From Pontimicrobium sp. SW4 (GTDB lineage Bacteria > Bacteroidota > Bacteroidia > Flavobacteriales > Flavobacteriaceae), in NCBI RefSeq assembly GCF_039954625.1, contig NZ_CP157199.1, positions 2,604,001-2,668,000 of the forward strand: a stretch of DNA of 64,000 nt. Reading direction: 5' to 3'. Of the stretch, positions 1 through 64,000 are shown piece after piece (positions within the stretch are counted from its first letter, which is position 1; the number at the start of each line of letters is the position of its first letter). Below the pieces are notes generated by a model. That model made no database searches. It saw nothing but the letters and a program-made list of their open reading frames with translations, and had not been told where the DNA came from. Both the position numbers and the translations under genes were made by a program.

Positions 1-1039
1 TTACTGAATTAATCCCAATGTCATTTGCAAGAGATTTTCCTCCAAATTTCAATATTTTCATTCCTTTTTCTTTTGAATCTGGTTTAAAAATTCCTTCAAT
101 AATTTTTTCTAACTGTTTATATTCTATTAAAAAAGCGTCATGACCATGTACCGAACTAATCTCGTTATAAGTAACATTTGGATGCGTTAATGCTAATTGT
201 TTATGTGTTTCTCTATTCTCTTCTGCTGTAAAAAACATATCAGAATCGACACCAATAATGTGGATTTTGGCTTTAATGGAGTCTAGTACTTTAAAATTGG
301 CTTCACGGTCTTTTGCAACATCAATTGTTTTTAATAATTGGTTCATTAATTTATAGGCAGATAACTGAAACCGTTCTTGCAATTTTTTGCCATGGTGTAA
401 CAACCAACTTTCTACATTAAATATTTCTAAATCATCATTTTTTGAGCGTTGAAAACGTTCCTTAAAAGACTCTGGTGTTCTATAACATAACATAGCATGC
501 ATTCTAGCATCATGTACTGGATTATTAGAATTTAATAAAAATTGTTCTTGTATTTGACAATTAGCGATGAGCCAATCGGTAGATTTCCAATCGGTAGCTA
601 CTGGAATTAAATGCTCTGTTATTTTTGGATTTAAAACTGCCATTTCCCAAGCAATCCCACCACCTAACGATCCTCCAATAATAGCAAACAACTTGTCTAT
701 TTTTAAAAGTTCTAAACCTTTTAAAAAGATGTTAGCAACATCGCGTGCTACATAATCTTTATAATTTTCTATCACAAATCCATCATATCCATTTCCAGGA
801 ATATTAAAAGACAAAACCGAATATGTATTTGTGTCTATAACTTTATCTTCTCCTATTAAATCTTTCCACCAGCCTTTTTCTCCAGCCACATTACTATTTC
901 CTGTTAATGCATGATTTACCAATACTACTGGAGCTTCATGTAAAGGTTTACCAAATACTTCGTATGACAGTTTAATAGTGTTTTTTGAGCCTGTATTAGT
1001 TATGTAATCGGCTACTTCTATAAAATTTAGTGTGTTCAT
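1..1039 (-). CDS. Homoserine O-acetyltransferase domain fused to aspartate kinase (partial, cut by window edge)
   Basis: The frame opens at ATG 1039 and stays open to base 1. Residues 1 to about 326 are a MetX-type alpha/beta hydrolase, which acetylates homoserine in methionine synthesis: nucleophile elbow IIGGSLGGG, acid in GVDSDMFF, and histidine in SVHGHDAFL. At base 61 the same frame continues, with no stop, into MKILKFGGKSLANDIG, the N-terminal Lys-Phe-Gly-Gly lysine motif of aspartate kinases. So the visible part is MetX plus the start of an aspartokinase, and by analogy with ThrA proteins a homoserine dehydrogenase may follow outside the window. The Met at base 61 could also serve as a separate internal start. 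The gene lies downstream of metY on the same strand, with a hairpin between them. The domain calls are firm. That it is a single trifunctional polypeptide is inference. Confidence 0.85.
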   Translation of the reverse strand, partial: MNTLNFIEVADYITNTGSKNTIKLSYEVFGKPLHEAPVVLVNHALTGNSNVAGEKGWWKDLIGEDKVIDTNTYSVLSFNIPGNGYDGFVIENYKDYVARDVANIFLKGLELLKIDKLFAIIGGSLGGGIAWEMAVLNPKITEHLIPVATDWKSTDWLIANCQIQEQFLLNSNNPVHDARMHAMLCYRTPESFKERFQRSKNDDLEIFNVESWLLHHGKKLQERFQLSAYKLMNQLLKTIDVAKDREANFKVLDSIKAKIHIIGVDSDMFFTAEENRETHKQLALTHPNVTYNEISSVHGHDAFLIEYKQLEKIIEGIFKPDSKEKGMKILKFGGKSLANDIGINSV

Positions 1040-1054
1040 ATGTGTGAATTAATT

Positions 1055-1093
1055 AAAAAAGAGTAGGCACCCTTATTAAATAAGCATACCTAC
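1055..1093 (-). terminator. Hairpin with T-run between metY and metX fusion
   Basis: On the minus strand the 62-base gap after metY holds a stem GTAGG/CCTAC (1063-1093) with an inner TTATT/AATAA arm, followed by TCTTTTTT (1055-1062). This has the form of an intrinsic terminator. If it works, only part of the riboswitch-controlled metY transcription would reach the metX fusion. Confidence 0.55.
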
Positions 1094-1101
1094 CCTCAGA
1101 A

Positions 1102-2400
1102 CTAAACTAAACTTTTCAATTTATTTTTTACCACAGCAAAAGCTTCTTTTAAGTCTGCTTTCAAATCTTCTATATCTTCTAGACCAACAGACAGCCTAAT
1201 TAAATCTTTTGTAACACCTGTAGTTTCTTGTGCTTCTTCACTTAACTGTTGATGTGTCGTACTAGCTGGATGTATAATGAGCGACTTTGTGTCTCCTATA
1301 TTTGCTAAAAGCGAGAATAGTTTTGTTGTGTCTGCTATAGTTTTAGCCGATTCGTAACCACCATCTACACCAAACGTAACTAAACCACTTTGCCCTTTTG
1401 GTAAATATTGCTTTACAAGATCTTTATACTTACTAGTTTCTAAACCTGGGTAATTAACCCAATTTACTTCTGGTTGTTCTTGTAACCATTTTGCTAGCGC
1501 TAATGCATTGCTACTATGCTTTTTTATTCTAAGCTCTAAGGTTTCCAAACCTTGAATAATTTGGAATGCATTAAACGGACTCAATGCTGAACCATAATCT
1601 CTTAAGCCTTCAATACGCACTTTTGCAATAAATGCAGCTTCCTTTAAAACTTCACTATAAACAAGTCCATGATAGCCTGCAGATGGCTCGGTAAACTCAG
1701 GGAATTTCCCACTAGCCCAATCAAACGTTCCTGCATCAATAATAGCACCGCCAAGTGCAGTACCATTACCATTTACGTACTTTGTTAATGAATGAATTAC
1801 AATATTTGCACCGTGCTCTATTGGTTTCACCAAATAGGATGTAGCTACTGTATTATCTACAATAAAAGGAACTTTAAAAGCTTTTGCTTGTTTAGAAATT
1901 GCCTTTAAATCTAATACATCTAACTTAGGATTCCCTAAAGACTCAGCAAAGAAAACCCTCGTGTTTTCTTGAGCTGCATTTTTGAAGTTTTCTGGATTTG
2001 AAGGGTCTACAAACGTTGTTGTAATACCATGACGAGGCAGCGTTACATTTAATAAATTGTAAGTCCCACCATACAAACTATTTGAAGCTACTATGTGGTC
2101 GCCTGTTTTTAAAAGCGTTAATAATGTTGTTGCAATTGCAGCTGTACCTGATGCTGTTACAACTGCAGCAATACCTCCGTCTAACGCAGCTAATCGTTGC
2201 TCTAAAATATCATTAGTTGGATTATTAATTCTGGTATAAATATTTCCAGGTTCTGTTAGCGCAAATAAATTTGCAGCATGATCTGAATCATTAAAAACAT
2301 AGGCTGTAGATTGATAAATAGGCACTGCTCTTGTACCTGCTGTTTGGTTAACATTGTGACCTGCATGCAACGCTTTTGTTGCGAATTTTTGTGTACTCAT
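1102..2400 (-). CDS. metY: O-acetylhomoserine sulfhydrylase (aminocarboxypropyltransferase)
   Basis: This is a 432-residue PLP enzyme of the Cys/Met metabolism family. It would join O-acetylhomoserine with sulfide, or a thiol, to give homocysteine. Family marks are the N-terminal TKALHAGHN and PIYQSTAYVF segments, the long insertion after TEPGNIYTRINNPT typical of MetY rather than MetB, and the SLTKYVNGNG segment with the PLP lysine. The length is normal for MetY. It sits directly downstream of a SAM-I riboswitch and upstream of the MetX-aspartokinase frame, which makes its substrate, so the two are functionally linked. SAM excess should switch it off. Cystathionine gamma-synthase is the main alternative but fits the length and insertion less well. 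Confidence 0.93.
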   Translation of the reverse strand: MSTQKFATKALHAGHNVNQTAGTRAVPIYQSTAYVFNDSDHAANLFALTEPGNIYTRINNPTNDILEQRLAALDGGIAAVVTASGTAAIATTLLTLLKTGDHIVASNSLYGGTYNLLNVTLPRHGITTTFVDPSNPENFKNAAQENTRVFFAESLGNPKLDVLDLKAISKQAKAFKVPFIVDNTVATSYLVKPIEHGANIVIHSLTKYVNGNGTALGGAIIDAGTFDWASGKFPEFTEPSAGYHGLVYSEVLKEAAFIAKVRIEGLRDYGSALSPFNAFQIIQGLETLELRIKKHSSNALALAKWLQEQPEVNWVNYPGLETSKYKDLVKQYLPKGQSGLVTFGVDGGYESAKTIADTTKLFSLLANIGDTKSLIIHPASTTHQQLSEEAQETTGVTKDLIRLSVGLEDIEDLKADLKEAFAVVKNKLKSLV

Positions 2401-2490
2401 TTCTCTAATTTTTGAGTTAATAATAAATTAAACCAAAAGTCAAATGCGTCATTATTGACGTACTTAATAGAAAAATGTTATAAGAAAATA

Positions 2491-2514
2491 CGTAATTAAG
2501 GATGAGTAATTACG
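2491..2514 (-). terminator. Possible expression-platform hairpin of the SAM-I riboswitch
   Basis: Immediately after the riboswitch P1 stem the minus strand carries CGTAATTA (2514-2507), an 8-base loop and TAATTACG (2498-2491), then TATTTTCTTAT. This is a T-rich-tailed hairpin in the right place to end transcription. The stem is AT-rich, so its strength is uncertain. Confidence 0.4.
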
Positions 2515-2516
2515 CT

Positions 2517-2640
2517 TGAGTTATCTATCCGAATAGCAATAAATAAATTGCTTCTTCAAGTAGAATTTAGCACCTTCTTTATTGCTAAAGGGTTGCTAAG
2601 GCTTCACAGGGTCTAATCCCTCCACCTTTCTTGATAACAT
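2517..2640 (-). promoter_or_regulatory. SAM-I (S-box) riboswitch upstream of metY
   Basis: Read on the minus strand, the gap contains the S-box core in order: GTTATCAAGAAAGGTGGAGG (from 2638), the GGGATTAGACCCTGTGAAGCC helix, TTAGCAACCCTTT, AAGGTGCTAAATTCTAC, and the closing strand GATAAC (2525-2520), which pairs with GTTATC (2638-2633) to form P1. The conserved GGTGGAGGGA, GCAACC and GGTGCTAA elements are those of the SAM-I aptamer. It lies 117 bases upstream of metY, matching methionine control. Confidence 0.92.
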
Positions 2641-2668
2641 TTCAGTAAGTTTTTGAACTTTGTGAGCG

Positions 2669-2700
2669 CAAATATTCAGAAAGAAAATAGTAATAACCAA
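2669..2700 (-). promoter_or_regulatory. Putative promoter for metY leader
   Basis: The minus strand has TTG (2700-2698), a 21-base spacer and AATATTTG (2676-2669). This is close to the Bacteroidota TTG / TAnnTTTG pattern. It would start the transcript about 20-30 bases before the SAM-I aptamer. Confidence 0.4.
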
Positions 2701-2717
2701 ATATTTTTCGGTTTATT

Positions 2718-4268
2718 TTAATTTATTTTGTTTTTAGCTTTAAATTTTTCTCTAATAATTAAATCAACCGATTTATTTTCTATTTTACTTTCAAGCCAAG
2801 AAATAACATCCAAATACAAAAATGCGCGACTTTCGTAAGGATGGTCTTCGTAAGTTTTTAGCTTTTTATGGAGTTTTATAAATTCTCCGCGTATTTGATG
2901 AGGATAAATATCGCCTAAGCTTCTTAAAAACTTAATCATTTCTTTCTGTACTTCGTATAAATCTTCCATTCGAATTAGAAACTTATATGTACTTCTAATG
3001 AGTGTGTCTAGATTATAATCTAATCCAGCTTCATAGTGTGCAACTAGGTTTAAAATCCTTGAAAAGCATAATAGGTCTTCTCGCATTGAGAGTGACTTAT
3101 TACTAATAATTTTATCTAAAAACTCAATGGACTTTTTATGCTTACCTATACTAAAATATAAGCTTGCAATTTTATAATAGAATACCATTATGTGATGTTC
3201 ATCAATCCTGCTCTTATGTTTTTTGATACCTGCTAACACCTCATTAACTAGAGGTAATCCTTCATGAAAACTCCCTTCCATGAAATGCAAATTAAATTTA
3301 TTTGCATATACATATAGGAAGATTAAGCTTTCAACATTATCGTCTTTAGGAAAGTCTTTCTCCTTTGTTATAGTTTCCAAATTGTCAAGGGTATCTTTGA
3401 ATTTGTTATAATGTCTTATAAAGAATAAGGCTTCTAATAAATATTGATTTCCTTTAAGAAAAAATACTGGATTTAACTTAATCATGCTTGGGTTTTCGTA
3501 AAACAAATCCACCCATTTTTTAGAATATTTGTAGCATGCTAAAAAATCTTGAGTTAAAAAACTATACCACAAATACGATTTATACAGCCATAATTTTTCT
3601 CTAAAACCTAGTTCTTTAATTGTAAATTTAGGTAATCTATCGTTAAAATATTTTGTAACCTTTTTGTATTCTTCGTCGTTTTTAACATATCCTGTTTTAA
3701 GAAATAGCCCATATAATTGAAGAGACAAATTAGATAATTTACTAGTTAATAAATTTTGTCTGTTTAACTCCTTTGCTTGTATTGTTAGTTCATCTGCTCT
3801 ACTACTAATACTTCTAGTAATATATTGTGATTCAATAATTTTTTCAAGTTCTAAAACTTCATAAGCTATATTTTTTTCTTCATAATTAAGAGCTAAGGTT
3901 TTAGCTTTATCAAGAATTTTTAAACTTTGTTTATAAAGTCCTTTGTGGTACAAAATAGTTGCAAAATCCAATTGTTCACGAATTTGAACTCTAATATTTT
4001 GATGCAAAGGGTTAAGTCTTAAACTAATTAAGATTTGTTTATAAAGATGCGCTTTTAAGTTTGAGAGTTGTTGTTTTTTTACAATCCCTTTCTTTAGAAT
4101 AATTTGTTCGTCATATCCAGCCATTTTATCCAAAACATTAAACAATAGCAAAAATTTAGAATCTTCATTAACTCCCAGGCGACCAACATAAAGCTTAAAT
4201 TGACGCTTCTCTGATTTAGACAGCGATTTTACCAATACGAATAAGTTGTCTTTTTGCTCTTTAGTCAT
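2718..4268 (-). CDS. Conserved hypothetical all-helical (TPR-like) protein
   Basis: This is a 516-residue protein without signal peptide or membrane segments. It is Lys/Leu/Tyr-rich and predicted by eye to be a chain of helical hairpins. Segments such as LYHKGLYKQSLKILDKAKTL (about residues 110-130) and YKIASLYFSIGKHKKSIEFL (about 365-385) have the spacing and small/aromatic pattern of tetratricopeptide repeats. No catalytic motif was seen. It lies between the methionine genes and the divergent leucine operon, with 149 bases separating its start from the likely leuA start, so a shared regulatory region is possible. I do not recognise a named family. A scaffolding role is only an inference from the repeat fold. 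Confidence 0.75.
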   Translation of the reverse strand: MTKEQKDNLFVLVKSLSKSEKRQFKLYVGRLGVNEDSKFLLLFNVLDKMAGYDEQIILKKGIVKKQQLSNLKAHLYKQILISLRLNPLHQNIRVQIREQLDFATILYHKGLYKQSLKILDKAKTLALNYEEKNIAYEVLELEKIIESQYITRSISSRADELTIQAKELNRQNLLTSKLSNLSLQLYGLFLKTGYVKNDEEYKKVTKYFNDRLPKFTIKELGFREKLWLYKSYLWYSFLTQDFLACYKYSKKWVDLFYENPSMIKLNPVFFLKGNQYLLEALFFIRHYNKFKDTLDNLETITKEKDFPKDDNVESLIFLYVYANKFNLHFMEGSFHEGLPLVNEVLAGIKKHKSRIDEHHIMVFYYKIASLYFSIGKHKKSIEFLDKIISNKSLSMREDLLCFSRILNLVAHYEAGLDYNLDTLIRSTYKFLIRMEDLYEVQKEMIKFLRSLGDIYPHQIRGEFIKLHKKLKTYEDHPYESRAFLYLDVISWLESKIENKSVDLIIREKFKAKNKIN

Positions 4269-4417
4269 AGTGCAAATAATGAATTTAAATCACTGTTAAT
4301 CAATATTTTAAATTAAATAAAATTTGTGTTGACATCGTAATTAATGGCTATGCAATCGATACTTTGAATAATCCAAAATATAAATTCGTATTACAATACA
4401 AAAATATATTAGAACAA

Positions 4418-5593
4418 ATGTCAAATTCTCAAGTACAAATTTTTGATACAACCCTCAGAGATGGCGAACAAGTTCCTGGTTGCAAATTGAATACTGAACA
4501 AAAAGTTGTGATAGCTGAACAACTAGATACATTAGGTGTTGACGTAATAGAAGCTGGATTTCCAGTATCTAGTCCAGGAGATTTTAAATCGGTTGAAGAA
4601 ATTTCAAAAATAGTAAAAAACGCAACGGTTTGTGGTTTAACGCGATCGGTAGAAAATGATATAAAGGTTGCAGCAGAAGCATTGAAACATGCAAAAAAAC
4701 CAAGAATACATACAGGAATTGGCACTTCTGATTCTCACATCGTACATAAATTTAAAAGTAATCGTGAAGATATTATAGAACGCGCTTATGCAGCTGTGAG
4801 TTATGCAAAATCTTTTGTTGAAGATGTTGAATTCTATGCTGAAGATGCTGGACGAACTGACAACGATTATTTAGCACGTGTTTGTGAAGCTGCCATAAAA
4901 GCTGGAGCAACTGTGTTAAATATTCCAGATACTACAGGTTACTGTTTACCTCATGAATATGGTGCAAAAATAAAGTACTTAAAAGAAAATGTAAAAGGCA
5001 TTGAAAAAGCTATTTTATCTTGTCATTGTCATAACGATTTAGGACTTGCTACTGCAAATTCTATTGAAGGTGTTATTAATGGTGCTCGTCAAATTGAATG
5101 CACAATTAATGGCATTGGTGAACGTGCTGGAAATACGGCTTTAGAAGAAGTCGTGATGATTTTAAAACAGCATCCATACTTAAATTTAGACACCAATATT
5201 CAAACAGAAATGCTATATGGTATTAGCCAATTAGTGTCTGATAGTATGGGAATATATACACAACCAAATAAAGCTATTGTTGGTGCTAATGCATTTGCTC
5301 ATAGCTCAGGAATACATCAAGATGGTGTGATAAAAAATCGTGAAACTTACGAAATTATTGACCCTAAAGAAGTTGGTGTTACTGAATCTGCCATTGTATT
5401 AACTGCACGTAGTGGTCGTGCTGCATTAGCGTATAGAGCAAAAAATGTAGGTTACGAACTTACTAAATTACAACTGGATGAAGTATATGCAAATTTCTTA
5501 ACCTTTGCAGATAAAAAGAAAGAAATCAATGATAGTGATATTCATCAAATTATTGAGACTAGTAAAATTTATAGAGAAATTATCTCAGCTTAA
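4418..5593 (+). CDS. leuA: 2-isopropylmalate synthase
   Basis: This 391-residue enzyme makes the first committed step of leucine synthesis, condensing 2-oxoisovalerate with acetyl-CoA. It shows [13 protein letters not shown] near the N-terminus, [15 protein letters not shown] with the metal-binding HxH, and [15 protein letters not shown]. The ATG at 4418 is chosen because family homology begins there. An upstream in-frame TTG at 4364 would add 18 residues unlike the family. The protein is shorter than the roughly 510-residue LeuA of enterobacteria and seems to lack a full C-terminal regulatory domain, so feedback by leucine may be weak or altered. It is the first gene of leuACDB. Confidence 0.93.
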
Positions 5594-5604
5594 CTAAAAA
5601 GAGA

Positions 5605-5622
5605 TTTCCGTTTTCGCGGAAA
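5605..5622 (+). repeat. Short palindrome between leuA and leuC
   Basis: TTTCCG and CGGAAA flank a 6-base spacer in the 35-base gap between leuA and leuC. It resembles the small GC-tipped palindromes seen elsewhere in this window (7756, 20904, 60385) and may be a flavobacterial extragenic palindrome or an mRNA-stabilising hairpin. Confidence 0.5.
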
Positions 5623-5628
5623 ATACAT

Positions 5629-7026
5629 ATGGGAAAAACATTATTTGATAAAGTTTGGGATGCACATGTCGTCGATTCGGTTCAAAATGGACCTCAAATT
5701 TTATATATAGACAAACACTTAATACACGAAGTAACAAGTCCGCAAGCGTTCAATGAATTAGAAGCTCGCGGAATTCCAGTTTTTAGACCAAATCAAATTG
5801 TTGCAACAGCTGATCATAATACGCCAACCTTAAACCAAGATTTACCAATTAAGGATGAACTATCTAGAAAACAACTAGAGCAGCTTTCTGAAAATTGCAA
5901 CAAAAATGATATTACGCTTTATGAGCTTGGTCATAAATACAACGGTATTGTACATGTAATGGCTCCAGAACTAGGCATCACACAACCTGGAATGACCATG
6001 GTCTGTGGTGATAGTCACACCTCAACACACGGTGCTTTTGGTACTATTGCTTTTGGTATTGGCACCAGTCAAGTAGCACAAGTATTTGCTAGTCAATGCT
6101 TATTATTATCTAAACCGAAAAGTTTAAGGGTTACGGTTAATGGCAAATTAAAGAATGGCGTCTTACCAAAAGATGTCATTCTTTACATCATTTCTAAGCT
6201 GGGAACAAATTCTGGTACAGGTTATTTTTGTGAATATGCAGGCGATGTATTTGAAAACATGAGTATGGAAGGTCGAATGACCGTTTGTAATATGAGTATT
6301 GAAATGGGAGCTCGTGGCGGAATGATTGCTCCAGACGAAACGACTTTTGAGTATGTAAAAGGTCGAGAATTTGCACCTAAAGGACAAGCATTTGACAAAA
6401 AAATAGCCTATTGGAAAACCTTACCAACTGATGCTGATGCTGTTTTTGATAAGGAATATTACTTTGACGCAGCAGATATTGAGCCAATGGTAACTTACGG
6501 AACCAATCCTGGAATGGGAATTAAAATCTCTGAAACTATTCCTGTAGACAACAATGCTTCCTTTAAAAAATCATTAGAATACATGAATTTTGAAGCTGGA
6601 GAATCATTGATTAATAAGCCTATAAATTATGTGTTTATTGGTAGTTGCACAAATTCGAGAATTGAAGATTTTAGAGTAGCTGCCAACTTTATTAAAGGAA
6701 AACAAAAGGCAAATAATGTTACTGCATGGTTAGTTCCTGGAAGTAAACAAGTAGAAGCACAAATAATTGAAGAAGGTCTTAAAGATATTTTTGATACTGC
6801 TGGTTTTGAGCTTCGTCAACCAGGTTGTTCAGCGTGTTTAGCAATGAACGATGATAAAATTCCGCAAGGAGAATATTGCGTATCTACTTCAAATAGAAAT
6901 TTTGAAGGTAGACAAGGACAAGGTTCAAGAACCATTTTAGCAAGTCCTTTAGTGGCTGCAGCAACTGCAGTTGCTGGAAAAATTGTAGATGTAACAAAAG
7001 ATATAGAAACTTTAGAATTGGCTTAA
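5629..7026 (+). CDS. leuC: 3-isopropylmalate dehydratase large subunit
   Basis: This 465-residue aconitase-family subunit isomerises 2- to 3-isopropylmalate together with LeuD. Cysteines for the 4Fe-4S cluster are visible in [13 protein letters not shown] and in [28 protein letters not shown] is the substrate/cluster-binding region. The length is the family norm. It starts 36 bases after leuA and ends 2 bases before leuD, so co-translation with leuD is likely. Confidence 0.95.
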
Positions 7027-7028
7027 TT

Positions 7029-7613
7029 ATGGAAAAATTCACAACACTTACATCAAGAGCTATTCCATTAGCCATTGAAAATGTTGACACAGACCAGATT
7101 ATTCCTGCACGCTTTTTAAAAGCAACCGATAAACAAGGATTTGGTGATAACGTATTTCGCGATTGGAGATTTAATGAAGCTGGAGAGCTTAATATTGATT
7201 TTAATCTAAACAACCAAAAGTACTCAGGAAGCATTCTAGTAGCAGGAGATAATTTTGGTTGTGGCTCCAGTCGTGAACATGCAGCTTGGGCTTTAGTTGG
7301 CTATGGTTTTAAAGTTATTGTATCTAGTTTTTTTGCAGATATTTTTAAAGGCAATGCACTTAATAATGGATTGCTTCCCGTACAAGTATCAGAAGTGTTT
7401 TTAAAGACTTTGTTAGATACTGTCACAAACAATCCTGAAACACAAATTGAAGTTAACCTAGAAGCGCAAACAATTGTTATTTCAGACTCAAACATATCTG
7501 AGTCGTTTGAAATAGATGCTTATAAAAAAACATGCATGATAAATGGTTATGATGATATTGACTATTTGTTAAGTAAAAAAGAACAAATTGAAGCTTTTGA
7601 AATGTCGCGTTAG
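7029..7613 (+). CDS. leuD: 3-isopropylmalate dehydratase small subunit
   Basis: This 194-residue swivelling-domain partner of LeuC has [13 protein letters not shown] near the N-terminus and the [13 protein letters not shown] loop that contacts substrate. The length is normal. It directly follows leuC with a 2-base gap. It is then separated from leuB by 179 bases that hold repeat-like DNA, so leuB may be expressed at a different level. Confidence 0.95.
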
Positions 7614-7636
7614 CGGTTGCAGTGACATCCTTTTTT

Positions 7637-7671
7637 TGTCAGTTCGAGTTTGCAAAGCAAGTATCGAGAAC
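7637..7671 (+). repeat. Partial flavobacterial extragenic repeat
   Basis: The leuD-leuB gap contains GTCAGTTCGAG, then TATCGAGAAC about 20 bases on. These two arms recall the GTCAGTTCGAGT...ATCGAGAAC intergenic repeats I associate with flavobacterial genomes. The inverted half-sites TTCGAG and CGAGAA are imperfect. No gene is seen in this 179-base gap. Confidence 0.45.
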
Positions 7672-7755
7672 AAAACAAAAGATAAAACGGAAAACGCGAC
7701 CTGAAGTGTAAACGAAAGGTAACGCAAAAAATAAAGAATAAAATTATAAAGAAAG

Positions 7756-7775
7756 GTTCCCATTTGCATGGGAAC
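7756..7775 (+). repeat. Palindrome just upstream of leuB
   Basis: Perfect 8-base arms GTTCCCAT and ATGGGAAC flank a TTGC loop, 17 bases before the leuB start codon. It lacks a T-run, so a terminator role is unlikely. It could be a transcript-stabilising hairpin or a palindromic repeat. Confidence 0.5.
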
Positions 7776-7792
7776 GAAAAATAAATTTTTCG

Positions 7793-8911
7793 ATGAAACT
7801 TAATATTGCTGTTTTACCAGGAGATGGTATTGGACCAGAAGTAACAGATCAAGCCATAAAAGCTTTGAAAGCTATTGCTATGGAATTTAACCATTCATTT
7901 ACATTTACATATGCTCCTGTTGGCGCTATCGCCATTGACGAAACTGGAAACCCTTTACCAGAAGAAACTTTAGATGTGTGTGAGGCAACCGATGCTATTT
8001 TATTTGGTGCTATTGGTGACCCAAAATATGATAATGATCCTTCTGCAAAAGTAAGACCAGAACAAGGATTGCTAAGACTCCGTAAATCATTAGGTTTATA
8101 TGCTAACATCAGACCTGTTAAAGCATACGAAAGCTTATTAGACAAGTCGCCTTTAAAACGTCATATTATTAAAGGCACAGATATTAGTATTTATCGTGAA
8201 TTGACTGGAGGTATCTATTTTGGTGAAAAGAATTTAAGTGAAGATGGCAACACAGCTTCTGATTTATGTGAATATTCACGTGAAGAAATTGAGCGTATTG
8301 CACATCTAGCATTTAAAGCTGCACAATCTAGAAGACGCAAAGTGACGCTAGTAGATAAGGCTAACGTATTAGAAAGCTCACGTTTATGGCGTAAAGTAGT
8401 AACTGAAATCGCCGCAAACTACAAAGATGTAGAATTAGACTTCTTGTTTGTAGATAATGCTGCCATGCAAATGATATTGAACCCAAAACAGTTTGACGTG
8501 ATTTTAACTGAAAATATGTTTGGTGATATTATTAGCGATGAAGCTAGTGTTATTGGAGGCTCAATTGGCTTATTAGCATCTGCTTCTGTTGGAGATAAGT
8601 ATGCGATGTTTGAACCGATTCATGGCTCATATCCTCAAGCTAAAGGGAAAGGTATTGCGAATCCAATTGCTTCTATTTTATCGGCAGCCATGTTATTAGA
8701 GCATTTTGAATTGCATGCGGAAGCTGATTTAATTAAAACAGCAGTCGAAAAATCTTTGAAATTACATATTACAACACCAGATATTAATACAAAATACGAT
8801 AATGTTACTACCGGTAAGGTTGGCGACTTTATTGAAGATTTTATTACAAATCCTGAAGACTCAAATTTAAATTTTACTAATATTCATTTGGGACAGTCTA
8901 CAATTATATAA
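7793..8911 (+). CDS. leuB: 3-isopropylmalate dehydrogenase
   Basis: This 372-residue NAD-dependent oxidative decarboxylase completes the leucine side chain. Seen are LPGDGIGPEVTDQ at the N-terminus, the substrate arginines in RPEQGLLRLRKSLGLYANIRP, ELTGGIYFG, the catalytic lysine region LVDKANVLESS, and EPIHGSYPQAKGKGIANPIA for NAD binding. The length is normal. It ends the leucine operon and is convergent with the accessory island. Its last 18 codons plus the stop are duplicated at 12626-12682. Confidence 0.95.
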   Translation: MKLNIAVLPGDGIGPEVTDQAIKALKAIAMEFNHSFTFTYAPVGAIAIDETGNPLPEETLDVCEATDAILFGAIGDPKYDNDPSAKVRPEQGLLRLRKSLGLYANIRPVKAYESLLDKSPLKRHIIKGTDISIYRELTGGIYFGEKNLSEDGNTASDLCEYSREEIERIAHLAFKAAQSRRRKVTLVDKANVLESSRLWRKVVTEIAANYKDVELDFLFVDNAAMQMILNPKQFDVILTENMFGDIISDEASVIGGSIGLLASASVGDKYAMFEPIHGSYPQAKGKGIANPIASILSAAMLLEHFELHAEADLIKTAVEKSLKLHITTPDINTKYDNVTTGKVGDFIEDFITNPEDSNLNFTNIHLGQSTII

Positions 8912-8935
8912 ATTGATTGTAAAACATACTAAAAA

Positions 8936-8957
8936 AAGCATCTTGATTGAGGTGCTT
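8936..8957 (+). terminator. Weak terminator after leuB
   Basis: AAGCATCT and AGGTGCTT (one G-T pair) form a stem around TGATTG, 24 bases after the leuB stop. The following bases are CTTAACTTTATTTT, only moderately T-rich. Confidence 0.5.
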
Positions 8958-9117
8958 CTTAACTTTATTTTCTATCTGTTCGTTTAACGGGTTTAAATAT
9001 GGAAAGTTGCGTTTTATACAAACCCTGTTTTCCGAGTTTAAAAAATAGTAATTAAAAATTAATAAACATTGAATTTAGCTGTAAAAAGAAATTTTTTATA
9101 TGCGGTGTTGTACATAG

Positions 9118-10902
9118 TTATTCTTCCATTTTTGCTTGTCCAGTTGTTATTAGATATTCTATTGCATCCTTTAGATTCGTGTCTGGTGTAAGTTTTATAT
9201 AATCAATTATAGACCTTCTTATTCTTTTTAGTAAATTTTGAATAAATTCAATAAATGAATCTATATCTATAGAACATATTTCAGATTGGTGAATTATATA
9301 GTTTCTTTGTTCATACAATAATTCAAACTGCGTTTTGTATCTATTATACGATTCGTTAAATAGTACAGTAAACTTTTTTGAAATATCAATTAACTCATTA
9401 GTGAAATAATAGTTTGTTTTTATTTGTAGAAAATCAATGTCTATTGGTTTTCCAGATATATTATGAAATTCTTTATGTGAAATTGTTGAGTTGACTTCAG
9501 TTTGATTATTATAAATCAAATTAAAAATTAATAAATCAAGGTGAGTTTTAGTAATGTGTTCTTCTGAACACATTAAAATATATGGTATTTTTTTTATCCT
9601 AATATTATCATTGCTAAAATTGGCATATTTAGCAAGAATTTCGATATATCTCCAAGCGTTTACAATTTTATCCTCTGTTAAATTACTAGTAAATGCTCTG
9701 AAATATAGTTTGTCTAAATTTTTCAATTGTGTATATAATCTTGTGTTTTCTATTGATTTATCTAAAATATATCCATTATCATGGGCGATACGCAAGATTT
9801 CATGTGTATAAGAATAACTTATAGACTCTTCAAATATTTCAATAATTTCACTTTTGTCTATATATCCTTTTGTTTCATTTGGATAATTTAGATACGATAA
9901 TACATTTTCAGCTTCAGAGAATGCAATCTGTTTAGCATTTTTTTTGGATTTAGACTTTACTTGTATTTTTATAAAAATAATATTCTCTTGATTACTAAAT
10001 CTATCAAGATTTTCATGACATTCTTGAGGTAAATTTATTTTAATCATATCAAAATATGATTTCGTAAATATCTCATATTCACCAAATATATTTTTAAACT
10101 CTTCTCTCGTATTTACATTAGCAACCTTAACAATAAAGTATGAAGGTGATTCTTCTTTTTGTAGATAATTTACAATTCCTTGAAATTGTTGTTTAAAAGT
10201 TCGATTTGATAAAAACTCTTCAACTTTTTCATTAAATTCAGGAGTGTTCTCTCTTAGTTTTTCAATTTCTTCTGGAAGCGGAAAATTTGTGTAAGTATAA
10301 TTTGATGAAGGTTCGATGTTTATTTCTTTTGATAGTATTTTGTTGAATAGTCCGTCACCTCTGGTTAATTCATCTAGTTTGAAGTTATGACGTATAAACT
10401 CTGAAGAAATTAATTTTGAGTAATAAATTATTTGTGCCTTATGTACAGATAAATCGCATCCACAACTAAGATATGAAATCAATTCATGGATACATTTATC
10501 GAGATAATTAATGCTTTCATAATTATAAGAATCATTTAGATAAATCACACCTTTTTCAACTTCTTCCTTCAACTCCGAAATCGAGATATTTGGCTGAGAT
10601 AATAGCATTCTAATTTTTTTAATTATTATCGATAGTTCTTGTTTTTTAGAAAATTCATCTGATGAATTAAACATTTTATTTTGAACTAATTTTTTTAAGA
10701 TTACCTTAGAACTAGACTCTAATTTATCTTGATTTAGTCTATAATCTATTTTTTGGAATAATGTTAAATGATTATTCAAAGGATGGTTTTGAAGCCTTAA
10801 ATATTCGTTTTTAGATAGAAAGCTATGAAAATAATCATAGAACAATTTTACTTTTTTATCTATTACCTCATTTTCATGAGAAATTTTTCCAAGGAGATTC
10901 AT
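9118..10902 (-). CDS. Uncharacterised protein with C-terminal HEPN-like RNase motif
   Basis: This is a 594-residue cytosolic protein with no signal peptide and an unrecognised, mostly helical N-terminal two-thirds. Near the C-terminus, residues 533-538 read RNYIIH inside LLYEQRNYIIHQSEI. That is the Arg-Asn-x3-His (R-x4-H) active-site signature of HEPN ribonuclease domains, flanked by long helices as expected. HEPN proteins are frequent in anti-phage and toxin systems, so an RNA-cleaving defence role is plausible. It sits in a variable island between leuB and argH, behind its own promoter module at 11022-11055 and beside an argH fragment. No obvious antitoxin partner is adjacent. The HEPN call is from the motif only, and the N-terminal sensor region has no assigned fold. 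Confidence 0.7.
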   Translation of the reverse strand: MNLLGKISHENEVIDKKVKLFYDYFHSFLSKNEYLRLQNHPLNNHLTLFQKIDYRLNQDKLESSSKVILKKLVQNKMFNSSDEFSKKQELSIIIKKIRMLLSQPNISISELKEEVEKGVIYLNDSYNYESINYLDKCIHELISYLSCGCDLSVHKAQIIYYSKLISSEFIRHNFKLDELTRGDGLFNKILSKEINIEPSSNYTYTNFPLPEEIEKLRENTPEFNEKVEEFLSNRTFKQQFQGIVNYLQKEESPSYFIVKVANVNTREEFKNIFGEYEIFTKSYFDMIKINLPQECHENLDRFSNQENIIFIKIQVKSKSKKNAKQIAFSEAENVLSYLNYPNETKGYIDKSEIIEIFEESISYSYTHEILRIAHDNGYILDKSIENTRLYTQLKNLDKLYFRAFTSNLTEDKIVNAWRYIEILAKYANFSNDNIRIKKIPYILMCSEEHITKTHLDLLIFNLIYNNQTEVNSTISHKEFHNISGKPIDIDFLQIKTNYYFTNELIDISKKFTVLFNESYNRYKTQFELLYEQRNYIIHQSEICSIDIDSFIEFIQNLLKRIRRSIIDYIKLTPDTNLKDAIEYLITTGQAKMEE

Positions 10903-11021
10903 TCTTAAAGTTCTAAAATTATTGAATAGGAACTTATGCTCTAATAATTATGTACAATGCTTTGATATATTTTTTTTTAATTGCTTTTATCCGTTGTCAC
11001 TGAAGCTAGTTCAGCAGAAGT

Positions 11022-11055
11022 AAACGAAGTTAGCTTAATTTTCTTACAAAGTCAA
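11022..11055 (-). promoter_or_regulatory. Promoter module (copy 1 of 5) upstream of HEPN gene
   Basis: On the minus strand TTGACTTTGTAAGAAAA starts directly after the argH-fragment stop codon, and 20 bases after TTG comes TAACTTCG (11032-11025). This matches a Bacteroidota TTG / TAnnTTTG promoter with one change. The same 33-base block recurs at 12510, 35349, 55605 and 59074, each time upstream of a gene in the same orientation. Confidence 0.55.
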
Positions 11056-11160
11056 CTACTCTGGAAGCTTCGCTCTAATTTTATCTAAGCACAAATTATG
11101 AAAACTACCAATATGGAAATGCTCTTTACTCATACCATTTTTAAATATACCGTCAGTTTG
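11056..11160 (-). pseudogene. argH 3'-end fragment (divergent copy 1)
   Basis: Read leftwards, this stretch encodes TDGIFKNGMSKEHFHIGSF, then HNLCLDKIRAKLPE and a TAG stop. The true ArgH C-terminus reads DGTYKPDMSKEHSHVGSIHN, then LCLDKIKAKFPE. About 33 codons align without frameshift, and upstream of them the frame hits a stop at 11163. The differences are partly synonymous and partly conservative, as expected of an orthologue from a related strain rather than a fresh copy. It lies directly before the promoter module of the HEPN gene. Confidence 0.85.
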
Positions 11161-11209
11161 TTAATTACCTTGTATACTGAAGAACAATTGTAAATTTCAT
11201 GCATTTAAT

Positions 11210-12409
11210 TCACAACCTGTTTTCATATTTTTCTAATGTTTTCCAAATATCTACAAACTCTTTAACCCCTTTCTTTTTAAGTTCCGTGTTTACAATTAGA
11301 ATTTTACCAACTTTGGTTTTGGAATTAAAAAACATAAATGTTGCCACTCCTGGATCTCCTCCTGTATGACCTATTTGTCCTTGAGCAGAAATACCTATAA
11401 AAATCCCCATATTGTATTCGTCATTGTACAAGCTATCATTTCTTTCTTTATAATGTTTATCAGTTAAATATGGTTTAAACAACTCAATATAGCTTTCAGT
11501 AGTAAGGATTTTTCCTTTTGCACTGTACCCAGAAATTAGTTCTGATAAATATTTACCTAAATCACTTGATGATGTGATTAAACCTCCATCGGGATAAGTT
11601 ACTAAATGGTAAAAGGCTAGTTGTGTTTCTTTATTCGCGTAAAGATTTGAATAATTTGAAAAATCTACTTCATGAAAAGACCAACCAGTATCAGACATTT
11701 CTAAAGGTTCAAAAATATAAGTCTTTGTAAATTCATTAAAGGATTTACCTGTTGCATTTTCTAAAACAAAAGCTGCTAAACTTGCTGCAACATTGGAGTA
11801 TTCAAAAAGCATTCCTGGTTTGGCTTTTAAAAAATTACTTTTTTTATACCATTTACCCTTTTCATTTAAAATGTTTTTCAAAAAAACACTTTGTGTTATC
11901 ATTTCATCTGGAGAACGGAAATTACTATTTACTTTAGCTTCTCCATTGTTTTTATCTTTTAAAATGTATCCATTTTTTTCATATCTAGAAGGATCTTTAA
12001 TACTAGACGTATGTGTCGCCAATTGCCGAATAGTTATTGGTGTATTCGGAAAATAAGGATTGACCACATTAAAAGGTAAATACTTGTTTATAGGATCATC
12101 AAGATTAAGCTTATTAAGTTCTTGAGCTTTTAACAAAGCAATCCCTATAAAAGTTTTAGAAATAGAAGCAATATTCTGGATAGTATTTTTTGTATACTTT
12201 TTGTTTAATTTTCTATTAGAATAACCAAATCCTTTTTCAAAAAGCGTTTCTTCTTCATTTACAATTGCCACCGAAAATCCGTTAATATAATCTTGCGAAT
12301 AGATTTGCTCTAGATCTTCTATTAGTTTTTTTGTTATTGATTCTTTTGTTTGTCCGTAGCTATGACAGAACAAAATGCTTAATGTAAGTAGAATAACTAT
12401 TTTCTTCAT
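11210..12409 (-). CDS. Secreted serine hydrolase, class C beta-lactamase-like
   Basis: This 399-residue protein has a signal peptide (MKKIVILLTLSILFCHSYGQ). The penicillin-binding fold motifs are visible: SISK (Ser82/Lys85), the Tyr-Ser-Asn of EYSNVAASL as the Y-x-N motif, and GHTGGDPG as the HTG replacement of the KTG box. Such periplasmic or secreted hydrolases include esterases, D-aminopeptidases and peptidoglycan amidohydrolases, so true beta-lactam resistance should not be assumed. It is an accessory gene in the leuB-argH island, preceded by a promoter module at 12510-12543 and a second argH fragment. Codon and base use look like the neighbours. Confidence 0.85.
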   Translation of the reverse strand: MKKIVILLTLSILFCHSYGQTKESITKKLIEDLEQIYSQDYINGFSVAIVNEEETLFEKGFGYSNRKLNKKYTKNTIQNIASISKTFIGIALLKAQELNKLNLDDPINKYLPFNVVNPYFPNTPITIRQLATHTSSIKDPSRYEKNGYILKDKNNGEAKVNSNFRSPDEMITQSVFLKNILNEKGKWYKKSNFLKAKPGMLFEYSNVAASLAAFVLENATGKSFNEFTKTYIFEPLEMSDTGWSFHEVDFSNYSNLYANKETQLAFYHLVTYPDGGLITSSSDLGKYLSELISGYSAKGKILTTESYIELFKPYLTDKHYKERNDSLYNDEYNMGIFIGISAQGQIGHTGGDPGVATFMFFNSKTKVGKILIVNTELKKKGVKEFVDIWKTLEKYENRL

Positions 12410-12509
12410 TTAAATACTTATGAGCTTTAAAACTGTTAAATATAGTTATTATTAGCTTTTTAGTTTATAGTATACTAACTCTGTTCTTTTTGATCATTTA
12501 CACTTGCAC

Positions 12510-12543
12510 AAAACGAAGCTAGATTAATTTCTTTACAAAGCCT
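12510..12543 (-). promoter_or_regulatory. Promoter module (copy 2 of 5) upstream of serine hydrolase
   Basis: On the minus strand GGCTTTGTAAAGAAATTAATC precedes TAGCTTCGTTTT (12521-12510). It is the most diverged of the five copies: the TTGAC is changed to GGC, and the -7-like box is TAGCTTCG. It has the same position relative to the argH fragment and the downstream gene as copy 1. Confidence 0.4.
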
Positions 12544-12547
12544 ACTA

Positions 12548-12625
12548 TTAAGGAAACTTAGCTTTAATTTTATCTAGGCACAAATTATGAATACTCCCAA
12601 TATGGTATTTAGATACACTTCTCTT
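12548..12625 (-). pseudogene. argH 3'-end fragment (divergent copy 2)
   Basis: Read leftwards it encodes HIGSIHNLCLDKIKAKFP followed by a stop, matching the end of ArgH except for loss of the final Glu codon. Upstream of the His the similarity fades, and it abuts a leuB 3' fragment at about 12626. The argH-to-leuB join is what a tandem duplication of the leuB-end to argH-end segment would leave. Confidence 0.85.
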
Positions 12626-12682
12626 AATGACTCGAATTTAAATTTTACCAATATACATTTGAGACAATCCACAATTATATAA
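12626..12682 (+). pseudogene. leuB 3'-end fragment
   Basis: Reading right, the frame encodes NDSNLNFTNIHLRQSTII and a stop. The true LeuB ends EDSNLNFTNIHLGQSTII. Nucleotide similarity continues past the stop (AATTGATTG then C or T and AAA). It is too short to function and marks a duplication junction. Confidence 0.9.
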
Positions 12683-12698
12683 ATTGATTGCAAATACA

Positions 12699-14390
12699 TT
12701 ATTTTTTAATAGCATTTAAGCCCACACTAAATTTATACCCAAATTGAAATTGAAAAAAGTTGGAATCTCTTTGTCTATCTATATCATTAAACACTTTTAG
12801 CCTTAAAAAAATCGCACTTGTTTTTGAACTAGCTGGGAAATAGGATATTTCAGATTCTAATTTAAATGCCAAAAGATGTTTTTGCATATCAATAATTTGG
12901 TTATAATTGTTCCAATCATCTAGATTATACCATATAAACTCTGTTGATAGATTAAAACCAAAATTATCAAATCGTCTAAAATCTAAATTCGCCCCGACTC
13001 CCAAACCCATGGCTTTATAGTTTTCCTTTTCTTTTTTCTCTGCATCGAAAGCTACATTGGCAACGTTGTACCTTGCTGCTCCATAAATATTAACTTCAAA
13101 AGGCAATTCCTTACTAAACTTAAAATTTAAAACATCAAGTTTAACTCCTAAACTTAGGTAGGTTTTTTTAATTACATCTAGTCCATTTACCAATGAATCG
13201 CTGTTTATTTGCACTATATTATCTCCTTCATCAAATCGAGAAAATCGCACATAAGGTTTGATTTTTTTTAAATAATAAATATTTGTATTTGGATATCTAA
13301 AAGGGAAAATATAAAAACTAGCATCTCCTTCAAACTGTACAATACCATTAGGATCATCATTAAACAAGCCCAAAAAGTCAGTGTAAGCTCTTAGCTCTAA
13401 CACATTTTTTAAACTGGTATCTTGCCTTAACTCATAAACTGTAGGACTGGTGTTTTCGTCTTCTATTGGAAATGAAAAGTTTTGGTCATCAGGCACAAAG
13501 TTTTTTCCAGGCTTATTTATATACTGCAATACATCACTTAGTCTAACATAATACTTTTCATCTTTATATTTTCCATCGTCAATCTCATCTATTCCTTTTT
13601 TTTGTTTAGAAGAATATTGCAAATAAAATTTATAGGCCGTTTTTGAAAATCTAAGTAATGATATTGGCCATATTTTATTTTCAAATAGATAGACACTTCC
13701 TTCACTATCTTTTAAAAACAACTTAATATCTACCAAGCTTCCTTCATATAACTCAAGATCAATCTTATGAAACTTATAGGATTTAGGAGAATATTCAAAA
13801 CTAAAAGAGTTATCCGCTTTCTCTTTATACTCAACAAGAAATATATCTTTCTCCTTTTCAGGAATGCTAAAATTTCCAAAATAAGATTCACTCTCTCGGT
13901 TAAGCATGTCTTTAATTATTTCATCTTCAGTTTCTCTATTGAAAAATTTATCTTTTTCAATGATTTTTTTATCGCCAAAATAGAGATATACTTTCGCTTC
14001 TTCTTTTTTCGCTTCTTCTTTTACAACTTTCGAATATTTATTAATATTATAAAACTTATCAAGCGAATCTTTTTTCACACCGTCTGCTAAGTCTTTGATA
14101 TCACTTTGTAAATAATAATTTCGAGCTAACTGAGCTTCTTCAAATATTTTATTTAAATCTGATATTAAACTATCTAATTTTTTGAGTTCTACCTCTTTTA
14201 TGCTGGAAAAGGACTTATTTTTAACGAGAGTATCAAATTTATCTTTTTCCTTATTATAAATATTGAGAGTTTTCACATACCTCTCTTGTTTTTCTTCCAA
14301 ATCTTTTTTTACATGCTCTTTATCAATTTGCGCATACCCTAAAAAGGATGCAAAACACATTAAAACACAGGTTACTTTTTTTAATTTCAT
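12699..14390 (-). CDS. Unknown secreted protein with coiled N-terminus and barrel-like C-terminus
   Basis: This 563-residue protein begins with a signal peptide (MKLKKVTCVLMCFASFLGYA). Residues 22-130 are Lys/Glu-rich with coiled-coil character. The C-terminal third has alternating aromatic/polar strands with turns (for example FNLSTEFIWYNLDD and FFQFQFGYKFSVGLN). These look like beta strands of an outer-membrane or envelope barrel, and the last strands reach close to the C-terminus as in barrels. No enzyme motif was seen and I do not recognise the family. It lies between the leuB fragment (17 bases from its stop) and argH, and a decayed copy of its own C-terminal region is found at 14532-14620. 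Confidence 0.7.
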   Translation of the reverse strand: MKLKKVTCVLMCFASFLGYAQIDKEHVKKDLEEKQERYVKTLNIYNKEKDKFDTLVKNKSFSSIKEVELKKLDSLISDLNKIFEEAQLARNYYLQSDIKDLADGVKKDSLDKFYNINKYSKVVKEEAKKEEAKVYLYFGDKKIIEKDKFFNRETEDEIIKDMLNRESESYFGNFSIPEKEKDIFLVEYKEKADNSFSFEYSPKSYKFHKIDLELYEGSLVDIKLFLKDSEGSVYLFENKIWPISLLRFSKTAYKFYLQYSSKQKKGIDEIDDGKYKDEKYYVRLSDVLQYINKPGKNFVPDDQNFSFPIEDENTSPTVYELRQDTSLKNVLELRAYTDFLGLFNDDPNGIVQFEGDASFYIFPFRYPNTNIYYLKKIKPYVRFSRFDEGDNIVQINSDSLVNGLDVIKKTYLSLGVKLDVLNFKFSKELPFEVNIYGAARYNVANVAFDAEKKEKENYKAMGLGVGANLDFRRFDNFGFNLSTEFIWYNLDDWNNYNQIIDMQKHLLAFKLESEISYFPASSKTSAIFLRLKVFNDIDRQRDSNFFQFQFGYKFSVGLNAIKK

Positions 14391-14531
14391 GGTAATCAGT
14401 TTTAGTTATTAAATAAGAAATAACAATGAAAAATAACTGAAAATTAGAATCTTTAAGGGAGAGTAAAATATTATAATATGCAACAATATAATAATTTATT
14501 AATTGATAATCAAATCGTTGCAATTAAAATA

Positions 14532-14620
14532 AAGAATACATCTACTTGCTTATCTAAATCGTTAGACACTTTTAACCTTAAGCTAGTTTTTAAGCTAATA
14601 AGATATTTCAATTTTGCAAA
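14532..14620 (-). pseudogene. Remnant of a second copy of the barrel-like gene's C-terminus
   Basis: Read leftwards one frame gives KLKYLISLKTSLRLKVSND, then LDKQVDVFF. The gene at 12699-14390 encodes ISYFPASSKTSAIFLRLKV, then FNDIDRQRDSNFF. The alignment needs one small gap and has no stop within it. It lies between argH and the intact gene, so a paralogue was probably lost here. Otherwise the 264-base gap holds nothing I can recognise. Confidence 0.65.
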
Positions 14621-14654
14621 GAAATATACTTAATCACATATAACACAAGCTTAA

Positions 14655-15929
14655 CTACTCTGGAAACTTAGCCTTAATCTTATCTAAACACAAATTATGA
14701 ATACTACCAACATGAGAATGTTCTTTGCTCATATCTGGTTTATACGTTCCATCTTGTACTTGTGCGCCAATTTGTTGATACGCTTTTCTAAACGACAATC
14801 CATCGACTACCAAATTATTAATACTATCTACCGTAAACAGGTATTGGTATTTTTCATCACTCAAATCAATATCTTTTACAATTACTTGTTGTATTGCGTA
14901 ATTAAAAATATCTAGACTATTTTTTATATCCTCGAAAGCATTAATCATAGACTCTTTTAACAACTGAAAATCTCTATGGTAGCCACTTGGCAAATTGTTT
15001 GTGATTAATAGCATTTCGGTGTGCAATGCTTGAATTTTATTACATTTTCCTCTTATGAGTTCAAACACATCTGGATTCTTTTTATGTGGCATGATGCTAC
15101 TTCCAGTAGTCAACTCATCTGGAAAAGATATAAAACCAAAATTCTGACTCATATACAAGCAAATATCCATTGCAAATCTGCTTAAAGTATTGGCTAATCC
15201 TCCCAAGGCACTTGCAACTGCTCGTTCACTTTTACCTCTGCTTAATTGAGCCGCAACCACATTGTATTTTAAGGTTGAAAAATCTAGTTCCTTAGTTGTA
15301 AACTCTCTATCAATAGGAAACGAGCTACCATAACCTGCTGCAGACCCCAAAGGATTTTGATCCACAATTTTGTTTACCGCGTTTAACATATGTACATCGT
15401 CAATCAATAATTCGGCATAGGCCGAAAACCATAAACCGAATGAGGATGGCATAGCTACTTGTAAGTGTGTATAACCAGGTAATAATTTGTCTTTATAGGT
15501 TTCAGCTAACTGTAAAAGCGTATCAAATAAGGTTTTGACTTTGGTAGTTACTCCGGAAAGGCTCTCTTTATAATATAATTGCAGTGCTACTAAAACTTGG
15601 TCGTTTCTGGAACGTGCTGTATGAATCTTTTTACCGACGTCTCCACACATTTGGGTAAGTTCTGCTTCTATTTTGGAATGTACGTCTTCAAACTGATCTT
15701 CAATAATAAAAGAACCTTCTTCTATTTGTTGACTTAAAATAGCTAGTCCATGTTCTAGCTGTTGCAATTCTTCAGCAGAAATTATAGTAATTTTCTTCAA
15801 CATTTTTGCATGTGCCAACGATGCAATTACATCGTATTTAGCAATATGTAAATCAATTTCTCTATCGTTACCAACAGTGAATTGCTCTATTTGTTTGTCT
15901 ATTGTAAATCCTTTGTCCCAGAGTTTCAT
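14655..15929 (-). CDS. argH: Argininosuccinate lyase
   Basis: This 424-residue fumarase/aspartase-superfamily enzyme releases arginine and fumarate from argininosuccinate. It shows the superfamily signature GSSIMPHKKNPD with the catalytic serine loop, TARSRNDQV, and GYTHLQVAMPSSFG. It is slightly shorter than the roughly 460-residue E. coli enzyme but not obviously truncated. It is the last gene of the arginine cluster, separated from argE by a palindromic repeat. Fragments of its 3' end occur twice in the neighbouring island. Confidence 0.95.
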   Translation of the reverse strand: MKLWDKGFTIDKQIEQFTVGNDREIDLHIAKYDVIASLAHAKMLKKITIISAEELQQLEHGLAILSQQIEEGSFIIEDQFEDVHSKIEAELTQMCGDVGKKIHTARSRNDQVLVALQLYYKESLSGVTTKVKTLFDTLLQLAETYKDKLLPGYTHLQVAMPSSFGLWFSAYAELLIDDVHMLNAVNKIVDQNPLGSAAGYGSSFPIDREFTTKELDFSTLKYNVVAAQLSRGKSERAVASALGGLANTLSRFAMDICLYMSQNFGFISFPDELTTGSSIMPHKKNPDVFELIRGKCNKIQALHTEMLLITNNLPSGYHRDFQLLKESMINAFEDIKNSLDIFNYAIQQVIVKDIDLSDEKYQYLFTVDSINNLVVDGLSFRKAYQQIGAQVQDGTYKPDMSKEHSHVGSIHNLCLDKIKAKFPE

Positions 15930-15943
15930 AATTGTTGTCTTTT

Positions 15944-16017
15944 GTCATTCCTGCGAAGGTAGGAATCTATTTATTCTTTATTGTTATTTTGTGGATTCCT
16001 GCCTTTGCAGGAATGAC
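15944..16017. repeat. Long inverted repeat (GTCATTCCTGC type)
   Basis: GTCATTCCTGCGAAGGTAGG and its near-complement ending in GCAGGAATGAC face each other across a 30-base AT-rich loop in the argH-argE gap. This is the well-known mobile palindrome style found in many genomes (GTCATTCCTGCGAAGGCAGG). It would form a strong hairpin in the mRNA and could reduce readthrough into argH. Confidence 0.8.
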
Positions 16018-16024
16018 AGAATTG

Positions 16025-17092
16025 TTAAGCAACTACTTTATTCAACAATTCAATATATATTTTAACACCTTCTTCTATCTCTTTGAGATAAATAAACTCA
16101 TCCGCAGTATGCGATCGTGTACTATCTCCTGGTCCTAATTTTAAAGAAGGACAGGTTAAACATGCTTGATCTGATAAAGTTGGAGATCCGTAAGTTTTTC
16201 TACCCAAAGAAATTCCAGCCTTTACTAATTCATGATTCACTGGAATGGAAGATGAGTTTAATCGTAAACTACGTGCTTTAATGCTTGTACATGGTGAATT
16301 ATGCACTAACAAATCTGCAATTTCCTGATTAGAGTATTTATCATTTACACGCACATCAACTACCAAATCCACCTCAGCTGGAATTGCATTATGTTGTTTT
16401 CCTGCATTAATTTGTGTCACGGTCATTTTTACTTCGCCTAGTACTTCTGAGACTTCTTTAAATTTAAAATCTCGAAACCATTTTAGCACACTTATGGTAT
16501 TATAAATAGCATTATCATGATTAGGATGCGCCGCATGACTAGGCGTGCCTTTTACCTTGGCATCAAAAACTACCAAGCCTTTTTCGGCTATTGCTAGATG
16601 CATTAAAGTAGGCTCACCAACAATGGCAACATCTATTTTTGGGATAATAGAAAGCATGCTATTTAACCCATTTGCACCACTACTCTCTTCTTCGGCAGAA
16701 GCGACAATTACCAAATTATAGTTTACATCTTTCTTCTCATAAAAATGCGTAAATGTTGCCAATAAAGATACTAAACAACCTCCTGCGTCATTACTTCCCA
16801 ATCCGTACAACTTACCGTCTTCAACAATCGCTTTAAAAGGGTCTTTAGTATACCCATTATTTGGTTTTACTGTATCGTGATGCGAGTTTAATAGAAGCGT
16901 TGGATTGTGCTTGTTAAAATATTTATTAGTAGCCCAAACATTGTTTTTTGTTCTTTGAAACGGAATCTTATAATTCTTAAACCAATTCTCAATTAAAACT
17001 GCGGTGTTCTCTTCTTCGGAAGAAAACGATGGTGTTTCGATTAAATTTTTGAGTAACGTAATAGCGTTTTTTGTTAATTCTTTTTGCTTCAT
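16025..17092 (-). CDS. argE: M20 peptidase-family deacylase (acyl-ornithine/citrulline deacylase)
   Basis: This is a 355-residue M20 metallohydrolase. LLNSHHDTVKPNNGY carries the first metal ligands and catalytic Asp. GSNDAGGCLVSLLA holds the bridging Asp, and ASAEEESSGANG the Glu general base and metal ligand. KGTPSHAAHPN belongs to the dimerisation domain and supplies the conserved His. In arginine synthesis with ArgF' the deacylation step acts on acyl-citrulline instead of acyl-ornithine. By position it should remove the acyl group (succinyl or acetyl) here. Its ATG shares one base with the argB stop. Confidence 0.85.
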   Translation of the reverse strand: MKQKELTKNAITLLKNLIETPSFSSEEENTAVLIENWFKNYKIPFQRTKNNVWATNKYFNKHNPTLLLNSHHDTVKPNNGYTKDPFKAIVEDGKLYGLGSNDAGGCLVSLLATFTHFYEKKDVNYNLVIVASAEEESSGANGLNSMLSIIPKIDVAIVGEPTLMHLAIAEKGLVVFDAKVKGTPSHAAHPNHDNAIYNTISVLKWFRDFKFKEVSEVLGEVKMTVTQINAGKQHNAIPAEVDLVVDVRVNDKYSNQEIADLLVHNSPCTSIKARSLRLNSSSIPVNHELVKAGISLGRKTYGSPTLSDQACLTCPSLKLGPGDSTRSHTADEFIYLKEIEEGVKIYIELLNKVVA

Positions 17093-17868
17093 TATTTCTG
17101 AATGGTTGTGAATTTTGAATTAGATTCGAACAGCATGTTTGGCTTCCCAATACACACTTTAGTTACCTGATGTTCTATCGCATGAAAACAGTTGTTGATT
17201 TTTGGCAACATGCCGTCTGTAATAATCCCTTCATCAATTAAAAATTGATAAGTCTTTGTGTTAATATTTGGAATGATCGAATCCTCATCGTTTACATCTT
17301 TTAGTACACCGTTTTTCTCAAAACAGTAATACAATTCTACCTTAAAATCATTAGCAAACGCAATAGCCAATTCTGATGCTATAGTATCTGCATTGGTATT
17401 TAACAACTGTCCATTCTTATCATGTGTTAATGCACAAAAAACTGGGCTTACATCATTATGAAGTAATAACTGTAATACTTTTGTGTTTACTTGTATGATA
17501 TCTCCAACAAAACCAAAATCTACTTCTTTTACAGGACGTTTCACAGATACTATTGTATTTCCATCTGCTCCAGAAAATCCAACAGCATTACAATTGTTTG
17601 CTTGTAATTGTGCAACAATATTTTTATTAATTTTTCCGGCATATACCATGGTTGCAATATCTAAAGTTTCTGGATCTGTGATACGTCTTCCATTGGTCAT
17701 TTTTACATCAACTCCCATTTGATTCGCCAATTTTGAAGCTAGCTTTCCACCTCCATGCACCAAGATTTTTGGGCCTCTTAGTTTAGAAAAATCACCAAGA
17801 AAATCTATCAATGATGCTTTATCATCAATGATATTTCCTCCAATTTTTATAATTTTTAATGTTTTCAT
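17092..17868 (-). CDS. argB: N-acyl-glutamate kinase
   Basis: This is a 258-residue amino-acid-kinase-fold enzyme that phosphorylates acylated glutamate. IIKIGGNIIDD binds phosphate, and LVHGGGKLASKLANQ and the GFSGADGNTI region are typical of ArgB. The start at 17868 (MKTLKIIK) is preferred. A TTG four codons upstream lies at the edge of a palindromic repeat. Whether the natural substrate is acetyl- or succinyl-glutamate cannot be told from the sequence. Confidence 0.92.
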   Translation of the reverse strand: MKTLKIIKIGGNIIDDKASLIDFLGDFSKLRGPKILVHGGGKLASKLANQMGVDVKMTNGRRITDPETLDIATMVYAGKINKNIVAQLQANNCNAVGFSGADGNTIVSVKRPVKEVDFGFVGDIIQVNTKVLQLLLHNDVSPVFCALTHDKNGQLLNTNADTIASELAIAFANDFKVELYYCFEKNGVLKDVNDEDSIIPNINTKTYQFLIDEGIITDGMLPKINNCFHAIEHQVTKVCIGKPNMLFESNSKFTTIQK

Positions 17869-17875
17869 TTTTCTT

Positions 17876-17935
17876 GTCAAGCTGAACTTGTTTCAGCTTC
17901 TCATTATGTGATTCTAAAATAAATTCAGAATGACG
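17876..17935. repeat. Palindromic repeat, copy 1 (GTCAAGCTGAACTTG type)
   Basis: Two hairpins lie in a row: AAGCTGAA...TTTCAGCTT and GATTCT...AGAATGAC. The same arrangement recurs at 18891-18961. It fills the gap between argF' and argB almost completely. Confidence 0.8.
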
Positions 17936-17936
17936 A

Positions 17937-18875
17937 TTATTTAACGTTTTCTAATATGTTCTTCAATACTACTTGAGCAGCAAATGTCCTGTTATTAGCT
18001 TGTTGAATGACTACTGATTGCTCACTATCTAACACAGCATCCTCAACCACAACATTACGCCTTACAGGCAAACAATGCATAAATTTTGCATTCCCTAATT
18101 TTTCTTTTGTCATCATCCAATTAGACTCTTGCGACAAGATTTTTCCATAGTCAGAATAACTACTCCAATTTTTTACATAAACAAAATCAGCATCCTTTAA
18201 AGCATCTACTTGATTATAATTAATTGGAATATCCTTGGTTATTTTAGCATTTAACTCATAACCTTTTGGATGTGTTATACTAAAATCTACATCCAACTCC
18301 TGCATCATGGTTACAAATGAATTCGCAACTGCTTGCGGTAATGCTTTTGGGTGAGGTGCCCACGACAATACTACCTTTGGTTTTTGCTTTGTCTTTAACT
18401 CTTCAATGGTTATAGCATCTGTTAATGCTTGCAATGGATGCGCTGTTGCACTTTCCATATTTACAATAGGCACAGAAGCGTATTTTTTAAAATTATTGAG
18501 TATATACTCCGTTTCGTCCTTAGCCTTATCTTTTAAACTTGGAAATGCTCTAATTGCAATAATATTGGCATATTGTGAAATTACCTGAGCAACTTCTTTA
18601 ACATGTTCGGCAGTATTTAAATTCATAATACTCCCGTCTTCGTATTCTAAATTCCAAGCATCATTGACATTTAAAATCATGACCTCCATACCTAAGTTTT
18701 TTGCTGCCTTTTCGGTACTTAGTCGCGTTCTTAAGCTAGAATTAAAAAATAGCATAACCAATGTTTTATGCTTTCCTAAATTTTCAAATTGAAATGGGTT
18801 TTGCTTTAATTGAATTGCTTCCTGAATAATTTTGGGAACATTTTCAATATCATCTATGTTTATATATTTTTTCAT
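17937..18875 (-). CDS. argF': N-succinyl/acetyl-ornithine carbamoyltransferase
   Basis: This 312-residue transcarbamylase shows FFNSSLRTRLS (carbamoyl-phosphate loop), SWAPHPKALPQAV and FMHCLPVRRN. These are hallmarks of the acyl-ornithine branch rather than classical OTCase. In the characterised Bacteroides fragilis enzyme a proline near residue 90 gives succinyl specificity, and in the Xanthomonas enzyme a glutamate there gives acetyl specificity. Here the aligned residue (Ala89 in NLNTAEH) is alanine. From memory, replacing the glutamate with small residues shifts specificity to succinyl, so succinyl-ornithine is the more likely substrate. It lies between two palindromic repeats within the arginine cluster. 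Confidence 0.9.
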   Translation of the reverse strand: MKKYINIDDIENVPKIIQEAIQLKQNPFQFENLGKHKTLVMLFFNSSLRTRLSTEKAAKNLGMEVMILNVNDAWNLEYEDGSIMNLNTAEHVKEVAQVISQYANIIAIRAFPSLKDKAKDETEYILNNFKKYASVPIVNMESATAHPLQALTDAITIEELKTKQKPKVVLSWAPHPKALPQAVANSFVTMMQELDVDFSITHPKGYELNAKITKDIPINYNQVDALKDADFVYVKNWSSYSDYGKILSQESNWMMTKEKLGNAKFMHCLPVRRNVVVEDAVLDSEQSVVIQQANNRTFAAQVVLKNILENVK

Positions 18876-18890
18876 TTTTTTAATTTTTAC

Positions 18891-18961
18891 GTCAAGCTGA
18901 ACTTGTTTCAGCTTCTCATTAGTATATTTTTATGCGATTCTGAAATGAATTCAGAATGACG
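18891..18961. repeat. Palindromic repeat, copy 2 (GTCAAGCTGAACTTG type)
   Basis: This shares the first 29 bases (GTCAAGCTGAACTTGTTTCA and onward to CTCATTA) with copy 1, then has GATTCTGAAATGAATTCAGA ATGACG as a more complete second palindrome. It lies between argD and argF'. Confidence 0.8.
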
Positions 18962-18964
18962 CTA

Positions 18965-20098
18965 TTAACTACTTAGTAACCTACTCCTTAATGCATCAAA
19001 AAATAGATCTATATGTTCTTTTTGAATTGTTAAAGGTGGTAGAATTCTTAATAAATTAGGATTCTTTGAACTTCCAGTGAATATATGATGCCTATGTATC
19101 AATGTTTTTCGTAATTCTGCTATTGGGAAATCGAATTCCAATCCTAACATTAACCCTCTTCCTTTTATGTTTTTTATTTGTAAAATTCCTCCTGCTTTCT
19201 CAATGAAATATTTAGAAATTTCTTTTACATGCTGCATTACATTCTCTTTCTTCAACACATCCAAAACAGCTATTGATGCTACACATGCCAAATGATTTCC
19301 TCCAAAGGTTGTTCCTAATAATCCAAATGATGCTTTAATATCTGGGTGAATTAATATGCCTCCGATAGGGAATCCATTACCCATGCCTTTCGCCATCGAA
19401 ATAATATCTGGCACAATATCATGTTTTTGAAAAGCAAAGAAATCACCTGTTCTTCCAAATCCACATTGGATTTCATCTGCAATTAAAAGTGCCCCATGAA
19501 GTTTACACAATTTGCTAATGCCTTGATAAAACGCTGTAGTAACCTCATCCAATCCTCCAATTCCTTGAATAGTTTCAATAATTACAGCACAAACATCTCC
19601 TGTTTTCAATACGTCACTTAACCCTTCTAAATCTCCCAATTCTAAAAATGCTACTTCTTGTTGAGCATTTATTGGTGCAATTATTTTAGGATTGTCGGTT
19701 GCGGCCACAGCTGCAGAAGTACGACCATGAAAAGAGTTTTTAAAGGACACAATTTTCTTATTTCCAGTATGAAAAGATGCTAACTTAAGAGCATTTTCAT
19801 TAGCTTCTGCTCCAGAATTACATAAGAATAATTGATAACTCTCACAGCCTGATAACTTCCCTAATTTATCCGCTAATTCAATTTGCAAAGGGTTTTGAAT
19901 AGAATTACTATAGAACCCTAATTTGCCGACTTGGTCGCTTATACGCTTTACATATTCTGGATGCGAATGACCAATTGAAATTACAGCATGACCTCCATAT
20001 AAATCGAGATATTTAGTGTTGTTTTCATCATACACATAAACACCTTTTGCAGTTACAGGAGTGATGTTAAACAAAGGATATACGTCGAATAATTTCAT
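18965..20098 (-). CDS. argD: Acyl-ornithine aminotransferase
   Basis: This is a 377-residue class III PLP aminotransferase that converts the acyl-glutamate semialdehyde to acyl-ornithine. It shows CNSGAEANENALKLA, LIADEIQCGFGRTG (PLP-ring Asp) and SMAKGMGNGFPIGG with the Schiff-base lysine. The length is typical of ArgD. Its start codon overlaps the proC stop by 4 bases, indicating coupled translation. Confidence 0.92.
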   Translation of the reverse strand: MKLFDVYPLFNITPVTAKGVYVYDENNTKYLDLYGGHAVISIGHSHPEYVKRISDQVGKLGFYSNSIQNPLQIELADKLGKLSGCESYQLFLCNSGAEANENALKLASFHTGNKKIVSFKNSFHGRTSAAVAATDNPKIIAPINAQQEVAFLELGDLEGLSDVLKTGDVCAVIIETIQGIGGLDEVTTAFYQGISKLCKLHGALLIADEIQCGFGRTGDFFAFQKHDIVPDIISMAKGMGNGFPIGGILIHPDIKASFGLLGTTFGGNHLACVASIAVLDVLKKENVMQHVKEISKYFIEKAGGILQIKNIKGRGLMLGLEFDFPIAELRKTLIHRHHIFTGSSKNPNLLRILPPLTIQKEHIDLFFDALRSRLLSS

Positions 20099-20895
20099 AA
20101 TTGCTCTGTTTTAATACTATTAATTTTCTTATAAGAAGACACCATCCCTTGAATTAAAGAAGAGCTTAATCCTTTATGTTCCATTTCGTTCAAACCTTCT
20201 ATCGTACACCCTTTCGGCGTGGTTACTTTATCTATTTCCTGTTCTGGATGATTGCCTGTATTAATTAATAAACTTGCAGCTCCTTCACAAGTATGCATAG
20301 CTAATGCCTGTGCTTCTTTAGCATCAAAACCTAGTTGAATTGCTGCTTGCGTTGTTGCTCTAATCAATCGCATCCAAAATGCAATTCCGCTAGCACAAAC
20401 TACAGTTGCAGCTTGCATTTGACTTTCAGGAATCGTTAATGAAGTTCCTAACCTGTTAAAAATAGCCTCTGCAATTTTTACTCTTAAACTTCCTTTTTCA
20501 TTACTACACAAACAGGTCATAGACTTCCCAACTGCAATAGCTGTATTTGGCATTGCTCTAATTAGAAATTTATCTGCTCCAACAATGCTTTCCATTTTTT
20601 CAATGGAAAACCCAGTAATGGTCGAAATCAACACATGATTTTCATGAAGCAATGGTTTTATATCGATTAAGATATTCTCCATATGTGCTGGTTGAACAGC
20701 AAAAATTATGATGTCTGAGTTTTTAACCGCTTCGGTATTATCCACCGTTAGAAATACATTTTTATAACCTTCAAACTCTTTTATGCTATCTAAATCCCTC
20801 TTTGTTAAATAGAGTGATGTAATGGCATTTGTTGTTATCAATCCTTTTGCGATTGACTTTCCTAAATTTCCTGTTCCTATGATTGCTATTTTCAT
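20095..20895 (-). CDS. proC: Pyrroline-5-carboxylate reductase
   Basis: This 266-residue enzyme reduces pyrroline-5-carboxylate to proline. It has an N-terminal Rossmann motif (IGTGNLGKSIAKGL), FAVQPAHMENIL, and the C-terminal signature region with VTTPKGCTIEGL. A proline gene inside the arginine cluster links two glutamate-derived pathways. In flavobacteria this neighbourhood seems usual. It overlaps argD by 4 bases. Confidence 0.9.
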   Translation of the reverse strand: MKIAIIGTGNLGKSIAKGLITTNAITSLYLTKRDLDSIKEFEGYKNVFLTVDNTEAVKNSDIIIFAVQPAHMENILIDIKPLLHENHVLISTITGFSIEKMESIVGADKFLIRAMPNTAIAVGKSMTCLCSNEKGSLRVKIAEAIFNRLGTSLTIPESQMQAATVVCASGIAFWMRLIRATTQAAIQLGFDAKEAQALAMHTCEGAASLLINTGNHPEQEIDKVTTPKGCTIEGLNEMEHKGLSSSLIQGMVSSYKKINSIKTEQL

Positions 20896-20903
20896 ATTTA
20901 TTG

Positions 20904-20974
20904 ACCGCGAAAGCGGTTATCTTTTTAATTAAACTTTTTTCTAACTAAGACCTTTCGACTGCGCTCAAGGTGAT
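20904..20974. repeat. Palindromic and partial repeat between proC and argC
   Basis: ACCGC and GCGGT close on a GAAA loop (20904-20917), followed by AGACCTTTCGACTGCGCTCA AGGTGA, half of a common CCTTCGACTGCGCTCAGGGTGA-type repeat. The 85-base gap has no other content. Confidence 0.55.
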
Positions 20975-20980
20975 AGCATG

Positions 20981-21958
20981 TTAAAAAAAGTTGGCTTTAA
21001 GCTGTAATCCTTCAACTTCTTCAAAACCATACATTAAATTCATGTTTTGAATGGCTTGACCTGAAGCGCCTTTTAATAGATTATCTATTATGCTTGTAAT
21101 TAATAATTTGTTATTGTGTTTGTGTAAATGCAATAAACATTTATTTGTATTTACAACTTGCTTCAAATGCACCTCTTCATTAGACACAAAAGTGAAAGCT
21201 GCATCTTTATAGTAGTCATTATAAAGTTTTTTAGCGTCTTCTAAACTACCTTGAAATTTTGTGTACACTGTGGCGAAAATTCCTCTAGAAAAATTCCCTC
21301 TATTGGGCATAAAATTAATTTCAGAATTAAAATCATTTTGTATTTGCTTAACTGTTTGATTTATTTCTCCTAAATGCTGATGCGTAAACGCTTTGTAATG
21401 CGAGAAGTTATTGTCTCTCCATGTAAAATGCGTTGTTTTGGACAAGGACGTTCCAGCTCCTGTTGCTCCTGTAGTTGCATTAATATGAACATCATCATTT
21501 AACAAACTTTTATCCGCTAATGGTAAAATCGCCAATTGCAAGGCCGTTGCAAAACAACCTGGATTTGCTATATAATTCGCAGATTTAATCTTCTCTTTTT
21601 GTAATTCTGGTAAGCCATATACAAAGGTTTTGCCTTGAAAGACCTTGTCCTTTTCTAATCTGAAATCGTTACTCAAATCGATCATCTTTGTTTTAGCCGA
21701 AAAGCTATTCTTTTCTAAAAAAGCTTTTGAATTTCCATGTCCTAAACATAAAAACAAGACATCGATACTTGAATTAATTGAATCTGTGAAATTCATATCT
21801 ATGGAACCCACTAAATCTTGATGGATGCTACTAATTTTATTTCCTGCATTTGATGTGCTGTACACAAAATTGATTTCTGCTTTTGGATGATGCATCAACA
21901 ATCTTATTAATTCTCCAGCTGTATAACCAGCTCCTCCTATGATTCCTACTTGTAGCAT
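20981..21958 (-). CDS. argC: N-acyl-gamma-glutamyl-phosphate reductase
   Basis: This 325-residue NADPH-dependent reductase acts on the acyl-glutamyl phosphate made by ArgB. The N-terminal GIIGGAGYTAGELIRLL is the dinucleotide-binding loop, and NPGCFATALQLAILPL holds the catalytic cysteine (the family signature GCYAT is here GCFAT). FMPNRGNFSRG is the substrate-side segment. The length is normal. It starts 2 bases after the argG stop, so it is tightly co-transcribed. Confidence 0.94.
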   Translation of the reverse strand: MLQVGIIGGAGYTAGELIRLLMHHPKAEINFVYSTSNAGNKISSIHQDLVGSIDMNFTDSINSSIDVLFLCLGHGNSKAFLEKNSFSAKTKMIDLSNDFRLEKDKVFQGKTFVYGLPELQKEKIKSANYIANPGCFATALQLAILPLADKSLLNDDVHINATTGATGAGTSLSKTTHFTWRDNNFSHYKAFTHQHLGEINQTVKQIQNDFNSEINFMPNRGNFSRGIFATVYTKFQGSLEDAKKLYNDYYKDAAFTFVSNEEVHLKQVVNTNKCLLHLHKHNNKLLITSIIDNLLKGASGQAIQNMNLMYGFEEVEGLQLKANFF

Positions 21959-21960
21959 AA

Positions 21961-23139
21961 CTAATTATTTACTTGTTGATATATTTTGTTTTGATTTCCA
22001 AGAATCTTAATGAATCCTTTTGCTTCTTCATCGGTCCAACCTTTGTTCATTTCGCCATAACTTCCATACTTTGCATTCATTAAATCATGTTTGGAAATTA
22101 TTCCATCTAAAGAAAAATGATACGGTTTTAAGCTTACAATAACGTCTCCAGAAACTTGCTCCTGACCACTCTGTAAAAAGGCTTCCATGTCTCTCATTAC
22201 AGGATCCAAATATTGACCTTCATGCAAATGCATTCCATAAAAACTTGCTAAATACTCTTTGTGTTGTAACTGCCATTTAGTAAGTGTGTGCTTCTCTAAT
22301 AAATGATGTGCCTTTATAATGATTAAAGCAGCAGCAGCTTCAAAACCCACTCTCCCTTTTATACCAACAATAGTATCGCCTACATGAATATCTCTACCTA
22401 TTGCATATACTGAAGCTAGATTATTCAACACTTCAATATTAACCTCAGGATTGTTTTCTATTCCATTAACAGCAACCAATTCGCCTTTTAAAAAAGTTAA
22501 TGTCACTTTTTCTTCTTCAGTATGTTCTAATTGTGAAGGATACGCTTCACTTGGCAACGGTTTTTCTGAAGTTAAAGTCTCCTCGCCTCCAACGCTTGTT
22601 CCCCAAAGGCCTTTGTTAATAGAATATTTTGCCTTATCCCAAGACATGTCAATACCATTACTTTTTAGGTATTCAATCTCTTCTTGTCTTGATAGTTTTT
22701 GATCTCTAATTGGTGTAATAATTTGAATATGTGGTGCTAAAATTTGAAAAATCATATCGAACCTCACTTGGTCATTTCCTGCGCCTGTACTTCCATGTGC
22801 AATATATTTTGCGTCTATACTTTTTGCGTATTCAACAATTTCGATAGCTTGAATAATTCTTTCGGCACTGACAGATAAAGGATAGGTATTGTTTTTAAGT
22901 ACATTTCCAAAGATTAAATACTTTACTACTTTTTGATAGAATGTCCCAACCGCATCAATGTTTTTATACGTAGATACTCCCATTTTATAAGCATTTGTCT
23001 CAATGGTATTTATCTCTTCTTGCGTAAATCCGCCAGTATTAACACTCACTGCATGCACGTCATATCCTTTTTTTGATAAACTAACGGCACAATAAGACGT
23101 ATCTAAACCTCCACTATATGCTATGACTAATTTTTTCAT
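21961..23139 (-). CDS. argG: Argininosuccinate synthase
   Basis: This 392-residue enzyme ligates citrulline and aspartate using ATP. The N-terminal AYSGGLDTSYCAVSL is the ATP pyrophosphatase (PP-loop) motif, and HGSTGAGNDQVRFDM is the second family signature. In the succinylated pathway, citrulline is freed by the ArgE-like enzyme first. The start overlaps the stop of the upstream GNAT gene by 4 bases. Confidence 0.95.
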   Translation of the reverse strand: MKKLVIAYSGGLDTSYCAVSLSKKGYDVHAVSVNTGGFTQEEINTIETNAYKMGVSTYKNIDAVGTFYQKVVKYLIFGNVLKNNTYPLSVSAERIIQAIEIVEYAKSIDAKYIAHGSTGAGNDQVRFDMIFQILAPHIQIITPIRDQKLSRQEEIEYLKSNGIDMSWDKAKYSINKGLWGTSVGGEETLTSEKPLPSEAYPSQLEHTEEEKVTLTFLKGELVAVNGIENNPEVNIEVLNNLASVYAIGRDIHVGDTIVGIKGRVGFEAAAALIIIKAHHLLEKHTLTKWQLQHKEYLASFYGMHLHEGQYLDPVMRDMEAFLQSGQEQVSGDVIVSLKPYHFSLDGIISKHDLMNAKYGSYGEMNKGWTDEEAKGFIKILGNQNKIYQQVNN

Positions 23140-23753
23140 TTTTTATTATTTTTTAAAAACATTGCTTGTTTGATAAGCTTTAATCTTTGAAACACCTTTG
23201 GCTTGATTTGCTTATTATTCTCTGTTTTTGATTTAACTGAATCGTACAACATTCCAGTGCACAAACACATTTTTTGTTCTGTCCGCTGTAATACATCGTA
23301 GTTTTTACATGTTTGACAACCGTTCCAGAAAGATTGATCGTTTGTCAACTCTGAGAAAGTGACTGGTTTATAACCTAAATCGCTATTCATTTTCATAACC
23401 GCTAATCCAGTAGTAATACTAAATACTTTAGCTTCGGGAAATTTAGTTCTAGAGTGCTCAAAAACTTTCTGTTTTATTTGTTTTGCTAGTCCCTTATTCC
23501 TAAAATCCGGGTGTACTATTAAGCCCGAATTAGCAACAAATTTTCCATGACTCCACACTTCGATGTAACAAAAGCCTGCAAATTTATTTCCATCTAAAGC
23601 TATAACAGCATTCCCATTTTCCATTTTGGTAATAATATATTCTGGCTTGCGTTTCGCAATACCAGTTCCTCTAACTTGTGCAGCTTCTGCGATAGTTTCG
23701 CAAATAATTTCTGCATAAATACTATGTGATTTATCCGCAATAATGATTTCCAT
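23136..23753 (-). CDS. GNAT acyltransferase heading the arginine cluster, with C-terminal cysteine motif
   Basis: This 205-residue protein begins with a GNAT fold. Residues from about 90 show GLIVHPDFRNKGLAKQIK, the acyl-CoA binding R-x-x-G-x-A motif. It is unusual in its C-terminal extension with NGCQTCKNYD and QKMCLCTGM, a C-x2-C and C-x-C pair that could bind a metal. As the first gene of the arg cluster, overlapping argG by 4 bases, and with no ArgA or ArgJ seen, it is the best candidate for the glutamate N-acyltransferase (acetyl- or succinyl-) that starts the pathway. That role is inference from context. The GNAT fold is clear. Confidence 0.8.
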   Translation of the reverse strand: MEIIIADKSHSIYAEIICETIAEAAQVRGTGIAKRKPEYIITKMENGNAVIALDGNKFAGFCYIEVWSHGKFVANSGLIVHPDFRNKGLAKQIKQKVFEHSRTKFPEAKVFSITTGLAVMKMNSDLGYKPVTFSELTNDQSFWNGCQTCKNYDVLQRTEQKMCLCTGMLYDSVKSKTENNKQIKPKVFQRLKLIKQAMFLKNNKK

Positions 23754-23805
23754 TATTATCTTGATTTTGAATTAAACTCTTTAGAAAAATATGATTTTGA
23801 GAAGC

Positions 23806-24015
23806 AGAACTGGACTCACCTTAGTTCTAAAACATAAAACACCCTTACGGGCGACGAGGGAAAAATCGGCGTACAGGAACCTTGTTATCTAAAGAGATAA
23901 CTAAATTTTGAAAAAATGATATTAAAATGGTTTTGTACAAGGTGAAAAAAATAAAATTACGTATTGGATTATTGCTAAATAGAAGAATTAGCGACGTCGA
24001 TTGCGCAAGCGCAAT
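23806..24015 (-). promoter_or_regulatory. Hairpin-rich leader upstream of the arginine cluster
   Basis: The 373-base gap before the cluster has no credible gene but four hairpins: AGAACT/AGTTCT (23806-23828), CGCCC-GTAA-GGGTG with a GNRA tetraloop on the minus strand (23840-23853), GTTATCT-AAAG-AGATAAC (23884-23901, plus-strand sense), and the perfect palindrome ATTGCGCAAGCGCAAT (24000-24015). Most of the sequence around them is AT-rich, so the GC-rich stems stand out. It may be a structured 5' leader or hold operator sites. I do not recognise a known riboswitch class. Confidence 0.4.
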
Positions 24016-24126
24016 ATGGGTGAATTTGTACGTATTTTATTGTATGATATTTTCATTGGTGTAAATCTAAGAATTATTTTTATACAACAACTATTTTATC
24101 AATTTTTTTAATAATTTATTAAAAAA

Positions 24127-25389
24127 CTACACCAAAAACTGAAATAAATCTGGTTTATCGTTTAGATAATCTCCATAAAAATTATGCAATTTCATCTTAG
24201 TAATCAATGGCTTTAAATCGGATGGTGATTTTAACTCTAACCCTACAACTGCAACATCATTCTCACGATTTGCCTTTTTTGTATACTCAAAATGAGTAAT
24301 ATCATCATTTGGGCCTAAAATTTCAGCCACAAACTCTCTTAAAGCTCCTGGTCGTTGTGGAAACTTAATAATAAAATAGTGTTTTAAACTCGCATATAAT
24401 AATGCGCGTTCTTTTATTTCGGGAGTTCTTGTAATATCATTATTACTACCACTAACTAGGCAAACCACATTTTTACCTTTAATCTCATCAGCATAAAAAT
24501 CTAATGCTGCAATACTTAATGCGCCTGCTGGTTCAACAACTACAGCATCTTTATTATATAATTCTAGTATTGTTTGACATACTTTGCCTTCAGGAACAGT
24601 AATCATATCGTCTAAAGTATCTTTACAAATAGCAAAGGTTTTATCGCCAACGCTTCTTACTGCAGCACCATCAACAAAGTTTTCAATATTTTTAAGCTTT
24701 ATAACGCGTCCTTTTTGTATGGATGTTAGCATGGACGGAGCTCCTTCTGGTTCTACTCCAATTATTTTAGTTTTAGGAGATAGTAACTTAAACACAGTAG
24801 ATAAGCCTGAAGCTAATCCACCACCTCCTACAGGAATAAAAACATAATCAATAGGTTTACTACTTTGGTTGATTATTTCTAATCCTACAGTCGCTTGACC
24901 TTCTATTACTTTTTCATCATTAAAAGGATGAATAAACGTTTTATTTAAACGCTCGCACTCTACCAATGCTTCATGATAAGAATCATCAAAAGTATCACCT
25001 ACCAATACTATATCTATAAATTCTTCACCAAACATTTTTACCTGCTCCACCTTTTGATTAGGTGTTGGAGCAGGCATATAAATAGTTCCTTTTGTTTGTA
25101 ATAATTTACATGATAATGCCACACCTTGTGCATGATTTCCTGCACTTGCACATATTACTCCGTTTTCAATTTCACTTTCGCTTAAAGAAGCCATTTTATT
25201 ATAAGCACCTCTAATTTTATACGAACGTACTTGTTGCAAGTCTTCTCTCTTGAATAATACATCACAGTCAAATTGTCTTGAATATCTTGTATTATAAGTT
25301 AAAGGCGTTATAGACACAACATCTTTTAACTTGTTTGCTGCTGTTTCTACTGCCTTTATACTTGGGAAATATGTTGTTGTGGTTTTCAT
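24127..25389 (-). CDS. ilvA: Threonine deaminase
   Basis: This is a 420-residue fold-type II PLP enzyme making 2-oxobutyrate for isoleucine. KREDLQQVRSYKIRGAYNKM holds the Schiff-base lysine, and VGGGGLASGLSTV the phosphate loop. The C-terminal 80 residues (PQRPGALREFVAEILGPND) form one ACT-like regulatory domain rather than the two of the long E. coli enzyme, so feedback may differ. It is the last gene of the ilv operon, with its start 9 bases after the ilvC stop. Confidence 0.93.
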   Translation of the reverse strand: MKTTTTYFPSIKAVETAANKLKDVVSITPLTYNTRYSRQFDCDVLFKREDLQQVRSYKIRGAYNKMASLSESEIENGVICASAGNHAQGVALSCKLLQTKGTIYMPAPTPNQKVEQVKMFGEEFIDIVLVGDTFDDSYHEALVECERLNKTFIHPFNDEKVIEGQATVGLEIINQSSKPIDYVFIPVGGGGLASGLSTVFKLLSPKTKIIGVEPEGAPSMLTSIQKGRVIKLKNIENFVDGAAVRSVGDKTFAICKDTLDDMITVPEGKVCQTILELYNKDAVVVEPAGALSIAALDFYADEIKGKNVVCLVSGSNNDITRTPEIKERALLYASLKHYFIIKFPQRPGALREFVAEILGPNDDITHFEYTKKANRENDVAVVGLELKSPSDLKPLITKMKLHNFYGDYLNDKPDLFQFLV

Positions 25390-25398
25390 ACTTATTAA

Positions 25399-26898
25399 TT
25401 AAGCTAAGACTGGATTTTTTTGAGTTTCGGTTTTTATAACCTTCATATCAGTCATAGCAGTACGCAGTGTTTTTCCAATAGATTCAATTGGATGGTTTCT
25501 AATGTTATTATTAACCTCAATTAATTCAGCATTATCAACAGCATTTGTTGTTGAAAAAGATTTCCCAATAACATCTGTTTTAATAGATTTCATAAAATCT
25601 ACTAACATTGGTTTTGCAGCATGGTCAAACAAATAACATCCGTATTCAGCTGTATCTGAAATAATGCGATTCATTTCAAATAATTTTTTTCTAGCTACTG
25701 TATTTGCAATTAGCGGCAACTCATGTAATGACTCATAATAAGCTGACTCTTCTATAATTCCAGAATTCACCATAGTTTCAAAAGCTAATTCTACTCCTGC
25801 TCTTACAAAGGCAACCATTAGCACACCATGGTCGAAATATTCTTGCTCTGATATGTGCTCAGATGTTGCTTCTGTTTTTTCAAAAGCAGTTTCTCCTGTT
25901 GCAGCTCTCCATTTTAATAAATTTACATCGTCATTTGCCCAATCTTCCATCATAGTTTGAGAGAAATACCCAGACATGATATCGTCCATATGCTTCTCAA
26001 ACAATGGTTTCATAATTGTTTTAAGCTCTTCTGATAATTGGTATGCTTTAATTTTAGCAGGATTAGATAGACGATCCATCATATTTGTAATACCGCCATG
26101 TTTTAAGGCCTCAGTAATAGTTTCCCAACCATACTGAATTAATTTTGACGCATAATTAGGATTAATTCCTTCTTCTACCATTTTATCAAAAGATAAGATG
26201 GAAGCTGTTTGTAACACGCCACATAAAATAGTTTGCTCACCCATTAAATCACTCTTTACCTCAGCAACAAACGACGATTCTAATACACCTGCTTTATGTC
26301 CTCCTGTTGCAGCAGCATACGCTTTTGCTTGCTCCCAACCTTTTCCTTCTGGGTCATTTTCAGGATGCACAGCTGTTAATGTTGGTACTCCAAAGCCTCT
26401 TAAATACTCTTCTCTGACTTCGGTTCCAGGACACTTTGGTGCTACCATAATTACGGTAAGGTCTTTACGAATTTGCTTCCCCTCTTCAACAATATTAAAA
26501 CCATGTGAATACGACAATGTCGCACCTTGTTTCATCATTGGCATTACTGTATCCACAACATTTGAGTGTTGTTTATCTGGTGTTAAGTTTAAAACCAAAT
26601 CTGCATTTGGTATTAACTCTTCATAAGTCCCAACAGTAAATCCATTAGAACTAGCATTTTTAAAAGACTGACGCTCTTCTTTAATAGCTTGTTCACGCAG
26701 TGCGTATGAAATATCTAAACCAGAATCTCTCATATTCAATCCTTGGTTTAATCCTTGTGCTCCACAACCTACTATTACTATTTTTTTCCCTTTTAAAACT
26801 TCAACTCCGTTCTCAAATTCTGAAGATTCCATAAATCTACACTTAGACAATTGATCTAGTTTTTGACCTAACGATAGTGTATTAAAATAATTTGCCAT
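25399..26898 (-). CDS. ilvC: Ketol-acid reductoisomerase, long (class II) form
   Basis: This 499-residue enzyme isomerises and reduces acetolactate. The NADPH-binding loop is [20 protein letters not shown], followed by [10 protein letters not shown]. Catalytic-domain segments are [18 protein letters not shown] and [12 protein letters not shown], the latter with metal-binding Asp and Glu. The length and a duplicated knotted C-terminal domain place it with the long enzymes like that of E. coli rather than the roughly 330-residue class I. It sits between ilvH and ilvA in the operon. Confidence 0.95.
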
Positions 26899-26910
26899 TG
26901 TTTTTTGTTT

Positions 26911-27441
26911 TTATTGATTAAATGCCTTTAGCATTTGTGATATTTGCATTGGTTCTTTAGTGACTGCTATACGTCCTGAACGTGTAAACTGTAAAATTCC
27001 GAAAACACTTAACTCTCTATGTAAAAGCTCTATCTCATGTCTTCTACCTGACTTTTCAAGTACAAAAAAATCTCTATTTACAGTGACAATTTGAGCATTA
27101 CTCTCCTTAATTATATTCTGAATTTCACGCTCTTCAAACAGTAAGTCAGACTTAATTTTAAACATTGCCGATTCCTGATAAATGGTTTCTTCATCAGTAT
27201 GATAATAGGCTTTTATAACCTCTATTTGTTTTTCAATTTGACCAATAATTTTTTTAATTTGATCTTCGGTCATTTCTACAACTATTGTAAAACGAGAAAC
27301 ACCTTCAATTTCAGATACTGAAATGTTTAAACTTTCAATATTTATACGTCTTCTTTGAAAAATTGCCGAAACACGATTTAACAATCCAATATTATTTTCG
27401 GTATATATAGAGATTGTATATGTTTTATTTTCTATATCCAT
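26911..27441 (-). CDS. ilvH: Acetolactate synthase small (regulatory) subunit
   Basis: This 176-residue subunit has an N-terminal ACT domain (YTISIYTENNIGLLNRVSAI, then FQRRRINIESL), where valine binds in homologues. A second ALS_ss_C-type domain follows (FKIKSDLLFEEREIQ to ITRS-like GRIAVTKEP). It should make the IlvB enzyme valine-sensitive. It is 2 bases from ilvB, so the subunits are co-translated. Confidence 0.92.
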   Translation of the reverse strand: MDIENKTYTISIYTENNIGLLNRVSAIFQRRRINIESLNISVSEIEGVSRFTIVVEMTEDQIKKIIGQIEKQIEVIKAYYHTDEETIYQESAMFKIKSDLLFEEREIQNIIKESNAQIVTVNRDFFVLEKSGRRHEIELLHRELSVFGILQFTRSGRIAVTKEPMQISQMLKAFNQ

Positions 27442-27443
27442 AA

Positions 27444-29177
27444 CTATTCTAATCTTATATCTGATACTGAGGCTCCCGAAGGCACCATTGGAAATACATT
27501 ATTTTCTTTTTCTACACAAACTTCTAAGAAATATGCCTCTTTTGAAGCCATCATTTCTGACACAGCGTTTGCTAAATCTTCTCTTTTTGTAACACGTTTA
27601 GCATCTATATAGTAGCCTTTAGCAATTGTTATAAAGTCTGGATTTGTCATTTCTGTAGATGCATAACGTTTATCAAAAAACAATTGCTGCCATTGACGTA
27701 CCATTCCTAAAAACTCATTGTTTAATACCACAATCTTCACTGCTGCTTTTTGCTGAAAAATGGTTCCTAATTCCTGTATAGTCATTTGATAACCACCATC
27801 TCCTATTATAGCAACTACTTCTCGTTCTGGCGCTGCCATTTTAGCTCCAATAGCTGCAGGTAATGCAAATCCCATAGTCCCTAAACCACCTGAAGTAATG
27901 TTACTTTTTGTTTCATTAAACTCGGCATAACGACAAGCAATCATTTGATGTTGCCCAACATCAGACACTATTGCTGCTTTACCTTTGCTTTGAATGTTAA
28001 TCTCTTTAAGAACTTCACCCATTGTTAATCCTTCTTTCGTTGGGTGTAAATCATCCTTAATCACTTTTTCAAATTCAAAAGCATATAAATCTTTGAATTT
28101 TTGAAGCCATTCCTGATGAGAATTTTTATTTAGTAATGGTAATAACAATTCTAAACTTTCTTTTGCGTTACCTAATACAGCAACATCTGTCTTTACATTT
28201 TTATCTATCTCTGCAGGATCAATTTCAAAGTGAATAACTTTAGCCTGAGTTGCATATTCATCTAATTTTCCTGTTACACGATCATCAAAACGCATCCCAA
28301 TAGCGATTAACACATCACATTCATTGGTTAATACATTTGGCGCATAATTACCATGCATTCCTACCATTCCAATATTTAATGGATGTGATGTTGGTATAGC
28401 AGAAGCCCCCATAATAGTCCATGCCGAAGGTATTCCTGTTTTATCTATAACTGCTTTAAATTCTTCTTCGGCTTTACCAAGAATCACACCTTGACCCCAA
28501 ATTATCATTGGTTTTTTCGCATTATTAATTAACTCTGCCGCCGCTTTAACTGATTCAATATTTGTTTCAGGAATAGGCTTGTAGCTTCTTATGCCTTCAC
28601 ACTTTTTATATTGAAAATCAAACTCTTCAAATTGTGCATCCTTAGTAATATCTATTAAAACTGGTCCAGGGCGTCCGCTTTTTGCAATATAAAATGCTTT
28701 TGCAATCACTTCAGGTATTTCTGATGCTTTGGTTATTTGGTGATTCCATTTAGTTACTGGTGTTGAAATTCCAACAATATCTGTTTCTTGAAATGCATCA
28801 CTACCAAGTAAATGTGAAGGCACTTGACCTGTAATACATACCATTGGTGTAGAATCTATTTGTGCATCTGCTATCCCAGTTATTAAATTAGTAGCTCCTG
28901 GTCCAGAAGTTGCCATAGCAACTCCTACTTTTCCAGAAATGCGAGCATATCCTTGCGCTGCATGTGTAGCACCTTGTTCGTGACGTGTAAGTACATGATG
29001 TATTTTATCTTGATACTTAAAAAGTTCGTCGTAAACTGGCATTATAGCACCACCTGGATAACCATATAGTATATCGACACCTTCTGCTAATAAACATCTT
29101 ACTATGGCTTCGCTACCTGAAATACGCTCTTTAGGCTGCTCTAAATATTGCTTTTGTTTTATTGTTTGTGTATCCAT
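27444..29177 (-). CDS. ilvB: Acetolactate synthase large subunit
   Basis: This 577-residue ThDP enzyme makes acetolactate and acetohydroxybutyrate. YGYPGGAIMPVYDELF and TRHEQGATHAAQGYAR carry the catalytic glutamate. GDGGYQMTIQELGT through NNEFLGMVRQWQ is the ThDP-Mg GDG...N motif and herbicide-site region. The length is normal. It lies 8 bases after ilvD and 2 before ilvH. Confidence 0.95.
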   Translation of the reverse strand: MDTQTIKQKQYLEQPKERISGSEAIVRCLLAEGVDILYGYPGGAIMPVYDELFKYQDKIHHVLTRHEQGATHAAQGYARISGKVGVAMATSGPGATNLITGIADAQIDSTPMVCITGQVPSHLLGSDAFQETDIVGISTPVTKWNHQITKASEIPEVIAKAFYIAKSGRPGPVLIDITKDAQFEEFDFQYKKCEGIRSYKPIPETNIESVKAAAELINNAKKPMIIWGQGVILGKAEEEFKAVIDKTGIPSAWTIMGASAIPTSHPLNIGMVGMHGNYAPNVLTNECDVLIAIGMRFDDRVTGKLDEYATQAKVIHFEIDPAEIDKNVKTDVAVLGNAKESLELLLPLLNKNSHQEWLQKFKDLYAFEFEKVIKDDLHPTKEGLTMGEVLKEINIQSKGKAAIVSDVGQHQMIACRYAEFNETKSNITSGGLGTMGFALPAAIGAKMAAPEREVVAIIGDGGYQMTIQELGTIFQQKAAVKIVVLNNEFLGMVRQWQQLFFDKRYASTEMTNPDFITIAKGYYIDAKRVTKREDLANAVSEMMASKEAYFLEVCVEKENNVFPMVPSGASVSDIRLE

Positions 29178-29185
29178 AATTTTAA

Positions 29186-30871
29186 TTAAAATTCATCAGT
29201 TACACATCCTTTAGATGCTGATGATACAGTTCTTGCATATTTATATAATATTCCTTTTTTGTGCTTTAAGTCTGGCATAACCCAATTAAATTTTCTTTCT
29301 AATAACTCTTCTTCAGAAAGCTGTACATTAATGGAATTGTCTTCTGCATTAATTCTAATTTTGTCCCCAGTTTGTAATAAGCCTATGGCTCCACCTGACT
29401 GAGCTTCTGGTGTAATGTGTCCTACTACAAAACCGTGTGTGCCTCCAGAAAAACGTCCATCTGTGATTAAAGCAACCGACTTCCCTAAACCAGCTCCCAT
29501 AATTAGAGACGTTGGTTTTAACATTTCTGGCATTCCTGGGCCACCTTTAGGCCCTACATAACGTATTACAACTACATCGCCTTTTTCAACCTCTCCATTA
29601 GATATTCCAGTATTAGCAGCTTGCTCTCCATCATATACAACCGCTTTACCTTCAAACAATAATCCTTCGTTTCCGCTAATTTTTGCAACCGCTCCTTCGG
29701 GAGCTAAGTTTCCATATAAGATTTGAATATTTCCTGAAGTCTTTAATGCTTTATCTTTTGGATAAATCACATCTTGATTACTTTCAAACGTAAGTGGCTC
29801 AATATCTTTTAAATTTTCAGCTAAAGTTTTTCCTGTTACTGTTAAACAATCTCCATATAAATATCCATTGTCTAATAAATATTTCATAACTGCTGGTGTA
29901 CCTCCAATACCATGAACATCTTCCATTAAATATTTTCCAGAAGGTTTTAAGTCTGCTATTAATGGTGTTCTATCACTAACTCGTTGGAAATCTTCTAAAG
30001 TAAAATCTATATCAGCAGCATGCGCAATTGCTAAAAAATGTAGCACTGCATTTGTAGAACCTCCTAATGCATTTACCAATGCAATAGCGTTTTCAATAGA
30101 TTTTTTAGAAATTATATCTAAAGGTTTTAAATCTAGCTCTAGTAGATTTTTAATAGCTAACGCAGTTCTTTCTGCTTCAGATAATTTGTTTGGATTCTCA
30201 GCTGGAATTGACGAGTTATATGGTAATGAAAAGCCCATACACTCAATTGCTGAAGCCATTGTATTTGCAGTATACATCCCACCGCAAGCACCAGCACCTG
30301 GAATGGCTCTTCTTATAATTTCTTTATACTCATTCTCATCTATTTCACCAGCAACTTTTTGCCCTAAAGCTTCAAAAGCTGAGACTATATTAAGCTTTCT
30401 TCCTTTATACTTTCCTGAAGCTATAGTACCACCATACATCATTATAGATGGTCTGTTTAATCGTAGCATAGCAATAACTGCTCCTGGCATATTTTTATCA
30501 CAGCCAACAACAGAGATTAGCGCATCATAACTCTGTGCATTCATTACAGTTTCTATAGAATCTGCAATTATATCTCTTGAAGCTAAAGAATAATTCATAC
30601 CTGAAGTTCCCATAGATATCCCATCACTTACACCAATGGTATTAAACCCTAACCCAACTAAACCAGCTATCTTACATTCTATTTTTACTTCTCCAGCCAA
30701 ACCATTTAGATGCATATTACATGGGTTTCCATCATAACCAGTACTAGCAATCCCTACTTGGGCCTTATGCATATCTTCATCAGTTAAGCCTACTGCGTAC
30801 AACATTGCTTGTGATGCTGGTTGAGACTCATCCTGTGTTAATCTACTACTATGTTTATTCAATTCCTTCAT
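29186..30871 (-). CDS. ilvD: Dihydroxy-acid dehydratase
   Basis: This 561-residue Fe-S dehydratase produces the 2-oxo acids of valine and isoleucine. Cysteines for the cluster appear in [23 protein letters not shown] and [34 protein letters not shown] is the C-terminal signature. It is the first structural gene of ilvD-B-H-C-A. Its start is 185 bases downstream of the second attenuator terminator, so transcription should depend on readthrough of both terminators. Confidence 0.95.
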
Positions 30872-31056
30872 TCTATTTCTATAATTTCTTGATAAGCGAA
30901 GCTTATAGAGTTCGAAAGTAAATCTTTACAAATATTCTGTGTTTTACTCATTTATTTCTCGTTTAAATTCATTTAACAGCGACTTAATTTAATTTATTGA
31001 TTATCAATTATTTAATTAATTATTTTTATGATGTTCAATACTTAAAAAATTATCAT

Positions 31057-31086
31057 AAAAAAAACCTGCATCTTACTGATACAGGC
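31057..31086 (-). terminator. Attenuator terminator 2 of the ilv leader
   Basis: On the minus strand CCTGTATC (31085-31078), loop AGTAA and GATGCAGG (31072-31065) form an 8-bp stem followed by eight T. The left arm also pairs perfectly with TGATACAG (31115-31108), just after leader peptide 2. Those two pairings cannot coexist. Confidence 0.9.
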
Positions 31087-31117
31087 TTTAAATATGATTA
31101 TAGCAATCTGTATCAAC

Positions 31118-31180
31118 TCAACTGGAGCTAATAATGACAACAACACAAATAATGATTGCTATGGTAAATTCTATATTCAT
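31118..31180 (-). CDS. ilv leader peptide 2
   Basis: This 20-codon frame starts at ATG 31180 and ends at TGA 31118-31120. Its central run IAIIICVVVII is almost pure isoleucine and valine, the control-codon pattern of branched-chain attenuators. It sits 32 bases upstream of a perfect terminator whose antiterminator strand begins 3 bases after this frame's stop codon. Stalling on Ile or Val codons would favour the antiterminator and expression of ilvDBHCA. The peptide itself has no expected function. Confidence 0.88.
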   Translation of the reverse strand: MNIEFTIAIIICVVVIISSS

Positions 31181-31193
31181 TTTTTCTATAAAC

Positions 31194-31220
31194 TAAAAAA
31201 ACCTTCCGTTTAGGGAAGGC
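31194..31220 (-). terminator. Attenuator terminator 1 of the ilv leader
   Basis: CCTTCC (31219-31214), loop CTAAAC and GGAAGG (31207-31202) form a stem followed by seven T on the minus strand. The left arm with its loop, CCTTCCCT, can instead pair with AGGGAA-T-GG (31256-31248, one bulge), which overlaps the stop codon of leader peptide 1. Confidence 0.88.
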
Positions 31221-31254
31221 TTTAAATTTATTTTAAAATTTACAATACCATTCC

Positions 31255-31317
31255 CTATCGTTGTGAAATAATCACTACGACAATAATAGAAATAATATTT
31301 AAAATTTGTTTTTTCAC
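31255..31317 (-). CDS. ilv leader peptide 1
   Basis: This 20-codon frame starts at GTG 31317 and ends at TAG 31255-31257. It contains ILNIISIIVVVII, 11 Ile/Leu/Val among 20 residues. The GTG start is the least certain point: no Shine-Dalgarno site is seen, as is common in this phylum. Its stop codon is embedded in the proximal antiterminator strand of terminator 1, the usual geometry of translation-coupled attenuation. With leader peptide 2 it forms two successive, independently complete attenuators. Confidence 0.8.
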   Translation of the reverse strand: MKKQILNIISIIVVVIISQR

Positions 31318-31328
31318 AATAATTAAGA

Positions 31329-31358
31329 CAAATATCAAAAAATATTTTAACATTACAA
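31329..31358 (-). promoter_or_regulatory. Putative ilv promoter
   Basis: On the minus strand TTG (31358-31356), 19 bases, then GATATTTG (31336-31329) approximates TTG / TAnnTTTG. An alternative TTG (31381-31379) with AATATTTG (31363-31356) has a 15-base spacer but gives a longer 5' end before leader peptide 1. Which is used cannot be decided here. Confidence 0.35.
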
Positions 31359-31421
31359 ATATTCTATATTTTTATTTTCAACATTAAAACTTAATATATT
31401 TACACTCTTATATAATTTTAT

Positions 31422-32048
31422 ATGCTTAAAACAGTAGATGTAACTTTTTCTTACACTAAAGAATCTTCTTTTAATTTTCCTGATATTGAGTTAACCAGTA
31501 GTCAGTCATTATTAATTCTTGGTAAATCGGGTATTGGTAAGACTACTCTTTTACATTTATTGGCAGGAATTTTAAGTCCTGATAATGGAGATATTTTCGT
31601 CAAGGATACCAATATCACCAGTATTAGTAGTAAAAAATTAGATACTTTTAGAGGAAAGCATATTGGTATTGTTTTTCAAAACACTATTGCCGTTTCGTCA
31701 TTGACCGTTTACGAAAACTTACAAGCTAGATTGTATTTTAGTGGAATTTCCAATCAAAAAGAAGCGATTGAAAACATTTTGGATCAATTAGATTTAGTTT
31801 CTGTAAAAAACCAAAAACCTAATACATTAAGTACAGGTCAATTGCAACGTTTGGGTATTGCTTTAGGCGTTATTCATAAACCAGATATTATTCTTGCAGA
31901 TGAACCCACTTCAAGTTTAGATGATGAAAATTGTGAATTAGTAATTGATTTATTGAAAAATCAGGCAAAAAAGTCGAATGCGAATTTGATTATCATCACT
32001 CATGATCAACGTATAAAAAATTCATTTACTAATACTATTGTTTTATGA
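31422..32048 (+). CDS. ABC transporter ATP-binding protein (LolD/MacB type)
   Basis: This 208-residue ATPase has Walker A GKSGIGKTTLLHLL, a Q-loop at GIVFQN, the signature LSTGQLQRLGIAL (LSTGQ in place of LSGGQ), Walker B DIILADEPTSSLD and the switch His in IIITHDQ. It should power the FtsX-type permease that overlaps it by 4 bases. MacB-family ATPases drive extraction or mechanotransmission rather than import. It is divergent from the ilv operon, sharing the upstream gap. Confidence 0.9.
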   Translation: MLKTVDVTFSYTKESSFNFPDIELTSSQSLLILGKSGIGKTTLLHLLAGILSPDNGDIFVKDTNITSISSKKLDTFRGKHIGIVFQNTIAVSSLTVYENLQARLYFSGISNQKEAIENILDQLDLVSVKNQKPNTLSTGQLQRLGIALGVIHKPDIILADEPTSSLDDENCELVIDLLKNQAKKSNANLIIITHDQRIKNSFTNTIVL

Positions 32049-33250
32049 ACATTGTAACGCTCAGTTATAAAAATATTATTGCCAAACCGTTACAAACTTT
32101 TTTAACGGTTTTAATACTTTCTTTAAGCATAGGACTACTCCTTGGAGTAAAACAGCTGAACAAAGTTTTTGAATCTCAATTACAACAAAGTTTAAACGGA
32201 GTTGATATGGTTGTTGGTGCCAAAGGTAGTCCGTTACAATTAGTACTTTCTACTGTTTTACATATTGACAATCCCACTGGGAATATTTCTTATAATGAAG
32301 CAAAAAAGATTGCAGAAAACAAATACATTGAAGATGCTATTCCAGTTTCAATTGGCGATAATTATAAAGGCTATAAAATTGTTGGTACTTCTATTGGTTT
32401 TGTCGATTTACATAAAACCAGTATAGAAACTGGAGCTATGTTCAATACAACCAATGAAGTTGTAATAGGTAATGCTGTTTCTGAAAACTTAAACTTAAAC
32501 ATTGGAGATACTCTTTATAGCTCGCATGGAATGATTGAAAATGCTGTTGAAAATCATGATGAACATCCTCTTAAAGTTGTAGGGATTTTGAAACCTACGC
32601 AAAATGTTATTGATCGATTAATTTTAACAAATCTAGAAACTGTTTGGCATCTCCATGAACACGAAGATAAAAATAGTAACCATGATAATCACAATCATGA
32701 CAACGAAGATATAACAGCATTATTAATAAAGTTTCAAAATAAAAGGGGATTGTTATTTCTCCCAAGGAGTATTAATGAAAATACACCATTTCAAGCAGCA
32801 TTACCAAAGTATCAACTAGATAAACTTTTTAAATTTACAGCAATAGGCACAAAAGCAATTACATGGATTGCTCTTTCTATCTTATTGGTTTCTGGCATAA
32901 GTATGTTTGTTAGCTTATATAGAATGGTAAAAGAAAGAGCTAAAGAATTAGCTTTAATTAGAACCTATGGCGCTAGTAGAAACAGGTTAATTTTACTTGT
33001 ATTTTCTGAAGGTTTATTAGTTGGCCTTTTTAGCTTTTTCTTTGGAGTTTTGTTAGCTACCTTTAGCTTACAAGCTATATTTTCGTTAATTAAAGACACT
33101 TATAAACAACAAATCTATTTATTAGAATACCATAATGACATCTTAGAATTGTTATTGTTTATATTTGGTATAATTATTATTGCAACATTAATAGCCATTC
33201 GTCCAATATTTAAAATGGATATTTCTAAAATTATAAGTCATGAAAGTTAA
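32045..33250 (+). CDS. FtsX/MacB-type permease with His-rich periplasmic loop
   Basis: This 401-residue permease has one N-terminal membrane helix (about residues 14-34), a large periplasmic domain, and three C-terminal helices (about 270-295, 320-350, 370-395), the MacB layout. The periplasmic domain contains HLHEHEDKNSNHDNHNHDNE (about residues 202-221), a His/Asp/Glu cluster suited to binding zinc or a similar metal. The C-terminus ends in the common DISKIIS motif. It overlaps the ATPase by 4 bases and the DUF3299-like gene by 11 bases, so all three make one unit. A metal-related role is inferred from the His-rich loop only. Confidence 0.85.
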   Translation: MNIVTLSYKNIIAKPLQTFLTVLILSLSIGLLLGVKQLNKVFESQLQQSLNGVDMVVGAKGSPLQLVLSTVLHIDNPTGNISYNEAKKIAENKYIEDAIPVSIGDNYKGYKIVGTSIGFVDLHKTSIETGAMFNTTNEVVIGNAVSENLNLNIGDTLYSSHGMIENAVENHDEHPLKVVGILKPTQNVIDRLILTNLETVWHLHEHEDKNSNHDNHNHDNEDITALLIKFQNKRGLLFLPRSINENTPFQAALPKYQLDKLFKFTAIGTKAITWIALSILLVSGISMFVSLYRMVKERAKELALIRTYGASRNRLILLVFSEGLLVGLFSFFFGVLLATFSLQAIFSLIKDTYKQQIYLLEYHNDILELLLFIFGIIIIATLIAIRPIFKMDISKIISHES

Positions 33251-33728
33251 ATCTGTATTGTTTTTTTTACTTTTTACTTTGTTTTACACGACTGCTTTTA
33301 GTCAAGAAAAAATAACTTGGAAAGAGCTCACTACTATATATCGCAAAGAGATTTATAATAAGAAAAGTGACGAAGAAAAAAAAACCACCTTATTTTACAA
33401 AGAAGTTGTCCTTAAAAATAAGGACGATAAACAAACAATATCTCTAAAAGATGTTGAAGGAAAAGAAGTTACCATTAGAGGTTATTTTTTAGACTTAGGT
33501 GCAGATTCTATGTGGTACATGCTCTCAAGATTTCCTTTCGAAAATTGCTTTTTTTGCACTGGTGTTGGTCCCGAAACGGTTATGGAGCTTGTGGATTTTC
33601 AAAATCAAAAATCAAAACTTAAAACCGATGACATAGTTACCGTTACAGGTACCCTATATTTAGTAAAAGAAGACGATGAATATTTCTATAATTTAAAAAA
33701 TTGCACTGTAAAACTTTCTGAATCATAA
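33240..33728 (+). CDS. Secreted DUF3299-like protein
   Basis: This 162-residue protein has a signal peptide cut after TAFSQ. It shows ITWKEL near the mature N-terminus, VEGKEVTIRGYFLDLG, and FPFENCFFCTGVGPETVMEL with two cysteines, then a second small beta-rich stretch. The layout, ITW-x-x-L followed by a GxxVxxxGY strand and a Cys-containing loop, resembles DUF3299 proteins. The C-x2-C pair and its partnership with a His-rich permease suggest metal binding, but no function is established here. It overlaps the permease gene by 11 bases. Confidence 0.75.
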   Translation: MKVKSVLFFLLFTLFYTTAFSQEKITWKELTTIYRKEIYNKKSDEEKKTTLFYKEVVLKNKDDKQTISLKDVEGKEVTIRGYFLDLGADSMWYMLSRFPFENCFFCTGVGPETVMELVDFQNQKSKLKTDDIVTVTGTLYLVKEDDEYFYNLKNCTVKLSES

Positions 33729-33886
33729 TTCAATATTTCTTGAGTTAAGTTAAAATTAGTTTTCTGTAAATCTAGAAATGGAATGATGTTTTTCTAAAAG
33801 AGTAAGCTTAAGGGTTGGTTTTTAGATTTTTTTTCGGTTTGGCACCTATTTATAACAAAACCGTTTTTTAGTTTACCGATATTTTT

Positions 33887-33894
33887 TACATTTG
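33887..33894 (+). promoter_or_regulatory. metK -7 promoter element
   Basis: TACATTTG is an exact match to the flavobacterial TAnnTTTG box, 12 bases before the riboswitch-like sequence. A clear TTG at -33 is not seen (TTT at 33864-33866). Confidence 0.5.
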
Positions 33895-33904
33895 CGAACG
33901 AACA

Positions 33905-33958
33905 ATACGAGGAAAAATTTGACCTGATTGCAACCTCATAAAAAATGCTAAAGCAGTA
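33905..33958 (+). promoter_or_regulatory. SAM-II-like riboswitch upstream of metK
   Basis: The stem strands GAGG (33909-33912) and CCTC (33934-33937) enclose AATTTGACCTGATTGCAA, then come ATAAAAAATGCTAAAGCAG. These follow the SAM-II order: a GATTTAACC..ATTGCAA-like loop, P1 closure, then TGATAAA and GCTAAA. The CTG of the loop can pair with the distal CAG as a pseudoknot. It begins just after a predicted transcription start and lies before the SAM synthetase gene, where SAM feedback is expected. The class is judged by motif similarity only. Confidence 0.65.
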
Positions 33959-34022
33959 ATTACCATACTTCTCTAGCTACTTAGCAATTACAATTTTCCT
34001 TATTTATTAAAAACAGTGATTT

Positions 34023-35276
34023 ATGGCATATTTATTTACTTCAGAAAGTGTTTCTGAAGGACATCCAGATAAAGTAGCAGATCAAATTAGTGATGCTTTA
34101 ATTGATAACTTTTTAGCGTTCGATAGAGACTCAAAAGTAGCTTGTGAAACTTTAGTAACTACAGGTCAAGTAGTATTGGCTGGCGAAGTAAAATCGAACA
34201 CTTATTTAGATGTTCAAAAGATAGCAAGAGAAACCATTAATAAAATTGGTTACACGAAAAGCGAATACATGTTTGATGGAAATTCTTGTGGTGTGTTTTC
34301 TGCTATCCATGAGCAATCTGAGGATATTAATAGAGGTGTAGATAGAGAAAACAAAGAAGAGCAAGGTGCTGGAGATCAAGGAATGATGTTTGGCTACGCT
34401 ACAAGTGAAACCGAAAACTACATGCCTTTGGCATTAGATTTGGCACATCGTATTTTAATTGAACTTGCTGAATTACGTCGTGAAAACAAAGATATTACGT
34501 ATTTACGTCCAGACTCAAAAAGTCAAGTGACTATTGAGTATAGCGATGATAATATACCTCAACGTATTGATGCTATTGTAGTATCTACGCAGCATGATGA
34601 TTTTGATACTGACGATGCAATGCTTGCGAAAATCAGAAAAGATATTGTTGCTATTTTAATACCTCGAGTCGTAGCAAAGTTGCCTAGTGAAATTCAGGCT
34701 CTATTTACTGATGATATTACATATCACATTAATCCTACAGGGAAATTTGTTATTGGAGGCCCTCATGGAGATACAGGCTTAACTGGGCGAAAAATTATTG
34801 TAGACACCTATGGTGGGAAAGGTGCTCATGGTGGAGGTGCTTTCTCAGGAAAAGACCCAAGTAAGGTAGATAGAAGTGCCGCTTACGCCACACGACATAT
34901 TGCAAAAAACCTAGTTGCAGCAGGAGTTTGTAGTGAAATTTTGGTGCAAGTGAGCTATGCAATTGGTGTTGTTGAGCCAATGGGAATTTTTGTAGATACT
35001 TACGGTACTTGTACTTTTAATATGACCGATGGTGAAATTGCTGAAAAAGTATCTCAGATTTTTGATATGCGACCAGCTGCTATTGAAGAGCGTTTAAAAC
35101 TACGTAACCCTATGTATAGTGAAACTGCTGCCTATGGACATATGGGAAGACCTCATGAAACTGTCACTAAAACTTTCCAACAACCAAATGGTGAACCAAT
35201 TACTTTAGATGTAGAGTTATTTACTTGGGAGAAATTAGATTATGTTGATAAAGTAAAAACTGCTTTTGGTTTATAA
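34023..35276 (+). CDS. metK: S-adenosylmethionine synthetase
   Basis: This 417-residue enzyme makes SAM from methionine and ATP. It shows [21 protein letters not shown] at the N-terminus (shown in part), the hexapeptide-like [12 protein letters not shown], and [19 protein letters not shown] with the P-loop-like lysine. The length is slightly above the roughly 385 of E. coli. Its product is the ligand of the two riboswitch-like leaders in this window, which closes a feedback loop with metY and metX. A terminator follows at 35314. Confidence 0.96.
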
Positions 35277-35313
35277 ACCTGATTGGCTTTAATGAAACGA
35301 GATTTAATAATAC

Positions 35314-35343
35314 AAAACCTCATAATTAGTTTTATGAGGTTTT
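35314..35343 (+). terminator. Terminator after metK
   Basis: AAAACCTCATAA and TTTATGAGGTTTT form a long stem around a short TTAG loop. The right arm supplies the T-run (GGTTTTGCTGTTT). Confidence 0.75.
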
Positions 35344-35348
35344 GCTGT

Positions 35349-35383
35349 TTGACTTTTTAATAAAAAAAGACGAACTTCGTTTT
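35349..35383 (+). promoter_or_regulatory. Promoter module (copy 3 of 5) upstream of LytTR gene
   Basis: TTGACTTTTTAATAAAAAAA, then GAACTTCGTTTT, with 20 bases between TTG and the GAACTTCG box. It lies 65 bases upstream of the LytTR gene, in the same orientation. Confidence 0.45.
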
Positions 35384-35447
35384 CAAACTAAATCCTATCT
35401 TAAAAATGCGTTTATCAACGCTGTTTAAAAATATCTCAAACAGATAA

Positions 35448-36188
35448 ATGAAAACATCAAATCCTTCCTTAAAACATCATATCCTAATTGGAATTGTAAT
35501 AAGTTTATGGAGTTTTTTGTTTGCTTTCTTCTCTAGGCCTTTTGAACACGGCTATATGGATTTTCAAAAATGGATTTATGTTAGTATTGGTTATAGTTTT
35601 ATAGCGTTTATAGTTTATATTTTTGTGAGTTTGTATCAAAAATATGTCTATGAAAAATTAGACAAATGGAGTATTCTACTTGAAAGTAGTGTCTATATTC
35701 TATTCTATCTTCTATATACTATAATGACTTATATATATTATAAAAGCTCAGTGATAGAAGGTATTTATGAATTTAGCCAGTATTTAACTGATATCATGGT
35801 TAATATCATTCTTATATTTACACCACTAATATTCTTTGTGCGGAGGTATGTATTTAAACTAATACCTTCAAAAGAAGAATGCATTACCCTCAAAGGAGAA
35901 AATAAATTAGATATTTTAAAAATTAAACAATCTGACCTTATCTGTATTTCAAACTCACAAAATTATGTTGAGATTTTCTTCCTCGAAAATAATGAGCTTA
36001 AAACGAAATTATTACGTAGTTCATTAAAAAAAATTCAGATTGATTTTCAGTTTTTAGTGCAAGTACATCGTTCGCATTTAATCAATCCTTCACATTTTAA
36101 ATCTTGGAAAGATTCCACAACCATTTCATTAACTCAAATAGAACTACCTGTTTCTAAAAACTACAAAAATCAGCTATTATCGTTGTAA
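35448..36188 (+). CDS. Membrane-anchored LytTR transcription regulator
   Basis: This 246-residue protein has four hydrophobic helices in residues 10-135 (for example HILIGIVISLWSFLFAFF) and a C-terminal LytTR DNA-binding domain from about 150. The latter is recognised from the LICISNSQNYVEIFF strand and FLVQVHRSHLINPSHFKSW, the common LytTR end. No receiver domain is present, so it is not a classical response regulator but a membrane-bound sensor-regulator. Targets are unknown. Convergent or divergent partners of the same orientation (DUF2306, amidohydrolase) could be among them. Confidence 0.85.
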   Translation: MKTSNPSLKHHILIGIVISLWSFLFAFFSRPFEHGYMDFQKWIYVSIGYSFIAFIVYIFVSLYQKYVYEKLDKWSILLESSVYILFYLLYTIMTYIYYKSSVIEGIYEFSQYLTDIMVNIILIFTPLIFFVRRYVFKLIPSKEECITLKGENKLDILKIKQSDLICISNSQNYVEIFFLENNELKTKLLRSSLKKIQIDFQFLVQVHRSHLINPSHFKSWKDSTTISLTQIELPVSKNYKNQLLSL

Positions 36189-36333
36189 TTTTTATACCTA
36201 AAATAGCTTGGTTTGTACCAATTTATTACAATTACACCTAAAATAATGAGTTTTATCCCTTATTAAATTCATTATACGCCAAAGCACTATTTTGATTATA
36301 TTTTAGCCTTATCAATCAAAAAAATCAATCAAA

Positions 36334-36936
36334 ATGAAAAAACTTATCTGGATTATTTTCGGAAGCTTATGCGTGCTTATTAGCCTCTATCCTATTCAAT
36401 ACTTATTAGCTGACAAACCCATCGCTCTATTATTATCAAAACCTACAGAATTATTAAGAAGTAATGTTTATAATATCTTCTTTTATTCACATATTACCTT
36501 AGGTGGTATTGCCCTTTTAATAGGATGGTTGCAATTCAGTAAAAAGTTAAGAAGTAAAAACATAAAATTGCATAGAATTATTGGCAAAGTATATATAGCT
36601 TCAGTTTTAATTAGCGGACCAGCAGGATTATATATTGCCTTTTTTGCTACTGGTGGATTATTGCCACAATTAGGTTTTTCTATTGGAGTTTTACTTTGGA
36701 TCATTATTACTTATTTAGGTTTTAGTAAAATACGAAAAGGGCATATTGAAGCACATCGAAAATTTATGATGTACAGCTACGCTGGTACTTTTGGAGCCGT
36801 AACATTACGATTATGGTTACCCTTTCTCATTTTTATTTTTGGTGAATTTATAATGGCATATAAAATTGTTGCGTGGCTAAGCTGGATACCAAACATGATA
36901 GTCGTTTACTTCATACTAAAAAGAAAACAAGCCTAA
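36334..36936 (+). CDS. DUF2306-like membrane protein
   Basis: This 200-residue protein has about six hydrophobic helices. The segment HRIIGKVYIASVLISGPAGL and the later EAHRKFMMYSYAGTFGAV carry the His and Arg pattern typical of DUF2306 (YozB-like) membrane proteins, which are often next to regulators. No function is known. It precedes the amidohydrolase by 26 bases and may be co-transcribed with it and the upstream LytTR gene. Confidence 0.75.
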   Translation: MKKLIWIIFGSLCVLISLYPIQYLLADKPIALLLSKPTELLRSNVYNIFFYSHITLGGIALLIGWLQFSKKLRSKNIKLHRIIGKVYIASVLISGPAGLYIAFFATGGLLPQLGFSIGVLLWIIITYLGFSKIRKGHIEAHRKFMMYSYAGTFGAVTLRLWLPFLIFIFGEFIMAYKIVAWLSWIPNMIVVYFILKRKQA

Positions 36937-36962
36937 ATTATATAAAAAACAATAGAAATATT

Positions 36963-38489
36963 ATGAAATACAAAACAATCAAAAAATGGTCATTACGTAT
37001 AATTTTAATTTTAGTCGTAATTAGCATTGCATCATGTATTGGAGTTAAATCTCAAATCAAACAACATTTAGGAGCAAAAACAGAATTAATAAACCCATCA
37101 ATATTTAAAATAGATGAATCCCCTCTAGCCATAAAAAATGTTAGTGTGCTCTCAACCGATTGCACCAAAATGCTAGATAGTTTAACCGTATTAATAAGAA
37201 ACGGAAAAATTATAAGTATTACTAAAGATGTTAGTATAACAAATGAATACAACATAATAGATGGAACAGGTCAATACCTCATTCCAGGGTTAGTAGACAC
37301 ACATGCACATTTACACGATAGCAAAAATGATCTATTATTATATTTAGCAAATGGAGTAACCCATATAAGTGAGATGTTTGGACAAGAAAGACATCTTAAA
37401 TGGCGAAAAGAAGCAGAAGATGGTGCGCTTAGTCCTAAAATTTATGTTGCTTCAAGGAAGTTAGCTAGCAAAAAAGGAATTATGTCAAAAATAAGAAGCT
37501 GGTTTGGCTCTAGTCCTAATTATACAACTACAAATAAAGCACGAAAAGCTGTTCGTAAGCATAAAGAAGAAGGCTATAATGCTCTTAAGCTTAGTACTTT
37601 TTTAAATACTGAAATCTATTATGCAATAACTGATGAGGCAAAAAAACAAAATATACCAACGATAGGTCATTTAACATCTGATGTTAGTTTGAAAGGATTA
37701 TATACTTCTGGCCAATCTCAATTGGCGCATATTGAGGAAATAACCAAAGCTACCATGCATGATTTTGGAGGCTTAAGTTATGACAATACTGAAGCATATT
37801 TAACCTATCTTAAAAAAAATGTTGATGCTATTGCCATTGAACTTAAAGAAATTGAGATGGTGGTTTCTTCTACTATCTGGTTAATGGAGAGCTTACCTAA
37901 ACAAAAATTTGATATTGAAAATTTCCTTAAAACTATTGAGCTAGAGTATCAAAATCCAGGAGAAATAGAAGGCTCTAAACTAGCTAAAGGATGGTTACCT
38001 GGAAACAATAGCTATGAAAATTTGGATATAAAAAACAATCCCGAGAAAGCTAAAAAAAGCAAACTATTTTGGAAAACTTATGTTGAAGCTATTCATATCA
38101 TGACCAAAGCTTTGGCTGACAATGGTGTAACAATCACAGCAGGAACAGATTCTAATACTGCTGGTGTTATTGCTGGGTTTTCTCTACATGATGAATTAGA
38201 GTCTCTTAATAAATCAGGTCTAACGAATAGTCAAGTGCTATATGCAGCAACTCTTGCTCCTGCAAAATGGATGCAAAGTGATGCAGGAAAAATTGAGGTT
38301 GGCTTGAGAGCTGATTTGGTTCTTTTAGAAAAAAACCCTCTGGAAGATATTAACAACACAAGAACTATAAATGCTGTAATTGCTAATGGCAAATTTTTAG
38401 ATAGAACAATATTAGATAAAATGTTGCAATCAATAAAGGATGCAAATAATAGAAGTAGGAAAATTAATATTGATACGTTTATTAACTAA
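36963..38489 (+). CDS. Amidohydrolase-family lipoprotein
   Basis: This 508-residue protein has a lipobox (SIASC, Cys near residue 26), so it is probably envelope-anchored. The TIM-barrel metal motifs appear as LVDTHAHLHD (H-x-H), the lysine/His region GHLTSD, and AGTDSNTAGV (metal Asp). Imidazolonepropionase- and prolidase-like enzymes share this pattern. The substrate cannot be told. The ATG at 36963 is chosen because it starts the signal sequence. An upstream in-frame ATG at 36873 would overlap the previous gene. A strong bidirectional terminator follows. Confidence 0.85.
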   Translation: MKYKTIKKWSLRIILILVVISIASCIGVKSQIKQHLGAKTELINPSIFKIDESPLAIKNVSVLSTDCTKMLDSLTVLIRNGKIISITKDVSITNEYNIIDGTGQYLIPGLVDTHAHLHDSKNDLLLYLANGVTHISEMFGQERHLKWRKEAEDGALSPKIYVASRKLASKKGIMSKIRSWFGSSPNYTTTNKARKAVRKHKEEGYNALKLSTFLNTEIYYAITDEAKKQNIPTIGHLTSDVSLKGLYTSGQSQLAHIEEITKATMHDFGGLSYDNTEAYLTYLKKNVDAIAIELKEIEMVVSSTIWLMESLPKQKFDIENFLKTIELEYQNPGEIEGSKLAKGWLPGNNSYENLDIKNNPEKAKKSKLFWKTYVEAIHIMTKALADNGVTITAGTDSNTAGVIAGFSLHDELESLNKSGLTNSQVLYAATLAPAKWMQSDAGKIEVGLRADLVLLEKNPLEDINNTRTINAVIANGKFLDRTILDKMLQSIKDANNRSRKINIDTFIN

Positions 38490-38522
38490 TATAAAAAACA
38501 CATACACGCTAAACTACAAAAA

Positions 38523-38547
38523 AAGCCTTCTCAAATCGAGAAGGCTT
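38523..38547. terminator. Bidirectional terminator
   Basis: AAGCCTTCTC and GAGAAGGCTT form a perfect 10-bp stem around AAATC between convergent genes, with A-run on the left and TTAGTTTT on the right. It serves both the amidohydrolase and the M28 peptidase gene. Confidence 0.85.
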
Positions 38548-38572
38548 AGTTTTATAATGTGCATATAATTTA

Positions 38573-40123
38573 TTACATACCACCTTTTCTAGTTGGTGAT
38601 CTTTTAGTAGGCCAATCACGACGTTCTCCAGTACCTGGATTAATTGGCATTACCATTTTTTCATTTGAGACTCTTTCTGGATCTTCAGATGCCATGTAAG
38701 CTAAAATAGCGGTAAGGATAGCATTATTACGAACATCGTCAAATACTATTTTATCGTATGTATCACGATTTGTATGCCATGTATAGTCCCAGTATGACCA
38801 GTTTAAAGCACTTAAATTAAATGCAGGTGCACCAGCAGCTAAAAACGATGCATGGTCTGTTCCTCCCGTACTTGGACTTCCCGGAAAGCTGGTTTCTATA
38901 TGTTTGGTAATGCTTCTTGGCACAGCATTTAGCCAACGTCCTAAATAGTCGTAAGAATGTAAAAATCCAGATCCTGAAATATTTACAACACGCCCTGTAC
39001 CATTATCTTGGTTAAATAATGCTTGTACATTTTTTACGATCTCTGGATGATCTTCAACAAAAGCTCTGGAGCCATTTAAGCCTTGCTCTTCACTTCCCCA
39101 ATGTCCAACAATAATAGTACGCTTTGGGTTAGGATACATTTTCTTTAAAATACGCATAGCTTCAAGCATAACTAAAGTTCCTGTTCCATTATCAGTAGCT
39201 CCAGTTCCACCATCCCAAGAATCAAAATGTGCAGATAGTACAATGTACTCATTAGGTTTTTCGCTTCCTTTAATTTCTCCTATAGTATTAAACGTTGGTA
39301 CTTCACCTAGTTCTTTAGATTCTGCTACAATATTAAGTACTGGCTTGTCACCATATTCTGCCATTCTATATACCATTGTATAATCCTCTAATTCCATATC
39401 TACTGTTGGAATTTTTTTAGTTCTGGCACTAAATATTTTATTTACACCAAAGCCTCTAGACCAGTTACAAGCTACAAGACCTGCTGCTCCAGCATCTTCT
39501 AAGGCAGCGATAATTGTACGTGTATTGTATCCTGTTCTGCGAATGTTTTCTCTCCATTCTCTAGTCATTGCATCACGGTCGTCTTTCATTTTTTGAAAAG
39601 ATTCTTCGGTTGCAAATTCTTCCCAGTTATAATCTGGACGTCCAGTTGGTTGGTTCATTGAGATAAGTACTAATTTCCCTTTAACACTAGGCAACCACGC
39701 TTTAAAAGCTGCTTCATCTGCAAAGTTTGGCAATGTAATTGCTTCGGCTGTGACACCTTTACTACCTGTACTTGGATTCCAAGCTAACTGCGTACCATCT
39801 AGTGATTGTACACGTGGCGATACCATGTCAATATGCGTAATACCACGCTCCCAACCACGCCATGTACCATAGTTTTCTTTTCTAGCTGAAATTCCCCATT
39901 TAGCATATTGTTCGATTGCCCATTTACTTGCATGTTCCATTTGAGGTGTTCCTACAAGTCTAGGACCTACAACATCCAAAAGTTCGTGCGCTAATCGCTC
40001 TAAGTTTGAATTTTCATTAGCTTCTTTAATAATCCCTTCTATTACAGGATCTGAATCTTGAGCATATACGTTACTATTTAGTAATAGCACAAATGCCAAC
40101 AATAATTTAATTGCATTTTTCAT
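38573..40123 (-). CDS. Secreted M28 zinc aminopeptidase
   Basis: This 516-residue protein has a signal peptide (KLLLAFVLLLNSNVYAQ). The M28 zinc site is visible: SAHFDSWDGGTGATDNG (His, Asp), HWGSEEQGLNGS (Glu pair), and GGTDHASFLAAGAP (His). An inserted PA-like domain lies in the middle (about residues 130-280). It would release amino acids from peptides outside the cytoplasm. The start at 40123 is preferred to an upstream ATG at 40162, because it places the signal peptide at the N-terminus. Confidence 0.9.
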   Translation of the reverse strand: MKNAIKLLLAFVLLLNSNVYAQDSDPVIEGIIKEANENSNLERLAHELLDVVGPRLVGTPQMEHASKWAIEQYAKWGISARKENYGTWRGWERGITHIDMVSPRVQSLDGTQLAWNPSTGSKGVTAEAITLPNFADEAAFKAWLPSVKGKLVLISMNQPTGRPDYNWEEFATEESFQKMKDDRDAMTREWRENIRRTGYNTRTIIAALEDAGAAGLVACNWSRGFGVNKIFSARTKKIPTVDMELEDYTMVYRMAEYGDKPVLNIVAESKELGEVPTFNTIGEIKGSEKPNEYIVLSAHFDSWDGGTGATDNGTGTLVMLEAMRILKKMYPNPKRTIIVGHWGSEEQGLNGSRAFVEDHPEIVKNVQALFNQDNGTGRVVNISGSGFLHSYDYLGRWLNAVPRSITKHIETSFPGSPSTGGTDHASFLAAGAPAFNLSALNWSYWDYTWHTNRDTYDKIVFDDVRNNAILTAILAYMASEDPERVSNEKMVMPINPGTGERRDWPTKRSPTRKGGM

Positions 40124-40240
40124 TTTAAAAATTGATTGGTTGTAAATTTTATTTAACTGCACAAGCTACAATATTTAACAGTAATTTTATTTTTTGAAAA
40201 TGTTAAGATTTAGTTAATTAACAACTTTTCGTCAATAAAA

Positions 40241-40264
40241 AAGCCAGTTTAAATAAACTGGCTT
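40241..40264 (-). terminator. Terminator after the barrel receptor gene
   Basis: AAGCCAGTTT and AAACTGGCTT form a perfect 10-bp stem around AAAT. On the minus strand TTTTTTATTGAC follows. Confidence 0.8.
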
Positions 40265-40269
40265 AAATT

Positions 40270-42987
40270 TTAAAGTTCGTATCGTAATCTAAAGGAGACA
40301 AACCTAGGTTGTATAAAATACTCGGTTGCACTTACTGATACTGCTCCAGTACTACTTTGGTTTTGAGCTCGTGTATCTAACAAATTTGTTGCTTTTATCT
40401 CATACTCAAATTTTGCATCTTGATCTTTTCTGTATGCTAAGGAAGCATTCCAAAACTCATAAGTGTTTATGGTTTTATCTTGATCACTAAAATTGTTATA
40501 TGTGTAATCTGTTCTAAGAGTAAAAGCTTTAAAAATTAATGCATCAGCTTCTATAGAAGGGGATTTAGTATAGAATTTTGAACCACCTCCTTGTCCTAAA
40601 CTATTATCTTGAATTCTATAGCTATAGCCAATTTCTACATTTGGTGCTGTTCTAAAATTAGTTCTTACCTGCGCTACATATGTTTGACTAAAACTTTCAT
40701 TTTGTGAAACTCTATTTTGAATAAACTGATTGAACTTAGAGTAATTAAAATTCGCTCTTAAAGTACCTCTAACCTGATTAAAAGTTCTTTGCATACGTCC
40801 TGATGCACTTATACTTTCATCGGCAAAGTCTGAATTAAAAGGCGAGCTAATATTTACCACACTTCCTGGTTCAAAATTCGACCTATTTCTAATATTATCA
40901 ATGCTTTTATTGTAACTAATATTTGCAAATACATTGGTGTAATTAAACATATTAAAGCTATTGTAGAAGAGGCTTAAATTATGAGATAATGCACTTTCCA
41001 GCTCTGGATTACCAGAAAACAAAGAATTATAATTATTTAGTACTAATCCACTTGCAAATTTAGATACGTCTGTAAATTGTGTTTGCATACGGTAGTTCAA
41101 TACTAGCTGCTCACTCTTTTTTAATTGCATACGCATATTAAAGTCTGGAAGCACTCTAAAGAAATTATCTGTAGTCTCTGTGTTAAATTGGTCATTTTTT
41201 GTACTATAAGCATGTGCAGACACTCCAGGAGTAAAGGTGAAAATACCAGATTTTAAACGATAATGAATACCTAAATACACATCGCTAAAACTATAATCTA
41301 TATTATTGTTATCTAAGCCTCCATTAATTGTTGGCGTTGGATTATACTTAGATCCATCATCTAAAAATTGAAAAATATTAGAATCGAATTTTTGATTACT
41401 CAATATAGTTCCAAGGGTAAAATTAATGTCACTTTTAGTGTTTAAAATATTCCAATAATCGAGCTTAGCATCTAATTGATTTGATTTTATGCGCTTATCT
41501 TGTCCTATATTATAATCTAGTTGAGCACCATCTAAGCCTAAATTATTTGCAGTGCCATCATAATTGCTTTTATCTTCTAAAATGGCATTGTAAAAAGGAT
41601 CTTCGTCACTCAATAAATGTTGTGCTTCAAACGCAAAGATATTAGTCTCGTTAAGTGTATAATAATAGTTTACATTCTGGTTAATACTATAAGGACTCGA
41701 GCTTTCTATTTGATTAATATCTCCAATAACTGATGAGAAAAATCCTTGATCTTGTCTTTCTTTTGAAACTTTACCAAAAATATCATAGTCCAATTGATTA
41801 TTAGCATTTGGCTTGTACTTTGCTGATAACTTCAACATTGCTAAATCACTATTTTGGATTGTATTACTTTCTGTACTTTCATCAGGAATACCCAAATCTG
41901 GATCAGTGTATCGCTTATCTCTGTTTTCTTGGATTTCAGTTTTGTTGTTAGAAAAAATAGCAAATCCGCTTAAATCTAAAGCTTTGTTTGGTGACCAACT
42001 AAAGTTTGCAGCACCAAATTTTGTTTCAATATCTTTCGCTCTATTATTTTGAGTTGACAAAAACCCTAAATTATTACTTCCTAAATTAATATTTGTTCCA
42101 CTAGATCTACTAGGTCCTCTAAATCCTCCAGAGAAATTAAAATAATCTCTTCTAGTAAAAGCAACTTCTCCAAGATTATTTAAATCTCCAATGATATTAA
42201 TACTATATTTTGGACTGTAATAAAATAATTTTGGTTGAAACATATATAAGCCTCCATTAGGCGAATCTCCTCCTCCAGCAGTAATGTTCCCAAACCAGAA
42301 ATTAGTTTTACCTTCTTTTAGTTTGATATTTATAGCGACATTATCTTGGTTATTTGTAACGCCACTTAATTGCCCAACATCTGCATAGTTTTTAAGTACT
42401 TGCACTTTGTCTACAGCATTAGACGGAATGTTCTTAGTCGCTAATTTAGTATCACCATCAAAGAATTCTTTACCTTCGACCATTACTTTAGAGACCACTT
42501 TTCCTTCAACTTCTATTTGTCCATCTTCATTAATTTCAACACCTGGTAAGTTTTCAAGTACATCTTCAAGTTTTCTTTCAGTTCCTGTTTTAAAGGAATC
42601 TGCATTGTAAACTAGTGTATCTCCTCTAACAGAAACAGGCATTTCGTAAGTAAGCTCAATTGCATCTAAAGAATTATCAGCAATTAATGTAAAATCTTTA
42701 TTAATGATAGCTTCTTTCTTTGTTTCTAAACTATCTTTGGTAGTTTTCATTCCAATATAACTTACCTGAATTTCATACTTAGAATCTTCTTTAAGGTTTA
42801 GCTTATATCGTCCTTGGCCATTAGTAATGCCATACGAATCTAAAATTTTTGTTTCTTGATTTATTGCTATAACATTAGCAAGCTCCAACGGGTTACCAAT
42901 ACTGTCTTTTATTACACCTTCTACTCTAACTTGAGCAAAAGATGTGCAGGCTACTAGCAAAATTATTGCAGTAATTAATTGTTTCAT
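40270..42987 (-). CDS. Outer-membrane beta-barrel receptor-like protein (TonB-receptor superfamily)
   Basis: This 905-residue protein has a signal peptide (AIILLVACTSFAQ), an N-terminal CarboxypepD regulatory-like domain (VRVEGVIKDSIGNPLELANV), a plug-like domain (TDRKLEDVLENLPGVEI-type GTERKLEDVLENLPGVEINE, then VMVEGKEFFDGDTKLATKN) and a long C-terminal barrel of outer-membrane-family character ending in RFVSFRLRYEL, with its terminal aromatic strand. TonB-box details were not seen. Substrate unknown. It lies directly upstream of two GLPGLI genes in the same direction, which suggests a joint surface function. Confidence 0.88.
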   Translation of the reverse strand: MKQLITAIILLVACTSFAQVRVEGVIKDSIGNPLELANVIAINQETKILDSYGITNGQGRYKLNLKEDSKYEIQVSYIGMKTTKDSLETKKEAIINKDFTLIADNSLDAIELTYEMPVSVRGDTLVYNADSFKTGTERKLEDVLENLPGVEINEDGQIEVEGKVVSKVMVEGKEFFDGDTKLATKNIPSNAVDKVQVLKNYADVGQLSGVTNNQDNVAINIKLKEGKTNFWFGNITAGGGDSPNGGLYMFQPKLFYYSPKYSINIIGDLNNLGEVAFTRRDYFNFSGGFRGPSRSSGTNINLGSNNLGFLSTQNNRAKDIETKFGAANFSWSPNKALDLSGFAIFSNNKTEIQENRDKRYTDPDLGIPDESTESNTIQNSDLAMLKLSAKYKPNANNQLDYDIFGKVSKERQDQGFFSSVIGDINQIESSSPYSINQNVNYYYTLNETNIFAFEAQHLLSDEDPFYNAILEDKSNYDGTANNLGLDGAQLDYNIGQDKRIKSNQLDAKLDYWNILNTKSDINFTLGTILSNQKFDSNIFQFLDDGSKYNPTPTINGGLDNNNIDYSFSDVYLGIHYRLKSGIFTFTPGVSAHAYSTKNDQFNTETTDNFFRVLPDFNMRMQLKKSEQLVLNYRMQTQFTDVSKFASGLVLNNYNSLFSGNPELESALSHNLSLFYNSFNMFNYTNVFANISYNKSIDNIRNRSNFEPGSVVNISSPFNSDFADESISASGRMQRTFNQVRGTLRANFNYSKFNQFIQNRVSQNESFSQTYVAQVRTNFRTAPNVEIGYSYRIQDNSLGQGGGSKFYTKSPSIEADALIFKAFTLRTDYTYNNFSDQDKTINTYEFWNASLAYRKDQDAKFEYEIKATNLLDTRAQNQSSTGAVSVSATEYFIQPRFVSFRLRYEL

Positions 42988-43024
42988 TTAGATGTTTTTT
43001 TGTTGATTTTTTTGATTAATGATT

Positions 43025-43903
43025 TTAGTTTCTTCTTCCGCCTCCTGGACGACCTCTGCCTCGCATATTCATCATTTCTTCCATCTTTTCCTTAACTATA
43101 TCGCTATATTCTTTTTGGGTTACTTCTTTTCCTTTAGATGGTCGTTTAATTTCTTCTTTCTCTCCAGGATTCATGACTATTTTTGAACATAAAATAACTG
43201 TTCTTCCTGCATTCACTTCTAGAATTAATCCCGGAAGTCCCCAATATTCTCCTGGTCCTTGGTTAATTGGAATTTGAGGTGTGTACCATGCAGTAACTAT
43301 TTGCGTTTTTGGTATTTCTATCTCATCCATTGGGTTATTTGTTTTAGTAGAATCACTTGCTTTCGCACTATCTGCATTATCTCGGTCTCTATTTCTTCTT
43401 CTAGCGCTCATAAAATCGGTGTTATCTAATTCTACAACAGCTGTTGCTTTCATAGCCATATACTTACCAATTTGCTTCGTTTCGGCGGTCATAACCCATT
43501 CTAGTTTTTTTAATTTATCATTTACCAAAAATTGTTTTCCAAAAAACTCCTGCTCTATTAGTAATTTATTTTCTTTTATATTTTTGTATTGGTTACCGCC
43601 AGTCATAGAAAATCCACCAAAACGCATTCCTCCACCTCCAGGAGCTTCTAATTTTTCTTCTTCTTTATAAATCGATTCTTCTTTATTGAAGGTTAGAATA
43701 AATGTTTTTTCAAACATACTTTTCATTCTTTCTTCAATCCTTTTTTTCATATCTGGACTCATCTCTCTTCCTCCAAAATTACCCATGTCCATGGTTGTTT
43801 TAGAGAAATAATATGCTTTACCCTGAAATTCTTGTCCAAAAGAAAATGCAGAAATCATGATAGCCAAACAGCTAACTATTAATTTAATCGAGTTTGATTT
43901 CAT
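43025..43903 (-). CDS. GLPGLI-family secreted protein 1
   Basis: This 292-residue protein has a signal peptide (LAIMISAFSFGQ) and the family core GPGEYWGLPGLILEVNAG near residue 220. Downstream of it a basic Lys/Glu segment and a Gly/Arg-rich tail (MRGRGRPGGGRRN) finish the protein. A Gly/Met-rich segment (APGGGGMRFGGF) is found early. The GLPGLI family is of unknown function and often lies beside outer-membrane barrels in Bacteroidota, as here. It is closely similar in layout to the next gene, suggesting tandem duplication. Confidence 0.9.
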   Translation of the reverse strand: MKSNSIKLIVSCLAIMISAFSFGQEFQGKAYYFSKTTMDMGNFGGREMSPDMKKRIEERMKSMFEKTFILTFNKEESIYKEEEKLEAPGGGGMRFGGFSMTGGNQYKNIKENKLLIEQEFFGKQFLVNDKLKKLEWVMTAETKQIGKYMAMKATAVVELDNTDFMSARRRNRDRDNADSAKASDSTKTNNPMDEIEIPKTQIVTAWYTPQIPINQGPGEYWGLPGLILEVNAGRTVILCSKIVMNPGEKEEIKRPSKGKEVTQKEYSDIVKEKMEEMMNMRGRGRPGGGRRN

Positions 43904-44005
43904 CTGTTTTTAAGTCTAAAAATTTATGCTAAAATACGTTTAACTCGTATTTGACTTTAAAAATGATGAATAGTTTAATTGAGATGTGTTAAATATTTCA
44001 GAAAA

Positions 44006-44851
44006 TTATCCTCCTATACGAATTTCAAAGCTGTTTCCATCACGTCTTTCACGGCTATTTCGCATACGTTCATTCATTTCTTTCATTTTCTTTTCCATAA
44101 TTACATCGTATTCTTTTTGGGTGATTTTTTTACCTTTTGTTGGCTCTTTAATCTCAATAGTTTTTTCAGGGTTTAGTACTACCTTACTACACATTAAAGT
44201 TTCAGTACCATCAGTAACTTCTAAAATCAACCCAGGTAAACCTTGATAGTTTCTTGGACCAGCATTTACAGGAATTTGAGGCGTATACCAAGCTGTAATA
44301 GTAATTTCCTCCATTTTTGGCTTAGTTTCTTCATCGAGGTCCTTGTCTCCATTTACACTAATACCACTTTCTCTTACTTCTACCTCTCTTGTTAAGGTTG
44401 CCTTATAGCATGTATATTCTCCAATATTTTTAGTTTCGCTACCTAATTCCCAATTTAAATCTTCTAATTTATCTTGAATTAAAAACAACTTACTAAACGA
44501 TTCATTTTGATTGGTATATCTCTTTTCTTTTGTGTTTTTATACATCACATCAGACCCTCCTGTTTCAACCATAACCATTACCATACCTTGAGGTTGCGGA
44601 GCTTCTAATTGTTCTTCTTCTTTAAAAAGAGACTCTTCTTTATTAAAGGCAAGGTTGTATGTTTTTTCAAACTGCTTTTTCATCATATCCATCATGCGCT
44701 TATGCATATCTGAGTTCATTTGAGAGCTATCTAGCTTAATATCAAACTTCCTATGCGACTTATAAGTAGCTATTCCTTGAAAATCTTGTGCTATAACACT
44801 TGTAGATATAAGCACAGTAATTGCGAATAATAATTTTGTAAATCTGTTCAT
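44006..44851 (-). CDS. GLPGLI-family secreted protein 2
   Basis: This 281-residue protein has a signal peptide (LFAITVLISTSVIAQ). It shares with its neighbour the opening QDFQGIATYKSHRK, the KEESLFKEEEQLEAP segment, the TAWYTPQIPVNAGP motif and the family core YQGLPGLILEVTDG. It differs in the middle and ends in RRDGNSFEIRIGG. It is the promoter-proximal gene of the pair and is divergent from the histidine kinase, so the regulator may control it. Confidence 0.9.
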   Translation of the reverse strand: MNRFTKLLFAITVLISTSVIAQDFQGIATYKSHRKFDIKLDSSQMNSDMHKRMMDMMKKQFEKTYNLAFNKEESLFKEEEQLEAPQPQGMVMVMVETGGSDVMYKNTKEKRYTNQNESFSKLFLIQDKLEDLNWELGSETKNIGEYTCYKATLTREVEVRESGISVNGDKDLDEETKPKMEEITITAWYTPQIPVNAGPRNYQGLPGLILEVTDGTETLMCSKVVLNPEKTIEIKEPTKGKKITQKEYDVIMEKKMKEMNERMRNSRERRDGNSFEIRIGG

Positions 44852-44975
44852 TTTATTTTTTGATTAATAATTTAACATTACAAATATGATTTACAATTTA
44901 CAATTTCACCGTTAACTAGTGTTAACGTGTGTTAAGCGATTGGTTTAATATGCTTTTAACGTTTACTTTTGAATT

Positions 44976-46475
44976 ATGAACGACGCTAGATATAGACTAA
45001 TACTATATATTATTATTGCCGTAATTATTGGTACAATAAGCATTCAAGTATATTGGAACTATAAAAATTACGAAGTCAATAAGCAACAATTAGTTAATGA
45101 TGTTCAAGTTAGTTTAGATAATGCTGTAGAAAAGTATTATACAAATTTAGCTAAAGAGCAAACCATCAGTTTTGCCTTTAAAACAGCTTCTAATGACGAT
45201 TTATTATTTAAGAATAAAGGAGTTGATAGCTTAATTCATTATCTAGATATTGCTAAGTCAAGTTTTAAAGGAATTGATTCTATTGATTTTGAAATTGGGG
45301 ATGGCATTACAATTTTTGGTGATGTTCAAAGAGATTCGATATTTAAATCAATTAACAATAAAGCTTATTGGAAAAAGAGAAAAATTAGATATGACAGTTT
45401 ATACTTAAAAGATTCTATTATTACAAAGGATTTTGAAATGCTCACTTCTAAAGTTATTATTTCAATGACTAGCGACTCATTACAGCTTAAAGAAATTGAT
45501 TCGATTTTTAATGAGGAAATTTTAACTAAAAATCTTGACATTAAATATACGTTAAACAATAATCAGTCTCATATAGGTATTGATTCATTACAATCTAAAC
45601 TAATAAACGCTTCCGAATTATATACATTTTCCAAATCTCCTTTTTTACCACCTCACAATAGTCTTTTTGTTGGGTTTTCTAATTCTACAAAAGAAATATT
45701 AAAACGCATTCTCACTGGGATTTTACTATCTACATTATTAGCATTAATAGTTATAAGTTGTTTGTTTTACCTGCTTAAAATTATAAAACATCAGAAAAAG
45801 ATTGCTGAAGTAAAAAACGACTTTATTAGTAATATAACACATGAGTTTAAAACACCAATTGCAACCATTGGTGTTGCACTTGAAAGCATTAAGAATTTTA
45901 ATGTGATTAATGATAAAGAAAAAACCAAGAGCTACATAGACATGTCTAATACTCAATTGAGTAAATTGAATATTATGGTTGAAAAGCTTCTTGAAACGGC
46001 CTCATTAGATAGCGAAAATCTTCAATTAAAAAAAGAACAAAGCAATGTTACTCATTTATTACAAAACCTTGTAAATAAACACACTTTAGAGTTAGAAGAA
46101 AAATCATTAACATATAATCATCCTGAAAATGATATCCATGCAAACATTGACGCTTTTCATTTTGAAAATGCTATAAACAATGTAATAGATAACGCTATAA
46201 AATATGGTGGGGAAAACATAAAAATTTACCTTGATCAAAACACAATTGGTTTTACTGTAACTATTTCTGATGATGGAAAAACGTTAACTAAAGAAAATAA
46301 GGATACAATTTTTGAAAAATTTTATCGCATACCTAGAGGAAACACACATGATGTAAAGGGTTTTGGAATTGGCCTGTATTATGCCAAAAAAATTATTGAA
46401 AAACATGACGGTGCAATTCATTTGAATCTTGAAAACAAATGGACAACTTTTAAAATTTCTGTTCCAAATGGATAA
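44976..46475 (+). CDS. Membrane sensor histidine kinase
   Basis: This 499-residue kinase has a membrane helix at residues 7-25, a periplasmic sensor of about 205 residues with no recognised family, and a second helix at about 238-265. The HisKA segment FISNITHEFKTPIATIG carries the phospho-accepting His289. The HATPase domain shows NNVIDNAIKYGGE and GFGIGLYYAKKII. It overlaps the response regulator by 8 bases. It faces the GLPGLI genes across a 124-base gap, and sensing a surface or envelope signal is plausible. Confidence 0.92.
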   Translation: MNDARYRLILYIIIAVIIGTISIQVYWNYKNYEVNKQQLVNDVQVSLDNAVEKYYTNLAKEQTISFAFKTASNDDLLFKNKGVDSLIHYLDIAKSSFKGIDSIDFEIGDGITIFGDVQRDSIFKSINNKAYWKKRKIRYDSLYLKDSIITKDFEMLTSKVIISMTSDSLQLKEIDSIFNEEILTKNLDIKYTLNNNQSHIGIDSLQSKLINASELYTFSKSPFLPPHNSLFVGFSNSTKEILKRILTGILLSTLLALIVISCLFYLLKIIKHQKKIAEVKNDFISNITHEFKTPIATIGVALESIKNFNVINDKEKTKSYIDMSNTQLSKLNIMVEKLLETASLDSENLQLKKEQSNVTHLLQNLVNKHTLELEEKSLTYNHPENDIHANIDAFHFENAINNVIDNAIKYGGENIKIYLDQNTIGFTVTISDDGKTLTKENKDTIFEKFYRIPRGNTHDVKGFGIGLYYAKKIIEKHDGAIHLNLENKWTTFKISVPNG

Positions 46476-47154
46476 ATTGAAAAACACCATATTACTCGCT
46501 GAAGACGAACCAGCTTTAGGTCAAATAATTAAAGAGAGTTTAGAAACCAGAAACTTTCACGTATTGCTCTGCGAAAATGGAGAAAAAGCTTATCAAGTTT
46601 ACAAACAAAACAGTCCAGAGCTATTAGTACTTGACGTAATGATGCCAAAAAAAGATGGCTTTACGTTAGCAAAAGAAATCCGTTTAGAAGACGATACTAT
46701 TCCTATTATTTTTTTAACCGCAAAATCTCAAACTGAAGATGTTGTTGAAGGCTTTAATATTGGAGGCAATGACTACTTAAAAAAACCGTTTAGCATTGAA
46801 GAGCTTATTGTTAGAATTAATAATTTACTAAACAGAACACAATTGCAAAAAACTGCTGATGTCTTAGAAATTGGTGCATATACGTTTAACTTTCCTAAGC
46901 AACACATTACTTTTAAAAACTCCGAAAAAGTACAGCTCACCCATCGTGAAGCACATCTATTATATCATTTGATAAAAAACAAAAACGAAGTGTTAGATCG
47001 CTCACTAATATTAAATAAACTTTGGGGAACCGACGATTTCTTTTCTGCAAGGAGCATGGACGTTTTTATAACTAAGCTTCGCAAAAAGTTAAAACAAGAT
47101 GAGACTATTCAAATTGTAAATATTCGTGGTTTTGGCTATAAATTAATATGCTAA
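46468..47154 (+). CDS. OmpR-type response regulator
   Basis: This 228-residue protein has a receiver domain with LLAEDEPALGQI, phospho-acceptor Asp56 in LVLDVMMPKKDG, and LTAKSQTEDVVEGF with the conserved Lys later (YLKKPFSIEEL). The C-terminal winged helix ends with RGFGYKLIC, the OmpR-type signature. The start at 46468 is chosen because it fits the receiver fold and overlaps the kinase stop. It pairs with the upstream kinase. Confidence 0.93.
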   Translation: MDKLKNTILLAEDEPALGQIIKESLETRNFHVLLCENGEKAYQVYKQNSPELLVLDVMMPKKDGFTLAKEIRLEDDTIPIIFLTAKSQTEDVVEGFNIGGNDYLKKPFSIEELIVRINNLLNRTQLQKTADVLEIGAYTFNFPKQHITFKNSEKVQLTHREAHLLYHLIKNKNEVLDRSLILNKLWGTDDFFSARSMDVFITKLRKKLKQDETIQIVNIRGFGYKLIC

Positions 47155-47188
47155 AAAGTGGTTTGATTTTTGTATTTTTCCAAATACT

Positions 47189-47983
47189 ATGAAACACATA
47201 CCTTTTCTTTTCTTTTTTATTTCAATATCTATATTCTCTCAAGAAACTTATAAAACTTTATTTATAAAAAAAACTGAGCTAAAAGCAAAAATTATTGCTT
47301 CTGTTATTAAGAGTAATCGTTATGAATCTATAAAGTATATTGATAATAACACGTTGTTTGTAAAACTAAATGAGAATATTATTTATAATTACAGCAACCT
47401 ACAATTAGACGAAATAACATCTATAGACGCTTTTAGTCCATCAAAAACCAAGTTGTTTTACAAAAACTTTAATACTGTTGTGGTTTTAGATAACCGTTTA
47501 GCAGAAATGGATAAAGTTAATTTCAACACTATAAAGCCTTACAAAAACATAACACATGTTACTACAAGTTTTGGAAATAAACTTTGGATTTTTAATCAGG
47601 ACACTCAACAATTAGAGTTATATAATTATAAAACAGGTGAAGTAACAGCAAAATCTTTGCCTATTCAATCTAATGTTGTTGATCTTAAAAGCGACTATAG
47701 TTATTGCTGGTTGCTTACAGAAAATTATTTATATAAATATGATTCTTTGGGAAGCCTTATTTTTAAATTTGAGAATAAAGGCTATACTAATATTACACTA
47801 GATTTTAAAGAGAATTTTTTGCTAAAATCTGATAAAGGTCTTTTTTATTTTAGAAATTATGATCAAGCTCTCATTCCAATTGACACTCCAAAATTGTTAA
47901 TAAAACAGTTTTTAGTAACCAATGGAAGCTTGTATATTTACGACGATGAATTTCTTCATGAATACCAACTAATAAAAGATTAA
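47189..47983 (+). CDS. Secreted hypothetical protein, propeller-like
   Basis: This 264-residue protein has a signal peptide (IPFLFFFISISIFSQ). Repeating strands such as NNTLFVKLNENIIYNYSNLQ and NKLWIFNQDTQQLELYNYKT give it a WD/propeller-like look. No catalytic motif was seen. It lies 3 bases before the deoxynucleoside kinase gene and may be co-transcribed with it. I do not recognise a named family. The propeller fold is an inference from the pattern of Trp/Tyr strands. Confidence 0.65.
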   Translation: MKHIPFLFFFISISIFSQETYKTLFIKKTELKAKIIASVIKSNRYESIKYIDNNTLFVKLNENIIYNYSNLQLDEITSIDAFSPSKTKLFYKNFNTVVVLDNRLAEMDKVNFNTIKPYKNITHVTTSFGNKLWIFNQDTQQLELYNYKTGEVTAKSLPIQSNVVDLKSDYSYCWLLTENYLYKYDSLGSLIFKFENKGYTNITLDFKENFLLKSDKGLFYFRNYDQALIPIDTPKLLIKQFLVTNGSLYIYDDEFLHEYQLIKD

Positions 47984-47986
47984 ATT

Positions 47987-48601
47987 ATGCACGTTGCAAT
48001 TGCAGGAAATATAGGCGCAGGAAAAACTACGCTTACAAAATTACTAGCAAAACACTATAAATGGGAAGCTCAATTAGAAGACGTGGTTGACAACCCTTAT
48101 TTGGACGATTTCTATAATCAAATGGAGCGTTGGAGCTTTAATCTACAAGTATATTTTTTAAATAGCCGTTTTCGCCAAGTATTGCAAATTCATCAAAGCG
48201 GTAAAGAAATTATCCAAGATAGAACCATTTATGAGGATGCTCATATTTTTGCGCCCAACTTACACGCCATGGGTCTAATGACAAATCGTGATTTCGAAAA
48301 TTATTCGTCGTTATTTCAACTTATGGAATCCTTAGTAAAAGGTCCTGATTTATTAATCTATTTAAGAAGTTCAATTCCTAATTTAGTAAGTCAAATTCAT
48401 AAACGTGGTCGCGACTACGAAAACTCTATAAGCATAGACTATTTAAGCCGACTCAACGAACGCTACGAAGCTTGGATTCATGGCTATAATAAAGGTAAAT
48501 TAGTTATCATTGATGTAGATAATTTAGACTTTGTGGATAATCCAGAAGATTTGGGAAGCATTATTAATACCATTGACGCAGAGATTCACGGTTTATTTTA
48601 A
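47987..48601 (+). CDS. Deoxynucleoside kinase
   Basis: This 204-residue salvage kinase has the P-loop GNIGAGKTTLTKLLAKHY, the substrate-site Glu in WEAQLEDVVDNPY, the DRTIYEDAHIF segment (DR-S/T motif) and an arginine-rich lid (HKRGRDYENSI). It is the dCK/dGK-type family and phosphorylates deoxynucleosides. Which base it prefers is not shown. The neighbours do not tell more. Confidence 0.9.
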   Translation: MHVAIAGNIGAGKTTLTKLLAKHYKWEAQLEDVVDNPYLDDFYNQMERWSFNLQVYFLNSRFRQVLQIHQSGKEIIQDRTIYEDAHIFAPNLHAMGLMTNRDFENYSSLFQLMESLVKGPDLLIYLRSSIPNLVSQIHKRGRDYENSISIDYLSRLNERYEAWIHGYNKGKLVIIDVDNLDFVDNPEDLGSIINTIDAEIHGLF

Positions 48602-48684
48602 CATATCCACCGCTCATTTTAAAGGTTAGATTTATTACTTTAGTCAATGAAACTAAAGTTTATATAAATTTCCAACCAACAATT

Positions 48685-51207
48685 ATGAGAAAGTTTACAT
48701 TCTTGCTTATATGTATATTAAGCACAACTTTCATCTTTGCACAAGATGAATCACAAACACCCGTTCCAAATTATAGATTAGCCGCAAAATATTCGCCAAA
48801 CAATCTTGGAAAATTAGTACACTCAACAACTGTGCGTCCAAATTGGTTAAAAACAGGCAATCGTTTTTGGTATCAATACAAAACTACCGAAGGTTCTAAC
48901 TACTACATCGTAGACCCAGACAAACGCACAAGAACTAAACTGTTTGATAATGCTAAAATGGCTAAGTGGTTAACCGAAATCACAAAAGATCCTTATGATG
49001 CGCAACACTTACCACGTTTTGATTTCGAGTTTGTTAAAAATGAAACGGCTATTCGTTTTAGAATAACTTCTACTGAAGAAGTAGAAGCAAAAGACGATGA
49101 AAAAGATAAAAAGGAAGAGGAAAACACCGAGCAAGATTCTACAAAAATAAAAAAGGCCAAAAAGAAAAAGCCGAAAATGGAAAAAAAGGTGTATTTCTTA
49201 GAGTATCGTTTAGGTGGCAATGGATTAACCATTATTGATAATTCTAAAGACGATGAAAAACGTATTCGTTGGGCAAATGTTGCGCCAGATAGTTCTATTG
49301 TATTGTTCTCTAAAAAACACAACTTATATTGGATGGACAAAGAAAACTTCTTAAAAGCAGTTGAAGATGAAAAAGATTCTACTATTGTGGAACACCAATG
49401 GACTAAAGATGGCGTTGAACACTTTGGCTATGGTGGCGGAAGAGAAAACAATGTAGAGAAAGAAAAAAATAAAGACAAAAGAAAAGGTGTTTTCGGATAT
49501 TGGTCTCACGATTCTAAAAAATTTGTAATTCAAAAAACAGATTCAAGACACATAAAAGATCTTTGGGTGATAAATTCAGCTACTGAAGATCGTCCAACAC
49601 TTGAAACCTATAAATACCACATGGCTGGGGAACAAGAATTTTATAAGCCTTACGTAGAGATTTTTGATATCCCAACAAAGGAAATGATTCAAATAAAACT
49701 TGATACTTCAGTACAACAAAGTGTTGGTCTTTATTCTCATAGGTATAAAAAGAATGATGACAGTAAGCACAAACCTGCATTGTTACTTTCTAAAAAAGGG
49801 AAAATATACTTCAATACCACCAGTAGGGATCGCAAGCGATTTGATATACATGTAGCCGATATTAATACAGGAGAAGTCACCACATTAATAGAAGAGCACT
49901 TTAATACCTATATTGAAAGTAGAGGAAAAGGCATTCAGCTATTTAATAATGAGTCTGAAATTTTATTCTGGTCAGAAAGAGATGGTTGGGGACATTATTA
50001 TTTATATGACGCCAATGGAAACTTGAAACGTCAAATAACAAGTGGCGAATTTCATATTGACACTTTTGAAGGCATCGACGAAAGCGAACGCACAGTATAT
50101 TTTACAGCAAATGGTGTGAATAAAGATGAAGACCCATACTATGCTCATTTATATAAAGTCAACCTAAACGGAACAGGCTTTAAAAGTTTAAATCCAGGAG
50201 ATTTTAATAGTAGTGTAGACGTTTCTGATTCTAACAAGTATTTTGTGAGCAACTATTCTAAAGTTAATACAGTTCCTAAGTCAGAATTAAGAAGTAATAC
50301 TGGTTCCTTGGTTATGAAATTAGAAGAAGCCGATTTATCACAACTAATGGCTACTGGATATCAATTTCCAGAACCTTTTAAGTTTAAAGCAGACGATGGT
50401 ATAACTGATATTTATGGCGTAATGTACAAACCATTCGATTTTGATGAAAACAAAAAATATCCTTTAATCGAGTATGTATATCCTGGGCCGCAAACAGAAG
50501 CAGTGAATAAATCTTTTTCTCCTAGAATGAATAGAACTGACCGTTTAGCTCAAGCTGGCTTTATAGTAGTTACTTTAGGTAATAGAGGAGGTCATCCAGC
50601 GCGTTCAAAATGGTATCACACTTACGGATATGGTAATTTAAGAGATTATGGTTTAGCCGATAAAAAATATGTTGCCGAACAATTGGCTGATAAACACTCA
50701 TTTATTGATATAGAGAAAGTTGGTATTTTTGGTCACTCTGGAGGTGGTTTTATGTCTACAGCTGCAATGCTTGTTTATCCTGATTTCTTTAAAGTAGCAG
50801 TATCTTCTGCAGGAAATCATGATAATTCAATTTATAATAGCTGGTGGAGTGAGACTCATCATGGTATAAAGGAAGAAATGGAAGCTGATGGCAGTATTAA
50901 ATATAAATATGCCATCGATAAAAACCAGTCGCTTGCTAAAAACCTAAAAGGAAAATTATTACTAGTAACTGGCGATATTGATAATAATGTACATCCAGGG
51001 GGCACTATAAGAATGGCTAACGCATTAATAAAAGCCAATAAGCGTTTTGATTTTATGCTAATGCCAGGGCAACGTCACGGTTTTGGTAATATGACTGAAT
51101 ATTTCTTTTGGATGCAAGTTGATTATTTTAGTAAACACTTACTTGGCGTTGAGACTAAAGATGTTGATATGATTGAAATGAATAGAGATATCCCTCAAAA
51201 TGATTAG
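48685..51207 (+). CDS. Secreted S9 prolyl-oligopeptidase/DPP-IV-type peptidase
   Basis: This 840-residue protein has a signal peptide (LICILSTTFIFAQ), an N-terminal propeller (residues about 40-560) and a C-terminal alpha/beta-hydrolase domain. The catalytic Ser685 lies in GIFGHSGGGFMSTA. The Asp and His are in TGDIDNNVHPGGT and MPGQRHGFGN. An unusually long Lys/Glu-rich insert (EKDKKEEENTEQDSTKIKKA) lies at about residues 138-160. DPP-IV-type release of dipeptides is possible. A bidirectional terminator follows. Confidence 0.9.
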   Translation: MRKFTFLLICILSTTFIFAQDESQTPVPNYRLAAKYSPNNLGKLVHSTTVRPNWLKTGNRFWYQYKTTEGSNYYIVDPDKRTRTKLFDNAKMAKWLTEITKDPYDAQHLPRFDFEFVKNETAIRFRITSTEEVEAKDDEKDKKEEENTEQDSTKIKKAKKKKPKMEKKVYFLEYRLGGNGLTIIDNSKDDEKRIRWANVAPDSSIVLFSKKHNLYWMDKENFLKAVEDEKDSTIVEHQWTKDGVEHFGYGGGRENNVEKEKNKDKRKGVFGYWSHDSKKFVIQKTDSRHIKDLWVINSATEDRPTLETYKYHMAGEQEFYKPYVEIFDIPTKEMIQIKLDTSVQQSVGLYSHRYKKNDDSKHKPALLLSKKGKIYFNTTSRDRKRFDIHVADINTGEVTTLIEEHFNTYIESRGKGIQLFNNESEILFWSERDGWGHYYLYDANGNLKRQITSGEFHIDTFEGIDESERTVYFTANGVNKDEDPYYAHLYKVNLNGTGFKSLNPGDFNSSVDVSDSNKYFVSNYSKVNTVPKSELRSNTGSLVMKLEEADLSQLMATGYQFPEPFKFKADDGITDIYGVMYKPFDFDENKKYPLIEYVYPGPQTEAVNKSFSPRMNRTDRLAQAGFIVVTLGNRGGHPARSKWYHTYGYGNLRDYGLADKKYVAEQLADKHSFIDIEKVGIFGHSGGGFMSTAAMLVYPDFFKVAVSSAGNHDNSIYNSWWSETHHGIKEEMEADGSIKYKYAIDKNQSLAKNLKGKLLLVTGDIDNNVHPGGTIRMANALIKANKRFDFMLMPGQRHGFGNMTEYFFWMQVDYFSKHLLGVETKDVDMIEMNRDIPQND

Positions 51208-51230
51208 GAACTTAATTTTTTTATGCAAAA

Positions 51231-51251
51231 AACCACGCAAATTGCGTGGTT
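51231..51251. terminator. Bidirectional terminator
   Basis: AACCACGC and GCGTGGTT with an AAATT loop, flanked by AAAA and TTTTTT, lie between two convergent genes. An almost identical terminator is at 52387-52407. Confidence 0.85.
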
Positions 51252-51257
51252 TTTTAT

Positions 51258-52346
51258 TTAATCCTTCAAGTTAATTGGTGAGCCATTGGATTCAAAATCC
51301 AGTTTCAATAATTGAGCAACTGTACTAGCAATTTGATTAGAATACAATTGTTCATCTTGAGTGATTTCTCCTAAAGACTTAACACCTGCTCCAAAAGCAA
51401 TAAGCCAAACCTCATCGGCACCATTTACATCTGAGCCATGACCTGTCCACGTTTCAATTGGTTGTGTTCCACGTCCATGATCTGTAGTAATGATAAAGGT
51501 TGTTTTATCTTTATAAATAGGATCATTTTGAGTATACTCCCATAGCTCTTTAATAAATCCGTCTGTAGTATTTGCCGATTTTAGATAAGCATCATAATTT
51601 CCATCATGGGCAAAATCATCAGTTTCACCATAAGAAATATATACCAAGCTTGGATGTTCTTTTTTTAGATATTCTAAAGCAAAATGATGTGTAAACACAT
51701 CTAATCTAACAGTACTCCACGGACTAGGTGTTGCTTCTTGTAGCTTATTTAAATACGCTTCGTTACTAGTTAAAGAAGTCCCTTCGGCTAAATCGAAACC
51801 TGCATTTACAGACACTCCACTACGCTCTTCGTTTATTATATATGGAAACACATCCCAACTTGCAAAAGCACCAACTTTACCTTTGTAACGTTCATCTGCA
51901 TTAGCTATCTCCAAAATAGTTCTATTTGGATTTGGTATTTTGTCATTACTTTGTATTCTATCATCATCAGCATTCCCAGAGAGAATTTCATTATACCCTG
52001 GATAAGAAAACCAAAAGGAATTGGTAAGATTAACATGACTACCCAATATTCTATTACCATGTATTTGACCTAATTTAGGAACAGCCTCCCAAATAAAAGG
52101 TAATAATGCTTTACGCCTTTCTTGAGGCGTCTCTTTCCAGAAAAGCTTCCTTAACCTTGAAGTATCACTAGAAAAATCTTTATTGACCATTAAATCTTCA
52201 TCTATTCCTGTAAACAATTCTTGCCATCTAAATCCATCTAACGTAATCAAGATAACGTGTTGTTCATTAGTATTGCTAATTTCTTGATCCGTTGTTGATT
52301 TACAACTTGTAAGAACTATTAAGAGTGCTAAAAAAAATCTTTTCAT
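51258..52346 (-). CDS. Alkaline-phosphatase-superfamily lipoprotein (type I phosphodiesterase-like)
   Basis: This 362-residue protein has a signal with lipobox (LLIVLTSC). It shows ITLDGFRWQELFTG near the N-terminus (superfamily metal/nucleophile region), YGETDDFAHDGNYDAYLKS and TTDHGRGTQPIETWTGHG, which hold conserved Asp and His metal ligands. Such enzymes hydrolyse phosphate diesters or phosphate esters. Substrate unknown. It is convergent with the S9 peptidase. Confidence 0.88.
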   Translation of the reverse strand: MKRFFLALLIVLTSCKSTTDQEISNTNEQHVILITLDGFRWQELFTGIDEDLMVNKDFSSDTSRLRKLFWKETPQERRKALLPFIWEAVPKLGQIHGNRILGSHVNLTNSFWFSYPGYNEILSGNADDDRIQSNDKIPNPNRTILEIANADERYKGKVGAFASWDVFPYIINEERSGVSVNAGFDLAEGTSLTSNEAYLNKLQEATPSPWSTVRLDVFTHHFALEYLKKEHPSLVYISYGETDDFAHDGNYDAYLKSANTTDGFIKELWEYTQNDPIYKDKTTFIITTDHGRGTQPIETWTGHGSDVNGADEVWLIAFGAGVKSLGEITQDEQLYSNQIASTVAQLLKLDFESNGSPINLKD

Positions 52347-52386
52347 TTTGACGATTTTAGAATGTACCTCAAATTTATAAATAAAA

Positions 52387-52407
52387 AACCACGCTAATTG
52401 CGTGGTT
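52387..52407 (-). terminator. Terminator after hppA
   Basis: AACCACGC and GCGTGGTT around TAATT lie 27 bases after the hppA stop on the minus strand, with TTTTTTAT following. It repeats the terminator at 51231, apart from the loop. Confidence 0.8.
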
Positions 52408-52433
52408 TTTTATTTAATATGAAGTTTGAAGTA

Positions 52434-54902
52434 TTAGTTTTTCTCTTCTTCTACTTCTTCGATAACTTTTTTAATCATCTTCTTCTTCACTTCTACCTTT
52501 TGCCCAACATCTTCAAGCGCATCTAACTGTGCCTTAACCTCTTCTAAAGTACCTTCATATACTTTATCTTCAGTTGTTGTTTTGCCATCTTTAGTGGTGT
52601 TAGTTGTTACAGTTGCTTTAGCAGTACCATCGTCATTCTTTTCGATGTTTACTTTTACTATTTTTTCAGCTTCTTCAGTTAACATTGCCATATCTCCTTT
52701 AACAACGTGTTTTTTTCCATCTTCATCAATCCAAATTTTTTCATTTGCTTCAACAGCATAAGCACTGTCTCCAGTTAAAGCAATACTTGGTGCAATAACT
52801 AATGCTACTACAGACATTAACTTTAATAAGATATTTAATGATGGTCCAGACGTATCTTTAAATGGATCTCCTACAGTATCACCAACAACAGCAGCTTTAT
52901 GAGCCTCTGTTCCTTTTCTACCTTCTTCTTCAATAGTTTTCTTAGCATTATCCCAAGCACCTCCAGCATTCGATTGGAAGATTGCCATAAGTACTCCACA
53001 AGTTGTAACACCTGCAAGAAGACCTCCTAGCATTTCTGCTCCTCCAATAAATCCAACAGCAACAGGAACAACAATTGCCAATAGACCTGGCAACACCATT
53101 TCTTTAATTGACGCTTTTGTGGAAATATCAATACATTTTCCGTAATCTGCAACGCCATCTGCATCATCAAATATTTTTCTATCTGCGTCAGATGCTTTAG
53201 ACATATCACTATCATACTTACGCATTACTTCTAAAGCTGCTTTTAATTGAGGAATATCTCTAAACTGACGTCTAACTTCTTCAATCATTGCCATAGCTGC
53301 TCTACCAACTGCATTCATAGACAATGCAGAAAAAACAAATGGTAACATACCTCCAACTAATAATCCTGCCATAATATTTGGTTTAGATACATCAATTGCA
53401 GTTACACCTGCTGTCTGCATAAAAGCGGCAAATAATGCTAACGCTGTTAACGCTGCCGAAGCAATAGCAAAACCTTTTCCAACTGCTGCAGTTGTATTAC
53501 CAACAGCATCTAATTTATCTGTACGCTCACGTACTTCACTTGGTAATTCTGCCATTTCAGCAATACCACCAGCATTATCACAAATTGGTCCGTAAGCATC
53601 TACAGCTAACTGAATACCTGTGTTTGCTAACATCCCTACAGCTGCAATTGCAATACCGTATAATCCTGCGTAATGATGAGATACAATAATAGCAGCAGCT
53701 ATTAAAATAATAGGAATAGCTGTAGACATCATACCAACACCTAAACCAGCAATAATATTTGTAGCAGATCCTGTTTCAGATTGCCTTACAATAGACATTA
53801 CAGGCTTTTTACCTGTAGCTGTATAATACTCTGTTATTTTTCCAACCGCTAAACCAGCTATTAAACCAGCAATCACAGCAAAAAATACACCTATAGATGT
53901 GTACTCAACGCCATTTAAGTTAAACGTTTCTGGAATAAATTCTTGAATTAAAAAGTAAGTCGCAATAGCCATTAATCCTGCTGAACCAAATTCACCAATA
54001 TTTAATGCTGTTTGTGGATTTCCACCATCTTTTACTTTTACAAAAAATGTTCCTATGATTGACATTATAATTCCTACGGCTCCAAGAACCAATGGTAAGT
54101 ATACAGCTCCTAAGCCATCAAAACTAGGCGTTATGATAACTGCTCCTAATACCATAGTACCTATAATTGACCCAACATATGATTCAAATAAATCGGCTCC
54201 CATTCCAGCAACATCTCCAACATTATCTCCAACATTATCTGCAATTGTTGCAGGGTTTAAAGGATGATCTTCTGGAATACCTGCTTCAACTTTACCTACT
54301 AAATCAGCACCTACATCGGCCGCTTTAGTATAAATACCTCCACCTACACGTGCAAATAAAGCAATAGATGACGCTCCTAATGAAAACCCTGAAAGCACAT
54401 TTAATACCATTACTAAATTTTCAGCTCCTGGCCACATGCTTTGATAAAGTACAAATAAGCCACTTAATCCTAAAATACCTAAACCTACAACACCTAAGCC
54501 CATTACTGAACCTCCAGCAAATGCCACTTCTAAGGCTCTTCCTAAAGATGTACGTGCAGCTTGTGTCGTTCTAACATTTGCTTTAGTTGCAACCTTCATT
54601 CCAATAAACCCAGCTAAAGCCGAACAAATCGCTCCAACTATAAATGATACTGCTACCATTCCACTTGAGCCTACTTCATTACTTCCTTTAAAGAATAATA
54701 ACACTGCTACTGCAACCACAAAAATTGCAAGAACTTTGTATTCAGCTTTTAAAAATGCCATTGCACCATCGGCAATATTTTTGGCTATACGCGCCATTTT
54801 TGCATCACCAACTTCTTGTTTTGAAACCCAACCGCTTTTTATAAAAACAAAAATCAAGGCTAAAACACCAAATGCTGGTAAAAATTTTACTAATAATTCC
54901 AT
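52434..54902 (-). CDS. hppA: Membrane proton/sodium-pumping pyrophosphatase, K+-dependent type, with long C-terminal extension
   Basis: This is an 822-residue M-PPase with about sixteen membrane helices. [20 protein letters not shown] is the pyrophosphate/Mg site, and [20 protein letters not shown] the C-terminal active-site region. [13 protein letters not shown] carries Ala where K+-independent enzymes have Lys, so K+ dependence is expected. Whether H+ or Na+ is pumped cannot be told safely. After the final helix, residues 711-822 form a charged, Lys/Glu/Thr-rich tail of about 112 residues ([20 protein letters not shown]) that most M-PPases lack. It sits beside the soluble pyrophosphatase gene on the same strand. 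Confidence 0.94.
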
Positions 54903-54960
54903 ATGTTAGTTGTTTATTTTTTAGACTGCGCCAAAAATAGTAAAATATAGCTGATAAAAA

Positions 54961-54990
54961 AAGCCACTCTTTAATTTAAAAGAATGGCTT
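54961..54990 (-). terminator. Terminator after the soluble pyrophosphatase gene
   Basis: AAGCCACTCTTT and AAAGAATGGCTT pair with one mismatch around AATTTA. TTTTTTTATC follows on the minus strand. Confidence 0.75.
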
Positions 54991-55013
54991 AACTGCTTTT
55001 ATATTAAGCATTA

Positions 55014-55541
55014 TTATATCGTGAACGTTCTATTTTTCTTATGTTCACTTTCATCATATCGTTCAATACATTTGTTATAAATACTAATAGCTTCCTCTAC
55101 ATTTCCCCAACCACCAACATCTACTTTCTTTTTTTCCAGATCTTTATACACTTGAAAGAAATGTTCTATTTCTTTTAATCTATGTGAACTAATATCTGCA
55201 ATATCATTGTGACCATGCCAAATAGGATCGTTCATTGGTACACAAATTAGCTTTTCATCTGGTCCTTTTTCGTCTGCCATATGGAATACTCCAATAGGTT
55301 TAACTTCCATTACGCACATAGGAAATGTTGGCTCAGTTCCTAAAACTAATACGTCAAGCGGATCGCCATCTAACGCTAATGTTTCTGGAATAAACCCATA
55401 ATCTCCTGGATACATCATAGATGAAAACAACATTCTATCGAAACGAATCTTGTTCAACACAAAATCATATTCATATTTGTTTCTGCTACCTTTTGGGATT
55501 TCGATTAGCACATCGAAAGTCACTTCTTTTTTCTTGCTCAT
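55014..55541 (-). CDS. ppa: Soluble inorganic pyrophosphatase
   Basis: This is a 175-residue family I pyrophosphatase. It shows EIPKGSRNKYEYD, FDRMLFSSMMYPGDYGFIP, and the signature LDGDPLDVLVLG with metal-binding Asp residues, then KGPDEKLICVP and IEHFFQVYKDLEKKKVD. The start at 55541 (MSKKKEV) is favoured. ATG 55550 is an alternative adding three residues, and a TTG at 55565 is unlikely. It cleaves cytosolic PPi and neighbours the membrane PPase, which conserves that energy, though a terminator separates them. Confidence 0.93.
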   Translation of the reverse strand: MSKKKEVTFDVLIEIPKGSRNKYEYDFVLNKIRFDRMLFSSMMYPGDYGFIPETLALDGDPLDVLVLGTEPTFPMCVMEVKPIGVFHMADEKGPDEKLICVPMNDPIWHGHNDIADISSHRLKEIEHFFQVYKDLEKKKVDVGGWGNVEEAISIYNKCIERYDESEHKKNRTFTI

Positions 55542-55604
55542 AGTTACCATTTTTTGGGAGCGCAAAGGTAGACATCATTTTAACTTTTAACAACAAAATA
55601 TGCA

Positions 55605-55635
55605 TTGATTTTGTAAGAAAAAAAAACTAACTTGC
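55605..55635 (+). promoter_or_regulatory. Promoter module (copy 4 of 5) upstream of penicillin-acylase-like gene
   Basis: TTGATTTTGTAAGAAAA, then TAACTTGC (55628-55635) after a 20-base spacer, 69 bases upstream of the start codon and in the same orientation. Confidence 0.5.
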
Positions 55636-55703
55636 TACTCCTCCAAAAATTAGACTTAATCAAAGCTTATTTTGATAATTAAAACACTAAAAAACCAACC
55701 ATT

Positions 55704-57899
55704 ATGAATCGTATAGTATCCATTCTTATCCTTTTTATTTTAGTCAGTTGTAAAAATGAAAAAACTGTAACTGATGAAGAACAACGTTGGCAACAACATG
55801 CAGAAAATGTCGAAATTATTAGAGACGACTTTGGCGTACCACATATCTACGGCAAAACTGATGCCGATGCAGTCTTTGGATTATTATATGCGCAATGTGA
55901 AGACGATTTTAATCGTGTTGAGCGTAACTATATTTGGGCTATTGGTAGGCTAGCAGAAGTAGAAGGTGAAGCCTCTATTTACAGTGATTTACGAGCTAGA
56001 TTATACATGACCAAAGAAGAAGCAATTAAGAATTACAATAACAGTCCTCAATGGTTAAAAGATTTATGTGTTGCTTTTGCTGATGGTGTAAACTACTATC
56101 TTAAAACACATCCAGAAGTAAAACCAAAATTATTAACTCATTTTGAACCTTGGATGCCAATGTATTTTAGCGAAGGTTCTATTGGTGGTGACATTGAAAG
56201 AGTTTCTACTAGAAAAATTAAAGATTTTTACGATAATGATAATGATGAAGTATTAGCCATTAATGATGGTTTAATTAGATTGAAAGATGATGAACCTCGT
56301 GGTTCTAATGGTTTTGCCATTTCTGGTGATAAAACAAAATCTGGTGATGCCATGTTAGTTATTAATCCGCATACCTCATTCTTTTTTCGTGGAGAAGTAC
56401 ATGTAGTGAGCGAAGAAGGCTTAAATGCTTATGGCGCTGTAACTTGGGGACAATTTTTTGTATACCAAGGTTTTAATGAAAAAACTGGCTGGATGCATAC
56501 CTCAACTGGAACAGATATTATTGACGAATTTGAAGAGACTATTGTAAAAGACGATAGTAAAACATCATATAAATATGGCAATGAAGTTCGTGCTGTAGAT
56601 TCTATAGAAGTCACTTTAAATTACAAAAGTGCTGATGGATTAAAAGACAAAACATTTATGATGTATAGAACTCATCATGGTCCAATTACCCATGCTAATG
56701 ACGACAAATGGGTAGCTACTGCTTTAATGTGGAGTCCAATAAAAGCTTTAGAGCAATCGTTTACAAGAACAAAAAAATCTAATCATAAAGAGTTTTACGA
56801 AATGATGGATATTCGCACCAATTCATCAAACAATACCGTGTATGCAGATGCAGATGGAACTATCGCGTATTATCACGGAAACTTTATTCCAAAAAGAAAC
56901 GAAAAATTTGATTACACAAAACCTGTTGATGGTAGTAATCCTGAAACCGATTGGAATGGATTACATCCTTTGAAAGACAATATTTTAGTTTTAAATCCTC
57001 CAAATGGTTGGATACAGAATTGTAATTCTACTCCTTTTACAAGTGCGGCAGAGTATAGTCCGAAAAAAGAAGATTATCCTGAATACATGACTTCTTATCC
57101 TGAAAATTTTAGAGGCATGCATGCCATACCTCTATTGCAAGAAGCTGATGATTTAACTTTAGACTCTTTAATCGATTTAGCATACGACACCTATTTACCT
57201 GGAGCCAATTTATTAATTACTGGTTTATTAGAGGCAGCTAAAAATTCAGAAGTAAAAACAGCTGAAGCAAAAGCAGCTATAGAGCTTTTAAAGAATTGGG
57301 ATTTTAAGGTTTCCAAAAACTCAGTTAGTATGACATTAGCGCAATTTTATTTGAATGCCTATTATCGCTCAGGAAAAATTCCAACAATGACAGGGAATAA
57401 AAGAATATCTGCACTTGGAAGATTTGATTATATGAGTAAAATCTCAGCTCCAGAAGAACGTTTAGAAGTGTTTCAAGTCGCTTTAGAAAAATTAACTAAA
57501 GATTTTGGTTCTTGGGAAACACCTTGGGGAGAGTTTAATCGTTACCAAAGAAACGATGGCAAGATTTTTCAAGAATTTGATGATTCTAAACCAAGTATTG
57601 CTGTAGGTATGGCATCAGGATCTTGGGGAGCTTTAGCCTCCTATGGAACACGATTTGGAAAAGATACTAAGCGTCAATATGGAACTTCCGGAAATAGCTT
57701 TGTAGCTGTTGTAGAATTTGGTGATAAAGTAAAAGCTAAATCCATGTTAGCTGGTGGACAGAGTAGTGATTCGAATTCACCACATTTTGATGACCAAGCG
57801 CAACGCTATGCGGATGGCGAATTTAAAGATATTGCTTATTACAGAGAAGATGTAGAAAAGAGAGCTACAAAAACTTATAAACCAGGAGAAAAACAATAA
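55704..57899 (+). CDS. Penicillin acylase-family lipoprotein
   Basis: This 731-residue Ntn hydrolase is probably a lipoprotein (LILFILVSC). The autocatalytic N-terminal nucleophile of the beta chain is Ser201 in RGSNGFAISGDKT, which defines alpha and beta subunits after cleavage. QNCNSTPFTSA and the later Asn/Arg-rich segments match the family. Natural substrates are probably N-acyl compounds (acyl-homoserine lactones or others), not necessarily penicillins. It is followed 3 bases later by the TlpA-like gene. Confidence 0.9.
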   Translation: MNRIVSILILFILVSCKNEKTVTDEEQRWQQHAENVEIIRDDFGVPHIYGKTDADAVFGLLYAQCEDDFNRVERNYIWAIGRLAEVEGEASIYSDLRARLYMTKEEAIKNYNNSPQWLKDLCVAFADGVNYYLKTHPEVKPKLLTHFEPWMPMYFSEGSIGGDIERVSTRKIKDFYDNDNDEVLAINDGLIRLKDDEPRGSNGFAISGDKTKSGDAMLVINPHTSFFFRGEVHVVSEEGLNAYGAVTWGQFFVYQGFNEKTGWMHTSTGTDIIDEFEETIVKDDSKTSYKYGNEVRAVDSIEVTLNYKSADGLKDKTFMMYRTHHGPITHANDDKWVATALMWSPIKALEQSFTRTKKSNHKEFYEMMDIRTNSSNNTVYADADGTIAYYHGNFIPKRNEKFDYTKPVDGSNPETDWNGLHPLKDNILVLNPPNGWIQNCNSTPFTSAAEYSPKKEDYPEYMTSYPENFRGMHAIPLLQEADDLTLDSLIDLAYDTYLPGANLLITGLLEAAKNSEVKTAEAKAAIELLKNWDFKVSKNSVSMTLAQFYLNAYYRSGKIPTMTGNKRISALGRFDYMSKISAPEERLEVFQVALEKLTKDFGSWETPWGEFNRYQRNDGKIFQEFDDSKPSIAVGMASGSWGALASYGTRFGKDTKRQYGTSGNSFVAVVEFGDKVKAKSMLAGGQSSDSNSPHFDDQAQRYADGEFKDIAYYREDVEKRATKTYKPGEKQ

Positions 57900-57902
57900 A
57901 TT

Positions 57903-59066
57903 ATGCTAAAGAATATCGTAAAATTAAGCGTTGTAGTTTTTGCAGCAATGCTTTCACAGAGCTGTAAAGAAGAAATTAAAGTGCCTGCTGACTCATTTAT
58001 AGTATCTGGAACCATAAAAGGTTTAGACACTGAGTATATGAGCAGAAGTTACAAAGATGCCGAAGGCAATCGCGTATCTGATTCTATTTTTGTTGAGAAC
58101 GGAAGTTTTACCTATACTGCAAAAATTGATGAGCCAGAGCATATTATTTTTTGGCCAAATGTTGAACGTACAATTAAACGAAGTGGTCGTGGTTATTACC
58201 CAGCAAAATCGTCGCAATTTGCATTTTTGGCAAGTCCTGGAGACCATATTATTTTTAATGGTGAAGTGACCGATTTTATAGACGCTTATCCTAGTGGCAC
58301 TAAAAGCAACGAAGATTTAGCAAGTATAAATAATAAGATATTTCCTTTAATGAACAAATCGGTTAATTTATTATTAGAAAAAAATAAATTAAAAGAAGAC
58401 GATCCTCAATTTAAAGTTATTGAAGATTCTATTAATAGTATAGATGAACAAGTTGTAGCCTTGAAAAAAGAGTTTGTATTAGCAAATCCAAATTCAGAAG
58501 CTGCTGCTTGGTATTTATCTGATATGATGATTCGTAGTCAGGTTACTAATGACGAAGCTATTACCGCTTTTAAGAACCTAGATAACAACTTAAACGACTA
58601 TCCTTTTTATAAAGCAGTTGCCAAACGTGTAGCTGGCATTGAAGCTACCTTAATTGGAAAAACAGTTGAAAACTTTACTACTAATAGCACATTTACTGGT
58701 GATTCGTTTGAGTTTGACTCTTTAAAAGGAAAATATGTACTCATTGATTTTTGGGGAACGTGGTGTGGACCATGTATTGCCGAAATGCCTAAAGTAAAAG
58801 AATATCAAGAAAAATATAAAGACAAGTTAGTAGTTCTTGGTATTAATCAAGGAGACACTAAAGAGCAAGTTGAAAAATTTATAACACCAAACAACTATAC
58901 TTGGACACACTTGATGAATGGTAATGGAGATGACGATTTTGTTTTAAATTTTAATGTTGCTGGATTCCCAACCAAGTTTATTATAGACCCAGAAGGTAAA
59001 ATTTTACATCGTTTTGTTGGCGATAGTGAAGAATCGTTTACAGTGCTTGATGGGCTTTTGGAATAA
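57903..59066 (+). CDS. TlpA/ResA-like thioredoxin lipoprotein
   Basis: This 387-residue protein has a lipobox (AAMLSQSC), an N-terminal DUF4369-like beta domain (residues about 30-240, beginning FIVSGTIKGLDTEY) and a C-terminal thioredoxin fold. The active site is WCGPC in DFWGTWCGPCIAEM, and the cis-Pro segment is FNVAGFPTKFII. Such proteins reduce disulfides in the periplasm. It is spaced 3 bases after the penicillin acylase gene, so they form one unit. Confidence 0.9.
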   Translation: MLKNIVKLSVVVFAAMLSQSCKEEIKVPADSFIVSGTIKGLDTEYMSRSYKDAEGNRVSDSIFVENGSFTYTAKIDEPEHIIFWPNVERTIKRSGRGYYPAKSSQFAFLASPGDHIIFNGEVTDFIDAYPSGTKSNEDLASINNKIFPLMNKSVNLLLEKNKLKEDDPQFKVIEDSINSIDEQVVALKKEFVLANPNSEAAAWYLSDMMIRSQVTNDEAITAFKNLDNNLNDYPFYKAVAKRVAGIEATLIGKTVENFTTNSTFTGDSFEFDSLKGKYVLIDFWGTWCGPCIAEMPKVKEYQEKYKDKLVVLGINQGDTKEQVEKFITPNNYTWTHLMNGNGDDDFVLNFNVAGFPTKFIIDPEGKILHRFVGDSEESFTVLDGLLE

Positions 59067-59073
59067 AATCTAT

Positions 59074-59107
59074 TTGACTTTGTAAGAAAAAACAACTAAC
59101 TTCGTTT
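59074..59107 (+). promoter_or_regulatory. Promoter module (copy 5 of 5) upstream of Crp-family gene
   Basis: TTGACTTTGTAAGAAAA, then TAACTTCG (59097-59104) after exactly 20 bases, followed by TTTAACG. It is the most complete copy and is 58 bases upstream of the start codon. Confidence 0.55.
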
Positions 59108-59130
59108 AACGACTGATATAAAACATTAAA

Positions 59131-59160
59131 ACGTTGTATATCATCGCATTACCTGCAAGC
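59131..59160 (+). repeat. Left inverted repeat of the Crp-DinB unit
   Basis: ACGTTGT, 11 bases, TTACCTGC, ending 4 bases before the Crp start codon. It is the inverse of GCAGGTAACAACGT at 60305-60318, which contains the DinB stop codon. Confidence 0.55.
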
Positions 59161-59164
59161 TAAT

Positions 59165-59701
59165 ATGAACCCAATTTCAAATTTAATTGATAAAATAAAC
59201 AGTCAACAACTTTGGGATAGAGAAATCGAATTAGAACGTAATGAATATTTAAAGGTAAAAGGAAGTATCGACACTAATATTTATTTGGTAAAAAGTGGAA
59301 GCTTAAGAATATTTGTAGTTGATGAATTCGAAGAACATACAATAAGATTTGGTTATAAGGACAACTTAATAGCCTCTCTAGATTCTTTCTTGAATGAAAA
59401 ACCTTCAGACTTCTATATTCAAGCATTAAAAAAAACTAATGTAAAAGTCATCAATAAAAAAAAGTATAAACCCTTCATTGAATCATCATCAGAGAATAAA
59501 GAAATATGGCTTTCTGTTTTAGAAAATTTCGTTTTGCAGCAAATGGAAAGGGAAAGAGATATTCTAACGTCATCTCCTATTGAACGATATAAAAGAGTTT
59601 TGGAGCGAAGTCCTCAGCTATTTCAGGAAATACCAAATAAATATATCGCTTCGTATTTAAGAATGACACCTGAAACACTTTCAAGAATTAAAAAATCTTA
59701 A
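59165..59701 (+). CDS. Crp/Fnr-type regulator
   Basis: This 178-residue protein has a cyclic-nucleotide-binding-like domain (DTNIYLVKSGSLRIFVVDEF, then HTIRFGYKDN) and an HTH near the C-terminus (PNKYIASYLRMTPETLSRI). The usual cAMP-contacting Arg/Ser pattern is not complete, so the ligand is unknown. No Fe-S cysteines. It lies between two inverted repeats with the DinB gene, 56 bases upstream of it, and may regulate it. Confidence 0.85.
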   Translation: MNPISNLIDKINSQQLWDREIELERNEYLKVKGSIDTNIYLVKSGSLRIFVVDEFEEHTIRFGYKDNLIASLDSFLNEKPSDFYIQALKKTNVKVINKKKYKPFIESSSENKEIWLSVLENFVLQQMERERDILTSSPIERYKRVLERSPQLFQEIPNKYIASYLRMTPETLSRIKKS

Positions 59702-59757
59702 TTTCAATCAATTTTTTTAAAAGATTATCTATTGATATTTGTAATAAAATAAATGTA

Positions 59758-60312
59758 ATGGCATTAGCAACTGAAAAATTATTACAAAACTTATTAGAAA
59801 TTACTCGCAAGAACTTAAACAACGTAGAACTACTAAAAAAGCAACCTCTTGATTCTCTAAATTGGAAACAAGACTCTGAAAGTTGGAGTGCATTAGAATG
59901 CATTGAACATCTAAATAGGTATGGAGATTTCTATATTCCAGAAATAGCAAACAAAATAAAAACTTCTAAATACGAGCATTCTGAAATTTTTAAAAGTAAT
60001 TGGCTAGGTAAATATTTTAGCAAATCAGTTGCTTACAATGAGGATTTAAACAAAATGAAAACGTTTAAATCTATGAATCCTTTAAACTCAGATCTAGATA
60101 TTCAAACACTAGACAAATTCATTGGTCAACAACATCAGATAATAGAACTTTTAGATAAATCCAAAAAAGTAAATTTAGACAAAACTAAAACGGCAATTTC
60201 AATTTCTACATTTATCAAATTGAGATTAGGTGATACATTTAGAGTACTAATATATCATAATGAAAGACATATTAAACAAGCAGAAAAGACAATAAAAGAT
60301 GCCAGCAGGTAA
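59758..60312 (+). CDS. DinB-family protein
   Basis: This 184-residue protein has a four-helix DinB-like fold. The marks are WSALECIEHLNRYGDFY with the first His and a C-terminal VLIYHNERHIKQAEK with two more, the metal triad of the family (bacillithiol or other S-transferases, often unknown). The stop codon lies within an inverted repeat. It forms a two-gene unit with the upstream Crp-type regulator. Confidence 0.82.
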   Translation: MALATEKLLQNLLEITRKNLNNVELLKKQPLDSLNWKQDSESWSALECIEHLNRYGDFYIPEIANKIKTSKYEHSEIFKSNWLGKYFSKSVAYNEDLNKMKTFKSMNPLNSDLDIQTLDKFIGQQHQIIELLDKSKKVNLDKTKTAISISTFIKLRLGDTFRVLIYHNERHIKQAEKTIKDASR

Positions 60313-60434
60313 CAACGTGTATAATTAATTACTACGGAATTCCTTCGCAGGAATTCACTCGAATTAATTAACTTAGCTCAACGTCGGAAAATCCTAACTG
60401 ATTTTCCGTAACTAACCATACACTAACCGTTAAA
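60302..60434. repeat. Nested palindromic element at the right end of the Crp-DinB unit
   Basis: GCAGGTAACAACGT (60305-60318) is followed by AATTAATTA arms enclosing GAATTCC-TTCGCA-GGAATTC (60337-60356), then CGGAAAATC-CTAACT-GATTTTCCG (60385-60408) and AACCATACACTAACCGTTAA. The structure resembles the recombination or MITE-like elements of flavobacteria. It lies 8 bases from the DUF5686 gene. Confidence 0.7.
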
Positions 60435-60442
60435 CGAATCTC

Positions 60443-62929
60443 CTAAAAATGAAACCCAAACGTTCCAGTCACTCCAAATTTTCTAGCATCTGGATTATCG
60501 AGATAATTACCTCTAAAGTTAAAGTCTAAACGGAAGATTTTGAAAATATTACCTACACCTAAGCTGTATTCCCAATAAATTTCATTATTAGGCGCTACTA
60601 ATGGGATATTGGTTGGGCTATTCAAAGCGATATTTCCATCAGATAGTTCTCCCCAAACACCACGCACACTAATAATTTCGCGTAAATTCAACTTACGTAA
60701 TAATGGAATTCTAGAAAAGAAACGACCATTAAAATTATGCTCTAAATGGAGTGATGCATAGGTATCTGTAACAAACTCGTAAAAATCGAGCTGCGAAAAA
60801 GTATTATATATTGAAAAATATGATTGATTTCCTGGAATTACACTTAATAACCCAAGCGGTACATCGCCAATAGTTTTCCCAGCTTCAATGGTAGTAGTTA
60901 AACGTCCAAAACCTCCTATTTGCCATGGTTGTAAATATGAAAACTGTAACTTCGTGTAATCAAAATCACTATTAAACATATTTTTGTTTCCTAAACTAAT
61001 TTGAGCAAACAAACGTGCATAATCATCATTAGCATCATACCGTTCTACACCAAAACCCGTCTTTTTTCTTCCTGGAAAATAGGACATAGAAAAGGTAGTT
61101 TCAAACTGTTCAATCTTCGAAGCTACACCATCAGCTGTATTGTAATCTAAACTAAAGGTAGGTGATGCCGATTCTAACGTTCGGTAATTTCCACCAAGTC
61201 GCATCACCAAGTTTCGCCAAGGCTCCATTTCGATGGCGGCACTTGTTAAGTTAATGGATGTTAGTTTATCGTTACTTCCTGTTCCTACAACCGAGGAGGA
61301 TGCTAAACTTCGTCCTAACACATCTGTTGACGTGGTTAAACTAGCTCCTATTTGTTCTACGTCACGTCGTTTTCCTCCCGAAATAATAAGTCTATTCTTC
61401 TTATCAATTAGCCATTTCCCTGAAATACCATATTTAAACTTATCATCCCTAAATCCGTAGGCTAAAAACCCTTCTAAACGCCAAATATCATTTTTTCCAA
61501 AGTAAGTTCGAACACCAGTTCGTAAACGCATCCCTTCAACCTCATTAAATCCAAAGGTTGAGAAAATGGGACCATAATCTAATGGCAGGCTATTAAACTC
61601 TATATAACCTGAGGTCAAGATACTTCCCAAATTATACAATCGTTTAAATTTTTTGACTGTTTTTAAGGTATCAAGCATTTTATAGACACCTATTTCATCT
61701 TTACTAAGCTCCTCTAAACGGTTGGCGTTCCAAAATTCATCGCCTCGATCATAAACATCCTTGTCGTAATAATATACTTCTTCGTCATAGAATTTTTTAT
61801 CCTTTTTAACGTCGAACATATAATTATTAAATAAAGTAGTTCGCTTACCGTAGATACCTCGTGATTTCTCTTTTTTATTAAACGCGAAATCAGACAACAT
61901 ATAATCGCGTTTTACCAAAAACAAGGAGTCGTTAAGCACTTCAAATTCTTGCTCTATATAAATTTCTTTTACCCAGTTTATATTGGCGCTTTTGGTGGCT
62001 TGCAGATTTATTTCTTTTATCGCATACGTGGAATCGTTTACCCAGAAATCTCCTTTAAATGTTAACTCATTTTTACGTCTTGGGTAATAAATAATATTAT
62101 AGCACCATTTATTATCTATAAAAGCACTATCAGATAGTACATAGTTATAAGTTTGTATTCCTGTTCTAGACAAAGGACTTACGAAACTCTTGTCGAAAAA
62201 CTTTAAGTAATTATCGTAGATATTAAAATCGGAATACAAATCATCCACAAAATCAATAATAACTTGATTATCACTAAATCCTGAATTTTTGTTTCCTTCT
62301 AAAACCTCTTTTTCTTTATTGATCGTGTTATCTCCATAAACTTTAGAAACAGCCTCATTAATAAACATTGGCAAATACGTTTTACCAGTAACGCTAGATG
62401 TATCTACTTGATCAAACACAAATTCCATCCCTCTAAACAGTTTGCTTTTTATAAGTGTACTATCTATGGTATTGATATCGAATTCTACTTTTTCGTATTT
62501 GTCGTATTCGTATTGTTTAAACTGTTTAAGTCCATTTTTTCGTTTATGTTCCCAAATTTTTCGTAAAATATCAATGGCAGGATTATTCTTTTTTGGTTGT
62601 TTCCCCGAAATCAAAACAACAGCATCTAGTTGCGCTGTCTCTTCTTTTAAGATGATTTTTAAATCGAAACTTACTTTTTTGTCGAGATTTAACTCTAAAG
62701 TTTTATACCCAATAAATGAAACAACAATCGTTTCCCAAGTCCCATCAGATTCTAAATAAAATCTTCCGTTCTCGTTAGTAATCGTTCCCTCAGATGAGTT
62801 TTTAAAAATAACATTAGCAAAAGACACAGGTTCATTGTTCTCATCAAGCACGTGACCACTAACTTTTGTTTGGGTGAATCCAGAATATATTCCGAATAAA
62901 AAAAGAAGTACTACTAATCTATATTTCAT
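60443..62929 (-). CDS. DUF5686 outer-membrane protein with CarboxypepD-like domain
   Basis: This 828-residue protein has a signal peptide (LVVLLFLFGIYSGFTQ), an N-terminal CarboxypepD regulatory-like domain (TKVSGHVLDENNEPVSFANV), then the DUF5686 body (about residues 120-828). The C-terminal half has alternating strands ending in a terminal aromatic (GVTGTFGFHF), consistent with an outer-membrane barrel. The start at 62929 is chosen so that the signal sequence is N-terminal. An upstream ATG at 62953 adds 8 residues. Function unknown. Confidence 0.88.
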   Translation of the reverse strand: MKYRLVVLLFLFGIYSGFTQTKVSGHVLDENNEPVSFANVIFKNSSEGTITNENGRFYLESDGTWETIVVSFIGYKTLELNLDKKVSFDLKIILKEETAQLDAVVLISGKQPKKNNPAIDILRKIWEHKRKNGLKQFKQYEYDKYEKVEFDINTIDSTLIKSKLFRGMEFVFDQVDTSSVTGKTYLPMFINEAVSKVYGDNTINKEKEVLEGNKNSGFSDNQVIIDFVDDLYSDFNIYDNYLKFFDKSFVSPLSRTGIQTYNYVLSDSAFIDNKWCYNIIYYPRRKNELTFKGDFWVNDSTYAIKEINLQATKSANINWVKEIYIEQEFEVLNDSLFLVKRDYMLSDFAFNKKEKSRGIYGKRTTLFNNYMFDVKKDKKFYDEEVYYYDKDVYDRGDEFWNANRLEELSKDEIGVYKMLDTLKTVKKFKRLYNLGSILTSGYIEFNSLPLDYGPIFSTFGFNEVEGMRLRTGVRTYFGKNDIWRLEGFLAYGFRDDKFKYGISGKWLIDKKNRLIISGGKRRDVEQIGASLTTSTDVLGRSLASSSVVGTGSNDKLTSINLTSAAIEMEPWRNLVMRLGGNYRTLESASPTFSLDYNTADGVASKIEQFETTFSMSYFPGRKKTGFGVERYDANDDYARLFAQISLGNKNMFNSDFDYTKLQFSYLQPWQIGGFGRLTTTIEAGKTIGDVPLGLLSVIPGNQSYFSIYNTFSQLDFYEFVTDTYASLHLEHNFNGRFFSRIPLLRKLNLREIISVRGVWGELSDGNIALNSPTNIPLVAPNNEIYWEYSLGVGNIFKIFRLDFNFRGNYLDNPDARKFGVTGTFGFHF

Positions 62930-62995
62930 AATAAGAAAAAACTTCATCAACAATCGTGCTAATGAAGCTTTATAACGTAAAAATATTGTTTTATT

Positions 62996-63973
62996 TTATT
63001 TGTAAAGCACCTTTTTAACTGCTTTTACCACATCGTTACTATTTGGCAACCATTCTTCCAATAACACTGGTGAATATGGCGCAGGCGTATCTGCAGTATT
63101 TATTTTTTGAATTGGTGCATCTAAATAATCAAATGCTTTTTCTTGCACTTGATAAGTAATTTCTGTGGACACATTACCAAAAGGCCACGCTTCTTCTAAA
63201 ATAACTAATCGGTTAGTTTTTTTAACCGAATCTAAAATTGTATTGATATCTAAAGGACGAACTGTTCGTAAATCAATAACTTCACAAGAAACTCCTTCTT
63301 TTTCAAGTTCATCTGCAGCCTTAAAAGCTTCTTTAATAATCTTTCCAAAAGATACTACAGTCACATCTGTACCTTCTCTCTTTACTTCAGCTACTCCAAT
63401 TGGCAAAATATATTCGCCTTCTGGCACTTCTCCTTTATCTCCATACATTTGCTCACTTTCCATAAAAATAACTGGATCGTCATCTCTAATAGCAGCCTTA
63501 AGCAATCCTTTAGCATCATATGGATTTGAAGGTACAATAACTTTTAATCCAGGAGTATTAGCATACCAACTTTCAAAAGCCTGAGAATGTGTTGCTGCTA
63601 ACTGACCTGCAGAACCTGTTGGGCCTCTAAACACAATTGGACATTTAAATTGTCCTCCAGACATTTGTCTAATCTTTGCTGCGTTATTTATAATTTGGTC
63701 TATTCCAACTAATGCAAAGTTAAAAGTCATAAACTCAACAATTGGTCTATTTCCTGTCATTGTCGACCCTACAGCTATTCCTGAAAAACCTAACTCCGCA
63801 ATTGGAGTATCTATAACACGTTTAGGTCCGAATTCATCTAACATCCCTTTTGAAGCTTTGTAAGCACCATTATATTCTGCCACTTCTTCTCCCATTAAGT
63901 AGATACTTTCGTCTCTACGCATCTCTTCACTCATTGCCTCACAAACGGCTTCTCTAAACTGAATTGTTTTCAT
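62996..63973 (-). CDS. pdhB: Pyruvate dehydrogenase E1 component, beta subunit
   Basis: This 325-residue protein has EEMRRDESIYLMGEEVAEY near the N-terminus, with the ThDP-contacting Glu, GFSGIAVGSTMTGNRPIVEF, and IVPSNPYDAKGLLKAAIRDD, then the C-terminal transketolase domain (EEAWPFGNVSTEITY). It needs an E1 alpha partner, which is not in view. Branched-chain 2-oxoacid dehydrogenase E1 beta is the main alternative, but the overall pattern fits pyruvate better. The gene is complete, 27 bases from the window end. Confidence 0.9.
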   Translation of the reverse strand: MKTIQFREAVCEAMSEEMRRDESIYLMGEEVAEYNGAYKASKGMLDEFGPKRVIDTPIAELGFSGIAVGSTMTGNRPIVEFMTFNFALVGIDQIINNAAKIRQMSGGQFKCPIVFRGPTGSAGQLAATHSQAFESWYANTPGLKVIVPSNPYDAKGLLKAAIRDDDPVIFMESEQMYGDKGEVPEGEYILPIGVAEVKREGTDVTVVSFGKIIKEAFKAADELEKEGVSCEVIDLRTVRPLDINTILDSVKKTNRLVILEEAWPFGNVSTEITYQVQEKAFDYLDAPIQKINTADTPAPYSPVLLEEWLPNSNDVVKAVKKVLYK

Positions 63974-64000
63974 TTATCAAGTTTTAATCGAACAGCAAAA

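Follow-up and report, generated by a model that had tools for sequence, protein, structure and literature searches.

Two probable isoleucine/valine leader-peptide attenuators in series before ilvDBHCA in a member of the Flavobacteriaceae

The window, the whole 64 kb stretch of DNA analysed here, carries on its minus strand a set of branched-chain amino acid genes with a composite leader region. In transcription order, this strand presents a promoter-like site, leader 1, terminator 1, leader 2, terminator 2, a 189-nt stretch, and the genes ilvD-ilvB-ilvH-ilvC-ilvA. The controlled gene nearest the leaders is ilvD, encoding dihydroxy-acid dehydratase (29186..30871; TIGR00110, 719 bits). It is followed by the genes for the large (ilvB, 27444..29177; TIGR00118) and small (ilvH/ilvN, 26911..27441; TIGR00119) subunits of acetolactate synthase, ketol-acid reductoisomerase (ilvC, 25399..26898; TIGR00465), and threonine ammonia-lyase (ilvA, 24127..25389; TIGR02079), all on the minus strand and all with profile matches above cut-off. 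By these matches, ilvDBHCA are the genes that make Ile and Val, the amino acids of the codon runs in the leaders. In each of the 40 genomes checked, ilvA starts 5.5-6.6 kb past the ilvD start and in the same orientation, and the top leuA-like match falls outside the ilvD-ilvA stretch (positions compared by eye). As judged from translations, the window also holds leuA-leuC-leuD-leuB-like genes and an apparent arginine-biosynthesis cluster, at 4364-8911 (+) and 14655-23139 (-). Both clusters are without a leader-terminator module in the scans.

Two short frames precede the operon, both on the minus strand. Leader peptide 1, (M)KKQILNIISIIVVVIISQR, spans 20 codons at 31255..31317, from a GTG start at 31317 to a TAG stop at 31255. 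Leader peptide 2, MNIEFTIAIIICVVVIISSS, likewise of 20 codons, occupies 31118..31180, with an ATG start at 31180 and a TGA stop at 31118. Their Ile/Val runs are IIVVVII and IIICVVVII, and like frames are found in relatives. An in-frame ATG at 31353 would extend leader 1 to 32 codons; GTG is the likelier start because this ATG falls within the only promoter-like site (31358-31329).

Each leader is followed by an intrinsic terminator on the same strand. Terminator 1 (31198..31223; -12.1 kcal/mol) has the arms CCTTCC/GGAAGG and terminator 2 (31061..31089; -14.7 kcal/mol, 12 pairs) the arms CCTGTATC/GATGCAGG, both leading into a U-tract. These exemplify two terminator types, type 1 (CCTTCC/GGAAGG) and type 2 (CCTGTATC/GATACAGG), named by their arms and defined after inspection, into which most terminators of the relatives fall. 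A second, mutually exclusive pairing is available to each left arm. Antiterminator arm 1, AGGGAATGG (31248..31256, minus), overlaps the stop codon and pairs with 31220-31212 with one bulged T, while arm 2, TTGATACAG (31108..31116, minus), begins at the second base past the stop and pairs with 31084-31076. Duplex prediction gives -12.7 kcal/mol for each of the antiterminators, AGGGAA-T-GG:CCTTCCCT and TTGATACAG:CTGTATCAG. Over a longer test stretch the arm-1 duplex reaches -14.1 kcal/mol, with none of 200 shuffles as good, and the arm-2 pairing has a p of 0.005 against 200 shuffles. A 1:2 hairpin is also predicted at 31244..31299 (minus; -18.0 kcal/mol), pairing leader-1 codons 7-16 with the segment from codon 18 to GGTATT beyond the stop and enclosing the antiterminator arm. 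The first-pass annotation of this DNA had described both 20-codon frames with their cores, both terminators, and both alternative pairings, and all of them were located as it described. RNA structure prediction, which it had proposed as a check, gives each module a fold much more stable than those of shuffled sequences (z -5.7 and -4.6).

A leader-terminator module was scanned for as an Ile/Val-rich frame with a terminator within 45 nt downstream. At the same thresholds, both strands of the whole 64 kb yield only these two modules, and none of 2000 dinucleotide shuffles of 31421-30872 gave even one, against the two observed. A looser scan picks up three weak leader-like frames at 51228 (+), 51251 (-), and 52410 (-), beside strong ACCACGC/GCGTGGT terminators that are probably ordinary gene-end terminators. 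For a T-box or riboswitch, no curated RNA family scored above threshold in 30000-32500 (E<=1). The only hit was a weak one of Rfam Phe_leader (RF01859) to part of the first module, at 26.1 bits versus a gathering score of 55. There is no Phe run here and the likeness is that of attenuators in general; with this sub-threshold match alone, assignment to a known RNA family was rejected.

The probable promoter P1, TTG-N19-GATATTTG, lies at 31329..31358 (minus). It is of the Bacteroidota type, with the consensus -33 TTTG / -7 TAnnTTTG as given in PMC7366714, and differs from it in the first -7 base; the same paper describes the -33 motif as not found in Flavobacterium johnsoniae. P1 is the sole match to TTG-N17..21-nAnnTTTG on the minus strand of 31460-30872. 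Of 118 module-bearing loci, 49 have a like site within the 70 nt that precede their first leader, versus 2.1 expected after shuffling. By consensus match, no promoter-like site occurs between stop 1 and ATG 2 in the 15 distinct tandem loci, leaving no candidate for a separate leader-2 promoter. With a promoter before leader 1 and none before leader 2, leader 2 would most simply be read only on transcripts that have passed the first gate. Leader 2 starts 17 nt past the terminator-1 stem in the window and 14-20 nt past it in 13 of the 15 distinct tandem loci, the other two having 25 and 47 nt.

Two samples of relatives were compared with the window. The family sample comprises 150 ilvD loci and 149 genomes (G298 gave two), all belonging to the window's family or order. 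It consists of the window, 23 loci, 28 further loci, and 100 from the match list, minus L087 and L103, whose upstream DNA was too short. The matching genomes, 231 in number, were examined in part, and the distant IlvD relatives L105-L110 were left out. The second sample holds 80 named loci, some of them from genomes that are also in the first (the modules of L028 are those of L092); L081, the window itself, was dropped, and L180, with one leader paired with two terminators, was counted as single. The 137 modules entering the model, the cruder pairing score, and the codon counts described below include five repeats, giving 132 distinct ones.

With a strict detector, which misses decayed or unusual leaders such as that of L003, the 150 loci divide into 14 with both modules, 58 with type 1 only, 16 with type 2 only, 2 with another type, and 60 with none. 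Where both occur, the order is always type 1 then type 2, and the reverse was never seen in these loci. The 80 named loci include two with a 1-2 pair (L007 Lutibacter and L028 Gaetbulibacter), 12 with type 1, 3 with type 2, 9 with another type, 52 with none, and two other tandems (L029 Aquimarina and L020, on a contig labelled Ignavibacteriae). The two leaders of L020 are Leu/Ile-rich. Within the window's genus, four of six genomes have both modules and two have type 1 only. G002 is congeneric with the window genome, and the modules of its locus (L092) equal those of Gaetbulibacter sp. S0825 (L028). Across the family sample, the predicted tandem is in the minority yet recurs in Flavobacteriaceae. 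It had been called unusual, which agrees with its presence in about a tenth of the sample. On conservation of both leaders in relatives, a check that the first-pass annotation had set for its own reading, the outcome is mixed: the pair does recur in fixed order, but either gate can be absent, as the type-1-only and type-2-only loci attest. The second gate appears dispensable, since the pair is a minority state and two congeners have type 1 alone. Leader-terminator modules before ilvD are common in the Bacteroidota sampled. Single Ile/Val modules before ilvD occur far beyond the genus, in Flavobacterium, Elizabethkingia, Saprospiraceae, and others; loci with a single module are L036, L042, L046, L048, L050, L052, L054, L056, L059, L071, L073, and L080.

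Several features of the leader frames are consistent with translation. Among the 43 type-1 leaders of 20 codons, 42 start with ATG and one, that of the window, with GTG. Between these leaders the synonymous share of single-base codon changes is 0.404 versus 0.227 expected, and differences at codon positions 1/2/3 number 3237/1454/3924, figures in which sequence pairs are not independent and many position-1 changes are Ile/Val swaps. Bacteroidota mostly start translation without Shine-Dalgarno pairing. The leaders are read as probably translated. Codon choice in the leaders departs from that of 43 ilvD genes: GTC makes up 159 of 360 Val codons (44%) versus 158 of 1682 (9%), and ATA 50 of 696 Ile codons (7%) versus 369 of 1734 (21%). 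The sole tRNA-Val found, with 35 tRNA loci scanned of 45 matches, had the anticodon TAC. As proof of tRNA sensing, codon choice was set aside, because hairpin constraints may explain part of the bias.

The alternative pairings were assessed across the relatives. The segment around the stop codon pairs with the terminator left arm better than shuffles (p<=0.05) in 94 of the 132 distinct modules; a first, cruder score had placed 79 of 137 at or above the 95th percentile of shuffles. When regions of other modules are swapped in, p<=0.05 is reached in only 24 of 132, because the arms are alike within a type. Type-1 regions average -9.6 kcal/mol with type-1 arms and -7.5 with type-2 arms, and type-2 regions -5.7 with type-1 arms and -11.9 with type-2 arms. 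Both antiterminators pass in 14 of 17 two-module loci, and in the other three one is not significantly above shuffles. In consensus folds, computed for 83 type-1 and 34 type-2 modules, the terminator and an inner leader hairpin come out and the antiterminators do not.

Leader RNA folds better than its synonymous recodings in 60 of 83 type-1, 18 of 34 type-2, and 6 of 15 other modules, which may be taken as a sign of the 1:2 stem. For the window, none of 200 synonymous recodings of leader 1 folds as well as the native RNA, and leader 2 fails the same test (p 0.115). Over the 14 tandem loci listed for this test, p<=0.05 is reached by leader 1 in 12 and by leader 2 in 5.

The effect of ribosome position was modelled on nascent RNA just before the right arm of the terminator emerges, with a ribosome footprint masking bases codon by codon. 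While Ile/Val codons occupy the A site, the antiterminator has a mean probability of 0.93 over the 137 modules; the mean is 0.14 once the ribosome has reached the stop and 0.54 when no ribosome is present. The difference between Ile/Val codons and stop exceeds 0.3 in 130 of 137 modules versus 63 of 137 with a shuffled spacer. Shortening or lengthening the footprint by two bases gives 125 and 133 of 137. With the three footprints, the last Ile/Val codon is followed at a median distance of 2, 1, or 0 codons by the last permissive one; the shuffled-spacer control also has a median of 1, with a wider spread. For window leader 1, the values from the last Ile onward are 0.99, 0.49, 0.67, and 0.02, then 0.08 at the stop. 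For window leader 2 they are 0.88, 0.44, 0.00, and 0.02, then back to 0.64 at the stop, and in leader 2 of the nearest IlvD neighbour (L111) the antiterminator still has 0.75 when the stop is reached. With no ribosome on it, window leader-1 RNA already has an antiterminator probability of 0.98, so that the model does not favour protection by the 1:2 stem in this leader. In the model, then, the antiterminator excludes the terminator and is freed by a stalled ribosome, less cleanly for window leader 2 at its stop. Gate 2 is less well supported than gate 1, by the recoding test as well as by the model.

Taken together, the locus is probably a case of ordinary ribosome-mediated attenuation used twice in series, from one promoter, before ilvDBHCA. 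This is how the first-pass annotation had read it; two Ile/Val attenuators in tandem are still the best-fitting reading, and relatives share the pair. RNA polymerase would start at P1 and transcribe leader 1. When tRNA-Ile and tRNA-Val are charged, the ribosome would reach the stop and cover arm 1, whereupon terminator 1 would form and transcription end. When Ile or Val is short, the ribosome would stall in the IISIIVVVII run, leaving arm 1 free to pair with the left arm of terminator 1, and the polymerase would continue. Leader 2 begins 17 nt on, and the same decision would be repeated at terminator 2. Given termination at both sites, the read-through fractions would multiply, because the operon would be transcribed only by polymerases that have passed both gates. 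The expected outcome would be tighter repression at plenty, a steeper starvation response, and a lower maximum. The first-pass annotation had proposed that two gates might sharpen or widen the response to Ile/Val starvation. On this reading both gates would work in cells.

This reading has to be weighed against simpler ones. It is hardly credible that the region is a passive terminator array or a leftover of older genes, with Ile/Val frames arising by chance in A+T-rich DNA. An A+T-rich region does favour ATT codons, but the dinucleotide shuffles failed to give one module, and the frames, stop positions, and pairings recur in relatives. A single working gate deserves more thought and is nonetheless improbable. 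The other gate, more likely the second, would then be a relic or a nearly neutral passenger, with a weak terminator or a poorly translated leader 2, and the operon would act as a single attenuator. Such a state would suit the far greater number of single-module loci (74 versus 14 with both, of 150), the absence of gate 2 from two of the six genomes of the genus, the failure of the leader-2 recoding test in 9 of 14 tandem loci, the window among them, and the lack of a clean modelled stop-codon switch for leader 2 of the window and L111. However, leader 2 in these same two loci keeps its Ile/Val run and its antiterminator (p 0.005 for the window and 0.010 for L111 versus shuffles), and terminator 2 of the window has its 12 pairs. 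Tandem leader 2 carries 6.7 Ile codons versus 3.5 in single type-2 leaders (p 6e-6), the opposite of decay, and the tandem is found in both large IlvD clades.

The same Ile-richness bears on what the second gate senses. Gate 1 could respond to Ile and Val and gate 2 mainly to Ile, making an AND-like filter in place of a sharper single-signal switch. This would be a variant of attenuation in series and is not exclusive of it. The idea draws on the greater Ile content of tandem leader 2 and on three other congeners in which leader 2 is almost a pure Ile run (NIIIIAII, NIIIIVII). The window's own leader 2, however, holds VVV, and across 16 tandem loci, one of them a repeat, no significant difference in Val count separates leader 1 from leader 2 (2.62 versus 2.06, p 0.18). 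The filter is rather unlikely. Since the Val counts do not differ significantly, Ile and Val are probably what both gates of the window respond to. Different amino acids for its two leaders are not supported, both carrying Ile and Val.

Attenuation in series also raises the question of origin. Compared with each other, the window's modules score 22, within the range of shuffles (shuffle maximum 29). A recent duplication is not supported on this ground, and a juxtaposition of two kinds of attenuator is suggested, the modules showing no likeness beyond chance. In Aquimarina (L029) one module clearly duplicates the other, with a score of 87 versus a shuffle maximum of 26, and some likeness is seen in the 1-2 loci L163, L203, and L229 and in L020, whose module pairs score above every shuffle. 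In a FastTree phylogeny of 150 IlvD proteins, where 61 of the 147 inner forks have poor support, 10 changes account for the 1-2 state versus a shuffled mean of 14.5, and the state is present in both large clades. Either an early pair lost many times or repeated gains would fit this tree.

The IlvD proteins may have a history of their own. Window IlvD shares 94% identity with the protein of one congener, 84-94% with those of many other genera, and 68-69% with those of four other congeners. Leader 1 is nearly unchanged among congeners while IlvD diverges. The identity pattern suggests transfer or replacement of ilvD in Flavobacteriaceae, where the gene may have moved or been replaced.

A broader account can be offered tentatively, as quite possible though short of probable. 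A two-gate Ile/Val series switch would have evolved in Flavobacteriaceae from two unlike attenuator types, multiplying read-through at two tRNA-charging sensors, with gate 2 drifting to Ile alone where both are kept, and Aquimarina would have arrived at its pair separately by duplication. If this is true, placing ribosome-gated terminators in series would be a selectable and repeatedly used means of tuning how steeply amino-acid control responds. The one- and two-gate relatives would form a ready-made natural experiment. If both gates work, relatives with one gate, the other gate, or two gates would let the cost and gain of cascaded like sensors be measured.

Leader-peptide attenuation is textbook biology, and the branched-chain operons of E. 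coli and ilvBNC of Corynebacterium are known with one leader each. The branched-chain attenuators of E. coli, Listeria (rli60), and Corynebacterium ilvBNC share with the present locus a leader rich in the amino acids of the pathway, a common arm for terminator and antiterminator, and the target genes. They differ in having one leader, whereas here two complete units stand in series, in another phylum. The E. coli operons ilvGMEDA, ilvBN, and leu are named in PMC1183508. Rli60 lies before ilvD in Listeria and is presented in PMC5864092 as an attenuator tested by mutation, with one leader. Architecture and logic here are most likely those of classic ribosome-mediated attenuation, the new element being two gates in series.

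Two known systems place more than one element in a leader. Salmonella mgtCBR has two short ORFs (mgtM and mgtP) in one leader, each affecting transcription; PMC3641672 has this operon sensing ATP and proline charging through stem-loops unlike intrinsic terminators. The likeness lies in the two short ORFs of one leader region. In contrast with mgtCBR as portrayed there, both leaders of the window carry Ile and Val before a biosynthetic operon, though leader 2 of tandems is Ile-rich, and both stem-loops are intrinsic terminators. In the literature searched, the one tandem leader-ORF case described joins two different signals. Bacillus clausii metE, treated in the same article (PMC3641672), combines tandem SAM and B12 riboswitches with two expected terminators in one leader. 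It too has two independent RNA gates, but these are metabolite-binding RNA and, in that description, involve no leader peptides. A Bacteroides transcriptome (PMC7366714) includes, among its reported features, short ORFs reminiscent of leader peptides. The literature searched was mostly open-access, with subscription papers mostly outside its scope. In it, no account of ilv leader attenuation in Bacteroidota was recognised, nor one of two leader attenuators of the same specificity in series. The first-pass annotation knew of no description for this phylum, a claim that this search, with the survey of Lopatovskaya et al. 2010 outside it, does not contradict.

Between the attenuators and ilvD lies a further conserved element (30912..31037, minus), made of the blocks TGAACATCATA, TTAAA, a TTGATAATCAA dyad (CTGATAATCAG-like), TGAATTTAA/TGAATTTAACC, and TTTACTTTCGA/TTAATTTCGA. 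Aligned in 52 loci, it folds weakly as RNA (-3.1 kcal/mol). A third leader or RNA structure before ilvD was rejected, as the blocks hardly fold and the dyad does not vary like a helix. The element is possibly an operator or a second promoter, and it could hold a promoter bypassing both gates. Its first two blocks have one exact match in the genome. The first block is absent from all 19 type-2 loci and all 13 other loci; it occurs in 54 of 235 loci, made up of 7 of the 16 loci that carry the 1-2 pair, 31 of the 70 type-1 loci, and 16 of the 117 loci with no detected module.
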